Under the pieces are notes generated by a model. The model saw only the letters and a list, made by a program, of their open reading frames with translations. It ran no database searches and was not told where the DNA came from. DNA of 40,520 nt from Pararhodobacter zhoushanensis (GTDB lineage Bacteria; Pseudomonadota; Alphaproteobacteria; Rhodobacterales; Rhodobacteraceae): positions 1 through 40,520 of the forward strand of contig NZ_REEZ01000019.1 in NCBI RefSeq assembly GCF_003990445.1. Reading direction: 5' to 3'. Position numbers and translations under genes: made by a program. Below, one piece after another: positions 1 through 40,520 of this stretch. Numbering within the stretch: the first letter of the stretch is position 1; each line of letters begins with the position of its first letter.

Positions 1-77
1 TGAAGCTCAGAGCGAAACTCGCTTCTCGGTCAGTGCTGGGGAACCGGCGAAATCAATGGGGCGGAGACGGCGCATAC
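1..77. mobile_element. IS66-type element, right end (partial)
   Basis: Terminal fragment of an insertion sequence. Read on the minus strand from base 77 inward, it starts GTATGCGCCGTCTCCG and matches the start of the fragment at 40445 at 24 of 26 positions, forming the element's inverted repeat. Bases 78-85 (GGTGCACC) are the 8-bp target duplication, also found at 40437-40444. Ends starting GTA and an 8-bp duplication are typical of the IS66 family. The transposase genes are not in the window. The window starts inside the element, which sits in a sulfotransferase gene. Confidence 0.82.
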
Positions 78-85
78 GGTGCACC
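78..85. repeat. 8-bp target-site duplication of the IS66-type element
   Basis: GGTGCACC directly abuts the IS end here and is repeated at 40437-40444 against the opposite IS end. Joining the two flanks with a single copy restores the sulfotransferase reading frame. Confidence 0.82.
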
Positions 86-799
86 TATGTAAAAAATGTC
101 CTCTGGCAGCTAGATCACGGGGCACCGCACCCTGTCCCTAACCGGGTTCATGACAACGATGCGGACTTCGGCCGAGCGGGTGACAAAGGCTTCACCGCCG
201 AACAAATCCGCGAGAACGGGTACGCCTTCACGGTCTTGAGAAACCCGATCGAGCGCTTCCTTTCTTTGTATTTTGACAAAGTAGTTGGACCGGGTTGGCA
301 CAATTTCGTCAATCTTCGCGGTGTTTTGGTCGACTATCACCGTCTCAATCCAGACGCTGACACCGTTGAGGGACACCGCAGAAACTGTGAGATACTTATC
401 AACTGGATTGAGATGAGCCTTAATGGCGAGGCAGAGCTGAGCGCGGACTCCCACTGGACGCTTCAAAGCGACCGACTGCCTATCATGAAGCAGCTCGACT
501 TAAAATTATTGATGCTTGCCAATGTTGACACAACACTGAAGATGCTTCTTGAACCGCGCATTCCAGGGCTAGATCCGACGATACTCAAGGTCGAAAGAAA
601 CGAGTCACCCAAGCCCGTATCTCGCAGTCAGATCATGACAAAAGAGCTCCGAGAGTCGATTGCCAGAGTCTACAAGAGGGACATGTGGTTGACGTACATG
701 ACTTGGAAATACTGGAATAACGAGAAGCCGTCAAACTCGCGAGAAATACCGCGCACCAGTCAGATTTTTGATTATGCTGAGGCGGCCCTAGATTTGTAG
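86..799 (+). pseudogene. Sulfotransferase, 3' part (interrupted by IS66-type element)
   Basis: C-terminal 237 codons of a PAPS-dependent sulfotransferase (Sulfotransfer_2-like); the first 28 codons lie at 40361-40444 at the other end of the window. Joined, the sequence reads IPKCGCTYVKN, the 5'-phosphosulfate-binding loop, and here the 3'-phosphate site is visible as VLRNPIERFLSLYFDKV. An apparent start at 56 is inside the IS end and would make an artificial N-terminus lacking the PAPS loop, so I do not use it. The stop at 797-799 is 2 bp from an IS3 terminus. The enzyme would have transferred sulfate to a carbohydrate; the insertion very probably inactivates it. Confidence 0.8.
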
Positions 800-801
800 A
801 C

Positions 802-1232
802 TGAACCGCGCCGGGTTCGCCGGAGGCTGATTGACGTTAGTTACGCGGTCATGGCTTCAGTTTCCAGAGCTGCGAAGAAGTTGGTCTCTGTTTCTGATGG
901 CGGAATGTTCCCTATGGGCTCGAGCAGGCGGCGGTTGTTGAACCAATCGACCCATTCCAGTGTAGCGTATTCCACGACTTCGAAGTTGCGCCATGGGCCG
1001 CGACGGTGGATGCCTTCTGCTTTGAACAGACCGTTGATCGTCTCGGCCAGTGCGTTGTCATAACTGTCGCCGACACTTCCGACTGAGGGTTCGATGCCTG
1101 CTTCGGCCAGTCGCTCGGTGTACTTGATGGACAGATATTGCGATCCGCGGTCCGAATGATGGACGAGCCCCATGCCCTTGGTCGGGCGTCGTTCATGGAC
1201 CGCCTGTTAGAGGGCATCGAGAACGAACCCGC
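802..1232 (-). pseudogene. IS3-family transposase OrfB, C-terminal remnant
   Basis: The minus strand encodes the C-terminal third of an IS3-family integrase-type transposase: HHSDRGSQYLS (second catalytic Asp) and SYDNALAETINGLFK (catalytic Glu), stop at 841. An in-frame TAA lies upstream at 1207-1209 (within FVLDAL-stop-QAVHERRP), and similarity ends near 1232, where a methyltransferase fragment begins. The bases from 802 (TGAACCGCGCCGGGTTCGCC) look like the right IS3 terminus, 2 bp after the sulfotransferase stop. OrfA and the rest of OrfB are missing, so it cannot move by itself. Confidence 0.8.
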
Positions 1233-1612
1233 ATGCCCTGCGACGTCGAGGGCGTTCTGCACGCGTTGAACAGGCTGCTTGCGCCGGGGGGGCACATCTT
1301 TTCCGTGCCGATACGGGGCTCAGGACGTCCGAGGATCAATCGCCCGATCTCACCGAGGCGGAACGCAAGGCACGGTTCGGGCACGAAACCCACCGGCGGA
1401 TTTTCGGCGCAGAGAGCCTGCAAGAGATGCTGACCGCTGTCTGGGGGCCCGGCAGGCATCTGATCGAACCGATAGAGCTGTTCACAAGGGACGAAATGCG
1501 CATGACCGGCATTCCCTACAGGCCTGGAAAGGCGTCAGCTCCCACAGCCTTTTCCAGTATCAGAAAGGACACCCTGTGGCGTCATGATCCAACCGCCAGT
1601 TCCGAGAGGTGA
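1233..1612 (+). pseudogene. SAM-dependent methyltransferase, truncated and frameshifted
   Basis: The C-terminal part of a class I methyltransferase is readable in two frames. The first (from 1233) gives VEGVLHALNRLLAPGGHIF followed by SVPI, the usual post-motif strand region. A frame change near 1305-1315 leads to a second frame with TSEDQSPDLTEAERKARFGH, then ETHRRIFGAESLQEML, ending at 1612. This resembles the C-terminal half of small methyltransferases found in polysaccharide gene clusters. The N-terminal half with the SAM-binding GxGxG motif is absent, cut off at the IS3 junction. Non-functional. Confidence 0.6.
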
Positions 1613-1648
1613 CTGGGTACAGGACCGCTTCTCCCCCTCAGCGGCGCC

Positions 1649-1942
1649 TCAGTTCAGCCCTGCGGCCTGTCGCAGCGCCTCGTTCATCCGCGTCTGCCAA
1701 CCCGCCCCTTGTGCCTTGAAACGCGAGACCACTTCGGGGTCCAGACGCAGGGATACCGCGACCTTCGGGTTCTCGGCCTTCGGGCGCCCGCCCGCAGACT
1801 TGCGCATCGTCTCGGCCAGCGCCGGGAAGACCTCGGCGAAGGGCTTCGCATGAGCGCGCTGTGCCTCGGTGGCTTCAGGGGCGTCGGGATCGCTGGCGAT
1901 CATCGCCTGTATCCTGGCTTCGCTGAGCGGCTTCTTGGTCAT
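1649..1942 (-). CDS. brnA: BrnA-like antitoxin
   Basis: A 97-residue protein, the antitoxin of a type II toxin-antitoxin pair. The C-terminal third (KVAVSLRLDPEVVSRFKAQG, then GWQTRMNEALRQAAGLN) is a ribbon-helix-helix DNA-binding domain. The N-terminal part is charged and would bind the toxin. The start was chosen at MTKKPLSE because it overlaps the toxin stop by four bases (ATGA, 1939-1942), the usual translational coupling of brnT-brnA. In known systems BrnA neutralises BrnT and represses the operon; a candidate operator lies at 2210-2229. The likely role is plasmid maintenance. Confidence 0.8.
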   Translation of the reverse strand: MTKKPLSEARIQAMIASDPDAPEATEAQRAHAKPFAEVFPALAETMRKSAGGRPKAENPKVAVSLRLDPEVVSRFKAQGAGWQTRMNEALRQAAGLN

Positions 1943-2184
1943 AGCAGTTCCCTTTCCTTCCAACTGGCGGGGCGCATCGAAATCACCGAGACGCCCTGAG
2001 TTCCCAGCACGGCGAAGACGACAGCAATCGTGCCATCCGCCAGCCGGCCGATCGCCATATGGCGGTTCCCCTTCGCCGGGACGACCAAGGACGACAGGAA
2101 GAACATCTCGTCCAGATCGGCAAAGTCGAGCCCGTGCTTGGCCAGATTGCTCAACCTCTTGGGCGCATCCCAGGCGATCATCAT
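1939..2184 (-). CDS. brnT: BrnT-like ribonuclease toxin
   Basis: An 81-residue protein of the BrnT family (DUF497), a RelE-like ribonuclease toxin. The typical opening IAWDAPKRLSNLAKHGLDF is present, followed by a basic beta-rich core and an MRPASWKERELL tail, in place of the family's usual ISARKAT-like end. Two start codons in tandem (2184 and 2181) are possible. It is first in the operon, overlaps brnA by four bases, and lies downstream of and codirectional with repA, so it may also receive read-through from repA. Length and gene order fit known brnTA operons. Confidence 0.8.
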   Translation of the reverse strand: MMIAWDAPKRLSNLAKHGLDFADLDEMFFLSSLVVPAKGNRHMAIGRLADGTIAVVFAVLGTQGVSVISMRPASWKERELL

Positions 2185-2209
2185 GCGTGTACCCTACATC
2201 ATCAATGTG

Positions 2210-2229
2210 GTTTTTGTAGATACAAAAAC
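2210..2229. promoter_or_regulatory. Perfect inverted repeat upstream of brnTA, candidate operator
   Basis: GTTTTTGTA-GA-TACAAAAAC is a perfect 9-bp inverted repeat with a 2-bp spacer, 25 bp upstream of the toxin start in the repA-brnT gap. BrnA-type antitoxins bind palindromes in their own promoter, so this is the best operator candidate. No clear promoter boxes were identified. Confidence 0.5.
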
Positions 2230-2292
2230 AAGCAGAGGCCACGCGAAAAAAGGGGCGTGTGACGGGATGTCTGGACGGCAGGGGCGCTGCCC

Positions 2293-3294
2293 CTACCCCC
2301 GCTCCATCCGCTTGGTGATCCAGCCCAGAAAGGCCTTGTCCGGCGCGCGCAGGGTTTTGCGCCCCGAGGCTTCCCACATCGCCCGCCACTCGGCTTCCAG
2401 AGCGTAGATGTCCCAGCCGGGGGCCGCGGCGCGGGCGGCTTCCAGTGTCTCCGAGGCCAAGGGGCCAAGACCCGTCCCAAAGCCTGCGACCGGTCGGCGC
2501 GGGGTCACGCGGATGATGTCGCCGGGCATCTCTTCCAGCCGGTAGTCGGGCAGATTGTCGGCGGCGATCATGTCGCGGATCATCTTGCGAAACACCCGCG
2601 ACGGCGAGCCTGACCCCGATTTAAGATGCAGCAGCTCCAGCCGCACCCCCCAGTGCGCCTGCCGGCCGCAATGCTTGCGCGCCAGCTCGTAGATGCGCCG
2701 TTCCAGCGGTTTGCGCAGGCGGAAATAGTCGCGGCTGATGGTCAGCACCGATTTCGACAGCACCGCGCGGTACAGCCAGTCCGACAGCGTCACCGCGACC
2801 GAGATCATCCGCCCGCCCCGCGTCTTGCGCGCGATCTCCCAGCTTTCGATCAGGCCGAAGCCGCGCGTCGTCTCGATCCCGCCAGTCACGATGTTGGTGG
2901 TGATGCGCGTGCCCGCCAGCCGCTCGAAGGCCTGACACAGCCGGTTGTACCCGTCGCCCGAAGTCTCGCGGTTGGTCGACACCATGAGGTCATGCGCGCG
3001 CAGATGCAGGGTGCGGCTGATCGTGCGTCCCGCATTCACCGCCGCCATCAGCTGGCTGATGCAATAGATCAGGATGTCCTTGTCGTGGATCGTCGCCAGA
3101 CCGCGGACCGAGGGCGTCACGGTGATGGCTACATCGTTGTGACGATAGCTCAGGATGCGTAGATCGGGCCGGGTCGACAAAGAGAAGACCGGATGCTCCA
3201 TTGTGCCCAGATCATCCTTGGGCGAGGCATCGAAGATATCGCACAGGAAGAAATCCCGCTGCGGATGGCGGTCAGGAAGCAGAGCGCTGGTCAT
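2293..3294 (-). CDS. repA: Plasmid replication initiator RepA (RPA family)
   Basis: A 333-residue replication initiator of the RPA family (PF10134 type), which binds iterons at the origin and recruits the host replisome. Family hallmarks visible are RHPQRDFFLCDIFD near the N-terminus, GLATIHDKDILIYCISQL (about 65-82), STNRETSGDGYNRLCQAFERL, FGLIESWEI, and SRDYFRLRKPLERRIYELAR (about 195-215), a winged-helix-like segment. The start at 3294 has a GGAGG about 9 bp upstream. It is divergent from parA, with the presumed origin in between. This repA/parAB layout is one of the standard Rhodobacterales plasmid types; the compatibility subgroup (for example RepA-I) cannot be assigned without a phylogeny. 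Confidence 0.9.
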   Translation of the reverse strand: MTSALLPDRHPQRDFFLCDIFDASPKDDLGTMEHPVFSLSTRPDLRILSYRHNDVAITVTPSVRGLATIHDKDILIYCISQLMAAVNAGRTISRTLHLRAHDLMVSTNRETSGDGYNRLCQAFERLAGTRITTNIVTGGIETTRGFGLIESWEIARKTRGGRMISVAVTLSDWLYRAVLSKSVLTISRDYFRLRKPLERRIYELARKHCGRQAHWGVRLELLHLKSGSGSPSRVFRKMIRDMIAADNLPDYRLEEMPGDIIRVTPRRPVAGFGTGLGPLASETLEAARAAAPGWDIYALEAEWRAMWEASGRKTLRAPDKAFLGWITKRMERG

Positions 3295-3333
3295 CGCGGT
3301 GTCCCCTCCGTTTCCGCTGCTGTCCGGGCCGCG

Positions 3334-3600
3334 CCGGATTCGGGGTTTCCCGGATTCGTGGTTTCAATGACATCCAGTCTACGGGTCGCCTTGGAGCCTG
3401 TCCAGAAAGCGCCGCGTCATCTTCGGGGGTTCAGAGTCGGGTTGTCGGGGTTTCAGAATCGCCCAAACGTGGTTCTAGATTCACCGCGCCCGGCTGAATG
3501 GCGAATTTCAGCTTATATTTCAGCAGGCTAGCCAGGCACTCTGGAACCCTTAACGTATAAATAACATAAAATAACTAAGACGCAGCTGAGGATGGGCAAA
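3334..3600. other. Candidate replication origin: iteron-like repeats plus AT-rich segment
   Basis: The 400-bp gap between divergent repA and parA holds four imperfect copies of a CGGGGTTTC-type motif, at 3341, 3357, 3424 and 3446. The first two sit in two tandem 16-bp repeats, 3334-3349 and 3350-3365, that differ at one base. The last two share 14 of 16 bases and are 22 bp apart. About 90 bp further is an AT-rich stretch (3551-3583, TATAAATAACATAAAATAAC) suited to strand opening. Repeats plus an AT-rich tract next to repA suggest oriV. No DnaA box was recognised. Confidence 0.55.
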
Positions 3601-3695
3601 ACTGGCAGCCGGATCGCCGGTGAGAAGCCTTTGAAAGGGCTGAGAATACAAAAGATGTAGCGTAAAAGCTTTCATGTTCGCGAAAATCGGGTATC

Positions 3696-5120
3696 TTGCC
3701 GGAAACGGCGAACATGGAGCCTTTCGTGACCAGCGAGCAGAGCCTGCCCCCCTATTTTGGCATCCAGCCCGACGCGGCCCTGAGCGAGCTGGGCGGCCCT
3801 GTCGGCACCGGCAGTTTTCAGTCTCTGGCGCAGGCCTGCGGGCGGGGCCATGACGATCTGGTACAGCGCGGGCTGAATGAAAGCGGGCATCGCGAATTGC
3901 GGCTGTTCTCGACCTGGGAAATCACCCGCTACCTGATCCCGATCGCCCCCGGACATTTCCGCCGGGTGATCAAGGCCAACCCCGAGCTGCCGCAGGGCCG
4001 CAGCGAAAGCGAGGGCGGCGCGCGCTGGTTCAGTCTGGACGAGGTTCTACGCCTGCGCGCGCATTTCGCCAGCGAGGGCGCGCGCAGCAAGGAATATCAG
4101 CCCTACCGGCCCAAGGGCCTGCCCGCCAAGATCCTTGCCGTGGCGAACTTCAAGGGCGGCGTTGGCAAGACCTCGACGGCGGCGCATCTGGCAATGTCGG
4201 CGGCGCTCGATGGGTACAAGGTGCTGGTGATCGACCTCGACAGCCAAGGGTCCATGACCTCGATCTTCGGCAACCGGGTCGAGGATGAATGGCAAACCGT
4301 CTTCCCGCTGCTGGCGCGGCACTACGCGAAACATCTGCGCGCCGACAACCAGCGCCGTCTTGATCGCGGTGATGCGCCGATCCCGCTGGACGACCAGCTG
4401 GCCGATGCGCTGAAGATCACGTCCGACGAGGTCATCCAGCACACCCACTGGCCCAACATCGACCTGATTGGCGCGCAACTGAACCTCTATTGGGCCGAGT
4501 TCCAGATCCCCGTCTGGCGCATGGCCGCGCGGGGCTGGAAGCTGTGGGATGCGCTGACCGATGTGCTGGCCGAAGACGGGGTGCTCGACCGGTATGATCT
4601 GGTGATCCTCGATACGCCCCCGGCGCTGGGGTATCTGACGATCAACGGGCTGGCCGCCGCCGATATCCTGCTGGTGCCGACCGGGGCCAGTTTTCTGGAA
4701 TTCGATTCCACCGGCCGTTTCTTTGACATGCTCTACGCCACCTTCCAGTCGATCGAAGAGGGCGAGAACATGGCCGCCCGCGCGTTGGGCCGGCCCGAGC
4801 TGTCGTTCGAATGGGACGCGGTGCGGGCGGTGATTACCCGTTTCGACGGGGTGCAGCAGACCGAGATGGCCTCCTTGATGCAGGCCTGGCTGGGCCGGTC
4901 GCTGATGCCGTCACGCCAGGGGTTCACCGCGCTGATCGGGCAGGCCAGCGAGCAGGTCGCCGGGATCTACGAGGCCGATTACCGCGACTTCAACCGCGAG
5001 ACCTATATCCGAGGCCGCGAAACCTTTGACGAAACCTATGCCATGGTGAAGCGCCTGTTCATCGGGGCTTGGCGGCGCGACGAGCTGGCGCGTGAGGCCG
5101 AAGAAAAGGCCGCGGGATGA
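3696..5120 (+). CDS. parA: Plasmid partition ATPase ParA
   Basis: A 474-residue ParA-type Walker ATPase that, with ParB and a centromere, segregates the plasmid. An N-terminal region of about 135 residues carries a helix-turn-helix-like segment (TWEITRYLIPI), as in autoregulating ParA proteins. The deviant Walker A box is VANFKGGVGKTSTAAHLA (about residues 148-165), Walker B-like VLVIDLDSQGSMTS follows, and LVILDTPPALGYLTING is further on. The longest frame starts with TTG at 3696; an ATG at 3714 is an alternative start. Divergent from repA and upstream of parB, it is probably autoregulated through its N-terminal DNA-binding region. Confidence 0.9.
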   Translation: MPETANMEPFVTSEQSLPPYFGIQPDAALSELGGPVGTGSFQSLAQACGRGHDDLVQRGLNESGHRELRLFSTWEITRYLIPIAPGHFRRVIKANPELPQGRSESEGGARWFSLDEVLRLRAHFASEGARSKEYQPYRPKGLPAKILAVANFKGGVGKTSTAAHLAMSAALDGYKVLVIDLDSQGSMTSIFGNRVEDEWQTVFPLLARHYAKHLRADNQRRLDRGDAPIPLDDQLADALKITSDEVIQHTHWPNIDLIGAQLNLYWAEFQIPVWRMAARGWKLWDALTDVLAEDGVLDRYDLVILDTPPALGYLTINGLAAADILLVPTGASFLEFDSTGRFFDMLYATFQSIEEGENMAARALGRPELSFEWDAVRAVITRFDGVQQTEMASLMQAWLGRSLMPSRQGFTALIGQASEQVAGIYEADYRDFNRETYIRGRETFDETYAMVKRLFIGAWRRDELAREAEEKAAG

Positions 5121-5213
5121 GGGGGCTTTGGTGTTTTACGCAGGGTCAGGGGGCGGAGAAATCCGGCAGCATTGAAAAAAAATCGTTATTTTTCAATGTA
5201 TTAAATGGCACGC

Positions 5214-5229
5214 GTTTCGCGCGCGAAAC
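5214..5229. promoter_or_regulatory. Candidate parS site 1
   Basis: GTTTCGCGCGCGAAAC is a perfect 16-bp palindrome 211 bp upstream of parB. It shares its half site GTTTCGC with a second palindrome about 110 bp further on. Position and symmetry fit a ParB-binding centromere. Confidence 0.6.
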
Positions 5230-5321
5230 AGCCCGTTGCGAAACCTTCCGCCCGGCACTCTGCCCCGCGCTTTCCAGCGGTTCGTTTGAAAAGTCACCTA
5301 AAATCAATGCGTTGATCCAGC

Positions 5322-5343
5322 CCTGTTTCGCACGCGAAACAGG
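5322..5343. promoter_or_regulatory. Candidate parS site 2
   Basis: CCTGTTTCGC-AC-GCGAAACAGG has 10-bp perfect arms around a 2-bp centre, 82 bp upstream of parB. It has the same GTTTCGC half site as the palindrome at 5214-5229. Confidence 0.6.
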
Positions 5344-5424
5344 CAGCGGTCGCCGTCCTCACCCGATGTTTGCCCTTCCGGGTGACGCTGTTCCCCTCAA
5401 GCCTCGCCTCGAAAGGACTGCCGC

Positions 5425-6501
5425 ATGGCCCGCAAACGCCTCAGCCTGACCGGACCCTTCGCCGCGCCGCCCGCGGGCGATCCGCTCGACACCTCTTCGC
5501 TTCCGCCCCGGCTGGCAACCCGGGCGATGGGCCTTGGCGTGCCGCCCATCGCCCGGGTTGCCAGTGACGCGTCGGCCACGGCGGCTCTGGACGAGATGAC
5601 TCAGGCCTGGGTCGAAGCGCAGGCCGCCGGGCGGATGGTGCAGAGCCTGCCGCTCAAGGCAGTTCATGAGACTTGGCTGGTGCGCGACCGGTTGTCTCTC
5701 GACAATGAGGAGATGGCCGATCTGATCGAGTCGATCCGCGACCGGGGCCAGCAAGTGCCGATCGAGGTGGTTGCGCTGGAAGATGGACGCTTTGGCCTGA
5801 TATCGGGCTGGCGGCGTCTGCGCGCGCTCAGGGTGCTGTCACAAGAGCACGATGGTGCGCGGTTCGGCCAGATTCTGGCATTGCTGCGCAAACCGGCAGG
5901 TCCGGCCGAGGCGTATCGCGCCATGGTCGAAGAGAACGAGATTCGCGCCAACCTATCCTATTACGAGCGCGCCCGCATTGCCGCTCGTGCCGCCGAGGCC
6001 GGAGCGTTCGAGGATGCGCGCGCTGCAGTCAACGCGCTGTTCGCAGCGGGCAGCCGGGCCAAACGCTCGAAGATCGGCAGCTTTCTGGTGCTGGTCGAGG
6101 CGCTGGATGACAAGCTGCGCTTCGCCGAGGCGATTCCCGAACGGCTGGGTCTGGGGCTGGCCAAGGCGCTGGACGAGGTGCCGGGTTTTCGTGACCGGCT
6201 GCGCGACCGGCTGCGTAAAGCAATACCCGACAGCGCGGAAAAGGAGTTGGCGCTGTTGACGCGCGCGCTGGTCTCGAATCGACCTGCTCCCCCGGTAGAA
6301 GCCCTTAAGAAAACAGCATTATCTGAGGAAAGTCGCAACCGCGAAGAGTTAATGCCTGATCCAGGCCTGACCGAGCCGCAAGACAAGGTCTCGATTCTAG
6401 GGCCAAAGCGTGTTGTCGAAGAATTTCGCGTTTTCTGCCGCGCGCACAACTTGACCCTCTGGCAAGGCCTTGAAGACCTGATGTCCACACGAAGGAGTTG
6501 A
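5425..6501 (+). CDS. parB: Plasmid partition protein ParB
   Basis: A 358-residue ParB/RepB-family centromere-binding protein. The ParB N-terminal domain is visible as LSLDNEEMADLIESIRDRGQ (about residues 90-110) and LISGWRRLRALRVL (about 130-145). The conserved NTP-binding box appears as VEENEIRANLSYYERARIA (about 168-187), in place of the usual ENxxRxdLspiE. A helix-turn-helix region follows (RAKRSKIGSFLVLVEALDD). The C-terminal 60 residues are poorly conserved. The start ATG at 5425 follows a GAAAGGA ribosome-binding site. It is codirectional with parA, with the parS-like palindromes between the two genes. Confidence 0.9.
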   Translation: MARKRLSLTGPFAAPPAGDPLDTSSLPPRLATRAMGLGVPPIARVASDASATAALDEMTQAWVEAQAAGRMVQSLPLKAVHETWLVRDRLSLDNEEMADLIESIRDRGQQVPIEVVALEDGRFGLISGWRRLRALRVLSQEHDGARFGQILALLRKPAGPAEAYRAMVEENEIRANLSYYERARIAARAAEAGAFEDARAAVNALFAAGSRAKRSKIGSFLVLVEALDDKLRFAEAIPERLGLGLAKALDEVPGFRDRLRDRLRKAIPDSAEKELALLTRALVSNRPAPPVEALKKTALSEESRNREELMPDPGLTEPQDKVSILGPKRVVEEFRVFCRAHNLTLWQGLEDLMSTRRS

Positions 6502-6689
6502 GGTATTCCGGATGTTTCATGCCATTTTTAAGCAAACAACTGGTGTTGTTGCCGATCTCGGAGCGGGCCGGCCTGCAAACATGCTTTTCAGAGCCGTTGC
6601 CAATAGCGCGAGGTGCATTTGGGCATGGATGCCGCTACGTCGTACATCCGTGCCGTGGGTTTCTCCTCAGCAGTGTTGGAGGATCGTCC

Positions 6690-6970
6690 CATGCTACCGG
6701 AACTGCTCGGCCGTTTTCCGGAAGGCTAAGATTTTTGCACCGTGGCCGCTGATTGCGCTTAGGACACGGGCCGCTGCAGTGCGGCAGTCATTGATTGGCA
6801 TGCCACTCCAACTGAACCGTTCCGCAAGAAGAAATGACCGATGGAAGAGCGCCGCCCAGCTGTAATCGCTCGAAGCAGGAACCCTACGTGCACCTGGCAC
6901 TAGGCAGGGCACTGTGGAACCGCTGCTTCAAGGCCTTTGGCGAACGCGTAGCTGGAAGAGGCTTGGAGAA
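6690..6970 (+). pseudogene. IS5-family transposase relic, heavily decayed
   Basis: Conceptual translation across several frames gives pieces of a DDE transposase common in roseobacters. MLPELLGRFPEG, then a stop, then DFCTVAADCA-stop-DTGRC resembles the VTADGAYDTRRCH block. Then come PTEPFRKK, and in another frame GRALWNRCFKAFGERVAGRG, which resembles the C-terminal motif with about 15 residues missing. Stops, frameshifts and an internal deletion show that it is long dead. Assignment is by remembered motif similarity only. Confidence 0.5.
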
Positions 6971-7137
6971 CCAACCCGGTTATGGCAAAGGATGAGGCGA
7001 GGCTGTTCGCCTTTGATGAATTCTTGGTTGAACTCTTCCCCAAGAAGATGCGTCGCCCGGTCTACCTGCGCCGCGCACTGGAGGTTTTCCAGTTGCGTGC
7101 AGAGGGCTTGAGTGGCGGGCAGCGACCCGGCTGTAAC

Positions 7138-7185
7138 CCTTCCGGTTTCCTTCCGTTGGAAGGGTCGCGGAAGGAAACCGGAAGG
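7138..7185. repeat. Perfect 18-bp inverted repeat
   Basis: Arms 7138-7155 and 7168-7185 are exact reverse complements (CCTTCCGGTTTCCTTCCG and its complement) around a 12-bp loop. Each arm contains TTCCG/CGGAA units, and further CGGAA or TTCCG copies follow up to about 7250. It lies about 170 bp upstream of the frameshifted gene at 7355. It could be an operator, protein-binding array or recombination site. No T-tract follows, so a terminator is unlikely. Confidence 0.7.
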
Positions 7186-7354
7186 ATATCGGAACGATTG
7201 CGGAGGGATTTGGCATGTTTGCGGCCTGTTTCGTTCCGAATTATTCCGCGCTGAAAAGACAAGAAATAATAAGAAAAGAAACTGGCGGGAACCGAGATTG
7301 ACCAACCGACACGGCGAGAGGTGCAGCGGATTTGGCTTAGAAAACGCGGGGATA

Positions 7355-7852
7355 ATGACGGATGCTGAGGCACAAAAGGCGGGCGAGAAAAGGGTTACGG
7401 AGTATCTGATCGACCCACTGGTTGGGCTGTGGTTGTTGCGCCCGGCGGGAATGAAGGTGGAGCAGTTTGACGCCATGCTCGAGGAGTTGGCGCGCAAGCT
7501 GCCACATCTGACCTCCGACAATCTGGCCACGCTGGCTGAGCAGATCATCTCGCGCCTGAAAGGCAAGACACGAGCGCCGCGCGGATGTGCTGGACTGTGT
7601 CAGCGTGCCTGACGACCATGGCGCGCGCCTGCGCCTGAGCGACGTGTTTGACCGGATGAAAGCGACGCGATCTGTCACGATGTTCCATTCTTTCTCACGC
7701 CGGGTGAGGTCTCGGCGTGGCGGCGCTTTCGCGACACGGTCGAGACGGTTGAGGGCTATTCGGTGGGCTGTCGCCCAAGTTGGCGCTCGCGTCCATGTAG
7801 CCGCAAAGCGGAGGTGGTTCTGGCACAATGTCGTCAATGGATTGGCACCTGA
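7355..7852 (+). pseudogene. Frameshifted gene of unknown function (plasmid-type hypothetical)
   Basis: The reading frame is continuous in character but broken in at least two places. Frame 1 starts at ATG 7355 after a GGGG ribosome-binding site and reads MTDAEAQKAGEKRVTEYLID, then LLRPAGMKVEQFDAMLEEL, to about 7565. Frame 2 continues with RRADVLDCVSVPDDHGARLR and LSDVFDRMKATRS to about 7680. Frame 3 continues with VPFFLTPGEVSAWRRFRDTV and ends at 7852. It is reminiscent of a hypothetical protein I recall from Rhodobacterales plasmids, but I cannot name a function. Each segment has protein-like composition, so decay of one gene is more likely than three small genes. Confidence 0.55.
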
Positions 7853-8028
7853 ACCAAATCTGAAATGTGCTTTCGAGCGTGCGGTGCAGACCATGCGCTG
7901 ACTCCGGCACCGCCCTCCCCCGGTTTGGGTCCTTCCCGCCGAAACCCTGCACGCGGGTAATTCGCGCCCCGGTTCGGGTGGGGGCTGGGTGATCCGCTGG
8001 GGGTGTGAATAGGGGTTGTGATTGGGCA

Positions 8029-8320
8029 ATGGCCGAAACTCCGGCGCTTTTTCCGGTCGACGTCGCTGACGATCTGCGCGGCATGCTGGCCGCGATTCCC
8101 TTGCCCGAGGGTGTCGCCGACGTCCACATGAATAAGGAAGAAATCGAGTAGGCGATCGGCAAGACGGTCAACGCGGTTGCGAAGTGGACGCGCACCGGAA
8201 TGCCGGTTGTGCAACGGGGTGGGCAGGGTTGCTCTTATGTTTACCGGCTGTCGCATTGCCGGGCGTGGGTCAACGATCCCGAGGCCCGCGAAAAGGCGGC
8301 GTCGGTGCACAACGCAGTAC
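8029..8320 (+). pseudogene. Phage terminase small subunit-like (DUF1441/Nu1-type) relic
   Basis: From ATG 8029 the frame reads MAETPALFPVDVADDLRGM and, further on, MNKEEIE, then meets TAG at 8149-8151. After this stop the same frame continues with a clear winged-helix segment: AIGKTVNAVAKWTRTGMPVV, then QRGGQGCSYVYRLSHCRAWV. This resembles small terminase subunits of the Nu1/DUF1441 type, in which Glu-Gln-Ala-Ile would be expected at the stop, so a CAG to TAG change is likely. The frame is lost near 8320. It is a prophage relic, not an active gene. Confidence 0.5.
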
Positions 8321-8374
8321 AGGTCAAGACGCGGCATTGCGCGGGCGCTACAAGGCGCGCGGGGGCAATCCGCG

Positions 8375-8512
8375 TCATGCGCCGGGTATGCTGCAATCGC
8401 CATCCGGTTCTTCTACGATACGGACACCTTTCCACAGGGTGTGCCCAAAGTCACCGCCATTGTGCGCGGCAAAAATGACATTTTCGACCCGCGCACCGGC
8501 GAGCGGGGCTAA
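8375..8512 (+). pseudogene. Phage tail protein fragment
   Basis: The last 44 residues before the stop at 8510-8512 read FFYDTDTFPQGVPKVTAIVR and GKNDIFDPRTGERG. This resembles the internal 'G.P...v.v.G.kvyDPRTG' block of phage tail-tip (J-like) proteins. No start or remaining domain is present. It abuts the terminase-like relic, implying a large deletion in a former prophage. Confidence 0.4.
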
Positions 8513-8654
8513 GTCCAGACGCAGAACGCACTGATGACGGCTTCTTTGCCCTCGCAATGGCCGAGGTCGTGTGTGTCGGCTGATACCTGCCGAGAAAAGC
8601 CTTCGGGCTTGAGGCTTGAGTGTCGAAACGCCGAAGAATCCTGATGTTTCCCTG

Positions 8655-8682
8655 TTGTCTTCGACCTCACTATGCTTAAGAT
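8655..8682 (+). promoter_or_regulatory. Candidate promoter of the rhamnose operon
   Basis: TTGTCT (8655-8660), a 16-bp spacer and TAAGAT (8677-8682) lie 34 bp upstream of rfbC. The surroundings are AT-rich compared with the flanking DNA. The match to the sigma70 consensus is moderate. Confidence 0.35.
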
Positions 8683-8716
8683 AATGACCTATAAATGCAG
8701 ATATTTTTAGATCGTT

Positions 8717-9283
8717 ATGAACATAATTGAAGCAGCTCTGCCCGGGATCTTGATACTGACTCCTCGCCGTTTCGGCGACACGCGTGGGTGGTTTAGCGAG
8801 AGCTGGAACCGTCAGGCGTTGGAAGCTACTGGCCTGCATCTCCCTGAATTTGTCCAGGATAACCATTCTCTCTCGCGCGAGGTTGGAACAGTGCGTGGCT
8901 TGCACTTCCAGTCTCCGCCACATGCGCAGGACAAGTTGGTCCGTTGCGGTCGCGGTCGGATCTTTGACGTGGCGGTTGATGCTAGACGCGGCAGCCCGAC
9001 ATATGGTCGTTGGATGGGCGAAGAGCTAAGTGCGGAGAATGGCCGTCAGCTCTGGGTCCCCGCAGGTTTCCTGCATGGTTTTATGACACTCGAAGCGGAT
9101 TCTGAGATCGTCTACAAATGCACGGATTATTACGCGCCTGAGTGTGACGGTTCGGTGCGCTGGGACAGCTGTGGCATTGACTGGCCTCTGTCCGGGGCCA
9201 CTCCAGAAATTTCGGAGAAAGATGCTCAGTCCCAGACCTTCGCGGATTTCATCAGTCCCTTCACCTACAGTGATTTGCCATGA
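8717..9283 (+). CDS. rfbC: dTDP-4-dehydrorhamnose 3,5-epimerase
   Basis: A 188-residue cupin-fold epimerase, third enzyme of dTDP-L-rhamnose synthesis, converting dTDP-4-keto-6-deoxyglucose to dTDP-4-keto-L-rhamnose in the cytoplasm. Conserved blocks are [33 protein letters not shown] (His of the catalytic pair), [35 protein letters not shown] and [19 protein letters not shown]. Length is normal. It is first in the operon, and its stop overlaps rfbB by four bases (ATGA). The ribosome-binding site is weak, in an AT-rich leader. Confidence 0.95.
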
Positions 9284-10329
9284 AGCTTCTTGTAACCGGG
9301 GGGGCCGGGTTCATCGGTTCAGCTGTGGTGCGGCTTGCTGTTGCGCGCGGTCACTCGGTGGTCAATGTCGATGCCCTGACCTATGCAGCCGACCTGCGCA
9401 ACGTAACCGAGGCGGCGGCCAGCCCGCTCTATGTTTTCGAGCAGGCCGATATTCGTGTTCGCTCAGCGTTGGATCGGATCTATGCTGTTCACCAGCCGGA
9501 TGCGGTGATGCATCTGGCGGCCGAAAGCCATGTTGATCGCTCGATAGATGGTCCGGGAGACTTCGTCGAGACTAACATCACTGGCACCTACCAGATGCTG
9601 GAAGCCGCACGCGCTTACTGGGTGAGCCGGGGCAAACCCGAGAAGTTCCGTTTCCATCACATCTCTACCGACGAGGTCTTCGGCTCGCTGCCGGCCGATC
9701 CTTCGGTGAAATTCACCGAAGACACTCCCTATGATCCCCGCAGCCCCTATTCCGCGTCCAAGGCCGCCTCGGATCACCTGGTCCGCGCTTGGCACGAAAC
9801 CTATGCCCTGCCTGTGGTGCTGACCAATTGCTCTAACAACTATGGGCCTTTCCATTTTCCGGAAAAGCTGATCCCGGTGATCATCCTGAATGCGCTCGCC
9901 GGCAAGCCGCTGCCTATCTACGGTGACGGGTCGAACATCCGCGACTGGCTTTATGTCGAGGACCATGCCGACGCTTTGCTCTTGGTAGTTGAGAACGGTG
10001 AACTGGGTCGCAGCTATAACATCGGCGGCGAAAACGAGCGTACCAACCTCGAGCTTGTGAATTCGCTCTGCGCGATTCTCGATCGGTTACAACCAAAGCC
10101 GCAGGGATCTTATTCTGACCAGATCACCTTCGTCACCGACCGGCCCGGCCATGACGTACGCTATGCCATCGATCCGTCGCGGATCCGGGCTGAGCTGGGC
10201 TGGCGCCCCTCGGTAACGCTAGAGGAGGGCCTCGAGCGGACTGTACGCTGGTATCTCGACAACGAGGTTTGGTGGAGGCCCCTGCAGGATCGCCACGGAG
10301 TCGGGCAAAGGCTGGGAGTGCGAGGATGA
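9280..10329 (+). CDS. rfbB: dTDP-glucose 4,6-dehydratase
   Basis: A 349-residue extended short-chain dehydrogenase, second step of dTDP-L-rhamnose synthesis (dTDP-glucose to dTDP-4-keto-6-deoxyglucose, using bound NAD). Visible are the Rossmann motif [14 protein letters not shown] (7-20), [24 protein letters not shown] (catalytic Thr-Asp-Glu), [19 protein letters not shown] (YxxxK), [18 protein letters not shown] and [15 protein letters not shown]. Length is normal. It overlaps rfbC upstream and a 70-residue unknown frame downstream (ATGA at 10326), so it is translationally coupled at both ends. Confidence 0.96.
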
Positions 10330-10538
10330 GTGTGGCGAATGGATTCGCGCTTTCTCCGTACTACGCTCAAGGTGATGGTTTCTTCAACCATACGGATCGT
10401 CGGCCCTATCACTCCACGCAAGTGGCATTGCCGGATGGCGCGCGTGACTTGCCCTCGCGGATCGATTCCCTTGGCCACTTCAACCACCCATGTAACCAGC
10501 AGACAGTATTGGCATTGAAGTCCGAGGGATCATCATGA
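10326..10538 (+). CDS. Hypothetical 70-residue protein inside the rhamnose operon
   Basis: I do not recognise this protein. It starts at ATG 10326 with GCGAGG just upstream, overlaps the rfbB stop by four bases (ATGA), and ends at 10538 in a second ATGA overlap with rfbD. The sequence opens [20 protein letters not shown] and is rich in His, Asp and Pro. It has no membrane segment, signal peptide or Cys pair. Standard rfb operons need no gene here. The overlaps at both ends favour real translation, but the frame could be a decayed insert kept in frame to preserve coupling. An opposite-strand frame at 10161-10487 is less well placed. Confidence 0.45.
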
Positions 10539-11404
10539 CCGAACGGTTTTTGTCTGACCCGGTTTTGGTATTTGGCAAAACTGGCCAGGTTGCGACTGAG
10601 TTACAGCGCTTGCTACCAAAAGCAATCTTTCTGGGCCGCGATATGGCCGACTTGGGTCAGCCTGAACGCTGTGCACAGGCCATCCACGAACATGGTCCCG
10701 CGGCTGTAATCAACGCAGCTGCTTGGACCGCGGTTGACAAGGCGGAAACGGAAGAAGCGGCGGCCATCGTCATCAATGGTGATGCTCCGGCGGCAATGGC
10801 GAAGGCCTGCGTCGCGCTTGGCATTCCCTTAATTCATATCTCAACTGACTACGTCTTTGATGGAATGGGTGATACGCCCTTCGCCCCAAATCATCCGACC
10901 GCTCCCTTGGGGGCATATGGCCGATCGAAGCTGCACGGCGAAGAGGGAGTGCGAGCTGCGGGAGGCATTCATGCGATCTTGCGCACTTCTTGGGTGTTTT
11001 CAGCACATGGCAACAACTTTCTCAAGACGATGCTGCGGCTGGGCCGCGAGCGCGAGGCGCTGACCATCGTCGCTGACCAGATTGGCGGTCCCACCCCGGC
11101 TAGCGCCATCGCCGAGGCCTGCATCCGCATTGTTCATGATTTGATCGCCGATGCGGGGAAGAGTGGAACATATCATTTTTCTGGCGCGCCCGACACCAGT
11201 TGGGCCGATTTCGCGCGCGAGATCATGGTGCAGGCCGGGTTGGCCTGTACGATTACCGACATCCCAACCAATGCCTACCCGACACCCGCTCGCCGTCCGG
11301 CGAATTCGCGCATGGATTGCTCGAAGTTAGCGGTGTTCGGTCTTGAACGTCCCGACTGGCGGGCTGCAACCACTTTGGCATTGACCGAGCTAGGAGCGAT
11401 CTGA
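10535..11404 (+). CDS. rfbD: dTDP-4-dehydrorhamnose reductase
   Basis: A 289-residue NAD(P)H-dependent reductase catalysing the last step to dTDP-L-rhamnose. Conserved features are the Rossmann motif VFGKTGQVATELQRLLP (about 13-29), VINAAAWTAVDKAETEE, HISTDYVFDGMGDTPF, the YGRSKLHGEE active-site segment (YxxxK), ILRTSWVFSAHGNNFLKTML and a C-terminal ARRPANSRMDCSKL motif. Length is normal. It starts in an ATGA overlap with the preceding small frame and overlaps rfbA by one base (TGATG). Confidence 0.95.
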   Translation: MTERFLSDPVLVFGKTGQVATELQRLLPKAIFLGRDMADLGQPERCAQAIHEHGPAAVINAAAWTAVDKAETEEAAAIVINGDAPAAMAKACVALGIPLIHISTDYVFDGMGDTPFAPNHPTAPLGAYGRSKLHGEEGVRAAGGIHAILRTSWVFSAHGNNFLKTMLRLGREREALTIVADQIGGPTPASAIAEACIRIVHDLIADAGKSGTYHFSGAPDTSWADFAREIMVQAGLACTITDIPTNAYPTPARRPANSRMDCSKLAVFGLERPDWRAATTLALTELGAI

Positions 11405-12297
11405 TGACACATCGTAAAGGGATCATCTTGGCTGGCGGGTCGGGCACACGGCTGTATCCGATCACCATCGGTGTATCCAAGCAGCTGCTGCCGATCTACG
11501 ACAAGCCGATGATCTATTACCCGCTATCGGTGTTGATGCTGGCGGGTATCCGCGAAATCGCTGTGATTACTACTCCGCAAGACCAAGACCAGTTTAAGCG
11601 CACGCTGGGGGACGGATCGCAGTGGGGCATCGCCCTGACCTATATCGTCCAGCCCTCGCCGGACGGGCTGGCCCAAGCCTTTATCCTAGCGGAAGATTTC
11701 CTCGCCGGTGCACCCTCAGCGCTGATCTTGGGCGACAACATCTTTTTCGGCCATGGCTTGCGTGAGACGCTGCTGCGCGTGTCGATGCGTACAGAGGGTG
11801 GCACGGTTTTTGGCTATCACGTTGCCGATCCCGAGCGTTATGGCGTTGTGGCCTATGGCGCCAAAGGGCAGGTGACGCAGATTGTGGAAAAACCGTCCAA
11901 CCCGCCATCAAACTTTGCGGTGACTGGACTTTATTTTGTTGATGGTACGGCCCCGCAGCGGGCCCGGGCGGTCAAGTCTTCGCCGCGCGGCGAGCTGGAA
12001 ATAGTGGATCTTCTTGAAAGCTATCTGAAGGATGGCACGCTGGACGTGGCACGAATGGGTAGAGGGTATGCTTGGTTCGATACCGGCACACATGGCAGCC
12101 TATTGGATGCTGGAAACTTTGTGCGCACGCTGCAGGTGCGCCAAGGAACGCTGGTCGGAAGTCCCGACGAGATCGCGTTCAACAAGGGATGGCTGGACGT
12201 GGCCGATCTGGAAAGTACCGGGCACGCGATGGCAAAGAACGATTATGGCAAGCATCTGCTTGAAGTGGCACGAGAAGCTAGCCACCATCCACTATGA
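11404..12297 (+). CDS. rfbA: Glucose-1-phosphate thymidylyltransferase
   Basis: A 297-residue nucleotidyltransferase, first step of the pathway (glucose-1-phosphate plus dTTP to dTDP-glucose). The signature GGSGTRLYPITIGVSKQLLP is at residues 11-30, followed by YDKPMIYYPLSVLMLAGI, LILGDNIFFGHGL, VVEKPSNP-like VEKPSNPPSNFAVTGLYFVD and GRGYAWFDTGTHGSLLDA. Length is typical of RmlA. The stop overlaps the next gene by four bases, which places the giant glycosyltransferase in the same operon. The order C-B-(x)-D-A differs from the common B-D-A-C order. Confidence 0.96.
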   Translation: MTHRKGIILAGGSGTRLYPITIGVSKQLLPIYDKPMIYYPLSVLMLAGIREIAVITTPQDQDQFKRTLGDGSQWGIALTYIVQPSPDGLAQAFILAEDFLAGAPSALILGDNIFFGHGLRETLLRVSMRTEGGTVFGYHVADPERYGVVAYGAKGQVTQIVEKPSNPPSNFAVTGLYFVDGTAPQRARAVKSSPRGELEIVDLLESYLKDGTLDVARMGRGYAWFDTGTHGSLLDAGNFVRTLQVRQGTLVGSPDEIAFNKGWLDVADLESTGHAMAKNDYGKHLLEVAREASHHPL

Positions 12298-15200
12298 CCC
12301 CAGCGATCAACAGTGTCAGCGTCGGCATCATTTCCTGGGAGGGTATGGAGCAGGCCGCCGCTTTAATAGCGGCTCAGGCAGCGGCGGTTGCCGCCGATGT
12401 CGTGGTGATTCATTCTGATAGGGCGGACACCCGCCCACAGGCTAGCGGGCGCTGGATCCATGTATCGCAAGAACTGTTCTTCGGTCGCAAGTTCGACGTT
12501 TTGCTGTCGTCAATCATGCCAGATAAAGCGCTGCTGCTCATTCAGGCCGATGCATCCTGCGTCGACTGGGGTGGCCTGATCTGCCGTTTCGCACAAGTGC
12601 TGTCAGAGCGTCCTTCGGTTGGGCTGTGGGTGCCGCGCATCGATAACACTCCTTTTGATGTCGCGATCGTCGCTGATGGCACGGCGGAAGACAACTTGAT
12701 CCATGTGACGCAGACCGACGCCATTGTGCTGGGAATAACCCCTAACGTTGTGACCCGGCTTGGGGCGCTGGACTATTCAGAAAACAACTTAGGATGGGGG
12801 ATTGATTGGGCGGCAATTGCCTTTTGCGCCCGCAAGGGCCTTGAAGTCGTCTGCGATCTGTCTCAGCGCGTCACGCACCCTAAATCACGCAGCTACAATT
12901 CGGATACCGCCGATTATCAGATGGCTCATTTCATCGAGCAATTGAACCCGGCCGACCGTGCCTTGATCCAACGCCTTAGGGGCACAATCAAACTGCAAGT
13001 TCAGCGGCGCTTTGCCATGAGCCACGTTGATATGCCTCTGCCTTTTAGAAAGACGGATATGACCAACCCATCCGGCAATGAACCGATGAGCTTGCTCGAG
13101 CAGGTTAGTTTCCTTCTTGTTCAGCATGGGAAAATCCTAATCAACCTACCGGCTGGGCAGACGGCCAGCACACTGCTAGCCAACGGTGAACGTAGCGAGG
13201 CGATTGAACGTTCAGGTAGTTCACCACTGCCCTTCGTGCTGGATTTTAACGAAGATGCACAGGAAGGGATCTACAAGACGCTGACAACCGGTCAGGAATG
13301 GTCCTGTCCACGGCAGTCTACGATCAATTTCGCCTTTGACCCCGAGATTGGGCCAGTGCGCACCGAACTAATCGTGCCGCTCGAACTTCCTTCTACATTT
13401 GGGGATCTACATTTATGCTTTGGTGCTGCGGTTCATCGGGCCGATGTCGACTTGCTGATTCAGTGGCATGACGATGTGGACGATGGGTACACGGAAGAAA
13501 TGTGGATCAAGCTGGACCCCCAGTTCCGCGGCGCGTTTGCGGTGGGGGACTACCAGAAGATCGACGTGCGGATCCCTGATACGGGGTGGCCACGCACCCT
13601 GCGCGTCAGCCTGTGTTATTGGGGTCGCAAAGATGAGGAGGACGGCGAGCCGGCCGTGGTGCTGTGTACGCGACCCTATCTGATGCCGTCTGCGCAGATG
13701 GCATCGACCAGCTCGCATATGGTGGTGATCACTGATGGTGAGATCCACGGTCAGTTGCACGAAATTGCCGTACCGCCCACGGATGGTGACGTGACGCTGA
13801 TAGTGGGTGAGCGAGCTTACCCTCTGCTGCAAAAACCTCCCCATACTGCGCGGCTGGTTCTGGAAGAGGGTCGCTTAGTGGCCTCATCCGATGCGTTTGG
13901 GCGTTACTCGCTGGTGATCAATAACCGTCCCACGGGCTTGCTGTGGCTTGGACCCGAAAAGCAACAGCTGTCGATCTCCAATGATCTTCTGGACAACGTC
14001 AGCACCCGGATCGAGTTGTGTGATCCTACCGGTAATATTGTATGCGCGAGCTATTCTCCAATGATTTTTTCAAAGTCCAAGATCCATACAACGCTAGAGG
14101 AACCTCAGGTACCCGAGGTTTTGCAACAACCGGACGAAACTGTCGCTCCGGAAACCGTGCAAAGCGATCAAGAGCATCCGGATGCTTGGGCTATCGCGGA
14201 ATTCTTTGAACAGGATTTCTATCTTGCCAGTTTCCTGTCCGACGAACGGCCGAAAGATCCCAAGTCTCACTACCTAACCAAGGGATGGAAAGAAGGCCGT
14301 GACCCAGCACCCTGGTTCTCGACGTGGCATTACCTGTCTATGCATCAAGACGTCGCTGCCGCTGGAATGAATCCGTTCTTGCATTATTGTGTTGCGGGCC
14401 ATCGTGAGGGTCGTGCGCTGACGCAACTTGGTCGGCAGCCCGGTAAGTCGGTCTTCGATGCCCAGGCCTTCGCTGTCGCTCCCGGGCCGTATTTCGAGGA
14501 GTTTGACCCAACGATTGGAGTAGGGCGGCGTAAACGGGCCAAGGTGCTGGCCTATTATCTACCACAATTTCATACTGTGCCGGTCAACGATGAAAGCTGG
14601 GGCACCGGGTTCACTGAATGGCGCAATCTGCCGCGTGCGTTGCCGCGTTTCTATGGCCATATTCAGCCGCGGATCCCGCGCGACCTAGGCTGCTACGACC
14701 TGTCCGAAGGGGACGTGATGCGCCGCCAGATCGCCATGGCAAAGGCTGCGGGCTTGTTCGGTTTTTGTTTCTACCACTATTGGTTCGATGGCGAACGCGT
14801 GCTGGAAACCCCGGTCGAACGGCTGATAGCCGACTCGACTCTGGACTTTCCCTTCTGCTTGATGTGGGCCAACGAAAACTGGACCCGCACTTGGGACGGC
14901 TCGGAGAACGAGATCATCCTAGGCCAAAATTATCGCGAAGAAGATGATATTCCCTTCATCGACGATGTCGCCCGCCACATGAAGGATCCGCGCTACATCC
15001 GGGTTGACGACAGGCCTGTGTTCTTTATCTATCGGCCCGGGCACATTCCAAACGCTAAGGAGCGATTGGCTGAATGGAGAGATATTTTCCGTGAACGGCA
15101 CAACCTCGATCCGTTGATCTTCAACGCGCAGGCCTTTGGTGATAATGACCCGCGCGTTTTCGGCCTTGATGGGGCTATCGAGTTCCCACCCCACAAGGTT

Positions 15201-17552
15201 CTGTCCCGCGCGCCGAACATTGCGGGAGACCTATCGCTTTTTGACAGCAATTTTTCAGGAGACATTCGTGACTATGAAACACTGGTTTCAGCTGCGGCTC
15301 TATCTCCAGATTCGGCTGACTTTCCCTTAATTAGGACAGTCTTCCCTTCCTGGGACAATGACTCGCGTCGTCCAGGGCGGAGCACCATTATTGCAAACTC
15401 GACGCCTGAAAAATTCGCTGTTTGGCTGGACGAGGCGATCAGATACAGCGAAATTAATCCCATCTATGGCGAACCCATAGTTTGTATCAACGCTTGGAAC
15501 GAATGGGCCGAAGGCGCGTATCTCGAACCTGACGTCCATTTTGGGAGCGGATACCTTAACGCGATGTCTCGCGTGCTGCACGGCGTAAACCGTGACGAAG
15601 GCGTGGCCAAGCACACTCGTATCTTGCTTGTCGGCCACGATACTCTAGCATTTGGCGCACAAACTCTGCTTTGCCGAATCGGATCGACACTAAAGGAACG
15701 CTTTGGCGTCGACGTGACGTTTCTGGTTATCGACAGCAACACGCACGACGGTTCGTTCAAGACGACAACGCAATTGATGCAATCAATTGGGGAACTCGTT
15801 TTTTTGGATCAGATCGGTGAAAGAGAAATCAATGGTTTTCTGAGAGAGCAGGGCTTCTCCTTTGCTATCACGAACACCACGCCTTCTGGCCGTGTTGTGC
15901 CCGCTTTGAAAAAAGCGGGCCTCACGGTCATCTCTTTGATCCATGAATTGCCGAAGCTGCTGAAATCCTATGATTTGGTCACCGAAGCTGAGGCGATTGC
16001 GCATGAGGCCGACCATGTGATCTTCCCGGCCGAGATCGTCCGGGATGGGTTCGAAGGATTTGCCGGGACCATTGCCCACAAGGCCGAGATCTTTCCACAG
16101 GGCCTTTATAACACTCGCGTCTTGGAAACCCCGTTGGGCGACGACGGTTTGCGCGCGGAATTAGGGCTGGGCATCAACGCGAAGATCGTTTTGGGTGTCG
16201 GCTATGCCGACCTGCGCAAAGGCATCGACCGTTTCGTGAGCGCGGGCCTGTCACTATGTTCGACGCATGACGATATCGTTTTCCTGTGGGTCGGTGCCCC
16301 GGCAGGAGAGGCAATCCATTGGTTCCAACCGGAAATTGACGCTTCTGGTCTCGGTGATCGGATACGAATCCTGGGGCATCGCGAAGACATCGCGCGCTTC
16401 TTTGCCGCAGCCAACGCGTTCTATTTGTCCTCACGTGAGGATCCCTTCCCCTCGGTCGTGCTCGAAGCTCTGGCTGCCGGGTTGCCGGTCATCGGGCACA
16501 AAGGCTGCGGCGGGTGCGATGCGCTGATTGATAAACACGGAACGCTGGTCGACAAGTCCGACCCAATGGTGCTAGCCGGTGCGCTGTTGGTTGCGGTCAG
16601 CACATCTAACAGCCGTGCCGTGAATGCCCGCCGCGCCGACATCGAACAGAATTATAGCTTCCCTGAATATGTGTTTGGGCTGATTCAGCGGCTGATGCCC
16701 GACCTGCCTAGCGTCTCGGCGGTAGTACCTAACTACAAATATGAAGCCTATATCGGTGAACGTTTGCGCAGCGTTTTTGACCAGACTATGCCGCTGCGCG
16801 AGGTAATCGTGCTCGACGATGCCTCGCCCGACAATAGTGTCGCTGAAATCCAACGTGTTGCGGAGGCTGCGGGGCGGAAGATTGACCTGCACGTTAACGC
16901 CAAGAACAGTGGTTCGCCCTTTCCACAATGGCGCAAAGGAGTCGAGCTGGCACAGGGCGAATATGTCTGGATCGGGGAGGCCGACGACCTAGCGTACCCA
17001 ACATTTGTCGCGCGGTTGATCGACCAGATGCGTCTTGCAGGCAGTGTGCTTGGTTTTACAGACAGCAACCAGATCGACGAGAATGGAGCGCCGCTTGGCG
17101 ACAGCTATCGCCACTATATCAACCAAATCGAACCGGGTGCCTTCGACAAGCCCTTTGACATGGATGCCCCCGAATTCCTAGCGCGCTTTTTAGCGGTCAA
17201 GAACGTGATCCTGAACGTCTCAGGTGTGATCTTTCATCGGCAGACGCTGCTTGACGCCTTCGACGCAGTGGGGGAAGAGTTGTATTCCTACAGCGTAGCC
17301 GGCGATTGGTGTCTGTACGCGGAAATCTGTGCCCAGCAGGGCAACCGCGTCAGCTTCATCCCCGAACCCCTGAACACCCATCGGCGTCACCGCGTTAGCG
17401 TGACGCATGCCCTGAAAGTAGATAAGCACTTGTCAGAGATTGCAGAGATGCACAACCGAGTTGGTTCACGCATTTCTTTGAGCCGAGACACTATCGAGAA
17501 ACAAAAAAAACACTATACCCAATGCGAAGTACACTTGGCGAAGAATGGCTAG
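12294..17552 (+). CDS. Giant multidomain glycosyltransferase (GT-A-like, WbsX-like, GT4, GT2)
   Basis: A 1752-residue modular enzyme fused from parts usually found as separate proteins. Residues about 1-250 resemble a GT-A fold; about 250-620 is a beta-rich linker I cannot name. About 626-710 holds two 'DVAAAGMNPFLHY-CVAGHREGRAL'-type repeats common in roseobacter glycosyltransferases. About 745-1095 is a WbsX/GH99-like domain (VLAYYLPQFHTVPVNDESWG, MWANENWTRTWDGSEN, INAWNEWAEGAYLEP). About 1105-1460 is a GT4 domain (GYADLRKGIDRF, SREDPFPSVVLEALAAGLPV with the EX7E motif). About 1470-1752 is GT2 (VVPNYKYEAYIGERL, EADDLAYP). No signal peptide or membrane segments are visible. Its ATGA overlap with rfbA suggests it builds a rhamnose-containing oligosaccharide in the cytoplasm. 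Confidence 0.88.
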   Translation: MTPAINSVSVGIISWEGMEQAAALIAAQAAAVAADVVVIHSDRADTRPQASGRWIHVSQELFFGRKFDVLLSSIMPDKALLLIQADASCVDWGGLICRFAQVLSERPSVGLWVPRIDNTPFDVAIVADGTAEDNLIHVTQTDAIVLGITPNVVTRLGALDYSENNLGWGIDWAAIAFCARKGLEVVCDLSQRVTHPKSRSYNSDTADYQMAHFIEQLNPADRALIQRLRGTIKLQVQRRFAMSHVDMPLPFRKTDMTNPSGNEPMSLLEQVSFLLVQHGKILINLPAGQTASTLLANGERSEAIERSGSSPLPFVLDFNEDAQEGIYKTLTTGQEWSCPRQSTINFAFDPEIGPVRTELIVPLELPSTFGDLHLCFGAAVHRADVDLLIQWHDDVDDGYTEEMWIKLDPQFRGAFAVGDYQKIDVRIPDTGWPRTLRVSLCYWGRKDEEDGEPAVVLCTRPYLMPSAQMASTSSHMVVITDGEIHGQLHEIAVPPTDGDVTLIVGERAYPLLQKPPHTARLVLEEGRLVASSDAFGRYSLVINNRPTGLLWLGPEKQQLSISNDLLDNVSTRIELCDPTGNIVCASYSPMIFSKSKIHTTLEEPQVPEVLQQPDETVAPETVQSDQEHPDAWAIAEFFEQDFYLASFLSDERPKDPKSHYLTKGWKEGRDPAPWFSTWHYLSMHQDVAAAGMNPFLHYCVAGHREGRALTQLGRQPGKSVFDAQAFAVAPGPYFEEFDPTIGVGRRKRAKVLAYYLPQFHTVPVNDESWGTGFTEWRNLPRALPRFYGHIQPRIPRDLGCYDLSEGDVMRRQIAMAKAAGLFGFCFYHYWFDGERVLETPVERLIADSTLDFPFCLMWANENWTRTWDGSENEIILGQNYREEDDIPFIDDVARHMKDPRYIRVDDRPVFFIYRPGHIPNAKERLAEWRDIFRERHNLDPLIFNAQAFGDNDPRVFGLDGAIEFPPHKVLSRAPNIAGDLSLFDSNFSGDIRDYETLVSAAALSPDSADFPLIRTVFPSWDNDSRRPGRSTIIANSTPEKFAVWLDEAIRYSEINPIYGEPIVCINAWNEWAEGAYLEPDVHFGSGYLNAMSRVLHGVNRDEGVAKHTRILLVGHDTLAFGAQTLLCRIGSTLKERFGVDVTFLVIDSNTHDGSFKTTTQLMQSIGELVFLDQIGEREINGFLREQGFSFAITNTTPSGRVVPALKKAGLTVISLIHELPKLLKSYDLVTEAEAIAHEADHVIFPAEIVRDGFEGFAGTIAHKAEIFPQGLYNTRVLETPLGDDGLRAELGLGINAKIVLGVGYADLRKGIDRFVSAGLSLCSTHDDIVFLWVGAPAGEAIHWFQPEIDASGLGDRIRILGHREDIARFFAAANAFYLSSREDPFPSVVLEALAAGLPVIGHKGCGGCDALIDKHGTLVDKSDPMVLAGALLVAVSTSNSRAVNARRADIEQNYSFPEYVFGLIQRLMPDLPSVSAVVPNYKYEAYIGERLRSVFDQTMPLREVIVLDDASPDNSVAEIQRVAEAAGRKIDLHVNAKNSGSPFPQWRKGVELAQGEYVWIGEADDLAYPTFVARLIDQMRLAGSVLGFTDSNQIDENGAPLGDSYRHYINQIEPGAFDKPFDMDAPEFLARFLAVKNVILNVSGVIFHRQTLLDAFDAVGEELYSYSVAGDWCLYAEICAQQGNRVSFIPEPLNTHRRHRVSVTHALKVDKHLSEIAEMHNRVGSRISLSRDTIEKQKKHYTQCEVHLAKNG

Positions 17553-17585
17553 CTTTCTAACTTAATATCAAAAGGAGCAACGGGA

Positions 17586-18434
17586 ATGGAAAACCTTGTT
17601 GGCAAGGCAATTTCAAACCTAGGAATTTCACTCCCTGATGGTCTCATTGATATATCGGACATCCTTGCACGTCTACACATAAAAAAAGTCTACATTATTT
17701 CCATGACGGGTAGGTGTGGATCAACGTGGCTCGCCTCCGAACTTGCTTGCTTTGGGAACGCTGGGCGGCCGAGTGAGTATTTTTCCGAACAGCGCATACC
17801 TCACGAACATAAAGACATTGATTTTTCTAGCGTTGAGGAATTTCTAGAATCTTTGATACAAAAAGGAAGAACCGGTGAAACGTTTGGTTTTAAAATCGAT
17901 GCTAATCGTCTTCGTTGGCTTTCAGAAATCATCGACATCAAGGCGTCTTTTTCTAGTTTAGAGCCCGTTTGGATCGATATGCGCAGAAGAAATATAGTCA
18001 AGCAAGGTATTTCATTTCTGCGGGCTAAACAGACTGGCGTATGGCATGTGTTTCAGGGATCAGGCAGATCTGTTGATGCCTCCAAAATACAAAACGGCGC
18101 ATTCGAAGATAACGCTCTTTGGTCCGAAATAAACAGGATCAGAGATGCTGAAGAATGGCTTGATAGTTTCTATCGTTCAAATGACATCAGGCCGATGAGG
18201 ATAGTTTACGAGGACATGGTGGACTCAAGCGCCATTATTATCCGGCGAATTCTTTTTAGAATTGGCTGGAATGATGTCCACGGTAAAATTGAAGATAAAG
18301 AAGGTGAGGGGGTGATCAAAACAATTAAAATTGGGGACGATAACTATTTGGCTGGCGAGCTTGAGTTTGTTTCGAGAAATATCGCCGCTATCGAACGCCT
18401 GTTGAGCGAAAGGGATATTCATGACGGGTATTGA
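17586..18434 (+). CDS. Stf0-type sulfotransferase
   Basis: A 282-residue PAPS-dependent sulfotransferase resembling the Stf0 family (trehalose 2-sulfotransferase type). The PAPS loop is IISMTGRCGSTWLASELACF (about 37-56). It is followed by GRPSEYFSEQRIP, matching the family's G-R-P-x-E-Y-F block, then FGFKIDANRLRWL, and IDMRRRNIVKQGISFLRAKQ with TGVWH. RIVYEDMVDSS is near the C-terminus. It likely sulfates a saccharide made by the preceding glycosyltransferase, 33 bp upstream; a ribosome-binding site (AAAAGGAG) precedes ATG 17586. It is markedly richer in A+T than its neighbours, suggesting separate acquisition. The next gene overlaps it by 14 bp. Confidence 0.82.
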   Translation: MENLVGKAISNLGISLPDGLIDISDILARLHIKKVYIISMTGRCGSTWLASELACFGNAGRPSEYFSEQRIPHEHKDIDFSSVEEFLESLIQKGRTGETFGFKIDANRLRWLSEIIDIKASFSSLEPVWIDMRRRNIVKQGISFLRAKQTGVWHVFQGSGRSVDASKIQNGAFEDNALWSEINRIRDAEEWLDSFYRSNDIRPMRIVYEDMVDSSAIIIRRILFRIGWNDVHGKIEDKEGEGVIKTIKIGDDNYLAGELEFVSRNIAAIERLLSERDIHDGY

Positions 18435-19086
18435 GGAAGAACTTGAGCGCGCGAAAGATATTTGGGCCGCCTCTGAATTCTACACAAATGCTGAGAACTC
18501 TACAGAATACTTTTGGGATCCTGAAACACCTTTTGGGCGTCTTCTTGAAGATATAGACCTGAAGGGATATGTTCTTGAGTTCGCGTGTGGTCATGGGCGA
18601 CACACCGAGATTCTTGTTCGACATGCAAAAAAGGTCATATTTTCAGATCTCATCCATAGAAATGTGGATCTGACTTTGAGCAGGCTCGCCGGCTCAAAGA
18701 ACGCTGTTGGTTATCATTCCGATGGCAAGTCGTTAAGCTTTTGTAAAAGCTCGAGTATTGATACAGTTTTTTCATTCGGAGATATGATTTTTATGTCTCC
18801 GGATTTGATTGAACTTTATCTGCGCGATATCTATCGCGTACTCAAAGTTGGCGGGCGAGCAATCTTGCATCACTCAAATGTCGATGCTGACCTCGCCTCG
18901 TTTTCCGCACTCGGTGGTCGCTTCAGGATGACCTGCGAAAAATTTGCCTCGATGTCCGAGGATGTCGGTTTTTCGGTAGTTCGCCAAGCTACAGTTGATC
19001 ATAGTCTTGCGCCGGCACTGGATGGATTAACTATTGTTGAGAAGCCGGGCTTGAAGCTGAAAATGAGGCGCTCTAAGAGACGCTAA
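18421..19086 (+). CDS. Class I SAM-dependent methyltransferase
   Basis: A 221-residue methyltransferase. Motif I is VLEFACGHGRHTEILVRHAK (about 50-69), the acidic strand-2 end is VIFSDLIHRNVDL, a motif II-like stretch is IDTVFSFGDMIFMSP, and the post-motif is IYRVLKVGGRAILHHSN. It overlaps the sulfotransferase by 14 bp, so the two are translationally coupled and share the same A+T-rich composition. The context suggests O-methylation of a sugar or of a small acceptor linked to the saccharide; the substrate cannot be read from sequence. No membrane segment is seen. Confidence 0.75.
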   Translation: MTGIEEELERAKDIWAASEFYTNAENSTEYFWDPETPFGRLLEDIDLKGYVLEFACGHGRHTEILVRHAKKVIFSDLIHRNVDLTLSRLAGSKNAVGYHSDGKSLSFCKSSSIDTVFSFGDMIFMSPDLIELYLRDIYRVLKVGGRAILHHSNVDADLASFSALGGRFRMTCEKFASMSEDVGFSVVRQATVDHSLAPALDGLTIVEKPGLKLKMRRSKRR

Positions 19087-19149
19087 AAATGGAAGATTGG
19101 GCTTTCGCTCTTCTTTTTCTGGAACGTTAAGAACAAGGCAAGAGCAAAC

Positions 19150-19977
19150 GTGGAAATGGTATCCCCTATCTTGATTCTCGGCACTGGGCGCTGTGGATCT
19201 ACTTATCTGCAAACCTCTCTCTCTGGTGTCAGTGATATTTGGATATGGGGTGAGCATGACGGTATCCTTCGCGGGCTATTCACTTGGGCGCGCAACACAC
19301 GCAGCAGCAAGGCGCTCAACACTTTCAGCTTTCCGTATGTCGGCGAGGATCCTTACGAAACGCTCCAGCGCGACGGCACCCGAGCGGCGTGGGTTTGCCC
19401 TTTCGACAAGTCTGACATCGAAGAAATCGAACGCAACATTATTATCGAATTGTTTTCGCGTCGATTGCCTGATGGGAAGAAACGTTGGGGTTTCAAGGAA
19501 ATACGGTACGGCCCCAATTCCGGAGTCCCTGAGCGAATGCTGACGCTCTTTCCTGCGGCAAAGATTATTCACGTCGTGCGCGACCCTAGGACATCGATCT
19601 CGAGCTCGATCCGGGCCTGGAACCGGGAGGTATTCGATGCCGGTACGGATACCGGCGCGCTGGAGAACCAAATTGCCGGTCTTGTCGCATCTTATGTTGA
19701 TAGATGGGTGGGGACGACACAGTACTTCGAAGCGCTTTGTGCGACGAATGCTGACCAGGCGCGCACAGTTAAAATCGAGCAAGCTGACGACGAATTCCCT
19801 GCTATTCTGGATTTTCTGGAGGCCGAACCAGTTAGGTCATCCGTTGAAGTTGCTAGCGAGACCAACCCCGCTCGCAACGACCCTGAAGTATCGAAGTTAA
19901 TCGATAGGTATTTAGAGGAGGCGATGGCCGAAAATAGTGTCCTTGCAGAACTCTCTAGAAAGCTTGGTTACTCTTAG
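19150..19977 (+). CDS. Sulfotransferase (Sulfotransfer_3-like)
   Basis: A 275-residue sulfotransferase. The N-terminal PAPS loop is ILILGTGRCGSTYLQTSL (about 7-24). The 3'-phosphate site is AKIIHVVRDPRTSISSSIRA (about 137-156), and RWGFKEIRYGPNSGVPERM lies before it. The frame opens with GTG at 19150 and an ATG follows at 19156; either start is possible. It lies 63 bp after the methyltransferase and overlaps the next sulfotransferase by one base (TAGTG). Its base composition is closer to the plasmid average than that of the two preceding genes. The acceptor is probably the polysaccharide or an oligosaccharide intermediate. Confidence 0.8.
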   Translation: MEMVSPILILGTGRCGSTYLQTSLSGVSDIWIWGEHDGILRGLFTWARNTRSSKALNTFSFPYVGEDPYETLQRDGTRAAWVCPFDKSDIEEIERNIIIELFSRRLPDGKKRWGFKEIRYGPNSGVPERMLTLFPAAKIIHVVRDPRTSISSSIRAWNREVFDAGTDTGALENQIAGLVASYVDRWVGTTQYFEALCATNADQARTVKIEQADDEFPAILDFLEAEPVRSSVEVASETNPARNDPEVSKLIDRYLEEAMAENSVLAELSRKLGYS

Positions 19978-21197
19978 TGCCGCCCCCGATACTAACCCTT
20001 ATCCTCGGCGTTCATCGCTCTGGCACCTCACTCCTCTCACATGGGTTGGCGGCGATGGGGGCTTCATTGGGGGCGTTCGATGATACTCGCGATCCCGACA
20101 ATCCAGACGGCTATGCTGAACACCCATTGATACGTGGGTTCAATGATAGGTTGCTGGGCTATCTAGGCGCGTCGTGGGACAATTGGGGGTTTCGGGCCAG
20201 CAGCGTCGATTTTGACACACCCGAACTGGGGCCTTGGAAGGACGAGGCTGTCCAGATGTTGCGGGATACATTTGCAGGGCCTGGGCCCTTCGTCCTCAAG
20301 GATCCTCGCCTCACCACCCTGGCCCCTTTCTGGGAAAGGGTGGTGCCTGCCGCGGGGTTCTACCTGCGGCGTATCGTTATTTTGCGGGATCCCGCCGAGG
20401 TTGCCGAGAGCCAGGTGCAGCGCGTCGCGCGTCGTCCGCAGGAGTTTCCAGTTATTGCTGCGGCCGAACCGATGGCCGCGCTTTGGGTCGTCTCAATGCA
20501 CGAGGTTTTGTCAGCCTTGGGCGACGATAACACCATGGTGGTCAGCCATGCCGATCTGCTGCGTAATCCAGCTCAGGTGCTGGCCGCCATCGCGCCCTTC
20601 GCCGGGTTGTCTCCCAGCGTCGAAACGGTTGCGGCTTTTGCTCTCGACGGAGTCAAACCATCTTTGTACCGTGCCCATGTGTCCGAGGTGTCGAAGGGCC
20701 CTTGGATGGCCGCCGCACAGGCATTCGTTGCTGATTTTGGTCCAGCCTGCGGTCCGCGGTCGCTGACCCGCTCCGAAGCCCGTGCAATCATTGACAAGCA
20801 GACCGGTCTGGTACCGCTGATGTCAGGGCTTAGCGCGGCACGCGACAGTATCTTTCGGATGCGAGAGAGTCAGGCCTTGCACCAGCAGACTGTGACCGAC
20901 ATCACCCACTATGTTTGGATACTGGCACCTTTGATAGCACATGCTCCTTCAGCGCAACTGTCCAGTGCGATCAAAAAAGCTCGTGAATTGGCTGAGGAAA
21001 CGCCGCTGGAACGGTCCAGCTTCGCCTTTGGTCACAGTCTGACGCGCTTGTATATAAGTGCCGGTCTCTTGGATGAAGCCGCGAACTGGCTGGACCGCCT
21101 GCGCCCACATTTTGGGCATGTCCCGGCCTATAGCGCACTTGAGCATACCTTGGCTGAGGCGCGCAAGGCCCAAGATACGCCGTTCTCGGCCTCCTAG
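19977..21197 (+). CDS. Sulfotransferase with C-terminal helical extension
   Basis: A 406-residue sulfotransferase-family protein beginning at GTG 19977, whose first base is the last base of the preceding stop. The PAPS loop is LILGVHRSGTSLLSHGLAAM (about 6-25). DTRDPDNPDGYAEHPLI follows, then FVLKDPRLTTLAPFWERV (about 105-122) and RRIVILRDPAEVAESQVQRV (3'-phosphate site, about 130-149). After about residue 270 there is an additional helical region with TPR-like spacing (SFAFGHSLTRLYISAGLLDE, then AANWLDRLRPHFGHVPAY). Such proteins are frequent beside roseobacter glycosyltransferases. The extension may mediate protein contacts. It is last in this gene run, before IS wreckage. Confidence 0.78.
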   Translation: MPPPILTLILGVHRSGTSLLSHGLAAMGASLGAFDDTRDPDNPDGYAEHPLIRGFNDRLLGYLGASWDNWGFRASSVDFDTPELGPWKDEAVQMLRDTFAGPGPFVLKDPRLTTLAPFWERVVPAAGFYLRRIVILRDPAEVAESQVQRVARRPQEFPVIAAAEPMAALWVVSMHEVLSALGDDNTMVVSHADLLRNPAQVLAAIAPFAGLSPSVETVAAFALDGVKPSLYRAHVSEVSKGPWMAAAQAFVADFGPACGPRSLTRSEARAIIDKQTGLVPLMSGLSAARDSIFRMRESQALHQQTVTDITHYVWILAPLIAHAPSAQLSSAIKKARELAEETPLERSSFAFGHSLTRLYISAGLLDEAANWLDRLRPHFGHVPAYSALEHTLAEARKAQDTPFSAS

Positions 21198-21430
21198 CAC
21201 GGTCGGTTCCTGCGGTTCGACATGTTCTGATCTCCTCGTCTTGGGGATCAGCAGACCTCAGATCGTAGCTTCCGTCACTGTCCGATTTTCGGGGGGTAGC
21301 CCAGTGATTTGCGCCGGGGGCAATGATCTGCCACGGGATTTTTATTCCACCGACGATTAGAGCCCGGCTCAACTTGAGGACGGACAATGAAGCGAACGAG
21401 ATTCACAGACGAGCAGATCATCGGGATCGA
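21198..21430 (+). pseudogene. IS3-family left end with OrfA start, truncated
   Basis: From ATG 21387 the frame begins MKRTRFTDEQIIGI, the N-terminus of IS3-family OrfA, and is cut after 14 residues at about 21430 by an IS66-derived sequence. The 190 bp upstream to the sulfotransferase stop hold no gene and probably include the IS3 terminus; I could not fix its exact end. Confidence 0.55.
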
Positions 21431-22156
21431 CGTTGTTCATTTTGCAGGTCTGCAAGAGTGTGGCGATGGTGGCCCATGTGCGACCGCCACTATCCGAACC
21501 GGCGAACAGGCTGTTCTTTCTCGTGATTGTCTGGGGTCTGATGGCGCGCTCAACGATGTTGGAGTCGAACTCGACAAGGCCGTCGGTCAGGAAGCGCTCG
21601 AAGATCTCGCGCCGGGAGATGGCATAGCGCAGGGCCTGAGCCAGCTTCGATTTTCCCGGGATGCGGGGCAAGGTCTGCTGCCAGAGGGCGAACAGATCGG
21701 CGTCGATGGGTGCGGAGGCGGCCTGGCGTGCACCTCGGGGCCTTGGCCACGAACCTCTGCCTCAAGCTTCCAGAGCTCGGTCATCCGCTCGACCGTGGCG
21801 GTGGCGATTTCGGAGGCGCCGGCAACATGGAGCTCGAAGAAGCGGCGCCGACTGTGGGCCCAACAACCCGCCAGGCGCAGGCTGTCGTTGCCCCCGTTCT
21901 TGCGTATCAGCTTGTTGTAGGCAGCATAGCCGTTTACCTGCAGGATACCGCGGTAGTTGCCGAGGTGACGGCGCACGCAGTCGCCGGACTGGCTGTCCTC
22001 GAAGCGATAGGCAACCAAGGGCGGGCCACTGCCGCCGAAGGCGCTGTCGTCGCGGGCATAGGCCCAGAGCCAGGCCGTCTTCGTGGCGTTGGTGTCGGGG
22101 GCGAGGGGCTCCTCGTCCGTCCAAAGCAGCTTCGTCCGACGCGTCATCACGCACCC
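21425..22156 (-). pseudogene. IS66-family transposase TnpC, truncated and frameshifted
   Basis: The minus strand encodes the C-terminal half of an IS66 transposase. First come ATKTAWLWAYARDDSAFGG, YRGILQVNGYAAYNKL and LAGCWAHSRRRFFELHVAG. After a frame change near 21735-21745 come LPRIPGKSKLAQALRYAISR, NIVERAIRPQTITRKNSLFA and LLQTCKMNNVDP. The N-terminal half, including the zinc-finger-like region, is missing beyond about 22156, and the C-terminus runs directly into the IS3 OrfA start. TnpA and TnpB are absent. Whether it is related to the IS66 ends at the window borders cannot be seen, as no overlapping segment exists. Confidence 0.78.
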
Positions 22157-22158
22157 AC

Positions 22159-22185
22159 AGTGTCTACTATCCCATAGTGGACACT
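22159..22185. repeat. Imperfect inverted repeat beside the IS66 relic
   Basis: AGTGTCTACTAT-CCC-ATAGTGGACACT has 12-bp arms with one mismatch and a 3-bp loop. It sits just outside the truncated TnpC. It could be the terminus of another element or a binding site; no T-tract follows. Confidence 0.5.
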
Positions 22186-22189
22186 ATCG

Positions 22190-23084
22190 ATCACCCTCTA
22201 TGCGCGGCAGAGCCGCGACGCCGGACGCTTATGATAAACACACTTGCTAGCCGAAGACTCCAGCTTCGAGCGGTCTAGTTTTCGGGCGCTGCGTAAGGGC
22301 TGGCTATATGCCTCGATTCTTTGATGGCCGCGAATGCCAATGCTACACCAGCTGCGCGTCAAACATGGGCCCCCGCTCTTCGGCCAGCCGACAAAAGCGG
22401 GACGCGTTCACCTGAGAGTCGCTGCGTTCGAGGGGGAAGCTGCATGGCGGATTCCCGATTGAGAAATGTAATATTTGACCGTGACCCAATCTTCTAACGT
22501 GCATAATGGATTGCTTTTGCGCACTACCTGCTAGAGCTAGTCAGTTCCCCTCCATTCCCGATAAGTTCGCCTTATCGTGGATAACCTATTCTCCAAGTTC
22601 GCCGGTGCCGACGTTCGGACTTGCTTGCTAAGCGAGGGGCGCGCCAGTTCCGACACGGTCTCCTCACCTTTCAGCGCCTCAAGGGAAGCAGGATGCAGCA
22701 AGGGGCAGCGAAATGCGCTGCCCGCCGCCGCCCCCCCGGGGGGGGGCCTCTAAAAATCTGACAGATCCTTTTTTCAACATCCCGGCTTCTGTAACCGCGA
22801 TTTCGTGCAATCGTCACAAAACTGCGGGAAAAGGCGCCCGATCCCCCAAGCAGACGCTGCCTCTGGTCCGTGATAGCGCCATGCATGCTTAGGTCAGATC
22901 GCAGGGCTCGCGTTTCTGGCTGGGCGCCTTGCCAACAGATTTTGACGCTTTTTGCCTTCTTGTGCTGCGTGGTATCGTTCGGACATGAACGATCCGTGGT
23001 CATGCTGGGCACGCGGGTTCCCAACCTCAAGGCGCCGGTCAGGCGGTCCTTGTGCGGCAGCTTTCGCAAAGTTCAGAACGACCA
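22190..23084. other. Non-coding stretch upstream of the EPS operon
   Basis: No supported gene in about 890 bp. It contains a hairpin (22703-22710 / 22716-22723, stem GGGCAGCG), a C7G9 run at 22731-22746, and a short hairpin followed by six T (22756-22774) that could be a weak terminator. It also has a 7-bp inverted repeat near the regulator (22974-22993). Open frames on the minus strand here are low-complexity and have no start context I trust. Confidence 0.6.
22974..22993. promoter_or_regulatory. Inverted repeat upstream of the MarR-type regulator, candidate operator
   Basis: ATCGTTC-GGACAT-GAACGAT is a perfect 7-bp inverted repeat 91 bp upstream of the regulator start. A TTGACG box lies at 22942-22947 but no good -10 box was found at normal spacing. 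MarR proteins often bind such repeats in their own promoter. Confidence 0.35.
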
Positions 23085-23474
23085 ATGAGCGTTACGCGTA
23101 GCAAGCGCCAAGAGGACGCGCGGTTTCGCGTTCTGCGCCTTTTGCAGCAGAACCCGGAATTGTCCCAGCGCGCTCTGGCCGAGGCCGCGGGGATCAGCGT
23201 CGGCGGTGTGCATTACGTTCTCAACGCTCTGATCGAGACCGGGCTGGTCAAACTGGGCAATTTCACCGCCGCCGACGACAAGCGGCGCTACGCATATATC
23301 CTGACACCGAGCGGACTGGCCGAGAAAGCCCGGCTGGGGCGGCGGTTTCTGGCGCGCAAGATCCGCGAATACGAGGCGCTGCGGGACGAGATCGACACGC
23401 TCTCGACCGAGCTTCAGGGATCCGACGTCCCGGCGCAGGCGCTGGCTTCGGGATTTGGCAGAAGCTCGGGCTGA
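23085..23474 (+). CDS. MarR-family EPS-associated transcriptional regulator
   Basis: A 129-residue winged-helix regulator of the EPS-associated MarR type (TIGR04176-like). The DNA-binding core is RFRVLRLLQQNPELSQRALA, then EAAGISVGGVHYVLNALIET, then GLVKLGNFTAADDKRRYAYI with LTPSGLAEKARL. It ends with a helical, probably coiled-coil, dimer segment (KIREYEALRDEIDTLSTELQ). The start at 23085 was chosen because homologues begin close to the winged helix; an upstream start at 23052 would add 11 residues. As first gene of the EPS cluster it likely controls the operon that follows; a candidate operator is at 22974-22993. Confidence 0.82.
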   Translation: MSVTRSKRQEDARFRVLRLLQQNPELSQRALAEAAGISVGGVHYVLNALIETGLVKLGNFTAADDKRRYAYILTPSGLAEKARLGRRFLARKIREYEALRDEIDTLSTELQGSDVPAQALASGFGRSSG

Positions 23475-23553
23475 TCCGGCGGCGGGCCGCGCGGCGACCC
23501 TTTTCAAACAGAGAGTGCGACCCTGTTCAGGATTGCAGGCAAGGAAGTATCCG

Positions 23554-24474
23554 ATGTCATACGCTGACACCCAGAACGCGCCCGGCGATGCCTCTGAGGC
23601 CGTGCAGAATCCCGACCGCGGCCTGCCCGCTGTCCCCGAGGGCACGCCGCATTTTCTGATCGTGGGCGCCTGCAAGGCGGGAACGACCACGCTTTATGAC
23701 GATCTGGCCCTGCATCCTGACAGCTTCATGCCGGCCGACAAGGAACCTGACATCCTGCATCGCGGCCAGGATCCGGATGAGGTCCTGACCATGTGGCGCC
23801 GGCATTTCCGGGGCGCGCCGCAGGGCGCCCTGCGGGGTGAGGGCTCGACATATTACACCATGACCCCCGACCGGGCGGATGTCTCCGGGCTGGCGCGTCG
23901 CGTCCTGGGGCCTGAGGCGCGGATCATCTACATCATGCGCCATCCGTTGCGCCGTATCGAAAGCCACCTCGGCCATGACCATATCGCCGGGCGGGTCGCG
24001 GCAGAAGATTTCGACCGCGCGGCCCTGGAAGAGACGCGCTATGTTGCGTGGAGCGATTATGCGCGTCAGATGGCGCCCTGGATCGAGGCCTTCGGCCGCG
24101 AGAACGTCCTGCCGGTGATCTTCGAGCGCTTCGTTTCCGAACGCCACAGCACCGCGCGCGCGGTTGCCTCGTTCATCGGACTGGATCCTGACCGCCTGCC
24201 CGCGCGCAGCGGGGTGTCGAATGCGCGCGACAGCATGCGCGTTCCCAAAGGCAAGATGCTCTCCCGGCTTCTGAATTCGACCACGTACCGCCAGCGGCTG
24301 CGCGGTCTGGTGCCCGATGGCATGCGCCAGGTGCTGCGTCAGGCCGTGTCGCGGCGGGCTGGCGCCCCGGTGGAGGTTGCCCTGGAAGAGGAAACCCTGG
24401 CCGAGCTCAGGCTCCGCCTGTCCCATGTCCCCGGGGCGCTTCGCGCGCTCGGGATCACCCCGGGCGACTGGTAA
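23554..24474 (+). CDS. Sulfotransferase (heparan-sulfotransferase-like)
   Basis: A 306-residue PAPS-dependent sulfotransferase. The PAPS loop is FLIVGACKAGTTTLYDDLAL (about 31-50), the 3'-phosphate region is ARIIYIMRHPLRRIESHLGH (about 124-143), and LPVIFERFVSERHSTARAV occurs further on. ATG 23554 with AAGGAAG upstream was chosen over an earlier in-frame start at 23455, which overlaps the regulator and lacks a ribosome-binding site. It lies 79 bp after the regulator and 4 bp before the flippase, which suggests that the polymer made by this cluster is sulfated in the cytoplasm before export. Confidence 0.82.
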   Translation: MSYADTQNAPGDASEAVQNPDRGLPAVPEGTPHFLIVGACKAGTTTLYDDLALHPDSFMPADKEPDILHRGQDPDEVLTMWRRHFRGAPQGALRGEGSTYYTMTPDRADVSGLARRVLGPEARIIYIMRHPLRRIESHLGHDHIAGRVAAEDFDRAALEETRYVAWSDYARQMAPWIEAFGRENVLPVIFERFVSERHSTARAVASFIGLDPDRLPARSGVSNARDSMRVPKGKMLSRLLNSTTYRQRLRGLVPDGMRQVLRQAVSRRAGAPVEVALEEETLAELRLRLSHVPGALRALGITPGDW

Positions 24475-24478
24475 CGCA

Positions 24479-25768
24479 ATGACCAAACGCGGGTTCATCG
24501 CCCTGTTTGTCGCGCGCGGCGGCATCGTCGGGGTCAATGTCCTGTCTCTGCTGGTGGTTGCGGCCGTCATGGAGCCGGCGGCCTTCGGGTCCTTTGTCTA
24601 TCTGTGGTCCCTGACCCTGTTCCTCGCCGCGCTGGCGGGTATGGGGAGCCCGGCCTATCTGTTGCGCGAGACCTCGGCGCGGCAGGGCGACCCGCAGCGC
24701 GGACTCTCGCGCCTTGAGGCGGTGAAAGTGGCCCTGATCCTGCCGCTCGGCATGCTGGCGGTGTTGTGTCTCGCCGCGGTCCTGCTGCCCGAGGCGGCCC
24801 TGCGCGCTCTGGGCCAAGGCCCTCTGGACATGGGCGAGGTGCTTCCGGTCGGACTGGCCGCGCTTGTCGTGATGGTGCTCACGCATGCCGCGACACCGTT
24901 CCGGCTGGACGGACGGGAAACCTTGTCGATGGCGCTGCGTGACGGCGCGCCGCAAAGCCTGATCATGCTGGCCGTGCTGATCGGCCAACTGGTCGGCCTG
25001 CAGGACGCCCATGTCGCGCTTTTGCTGTTTGCCGCCCTGGGCCTGATGCTGGTTGCTGGGCTTTATGCCCTCATCCGCATCAGGACACCGCTATGGCGCG
25101 ACGGCCCCGGCCTGCCGCGGGGCGGACAACCCAGCTTCTGGGGCAGTTCCGTTCTGGGCGCGACCGTGTCGCAGGTCGATATTCTGCTCGGCGGGCTGGT
25201 GCTCGGGCCCGTGGCACTGGGCCATTATCAGATCCTGAAGCGGATCGCGAACCTGACGGCCCAGCCGCAGGTCATTGCCAACTGGTCCGTGCTGGTGCGC
25301 ATCGGCAGGTCGCATGCTCAGGGGAAGCTTGCGGATGTGCAGCAGGCCTGTCGTCAGGGGCTGAAGCTCGCCTTCTTCCCGGGGATCGGCCTTTTGCTGA
25401 TTCTCGTCGCCCTGCTTCCGCTGGCGCTGGGGTTCTATGACATCGAAAACTCGGCCGAAACCTGGACGATCTTCGGGTTGCTGGCGCTTGGCAGCCTCGC
25501 GAATGTCGCCTTCGGCGTGAATTTCACCGTGGCGGCGCAAAGCGGGCTGGAAAAATTCTCGCTGGGGGCACGGGTTGTCAGTCTCGGGCTGATGGCGGGC
25601 GGAATCCTGCTTCAGGGTGACGCTATGACCAGCCAGGGTCTGGCGCTGTCGGTGCTGGTTGCCGTGGCCGTGTCGAACCTGTTGCTGTCCTGTCTGATCT
25701 GGCGAAGACTGGGGGTCGATACCACGCTTCTCAGCCTGCTCCCCGGCAGGAAGGGGCGGAGTGAATGA
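24479..25768 (+). CDS. Wzx-like polysaccharide flippase
   Basis: A 429-residue hydrophobic protein with many membrane segments spread along its length, as in the oligosaccharide flippase family. The N-terminus (KRGFIALFVARGGIVGVNVL) and segments such as GSFVYLWSLTLFLAALAGMG fit Wzx proteins. The likely role is moving lipid-linked repeat units across the inner membrane. ATG 24479 was chosen: it follows the sulfotransferase stop by 4 bp, whereas the longer frame lies inside that gene. It overlaps the next gene by four bases (ATGA). Assignment is by hydrophobic pattern and context, as these proteins have few fixed motifs. Confidence 0.75.
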   Translation: MTKRGFIALFVARGGIVGVNVLSLLVVAAVMEPAAFGSFVYLWSLTLFLAALAGMGSPAYLLRETSARQGDPQRGLSRLEAVKVALILPLGMLAVLCLAAVLLPEAALRALGQGPLDMGEVLPVGLAALVVMVLTHAATPFRLDGRETLSMALRDGAPQSLIMLAVLIGQLVGLQDAHVALLLFAALGLMLVAGLYALIRIRTPLWRDGPGLPRGGQPSFWGSSVLGATVSQVDILLGGLVLGPVALGHYQILKRIANLTAQPQVIANWSVLVRIGRSHAQGKLADVQQACRQGLKLAFFPGIGLLLILVALLPLALGFYDIENSAETWTIFGLLALGSLANVAFGVNFTVAAQSGLEKFSLGARVVSLGLMAGGILLQGDAMTSQGLALSVLVAVAVSNLLLSCLIWRRLGVDTTLLSLLPGRKGRSE

Positions 25769-27153
25769 TCCCCATCCTGTTCATTTCCTCGGTCGTGTCC
25801 GTTGCCATCCCGCTGTTGCTGGCGCGTCGTTACGGCAGCGTGCCGCTCGTCTCGCCGCTTCATATCCTTGGCTATCTCGTCTTTTTCGGAATGTTCCTGA
25901 AGACCATTTACCTTGGTGTTTTCGACGGCGAGATGTTTTTCCAGCTCTACATCGACGACCCATGGGCGGTGATCGAGGGGTATCTGTTCGTCACAGGCTT
26001 CGTGCTGATGATCTGCCTTGGTTATGTGGTGTCGATCCGCAAGGTCTGGCGCATGCGAGACGACGCGCTGGTGGCGGGGGTGGTGTCACAGGTGCGCTAT
26101 CCCCGGGTTCTGATGCTGGTCGGGGTTGCGACGGCGCTGGCGGTGATCGGCTCGATGATGGCGGCGCGTGGCCTCGGGGGGGTGGCGACCGCCTTCGATA
26201 CCGAGACGCTCGAGACCATGAGTTCGTCGCGGGTGGTGCGTATCGAAGGGGTCGAGGGATTTGGGGCGACCGGCGCGATTTCGCGCGCGCTCCTGTTCAT
26301 CCCGACGCTGGCCCTCATGGTGTTCATCACGCGACACACGCTGCTTCGGCGGGATCTTCTGATCATGCTCGCCTTGCTGGCGCAGGAGTTTTTTCTGACC
26401 ATTCTCGAAGGGAAACGTTTCGAACTGGTCAACATCCTGGCGCTGTTCGTGTTCGTCTCGGTCATGATGGGGCGGCGTTTTTCGCCGGCCAGCATCTTCA
26501 AGGCGGCGGGCGGGGTCGCTCTGGTTCTGGCGCTGTTCGTGACGATGACCAACCTGCGCAACACTCACTCGCAGGCGCAGACCGCAAGCGCGACCGAGAC
26601 ACTGACCAACCAGATCTTCGGCTCGACCTATTTTCTCGATGTCAACGTACCCATCCTGATCATCGCCTTGTCGCGGCCGGATGACCGGTTCTGGGGGGAA
26701 AGTTATACCTACTGGACCTTTGCCTGGGTCCCCCGGGCATTGTGGCCGGACAAGCCGGTCGTCACCCTAGGGCCCTATGTCAAGCAGGAGGTTCTCGGCA
26801 TCCGCAACACGGTGGGGGGCGTCAATCCGACAGGGCCCGGGGAAGCCTTTCTCAACTTCGGCTGGCTGGGCATGCTGGTGGGGTTTGGCCTTGGCGCTCT
26901 CTACCGGGCGATCGAGTATCTGACCCTCTCGCCGGGTGGCCTGCGGCGGCGCTACGGGTTCTGGATGTACCCTATCGTTGCCTATCCCTTTATCACGGCA
27001 ACCATGCAGTCATCCTTCGCCGCAGCCCTGACGACGAGCCTGTTCAAGGCCCTCCTGATGATCCTTGTCCTGAAGCTGTTCTCCCTTCGATTCCGGCTGG
27101 GTCCGGCCACAGACCGCGTCACACGGCCAACGCCGGCCAACCGGCCCGCTTAA
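25765..27153 (+). CDS. Wzy-like oligosaccharide repeat-unit polymerase
   Basis: A 462-residue integral membrane protein with about ten hydrophobic segments, beginning MIPILFISSVVSVAIPLLLA. A large hydrophilic portion (about residues 255-355) precedes the last membrane segments and contains STYFLDVNVPILIIALSRPD and WVPRALWPDKPV, reminiscent of the periplasmic loop of O-antigen polymerases. It sits between the flippase (4-bp overlap) and an acyltransferase. Together with the flippase it defines a Wzx/Wzy-type pathway. No polymerase chain-length regulator is visible in the window. Confidence 0.7.
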   Translation: MIPILFISSVVSVAIPLLLARRYGSVPLVSPLHILGYLVFFGMFLKTIYLGVFDGEMFFQLYIDDPWAVIEGYLFVTGFVLMICLGYVVSIRKVWRMRDDALVAGVVSQVRYPRVLMLVGVATALAVIGSMMAARGLGGVATAFDTETLETMSSSRVVRIEGVEGFGATGAISRALLFIPTLALMVFITRHTLLRRDLLIMLALLAQEFFLTILEGKRFELVNILALFVFVSVMMGRRFSPASIFKAAGGVALVLALFVTMTNLRNTHSQAQTASATETLTNQIFGSTYFLDVNVPILIIALSRPDDRFWGESYTYWTFAWVPRALWPDKPVVTLGPYVKQEVLGIRNTVGGVNPTGPGEAFLNFGWLGMLVGFGLGALYRAIEYLTLSPGGLRRRYGFWMYPIVAYPFITATMQSSFAAALTTSLFKALLMILVLKLFSLRFRLGPATDRVTRPTPANRPA

Positions 27154-27165
27154 AGGAAGCCCCTG

Positions 27166-27768
27166 ATGAAACTGCAGAAACTTGGCAGCCCCTGGCTTGC
27201 CGGGCCGAGACTGGTGCGTGCGGTCCTCCGCCGTGCGGCGACGTTCTTTGCGACGATGCTGCACCGGGCGACGCTCGGCTCTCTGGGGGCTAATTCGCGG
27301 CTCCATGCCGGCGTGACCTTCACGCAGCCCGGGCGTGTGCATATCGGCTCGGACAGCCTGATCTGGGGGGGCGTGACCGCCAGTGCCGATGGCGCGGCGC
27401 GCGGGATCGAGATCGGCGACAGGGTGCAGATCAACCGGCGCGTATCGCTCGACATGACCGGCAAGCTGGTGATCGGGGCGGATACGCTGATCTCGGAAGA
27501 CAGTATTCTCTATACGCATGATCACGGCCTGGATCCGAAGTCGCTGCCGACCGCGCGTGACAAGATCATCGGCGAGCGGGTCTGGATCGGCGCGCGCGTC
27601 ATCGTCCTGCCGCAGTGCCATGCGATCGGCGAGGGGGCTGTGATCGGCGCCGGATCCGTCGTCACCCGCGACATTCCCGCTGGCGCGATTGCCGCGGGCG
27701 CGCCGGCGCGGATCGTCGGATGGCGGCCGGGCTTCGGGCCGGCGCGGCAGAGCGAGGGGACGGCATGA
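27166..27768 (+). CDS. Hexapeptide-repeat acyltransferase
   Basis: A 200-residue left-handed beta-helix acyltransferase. Hexapeptide repeats run from about residue 50 to 190: VHIGSDSLIWGGVTASADGA, IEIGDRVQINRRVSLDMTGK, IIGERVWIGARVIVLPQCHA and IGEGAVIGAGSVVTRDIPAG. The probable catalytic His is in YTHDHGLDP. The final segment AIAAGAPARIVGWRPG is typical of sugar O-acetyltransferases. ATG 27166 follows the polymerase by 12 bp, and the stop overlaps the next gene by four bases. It probably acetylates a sugar of the repeat unit. Acyl donor and position cannot be told. Confidence 0.82.
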   Translation: MKLQKLGSPWLAGPRLVRAVLRRAATFFATMLHRATLGSLGANSRLHAGVTFTQPGRVHIGSDSLIWGGVTASADGAARGIEIGDRVQINRRVSLDMTGKLVIGADTLISEDSILYTHDHGLDPKSLPTARDKIIGERVWIGARVIVLPQCHAIGEGAVIGAGSVVTRDIPAGAIAAGAPARIVGWRPGFGPARQSEGTA

Positions 27769-28934
27769 CCCTGTCTTCCCCTCTGCCGCAGGGCGAAGAC
27801 CTGCGCATCGCGCATACCCTGTCGTCCATCGAGAACAAATCGGCAGGCCCCTCGCACAGCGTGCCGGGTCTGGCCTATGCTCAGGCGGCCCTCGGGGCCA
27901 CGGTTTCCCTGCATTCGCTCGGCGGGCAGCCGGAACACGCCGCGGCCGGCCTGCAGGACCATCGCTACCGGCGCGATTTCGCGACCGTGCCGGGATTGCG
28001 CCGGATGGGTCTGTCCCGGCAGATGCAGCAGGCGATCCGCGGAGGCCGGCATGAGTCCGACGTGATCCACACCCATGGCCTGTGGCTGATGGCGAACGGC
28101 TGGTTTGCGCCGCAGACCCCGTTTGTGATCTCGCCGCGGGGCATGCTGTCCGAGGTGGCCCTGGGTTTCTCGCCGATGCGCAAACGCCTGATGCGCTGGA
28201 TCTCGCAGGATGCGGCCTTTGCGGCGGCGGGGATGTTCCATGCCACGGCCGAGATCGAGCGGAGCGATATCCGCGCCTATGGCCTGCGCCAGCCGGTGGC
28301 GATCATCCCCAACGGGATTGACCTGCCCGAACTGCAACCAGCCCCGGACGCGGGCACCCCGCGCCGAGTGGTCACCCTGGGCCGCGTGCATCCCAAGAAG
28401 GGGCTCGACCTGCTTCTGGGCGCCTGGAGCCGGGTCGAGGCCGCGCATCCCGGCTGGCAGCTGGAAATCATCGGCCCCGATCAGGCCGGTCACCGGGCTG
28501 AACTCGAGGCGCTGGCCGCGCAACTGGGTCTCAAGCGCGTCACCTTCTTCGGGCCGAAATACGGCGCGGACAAGCTGCTCGCCATGGGGCAGGCCGATCT
28601 GTTCATTCTGCCCTCGCGCAGCGAGAACTTCGCGATGACCGTGGCCGAGAGCCTGGCGCTGGCGGTTCCGGTGATCGCCACCCGCGGCACGCCCTGGCCG
28701 GGTCTTGTCGAGAAGGATTGTGGCTGGTGGGTCGAGAGCACGGCAGAGGCGCTTGGCGGTGCCCTGTCGCAGGCCCTGGCGCTGCCGCCCGAGGTGCGGG
28801 CCGGGATGGGCGCGCGCGGCCGGGTTTGGATGAAAGACGAATTCTCCTGGGCGAGGATCGCACAGATGTCGATCGAGGCCTATCGCTGGCTGCTCAAGCG
28901 CGGCGACCAGCCGGATTTCGTGCATCTCGACTGA
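27765..28934 (+). CDS. Glycosyltransferase, GT4 family
   Basis: A 389-residue GT-B fold glycosyltransferase. The N-terminal acceptor domain contains HTLSSIENKSAGPSHSVPGL and SDVIHTHGLWLMANGWFAP. The C-terminal nucleotide-sugar domain has RRVVTLGRVHPKKGLDLLLG (about 205-225), FFGPKYGADKLLAM, and SRSENFAMTVAESLALAVPV with the EX7E motif (about 285-304). The start ATG 27765 overlaps the acyltransferase stop (ATGA), chosen over a longer frame inside that gene. It likely adds one retaining-linked sugar to the lipid-linked repeat unit in the cytoplasm. Donor unknown. Confidence 0.87.
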   Translation: MTLSSPLPQGEDLRIAHTLSSIENKSAGPSHSVPGLAYAQAALGATVSLHSLGGQPEHAAAGLQDHRYRRDFATVPGLRRMGLSRQMQQAIRGGRHESDVIHTHGLWLMANGWFAPQTPFVISPRGMLSEVALGFSPMRKRLMRWISQDAAFAAAGMFHATAEIERSDIRAYGLRQPVAIIPNGIDLPELQPAPDAGTPRRVVTLGRVHPKKGLDLLLGAWSRVEAAHPGWQLEIIGPDQAGHRAELEALAAQLGLKRVTFFGPKYGADKLLAMGQADLFILPSRSENFAMTVAESLALAVPVIATRGTPWPGLVEKDCGWWVESTAEALGGALSQALALPPEVRAGMGARGRVWMKDEFSWARIAQMSIEAYRWLLKRGDQPDFVHLD

Positions 28935-29009
28935 CCCGCCTTTCCGGCGTCGGGCGCGCCGGCGCGCTCACACCCTGTTCCGGGCTCTGCCCGGTCTTGC
29001 TCCGACGGG

Positions 29010-30206
29010 ATGAAGATCATGAAAATCGGACTGCTGACCTATCATTTCAGCGACAATTACGGTGCGCTGTTCCAGGCCTTTGCCCTGCGGCGCTGGCTGC
29101 AGGAGCGCGGCGCCGAGGCAGAATTCGTCAATTACCATCCGCCTTATGTGGAAGAGGGCGGGCCGCTGGACCGGCCCTGGAAACTGTCGCTTTGGCGCAA
29201 GAATGCCACGATCCTTTACATGAAGCAGGCCCATCTCCGGCACCGGTTCTTTGGCGACAAGCGGCAGACGGCAGCCTTTGACCGGTTCCGCGCCGAGCAT
29301 CTCGGCGTCAGCGGCCCGCGGCTGCGTCAGCCCGAAGATCTGCGCCCGCTGATGGCCGGTTATGACATGCTCGTCTGTGGCTCTGACCAGATCTGGAATC
29401 CGTCCATTCAGCGCGGGCTGGATCCGGTGTATTTTCTGGACATTCCCGGCAGCGACGGCCTGCGCAAGGCCGCCTATGCCCCGAGCTTCGGGCGCAGCAC
29501 GATCGAACCGGGGTATCGCGCCGAACTGGGGCGGCTTCTGGGCGGGCTGGACGCGATCTCGGTCCGCGAAAGCAGCGGGCTCGACATCCTCGAGAGTGCC
29601 GGTCTGCCGCGCGATCGCGCGCTGGTCGTGCCGGACCCGACCATCCTGCTGGGGCGCTTCGACAGCTTGCTGTCCTCCGGCAATGCGCCCGACAACAGCG
29701 TGTTCTGCTACGCCCTGCGGACCGACGAGGGGATCCGCGAGGTCGCCGAAGAGGCCGCCCGCCTCACCGGGGGGGCGCTCTACGCGCCGCGCAATCCGCA
29801 CCAGCGCTGGCGCGACATCGGCCAGGGCGTCATTCCGGGCCCGCGCGAGTGGCTGGACATGCTGGCGCGCGCCGGGATGGTCGTGTCGAACTCCTTCCAT
29901 GGCGTCGCGCTGAGCGTGGTGATGAACAAGCCCTTCGTCGCGGTGTCCCTGCCGGGCAAACGGGCCGGCATGAACGCCCGTGTGCAGAATCTGCTGACGC
30001 TCGCCGGGCTGACAGACCGCATCGTCGAGACCGCCGATCCGGCCCGGGTCCGCGAACTGGCCCGGACGCCGGTCGACTGGGTGCAGGTGAACGCCCGGCT
30101 CGCGGCGGTCCGCGCGACGGCGGAAGCGTATCTCGACGCGAATATCGAGGCGGCCCGCAATCAGACGGACCGCGCTTCGGGACTTAAAGAGAGGGTTTTG
30201 AATTGA
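29010..30206 (+). CDS. Polysaccharide pyruvyl transferase
   Basis: A 398-residue member of the polysaccharide pyruvyl transferase family (PF04230 type), which forms pyruvate ketals on sugars from phosphoenolpyruvate. Diagnostic segments are KIGLLTYHFSDNYGALFQAF at the N-terminus, MLVCGSDQIWNPSIQ (about 118-132), KAAYAPSFGRSTIEPGYRAE, DAISVRESSGLDILE, LVVPDPTILLG, and MVVSNSFHGVALSVVMNKPF (about 290-310). ATG 29010 is used; ATG 29019 is possible. It follows the GT4 gene by 75 bp and overlaps the next gene by four bases (TTGA). Pyruvyl groups would add negative charge to the exopolysaccharide. Confidence 0.87.
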   Translation: MKIMKIGLLTYHFSDNYGALFQAFALRRWLQERGAEAEFVNYHPPYVEEGGPLDRPWKLSLWRKNATILYMKQAHLRHRFFGDKRQTAAFDRFRAEHLGVSGPRLRQPEDLRPLMAGYDMLVCGSDQIWNPSIQRGLDPVYFLDIPGSDGLRKAAYAPSFGRSTIEPGYRAELGRLLGGLDAISVRESSGLDILESAGLPRDRALVVPDPTILLGRFDSLLSSGNAPDNSVFCYALRTDEGIREVAEEAARLTGGALYAPRNPHQRWRDIGQGVIPGPREWLDMLARAGMVVSNSFHGVALSVVMNKPFVAVSLPGKRAGMNARVQNLLTLAGLTDRIVETADPARVRELARTPVDWVQVNARLAAVRATAEAYLDANIEAARNQTDRASGLKERVLN

Positions 30207-31594
30207 CCGAGGGTGTCGAACGCGTCCTTGCTTCCGGATTGTGCGTCGGCTGCGGCGGCTGCGCTTTTGCGGCCGGCGGGCGGATGGAACTTGATACGCA
30301 CGGGTTTTTCCAGCCCGTGCTGGACGATGCGGTGGGCGGGGCGAAGGGTCGCGAACTCGACGCGGCCTGTCCTTTTCTGGCCCCCGAGCTGAACGAGGAC
30401 GTTCTGGCAGACCGCCTGCTGCCCGCGACGGCGCACCGCGATCACAAGATCGGAAAATACGACAGTGTGTTCAGCGCCCATGCCGAGGAAGGCGGGTTCC
30501 GCCGCGCCGGCAGTTCGGGCGGCATCGGCTCGTGGCTGGCGGCCGAATTGCTGCGCAAGGGTCTGATAGACGGCGTCATCCACGCCCGGCCTGCGGTCCG
30601 GGACGGGGGCGAGGATCCGTTCTTCCGCTACGGGATCAGCCGCAGCCTCGACGAGATCCGGGAGGCTGCGCATTCGCATTACCATGTGGTCGAGATTTCG
30701 GAGGTGCTGGCAGAGGTCAAGCGCGTCCCGGGGCGCTATCTGTTCATGGGCGTGCCCTGTCTGGTCAAGGCGGCCAACCGGGCCAAGCTGCTGGACCCGG
30801 TTATCGCCGAGCGCCTTGCCTATACGCTTGCCCTGGTCTGTGGCCATTTCAAGAGCGTGCACTGGGCCATGTCGCTGGGTTGGGGCGCAGGTGTCCCGCC
30901 CGAAGACATCAAGGCGATCACCTTTCGCGTCAAATCCGAGAATGTCCCGGCCAAGGCCTATTACTTCGGCATCCGGCAGCGCGGCAACGACGCGGTCAGC
31001 ATCCATGACTCCGCCCCGCTGACGGGGGGGAAATTCAACCTCGGTGCCATGATGCCGGATGCCTGCAATTACTGCGACGACGTGGTCGGAGAAACCGCCG
31101 ACATCACCATCGGCGATGCCTGGCTGCCGCGCTACGCCTTCGACTGGCGCGGCAAGAACATGGTTGTCTCGCGCAATCCCGACCTGACCCGGCTGATCCG
31201 GGCCGCCGCCGAAGAGGGGCGCGTGGTCATCGAGCCGATGACCGCGAAAGAGGCCGCAGAGGCGCAGGCGGGCGGGTTCCGCCAGCGGCGCGAAGGGCTT
31301 GCACACCGGTTGGCACGGGCAAAGGCCAAGAAGCGCTGGGTTCCCGAAAAGCGCGCCCTGCCGGACATGGTCCGTCCGGGACCGTTGCGCGCGCGGATCT
31401 ACAATCTGCGCGAAGAGGTCTCGACCCGGTCGCGCACCGCCTTCCGCGCGGCGCTCGATCGTGGCGATATTGCGATCTATGATCAGGAAATGGCGCGTGT
31501 CTTCAAGCGCTTGCGCCGCCTCGAACTTTCGGCGGCGGCTTTCCGCATCCTGTCTGTCCGCCTGCGCGCGCTGTTCTCGCGGAGGCGGTCGTGA
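30203..31594 (+). CDS. Coenzyme F420 hydrogenase/dehydrogenase beta-subunit-like protein
   Basis: A 463-residue iron-sulfur flavoprotein-like protein related to FrhB/FdhB beta subunits. Near the N-terminus, LCVGCGGCAFAAGG carries ferredoxin-type cysteines; further on are RRAGSSGGIGSWLAAELLRK, FMGVPCLVKAAN, and PDACNYCDDVVGETADITIG with the conserved Cys pair, then DAWLP. Such proteins are regularly paired with pyruvyl transferases in polysaccharide clusters, where their role is not settled and F420 itself need not be involved. The start TTG 30203 overlaps the pyruvyl transferase stop. The C-terminal about 130 residues are basic and helical. The stop overlaps the next gene by four bases. Confidence 0.8.
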   Translation: MTEGVERVLASGLCVGCGGCAFAAGGRMELDTHGFFQPVLDDAVGGAKGRELDAACPFLAPELNEDVLADRLLPATAHRDHKIGKYDSVFSAHAEEGGFRRAGSSGGIGSWLAAELLRKGLIDGVIHARPAVRDGGEDPFFRYGISRSLDEIREAAHSHYHVVEISEVLAEVKRVPGRYLFMGVPCLVKAANRAKLLDPVIAERLAYTLALVCGHFKSVHWAMSLGWGAGVPPEDIKAITFRVKSENVPAKAYYFGIRQRGNDAVSIHDSAPLTGGKFNLGAMMPDACNYCDDVVGETADITIGDAWLPRYAFDWRGKNMVVSRNPDLTRLIRAAAEEGRVVIEPMTAKEAAEAQAGGFRQRREGLAHRLARAKAKKRWVPEKRALPDMVRPGPLRARIYNLREEVSTRSRTAFRAALDRGDIAIYDQEMARVFKRLRRLELSAAAFRILSVRLRALFSRRRS

Positions 31595-32142
31595 CCAGCC
31601 AGCCGACCCGTCTTTATGTCGACAGCCGCAGCCATAGCGACAAGGCCAGACGCGCGCTGTGGCATGTCACGCGCAGCCTGCTTTTCGCCCCGCTGCGGGG
31701 GCCGCTGTTCAAGCGCTGGCGGCTGTTCTTGTTGCGCAGCTTCGGCGCGACCATCGGCAAGGGCTGCCGGGTCGATGCCTCGTGCAAGATCTGGTGGCCG
31801 GGCAACCTGAGGATGGGCAATTACGCCTGCCTCGCGGACGCCGTGGATTGCTACAATGTCGCCCCGATCACCCTCGGCGATTACGCGACCGTCAGCCAGC
31901 GCAGCTTTCTGTGTTCGGCGAGCCATGCAACCGACCAACTGTCGCGCCCGCTGATCTTCGCGCCGATCACCCTCGAGACGCATGCCTGGGTCGGGGCCGA
32001 GGCCTTTGTCGGGCCGGGCGTGACCATCGGGGAGGGCGCCGTGCTGGGCGCGCGGGCGGTGGCAACCCGGAACCTCGAGTCCTGGACCATCTATGCGGGC
32101 ATTCCGGCCCGGGCGCTCAGAAAGCGGGAGATCCGGGAATGA
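31591..32142 (+). CDS. WcaF/CysE-like sugar acetyltransferase
   Basis: A 183-residue hexapeptide acyltransferase starting at GTG 31591 in a four-base overlap with the previous gene. The N-terminal helix region is SRSHSDKARRALWHVTRSLL. The beta-helix part contains FGATIGKGCRVDASCKIWWP, YNVAPITLGDYATVSQRSFL, CSASHATDQLSRPL (probable catalytic His) and VGPGVTIGEGAVLGARAVAT, ending with IYAGIPARALRKREI. This order matches colanic-acid-type acetyltransferases (WcaF-like). It likely acetylates a repeat-unit sugar. It overlaps the following GT2 gene by four bases. Confidence 0.83.
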   Translation: MTSQPTRLYVDSRSHSDKARRALWHVTRSLLFAPLRGPLFKRWRLFLLRSFGATIGKGCRVDASCKIWWPGNLRMGNYACLADAVDCYNVAPITLGDYATVSQRSFLCSASHATDQLSRPLIFAPITLETHAWVGAEAFVGPGVTIGEGAVLGARAVATRNLESWTIYAGIPARALRKREIRE

Positions 32143-33056
32143 CGCTGACCGTCGTCATCCTCACCCGGGACGAGGCGCAGCATATCGCCCGGGCCATCCG
32201 GTCGGTGCAGGCAGTCGCGGACCGGATCCTTGTGGTGGACAGCGGCTCTGCGGATGCCACCGCCGAGATCGCCCGTGATCTGGGCGCAGAGGTGCTGGTG
32301 CATCCCTTCGTCACCCAGGCCCGGCAGTTCAACTGGGCGCTCGACCAGCTGCCGGCCGATACCGACTGGATCTTCCGGCTCGATGCGGACGAGGTCGTTT
32401 CGCCCGAGCTGGCCCGGGCGCTGGCCACACGCCTGCCAGCGCTGGGGCCCGAGGTCGCCGGGGCCGAGGTTCTGCGCCGCATGGCCTTTCTGGGACGGCA
32501 GATCCGCTGGGGCGGGCTGTTTCCGGTGCCGATCGTGCGCGTCCTTCGCCATGGCCGGGGGCGCTCCGAAGATCGCTGGATGGACGAACACATCCTGCTC
32601 GACGGGACGGCTGTCCAGCTCGACGGCGAATTGCTGGACGATAATCTCAAGCCGCTGGGCTGGTGGATCGACAAGCACAACGCCTATGCCAGCCGGGAAG
32701 CCATCGAGGTGCTCGATGCCGAGTTCGGCTTTCTGGGCAGGGTCCAGCGCGGCGCCGATCCGGGACGCAACGCCGGGTTCAAGCGGCTGCTCAAGGACAA
32801 GGTCTATACGCGGCTTCCCGGGGGTTTCCGGGCGCTTGCCTATTTCCTCTATCGCTATGTGGTGCGGCTGGGCTTCCTCGATGGTCCGCAAGGCACGGCC
32901 TTTCACGTGCTGCAGGGGTTCTGGTACCGCTATCTGGTCGACATGAAACTGTTCGAGGTCAGGGCGCATATGCGCAGGACCGGAACCGATGCGGTGACCG
33001 CCATCCGTACGATCCTGAACATCGACCCGACCGCGACACGCGCGCCGGGCGGTTAA
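32139..33056 (+). CDS. Glycosyltransferase, GT2 family
   Basis: A 305-residue GT-A fold glycosyltransferase resembling the LPS-core/EPS glucosyltransferase group. The N-terminus has TVVILTRDEAQHIARAIRSV, then ILVVDSGSADATAEIARDLG (nucleotide-binding Asp) and WIFRLDADEVVSPELARAL (metal-binding DxD, about 83-101). ERxR-type acceptor residues are replaced by DRWMDEHILLDG. The basic, aromatic C-terminal segment (ALAYFLYRYVVRLGFLDG) may associate with the membrane. ATG 32139 overlaps the acetyltransferase stop. It is followed by 168 bp without a gene before ugd, in which only an 8-bp inverted repeat (33121-33128 / 33143-33150) stands out. Confidence 0.85.
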   Translation: MTLTVVILTRDEAQHIARAIRSVQAVADRILVVDSGSADATAEIARDLGAEVLVHPFVTQARQFNWALDQLPADTDWIFRLDADEVVSPELARALATRLPALGPEVAGAEVLRRMAFLGRQIRWGGLFPVPIVRVLRHGRGRSEDRWMDEHILLDGTAVQLDGELLDDNLKPLGWWIDKHNAYASREAIEVLDAEFGFLGRVQRGADPGRNAGFKRLLKDKVYTRLPGGFRALAYFLYRYVVRLGFLDGPQGTAFHVLQGFWYRYLVDMKLFEVRAHMRRTGTDAVTAIRTILNIDPTATRAPGG

Positions 33057-33224
33057 CGCCGGTTGCGGCCCGGGCTGAGCCGCCCGCGCGGATCCTTGAG
33101 AAACGACTGAAGCACCCTCAGGGCAGACACCGCGACAAGCAGGTCTGCCCGGCGTCGCTGTGGACAGGAAGACCGCGCTGCCGGTGCCTCTTTCCGCCCC
33201 CGGCCACGGTCGAAAAACCCCAAT

Positions 33225-34406
33225 ATGAGTGAAATGAAAATGCACATCGTCGTGGTCGGAATTGGTTACGTGGGCTTGTCAAACGCGGCACTTCTTGCCC
33301 AGAACCATACGGTAACTGCCGTAGACATTTCCCCCCAGCGCGTCGCAATGCTCAATGCGCGCCAATGCCCCGTCGTGGACCCCGAGCTTGAGGACTTCCT
33401 GGCGAACCGCACGCTGGATCTGCAGGCAACGACGGATCTTCCGCAGGCTCTGGAGCAGGCCGATCTGGTGATCATTGCGACGCCGACGGATTACGATCCC
33501 AAGACCAACTTCTTTAACACCTCCTCGGTCGAAGCCGTCGCGGCCGAGGCCACGCGACTGCGGCCAGAGGCAACAATCGTTATAAAATCCACGGTTCCGG
33601 TCGGATTCGTGCACAATCTGCGCCTGGAAACCGGCAATCAGAACATCCTGTTCAGTCCCGAATTCCTGCGCGAGGGCCGCGCGCTTCACGACAACCTGCA
33701 CCCCAGCCGCATCATCGTCGGGGATCATACCGACCGCGCCCGGGTCTTCGCCGATCTGCTGGTCGAAGGCGCGGAAGACCGCGATGTCCCGGTGCTCTTC
33801 ACCGCACCCGCCGAGGCTGAAGCCATCAAGCTCTTCGCCAACACCTATCTGGCGATGCGCGTGGCCTTCTTCAACGAGCTGGACAGTTATGCTCTGGCGC
33901 ATGGGGCCGATGCCCGGCAGATCATTGCCGGGGTCAGCCTCGATCCGCGCATCGGAGATCACTACAACAATCCGTCCTTCGGCTATGGCGGCTATTGCCT
34001 GCCCAAGGACACCAAACAGCTGCTGGCGAATTATGCCAATGTACCCCAGAATCTCGTCGCGGCGATTGTCGATGCAAACCGGACGCGCAAGGATTTCCTG
34101 GCCGAGCAGATCGTCGCCAGACAGCCCGCGATTGTCGGGGTGTTCCGGCTGGTGATGAAAGCCGGTTCCGACAATTTCCGTCAATCGTCGGTGCAGGGGA
34201 TCATGAAGCGGATCAAGGCCAAGGGGATCGAGGTCATCGTCTATGAACCGGCGATGCAGGAGGACAGTTTCTTTGGCTCGCGGGTGGTACGCGATCTGGA
34301 CGCCTTCAAACGCGAGGCCGAGGTGATCATCGCCAACCGGCTCACCGCGGATATTGCCGATGTTCAGGACAAGGTGTTCACGCGCGATCTGTTCGGTCAC
34401 GACTGA
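33225..34406 (+). CDS. ugd: UDP-glucose 6-dehydrogenase
   Basis: A 393-residue UDP-glucose dehydrogenase making UDP-glucuronate with two NAD+. It strongly resembles E. coli-type Ugd over its whole length: [91 protein letters not shown], and [20 protein letters not shown] with the catalytic Cys (about 262), then KDNFRQSS-like [20 protein letters not shown]. Starts at 33225, 33234 or 33240 are all possible. It likely belongs to the EPS cluster and supplies glucuronate, an acidic sugar. A clear terminator follows at 34486. Confidence 0.95.
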
Positions 34407-34485
34407 GCCGGGATCCTGATCGCACCCGGCAGGACCGGCGCGGTCCCCCGAAAGACGACAGGGCCTTTGGGGCCGGTCCAGAGAC

Positions 34486-34513
34486 AAGGCGTGGCGTTCA
34501 GCCACGCCTTTTT
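34486..34513 (+). terminator. Rho-independent terminator after ugd
   Basis: Stem GGCGTGGC (34488-34495) and GCCACGCC (34501-34508) with a 5-base loop, extended by AA/TT pairs and followed by five T. It ends the EPS operon between convergent ugd and the YdcF-like gene. Confidence 0.8.
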
Positions 34514-34563
34514 GCGTGTCCGGAGGCGCGATTGCGCGGACAAAGCCGAAAACCGGAAGGCCG

Positions 34564-35349
34564 TCAGCGGCCCAGAAGACGATAGGCCAGCCGGCCGACG
34601 GCTTCGTTGAGCGCAACGTTCAGACGACCCAGATTGCGCGGCAGGTTCCAGCTGATGCCCGTCCGGAACTCTCCGGTTCTGAAATCGACGGGATAGGGCC
34701 GGATCGTATCCCAGCCCACCGCCGAAAAACTGGCCAGGGCGCGGCCCATGTGAAACGCACTGGTCACCAGCAGCCATGTTTCGCCCGGCTGCGGCGCGCT
34801 TTCCTCATAGGCGAAACGCGCGTTCTCGGCCGTATTGCGGGAGCGGCTCTCCCAGGTGACCCGGGCCGGATCGATACCCAGCGCCGTAAAGAAGTCCAGC
34901 GCCACGCCCGGCAGCGGCGGGTCGGTGAAGAGCCCGGTGCTCAGACGACCGCTTCCCCCCGAGAACACAAGCCGGGCCTGGGGATGCGCCAGGGCCAGCG
35001 CCGCTGCTGCGGTCAGCCTTTCTGCGGCGTCATTGATCTGCGGTTGCCCCCAGAAGGCCGTGGCGCGCGGGTCTTCGACGCCGCCCAGCACGACAATGCC
35101 GTCAAGGGAATCGGGTGCTGACACGGGCGGAAACGCGCCCTCCTGACCGCGCAGGATGAGCTCTCCCACCGGGAACAGGCCGATGGTCAGAAAGGCGACC
35201 AGCGTCACCACACCGGCCCCTGTCGCAAGGCGGCGGCGCCCCGACAGGCCGCCCGCCACGGTTGCCACAAGTCCGGCGGCCAGCCATGTCTCGCCCTTCA
35301 GGGCAAGGCTGACGAGCTGGGAAAGCAGAAAGAACACGCTCGGCGTCAC
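34564..35349 (-). CDS. YdcF/ElyC-like protein (DUF218)
   Basis: A 261-residue protein of the DUF218 (YdcF/SanA/ElyC) family. Two hydrophobic N-terminal segments (about 5-35 and 43-65) place the remainder in the periplasm. The DUF218 domain has GIVVLGGVEDPRA, RLVFSGGSGRLS, WESRSRNTAENARFAYEES (the conserved ExxSxNTxEN motif, about 168-186), and LLVTSAFHMGRALASF. ElyC-type proteins affect envelope carbohydrate metabolism, but the exact reaction is unknown. It is transcribed toward ugd, with the terminator in between. It may form a unit with the acyltransferase gene 85 bp upstream. Confidence 0.83.
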   Translation of the reverse strand: MTPSVFFLLSQLVSLALKGETWLAAGLVATVAGGLSGRRRLATGAGVVTLVAFLTIGLFPVGELILRGQEGAFPPVSAPDSLDGIVVLGGVEDPRATAFWGQPQINDAAERLTAAAALALAHPQARLVFSGGSGRLSTGLFTDPPLPGVALDFFTALGIDPARVTWESRSRNTAENARFAYEESAPQPGETWLLVTSAFHMGRALASFSAVGWDTIRPYPVDFRTGEFRTGISWNLPRNLGRLNVALNEAVGRLAYRLLGR

Positions 35350-35434
35350 GTCAGCCTCACAAAAGGCAGGCAGGGACCCGCGTCACCGCTGCGCGCCCCG
35401 GAAATCCGGGGCGGCGCAGGTCAGGCTCTGCCTG

Positions 35435-37219
35435 CTAGGCACCATGCGGCACCGGCGGGCGCAGGATGGCCAGCGCAGGATGGTTCATCAGGCAGGCCGC
35501 AAAAAACTGCGCGCCCGCGCGGGTGATATGCACGCGGTCTGCGGAAATGATGTTCCCGGCATCGTCGAAGACACGAATGGCTTCCCCATCCTCTGACGCG
35601 CAGCCGATCAGATCAATGTAGTGTTCAGGCGGAACGGCCTGGGCATTGCCGATGTTGTCGGCAATGATTTCGGGGAAAATCTGCGTCGTATAGGTCGGTC
35701 TGCCCTCGACGGGCAGACGCACGAAGGCATTGAGATTATACCCGAAATGCTTGGGTCCGACGAAAACGATCTTGTCTGAACCGGGCGCAGCGCTGGCAAT
35801 CAGGTCGTTGCAGGCCGGGGGCAGGGCGACGACAGGGACATAAATCACATCCGCCTGGGCAACCAGAGCGCGGTCCTCCCCGGACAGCGTGTCAGGCTCG
35901 CAGACCGCAAGAGTGACGCGGTAAATGATCTGGGCTGCGTCCATCAGGCCCGTCTCGATCAGGATATTGGCAAAGTCCCGGGCCTGGCTGTTGCCGATCA
36001 CCAGCACCCTGGTGCCGGCGTCGGGGTCGAAGGCCGCAGCGGAATACCGCGAGATCCGGTGGTTATAAGAGATATGCATCCCCGCCGCGATGTCGCTGTC
36101 CGGGCCGAAAACCCGGGACGGGAAACCATTCGCCATATGGAACAGGCCGCCGACGAGCGCCAGGGATACCGTCGAGACCAGCGAGAAGCTGACCAGCGCG
36201 GGGACCGATACGACCGAGCCCCGGCGGAAGGGTTGCTCGACGAAGCGCCAGCTCAGATAGGCGATGACGAAGCAGGCGGCGAGCAGCAGGACGAAAAGCA
36301 TCTTGCCCGGCTCGTCGAAGCTCAGGACGCGCGCGAAGGTGAACAGCGGCTGGTGCCACAGATACAGGCTGTAGCTGATCAGCCCGATCCCGACGAGCGG
36401 CCGGAGGCCCAGCAGGCTTGCCACGACGGATCCGCTTCTGGCGTAGAGAAGCACCAGCAACGTGCCGATGACAGGCGCGGCCGTCCAGTACGAGGGATGC
36501 GGGGTCGAGGCGGTGAAAAGCAGCATCGAGGCTAGGATCAGCAGCAGACCCAGACCCGACAGCAGATTGTTCGCCTGAAACTTGCGGCGATGTTCCCAGA
36601 ACGCCGCCAGCGCCCCGGCTCCCAGCTCCCAGGCGCGTGTGTGCAGCAGGTAGAACGTGGCATCGGGGTGTCGCGTATAGAGCAGGATGCAGCTGACATA
36701 GCTGACGATCACGATCAGCCAGACCAGTCCGACGGTCTTGCCCCGCAACAGCGGATAGGCAACCATCAGCAACACGGGGAAGATCAGATAGAATTGTTCC
36801 TCGACCCCAAGGCTCCAGGTGTGGATGAGGGGTTTGAACTCGGACGCGAGGTCCCAGTACCCGCTCGTCATGGTCAGCAGGACGTTGTTGAGCGACAGCA
36901 TCGTCGCCACGACGCTCTGGCCGAAGTTCTCCAGCGGGTCCGGCAGCATGAAGAACCAAGCCATCGGAATACAGGCCAGAACCATGACCGACAGGGCCGG
37001 CAGGATACGCCGCGCCCGCCGTTCGTAAAACCGCCAGAGCGAGAATTCACCCGCGGCGATTTCCTTGAGCAGAATTCCCGTGATCAGATAGCCGCTGATG
37101 ACAAAGAAGATGTCGACGCCCAGATAGCCACCGGTCAGCGGGCCAATCCCTGCATGGAAAAGCATGACGGGCACGACCGCAAGCGCGCGCAGCCCGTCGA
37201 CTTCTCTTCTGTACTTCAT
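35435..37219 (-). CDS. Membrane acyltransferase (OafA-like) with SGNH domain
   Basis: A 594-residue two-domain protein. Residues about 1-350 form an acyltransferase-3 membrane domain with about ten helices; conserved parts are REVDGLRALAVVPVMLFHAG (with the conserved His), GGYLGVDIFFVISGYLITGI, FYERRARRILPAL and HTWSLGVEEQFYLIFPVLL. Residues about 400-590 form a periplasmic SGNH domain with RVLVIGNSQARDFA (block I, here GNS for the usual GDS) and ADRVHITRAGAQFFA (DxxH block). Homologues transfer acetyl groups across the membrane onto O-antigen or peptidoglycan sugars, so exported polysaccharide is the probable acceptor. The terminal position suggests an accessory gene of the EPS region. Confidence 0.87.
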   Translation of the reverse strand: MKYRREVDGLRALAVVPVMLFHAGIGPLTGGYLGVDIFFVISGYLITGILLKEIAAGEFSLWRFYERRARRILPALSVMVLACIPMAWFFMLPDPLENFGQSVVATMLSLNNVLLTMTSGYWDLASEFKPLIHTWSLGVEEQFYLIFPVLLMVAYPLLRGKTVGLVWLIVIVSYVSCILLYTRHPDATFYLLHTRAWELGAGALAAFWEHRRKFQANNLLSGLGLLLILASMLLFTASTPHPSYWTAAPVIGTLLVLLYARSGSVVASLLGLRPLVGIGLISYSLYLWHQPLFTFARVLSFDEPGKMLFVLLLAACFVIAYLSWRFVEQPFRRGSVVSVPALVSFSLVSTVSLALVGGLFHMANGFPSRVFGPDSDIAAGMHISYNHRISRYSAAAFDPDAGTRVLVIGNSQARDFANILIETGLMDAAQIIYRVTLAVCEPDTLSGEDRALVAQADVIYVPVVALPPACNDLIASAAPGSDKIVFVGPKHFGYNLNAFVRLPVEGRPTYTTQIFPEIIADNIGNAQAVPPEHYIDLIGCASEDGEAIRVFDDAGNIISADRVHITRAGAQFFAACLMNHPALAILRPPVPHGA

Positions 37220-37718
37220 ATCGAGAGATTTCCAGGTTCATGGCTGAACGGCGCGTGGCGTTTCCCTTTCATTGGTAAGGGTCGTCTGCCCGGATAAAAA
37301 TGCGCAAAAAATGATGACTGTTGATTTGTACTCAGAACTGAGCCGGTTTTTTCACCGAGAAGTGAGCCACCTCTGATTATGTGTTTTTGGTTCATGCTGG
37401 GGTCAAGATCTGTGTTGCCTCCTTCCTTTTAGCGGCGGATGCGGCGGCTGAACTGGCCTTGAAGCGGAAGCTGTCGTTCCCGGTCTCGAGGATGTGGTAG
37501 CGGTGGGTGAGGCGGTCGAGCAAGGCGGTGGTGATGACCAGGCTAGTTCGCTCGTAGAGCTTGCTCAGCAGATGGAAGAGCAACGCCCCACCTGTGGCGC
37601 TGAACGGCAGGTGACCGCGATTGTGAATCAAGGGCTGGAACATGACGAGTTCTGCGGCAAGTTCTACGGATTGATTCGAGACAGGTTTCAAAAACACAAG
37701 GTGGAGCTAGTCCAAGGC
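37220..37718. other. IS21-derived segment between the acyltransferase and galE
   Basis: No intact gene. From about 37319 the sequence (TGTTGATTTGTACTCAGAAC) looks like an IS21-family terminus, with a second, related GAGAAGTGAGCC unit at 37357. The IstB relic described next follows. The last 80 bp before galE contain its ribosome-binding site but no obvious promoter; an outward promoter from the IS remnant is possible. Confidence 0.55.
37392..37640 (-). pseudogene. IS21-family IstB remnant with internal deletion
   Basis: The minus strand reads GHLPFSATGGALLFHLLSKL, then YERTSLVITT followed at once by ALLDRLTHRYHILETGNDSF and RFKASSAAASAAKRK. In intact IstB proteins about 18-20 residues (the SFSEWASVFGDAKMT region) lie between SLVITT and ALLDRL, so an in-frame deletion has occurred. 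The N-terminal ATPase part with the Walker A motif is missing. The gene and its partner istA are not functional. Confidence 0.72.
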
Positions 37719-38714
37719 ATGACCGAGACACCTAAACACGTCCTCGTAAGTGGGGGTGCGGGATACATAGGTTCGCACGCCTGCAAACTTCTTGCTGCGC
37801 GTGGCTATGTGCCGGTCTGTTTCGACAACCTGTCGACAGGTTGGCTACAGGCCGTAAAATATGGCCCCATCGTCGAAGGGAGCCTGATGGACCGTGCCGC
37901 GCTGGATGCTGCCTTTGCGGTATATCAGCCCGTCGCTGTGATGCATTTTGCCGCCTTCAGTCAGGTCGGTGAGGCGATGGTGGATCCAGGAAAATATTGG
38001 CGCAACAACGTATTTGGATCGCTCAATTTAATCGAGGCCTCGGTTGCGGCCGGAGTTCTGGACTTTGTCTTCTCGTCTACCTGCGCCACTTACGGTGAGC
38101 AGGATGGCGTACTTCTGGACGAGGCCAGCGCGCAAAAGCCGATCAACGCATACGGCTCATCCAAGCGCGCGGTCGAAGAGATCCTGCGCGATTTTGGCGT
38201 GTCGTATGGGCTGCGCTCGGTGATCTTTCGCTATTTCAATGTCGCGGGAGCGGATCCTGACGGCGAAATCGGTGAGTGCCACCGACCCGAGACGCATCTG
38301 ATCCCGGTGATGCTGGAAGCGATAGATGGCCAGCGCCCGGAGCTGGTGATCTATGGCACCGATTACGACACGCCTGACGGGACCTGCATCCGGGATTATG
38401 TCCATGTAATGGATCTGGTCGATGCGCATGTGCTCGGGCTTCAGTGGCTGCTGGATGGCAAGGAAAGCCGTGTGTTCAATCTGGGCACCGGCGCTGGGTT
38501 CACAGTGAAAGAGGTCATCGGCCACGCCCGTGCCGCGACTGGGAAAAAGGTGCCCCACAGCTTCGGTCCTCGTCGCAGTGGCGATGCAACCGCGCTGGTC
38601 TCAGGCTCACACCGTGCACTGCACGAACTTGGCTGGGACCCAAAGCGTTCCAGCCTGAAGCTGATGATTCAGGATGCCTGGACCTGGCACAAAATCGGCG
38701 GCTTCCATGGCTAA
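37719..38714 (+). CDS. galE: UDP-glucose 4-epimerase
   Basis: A 331-residue NAD-dependent epimerase interconverting UDP-glucose and UDP-galactose. Visible are VLVSGGAGYIGSHACKLLAA (Rossmann motif, about 8-27), VMHFAAFSQVGEAMVDPGKY, FVFSSTCATYGEQD, INAYGSSKRAVEEILRD (YxxxK), SVIFRYFNVAGADPDGEIGE and DTPDGTCIRDYVHVMDLVDA. ATG 37719 was chosen because the open frame upstream belongs to IS21 debris and GalE proteins start just before the Rossmann motif. It stands alone between IS remnants on both sides. Its composition resembles cluster 1 more than cluster 2. It may supply galactose to either polysaccharide. Confidence 0.93.
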   Translation: MTETPKHVLVSGGAGYIGSHACKLLAARGYVPVCFDNLSTGWLQAVKYGPIVEGSLMDRAALDAAFAVYQPVAVMHFAAFSQVGEAMVDPGKYWRNNVFGSLNLIEASVAAGVLDFVFSSTCATYGEQDGVLLDEASAQKPINAYGSSKRAVEEILRDFGVSYGLRSVIFRYFNVAGADPDGEIGECHRPETHLIPVMLEAIDGQRPELVIYGTDYDTPDGTCIRDYVHVMDLVDAHVLGLQWLLDGKESRVFNLGTGAGFTVKEVIGHARAATGKKVPHSFGPRRSGDATALVSGSHRALHELGWDPKRSSLKLMIQDAWTWHKIGGFHG

Positions 38715-38775
38715 ATTGCGCGGACCTTAGTACAAAGGAAAAGGACCATATTAGGCTCTTGCCGTGCGCGCGCTC

Positions 38776-39414
38776 TTAGGTGTTCAGTCCCGGCCTCTGG
38801 TGGATCGGGTCGATGGTGAATCGATCCGGCTCCGCTGTCCAGATTTTGCAGATGTATTCGTAGGGCGTGAGGCCGCTCAGCGTCTTGAGCCTTCGGGCGA
38901 AGTTGTAGGCTGCCAAGAAGTTGGCGAGGTGTGTTCGCAGCTGGTCGTGGTTCTCGTAGTGGAAGCGCTTGACCGTCGCGTCTTTGATCGTGCGGTTTAT
39001 CCGCTCGACCTGACCGTTGGTCCAAGGATGGTTGGGCTTGTCCCCCTCGACATCCGGAAGACGCGAGATCCCATGCCGCTGCAGACAGCGATGCAGAGTT
39101 GACCGCGTCAATTGCGGGATCGACGGCTGCAGGGCATAGAGACAGTCGTCCAGCGGAAGGAGCGTGTGGCGCCGGAACGCGATGATCGCCGCCTCCTCGG
39201 CTTCGGTCAGAACCGTCGAGCGCGGTTCCGTCGGCCCGGTCTTCATATCCTCGACTGTCACGCGCTTGCGCCACTTCGCAACCGTCTTGGAATTGATGCC
39301 CAATTCCCGGCTCAGCTGCGAGAGCGAAGCTAGCGATCGCTGTATTGCTGCTCTGACGGCGTGCGTTGTCGTGGCGCTTCCGTGACGAACCTGTCCCATA
39401 GTGCTTCCTTCCAT
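38776..39414 (-). pseudogene. IS481-family transposase with internal deletion
   Basis: The frame is open for 212 residues, but the family is normally about 100 residues longer. The N-terminal part is intact: RAAIQRSLASLSQLSRELGI and NSKTVAKWRKRVTVEDMKTG (helix-turn-helix), then TLHRCLQRHGISRLPDVEGD. After GDKP it jumps to NHPWTNGQVERINRTIKDAT, the block with the catalytic Glu, so the segment with both catalytic Asp residues is missing. The deletion keeps the frame, leaving a protein that might still bind DNA. An intact copy elsewhere in the genome would be needed to mobilise it. Confidence 0.75.
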
Positions 39415-39561
39415 TCTTGAGCAAGGACCGCACCATCAAACCTTGGGATCAAACACCTAGAAGCTGCGTGCCAAGCAGGGCCGCCGTCTTATGAACGAAC
39501 GAGAGGGTAGCGCGACAGCCTGCCACCCTCCCTGCGAGCGCAATCAACTGATAGGAACAGC

Positions 39562-39747
39562 CTAGTTCGCGAAAACGATACTCCGATCTAGGTAACCGTT
39601 GCACGCCAACCAGTCAGCCAGAATCCTCTCCATCATGGACCCTATTGTACGATGCTCGTCTTTGGCTGCTTCGCGCAGCGCAAGTTTGAGCGACGGCGTT
39701 ACTTTCGCGCCGACAACCGTTGAGCGTGCCTCACGTTCAATCGCCAT
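39562..39747 (-). CDS. Small ribbon-helix-helix-like protein
   Basis: A 61-residue protein preceded by a GAAGGA ribosome-binding site. The middle, TVVGAKVTPSLKLALREAAK, followed by DEHRTIGSMMERILADWLAC, fits a short strand and two helices as in CopG/MetJ-type ribbon-helix-helix proteins. These act as plasmid copy-number repressors or antitoxins. No toxin partner or operon mate is seen; the neighbours are the IS481 relic and a weak hypothetical frame. Assignment is by pattern only. Confidence 0.5.
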   Translation of the reverse strand: MAIEREARSTVVGAKVTPSLKLALREAAKDEHRTIGSMMERILADWLACNGYLDRSIVFAN

Positions 39748-39849
39748 AGTTCTGTATGTCCTTCGCCGCAGCTCGTTTGGTTCACGGTAGAAATATGCTC
39801 AGATGACCGCAAGAACGACTAAGCACTGACACTGGTTGTGACCCTAATA

Positions 39850-40191
39850 TCAGGGGAAGCCGGCGGTGGGAGACCGATCGAGACCATCGGCTCCTTCACG
39901 ATCAAAGGTGACACCCCGGCCTAACTGATCAGTACACCAAATATACCGTCCTGCCACAAACTCGACTCTCAAAGTATCACCGATAGCGTAAGATACGATG
40001 CCGCCTCGGCACATATCGACTGCTTGCACAGGTTCCGAAGCAATCAGGATTTCGCCACTTCTAGCCTTGTAAATATGTGCCAGATGATCAGCTCTTTGCT
40101 CCGCTGCCCGCCCTGCATCTTCGTGACTACCCACCGCTCTTACCCCGTGATCGCTGTGATCGCTCGCAAATGATGCTTGCCTTGGCTCCAC
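39850..40191 (-). CDS. Hypothetical protein, weakly supported
   Basis: A 113-residue open frame of unknown function. The C-terminal two thirds (KARSGEILIASEPVQAVDMC, then GDTLRVEFVAGRYIWCTDQL) has protein-like strand patterning, while the N-terminal 35 residues are low-complexity and His-rich. No domain is recognised, and no ribosome-binding site stands out before the chosen start, so a shorter protein is possible. It may be a decayed gene. Confidence 0.3.
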   Translation of the reverse strand: MEPRQASFASDHSDHGVRAVGSHEDAGRAAEQRADHLAHIYKARSGEILIASEPVQAVDMCRGGIVSYAIGDTLRVEFVAGRYIWCTDQLGRGVTFDREGADGLDRSPTAGFP

Positions 40192-40265
40192 TCTCAGATG
40201 GACGATGGCTTAGGCCACTCTCCAGTGGAAAGGTTAACAAGGCGTTAAGAACGGGATAGGAATGG

Positions 40266-40271
40266 TACAAT
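40266..40271 (+). promoter_or_regulatory. Possible -10 box for the split sulfotransferase gene
   Basis: TACAAT lies about 90 bp upstream of the GTG start at 40361. A TTAAGA is 15 bp further upstream, a short spacer for sigma70. Weak evidence. Confidence 0.25.
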
Positions 40272-40360
40272 GTGCCTTCCAGACAGCCTGCGGGTCGGAC
40301 TAAAGTCTGGTAGGAGTTCACGCTACACTCAGACATCAATGCTCCCGACGGAGAGGCCGT

Positions 40361-40444
40361 GTGATAAGTATTGAGAATCGACTCTTTTGCTCAAGCAAGT
40401 ACCCTGAGGTGCAGTACCTAGTCATACCAAAGTGCGGGTGCACC
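40361..40444 (+). pseudogene. Sulfotransferase, 5' part (interrupted by IS66-type element)
   Basis: First 28 codons of the sulfotransferase whose remainder is at 86-799. It starts at GTG 40361 behind a strong ribosome-binding site (GGAGAGG, 4 bp upstream) and reads to the PAPS-binding loop VQYLVIPKCGCT, where the IS66-type element is inserted directly after the 8-bp duplication. Joined across the window ends, the protein has 265 residues and continues YVKNVLWQLDHG. The insertion falls in the cofactor-binding loop, so any protein made is inactive. Confidence 0.8.
40437..40444. repeat. 8-bp target-site duplication, second copy
   Basis: GGTGCACC immediately before the IS66-type left end; matches 78-85. 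Confidence 0.82.
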
Positions 40445-40520
40445 GTAAGCGACGTCTCCGCCCCATTGATGTTCCGCTTGCGGTCGCCCGCTCGGTGGCG
40501 CTGTCGACTGGCGTTTGCGG
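40445..40520. mobile_element. IS66-type element, left end (partial)
   Basis: Starts GTAAGCGACGTCTCCG and agrees with the inverted complement of bases 52-77 at 24 of 26 positions. The GTAA terminus and 8-bp duplication are IS66-family traits. Only 76 bp are inside the window, nearly the same as the 77 bp of the other end. No transposase sequence is included. Confidence 0.82.

Follow-up and report, generated by a model that had tools for sequence, protein, structure and literature searches.

Contig ends of a probable circular RepA plasmid in Pararhodobacter zhoushanensis lie within an IS66-type insertion that interrupts a sulfotransferase gene

The stretch of DNA analysed here (the window; 40,520 nucleotides from Pararhodobacter zhoushanensis) is the complete contig C11 of an assembly of 56 contigs totalling 4.83 Mb. 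It contains a replication and partition module, a set of dTDP-rhamnose genes and, at its two termini, the parts of one sulfotransferase gene, each followed outwards by a short IS66-type end (Table 1). Apart from the rhamnose genes, the cargo comprises glycosyltransferases, a polysaccharide pyruvyl transferase, a nucleotide-sugar dehydrogenase and an acyltransferase. The frame at 12294-17552 (+) encodes a single polypeptide of 1,752 amino acids with WbsX, Glycos_transf_1 and Glycos_transf_2 domains. Three additional sulfotransferase-family genes (17586-18434, 19150-19977 and 19977-21197, all +; Stf0, and Sulfotransfer_3 twice) are located among the polysaccharide genes, so that the polymer or glycolipid encoded by the plasmid may be sulfated. 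Beside RepA, a frame at 1649-2389 (-) with a C-terminal BrnA antitoxin match could represent a toxin-antitoxin pair or a remnant of one. Two rve integrase-core transposase frames, apparently remnants, lie near the contig ends (841-1173 and 38711-39439, both -), the latter within a region matching an IS481 transposase annotated in Sulfitobacter.

Table 1 Features of the window on which the analysis is based
Feature	Position	Strand	Evidence and remarks
Left IS66-type end (tnpA side, by homology)	1..77	-	Apparently cut at the assembler word size; inverted repeat 52-77; the identical 77 bases terminate C4 and C13
Target-site duplication GGTGCACC, 8 bp, left copy	78..85		Flank comparison
Sulfotransferase, 3' part (Sulfotransfer_2), 237 codons and stop	86..799	+	PF03567, E 7.9e-10 on window 56-796
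Replication initiator RepA	2293..3294	-	PF10134, E 1.8e-96; sole match in the readable genome
ParA-type partition ATPase	3696..5120	+	AAA_31, E 2.2e-30; NCBIfam partition_RepA below its cut-off
ParB-type partition protein, weak	5425..6501	+	PF02195, E 1.2e-5; TIGR03454, E 1.2e-18; below curated cut-offs
rmlC, rmlB, rmlD, rmlA (dTDP-rhamnose)	8717..12297	+	TIGR01221, TIGR01181, TIGR01214 and TIGR01207, each above its curated cut-off
Sulfotransferase, 5' part from GTG 40361, 28 codons including the target duplication	40361..40436	+	Joined translation; own-genome query match 40361-40447
Target-site duplication GGTGCACC, 8 bp, right copy	40437..40444		Flank comparison
Right IS66-type end (tnpC side, by homology)	40445..40520	+	76 bases; inverted repeat 40445-40470; the same bases terminate C8 and C4

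The window carries the RPA initiator and the ParA/ParB functions of RepA-type Rhodobacterales plasmids, with ParB recognized only below the cut-offs. At the DNA level, the best 20 of 256 matching records, from plasmids of Phaeobacter, Marinovum, Cereibacter and Alloyangia, have 78-79% identity to the RepA-ParA region (~2 kb within 2497-5100); Phaeobacter accounts for 78 of the 256. In megablast searches, no plasmid record covered at least 80% of window bases 1-20,000 or of 20,000-40,440. The Roseobacter-group RepA-I exopolysaccharide or 'biofilm' plasmids (for example pInhi_D69 of Phaeobacter inhibens T5, and Phaeobacter plasmids of 65-69 kb) are similar to the window in the DNA of RepA-ParA but carry other cargo. 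PMC4062626 describes rhamnose and polysaccharide genes together on the RepA-I plasmid of P. inhibens, and the rml, polysaccharide and sulfotransferase-family genes of the window resemble that rhamnose plasmid.

The two termini of the window belong together. Their inverted repeats are identical at 24 of 26 positions, while the best 26-mer match between the two 160-base ends after letter shuffling (61 shuffles) was 18, which bears out the proposal of an earlier note, made from the bare sequence, that 1-77 and 40445-40520 are the inverted-repeat ends of one element. The same octamer, GGTGCACC, borders the element on both sides, again as had been noticed; since it is palindromic, it lengthens the inverted repeat to arms of 34 nt (52-85 and 40437-40470) that are 94% identical. 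The overhangs into the element have the sizes originally reported, 77 bases on the left and 76 on the right.

Joining the flanks without the element and without one copy of GGTGCACC yields a 265-codon open frame that starts with the GTG at 40361, includes VIPKCGCTYVKN and ends with the stop codon at 797-799. The residues at the junction, PKCGCTYVKN, form what we take to be the PAPS loop. The joined protein aligns without a gap at the junction to homologues with 43-48% identity, in agreement with the earlier claim that the junction restores a sulfotransferase. By tblastn, it matches L081 (47% over 253 columns), L083 (43% over 256) and L084 (43% over 248) without internal stops, and one of the six aligned homologues, L082, has a single internal TGA. 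The plasmid collection returned one record, from Octadecabacter sp. SW4 (43% over 96% of the query), which is probably the same record as L083. A sulfotransferase match at E <=0.001 was obtained in 252 of the 295 genomes of the family draw, most of them partial among the matches listed, and in the species-genome collection ten stretches fitted the sulfotransferase pattern and none was confirmed. The genome itself gave three matches, namely the two gene halves and a third scoring far below them. An intact copy of the gene is absent from the 21 readable contigs of the 56. Because the insertion sits in the PAPS-loop codons, it has probably abolished the function of the sulfotransferase.

The element is present at further contig termini. 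Its left end is found on C11, at the start of C4 and at the end of C13; its right end is found on C11, at the end of C8 and at the end of C4. We compared the flanking octamers in all nine left/right pairings: three pairings match at 8 of 8 positions (C11 with C11, GGTGCACC; C4 with C4, TCTCGAAG; C13 with C8, AATACGGC), the other six match at 1-3 of 8, and each element end is used once. An 8-bp target duplication, as reported for IS66 in PMC6778807, is therefore found at all three copies, with three different octamers. These unique matches are fully explained if one element inserted three times and produced a different duplication on each occasion, and by this pairing C11 closes on itself, C4 closes on itself and C8 joins C13. 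Judged by the duplications, three separate insertions would be the simplest arrangement. The presence of RepC on C4 is consistent with C4 being a second plasmid. No gene was recognized in the open frames listed at the C4 junction. The joined frame of C8 and C13 matches a REP-associated tyrosine transposase, and we do not count it as a second restored gene, since the family model ends near the junction (residue 134 of 141) and shows only that the frame continues.

The overhangs point to the assembler as the cause of the break. The 21 readable contigs have 42 ends, and the outermost 200 bases of each were set against those of the others; the remaining 35 contigs (<=2,702 bases) are read as N. 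An exact stretch of at least 30 bases is shared by 43 pairs of ends: 77 bases in 17 pairs, 76 in 12, 75 in 10, and shorter stretches in four (56, 55, 30 and 30). No pair exceeds 77 bases, a ceiling which indicates that the overhang length was set by the word of the assembler, at a guess one of the SPAdes kind. The right overhang comprises 77 element bases on C4 and 76 on C8 and C11; the latter two contigs share the flanking C, so that their common word is this C plus 76 bases, that is, 77. The 76-base stretches that pair C4 with C11 or C8 are what one would predict for a fork at which two of the three copies have a flanking base in common. A direct join of the C13 and C53 ends was rejected, as they have no suffix-prefix overlap. 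The end of C6 and the start of C8 (G000) have a suffix-prefix overlap of 55 bases, which suggests a possible direct join.

Its relatives indicate what the element is. Its inverted-repeat ends match annotated IS66 elements, as expected of a member of this family. Over all 77 bases, the left end shares 83% identity with three IS66 elements on Paracoccus liaowanqingii plasmids, in which tnpA starts 91 bases in. Two of the P. liaowanqingii copies (plasmids NZ_CP040757 and NZ_CP040759) are 2,706 bp long each, are bordered by the duplications AGAGTACG and CCTTAGAC, and are annotated with a transposase in the tnpA position, TnpB and an IS66 family transposase. The relative in Puniceibacterium sediminis (NZ_FZNN01000005), likewise complete, is 2,714 bp long and has GAAACACT on both sides; its TnpA, TnpB and TnpC have identities of 60%, 91% and 88% with their Paracoccus counterparts. 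At its tnpC-side end, this copy is 89% identical to the right end of our element over 47 columns. In the complete relatives, such ends thus bound an IS66-type element of ~2.7 kb with tnpABC. The window element shares with the IS66 elements of P. liaowanqingii and P. sediminis the start of the terminal repeat, GTATGCGCCGTC(T/C)CCGCCCCATTGAT, and the 8-bp target duplications. However, its right end can be aligned to the P. liaowanqingii elements over 26-40 columns only, and its left end to the P. sediminis element over 29-31 only, so on sequence grounds the ends appear too divergent for these to be the same IS.

More fragmentary relatives were also found. In Pseudorhodobacter ferrugineus, a remnant whose left end is 97% identical to ours leads into the beginning of a tnpA frame that terminates after 20 codons. 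The right-end match in Cereibacter azotoformans stands next to a gene annotated as IS21 transposase, beyond which lies a C-terminal tnpC fragment; no IS66 gene is annotated alongside, and the locus reads as an IS66 element broken by IS21. With the own genome counted, 14 of the 295 genomes of the family draw gave matches to the right end and 11 gave matches to the left end, many of these matches being short (20-40 bases) and possibly due to chance. One genome of the draw, G051, has a left end and a right end in facing orientation, separated by 2,221 bases. Within the 21 readable contigs of the own genome, a search for the IS66 transposase (PF03050) returned only a broken and different remnant in the window. 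This remnant, at 21423-22129 (-), is split over two frames that resemble parts of TnpC from P. liaowanqingii (37% and 47% identity), and its DNA is 89% identical to a Frigidibacter mobilis plasmid.

We consider it highly probable that the window is a circular RepA/ParAB plasmid that was opened by the assembler inside one of three ordinary IS66-type copies, the one interrupting the sulfotransferase gene. The plasmid would consist of ~40.4 kb of unique sequence and one IS66-family copy of ~2.7 kb with tnpA-tnpB-tnpC, the interior and length being taken from the relatives. This copy would have inserted into the PAPS-loop codons and thereby duplicated GGTGCACC, and there would be two further copies with identical ends, one on C4 and one linking C8 to C13. 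A short-read de Bruijn assembler (the type being deduced) with a word of 77 would have failed to thread the three copies, leaving contigs that stop one word inside the element and the collapsed interior as a separate short contig. Two contigs, C16 (2,702 bases) and C14 (2,500 bases), are of a size that fits a collapsed IS66 element; both are read as N, and we give them no weight. The earlier proposal of an assembly stop inside a multicopy IS, with a word size near 77, thus finds support in the six matching contig ends, the unique pairing of duplications, the 77-base ceiling and the 2.7-kb relatives. Its companion claim, that the window is probably a circular plasmid, likewise stands on the RepA-ParA module, the weak ParB, the matching duplications and the restored gene; the last two make a closed circle strongly likely, and together the data argue strongly for a circular plasmid of a Roseobacter-group relative.

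Matching duplications show that the two flanks adjoined each other at the time of insertion; they need not do so now. Hence C11 could today be fused to the replicon of C4 or of C8-C13 through homologous recombination between IS copies, a co-integrate for which the contig data would be identical to those for separate circles. There is precedent for such events in Agrobacterium, where PMC6778807 reports that IS66 copies can recombine later and swap flanks, leaving unmatched flanking octamers. Nevertheless, C11 and C4 carry separate replication genes (a RepA-ParA set and RepC, respectively), and the duplications are most simply read as three separate insertions, so we regard a present-day fusion as improbable.

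The element could instead be a miniature, non-autonomous one, present in three short copies (~153 to <500 bp) that were mobilized in trans by an IS66 transposase, with the collapsed contig lost to a length filter. The shortest contigs have 501 bases, so anything below ~500 would be missing from the assembly, and no complete IS66 transposase is present in the 21 readable contigs of the 56. We rejected the latter as support, however, since the 35 short contigs read as N make this absence uninformative. The specific suggestion of a 153-bp IS66-ended element is not supported: 153 bp corresponds to twice the word size and is an artefact of the overhangs, which would equal the word size at any length of the element. 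Moreover, all three complete relatives have the full length given above, the facing ends in G051 lie more than 2 kb apart, and paired reads normally span short repeats. We therefore deem miniature copies very unlikely, and attach the same slight chance to the version in which a short IS66-ended non-autonomous element has recently spread to three sites, its transposase since lost or residing in one of the contigs read as N. It is scarcely credible that the window is a linear piece of a larger replicon with ends that agree through chance or contamination, given the 8-of-8 duplication, the restored frame, the six matching contig ends and the fact that, once the element ends of C4, C8 and C13 are set aside, no other end among the 42 shares at least 30 bases with an end of C11; no support for it was found in these data.

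With the circular plasmid opened inside an ordinary IS66-type copy as the preferred reading, the main use of these results is in closing the plasmid. Matching 8-bp duplications at word-length overhangs reveal the partner contig ends, and the draft can be closed on paper; at the same time, a word-size overhang can be mistaken for a miniature element, which calls for caution. The biology is ordinary, a multicopy IS breaking the short-read assembly of a plasmid, and the plasmid is one more RepA/rhamnose polysaccharide plasmid with its sulfotransferase gene interrupted by an IS. The same type of break is seen in the assembly of isolate 3-2031-G (L104, L107 and L108; CANMQJ NODE contigs), in which three contigs break off within a related IS66 end, after 77, 77 and 79 bases of it.
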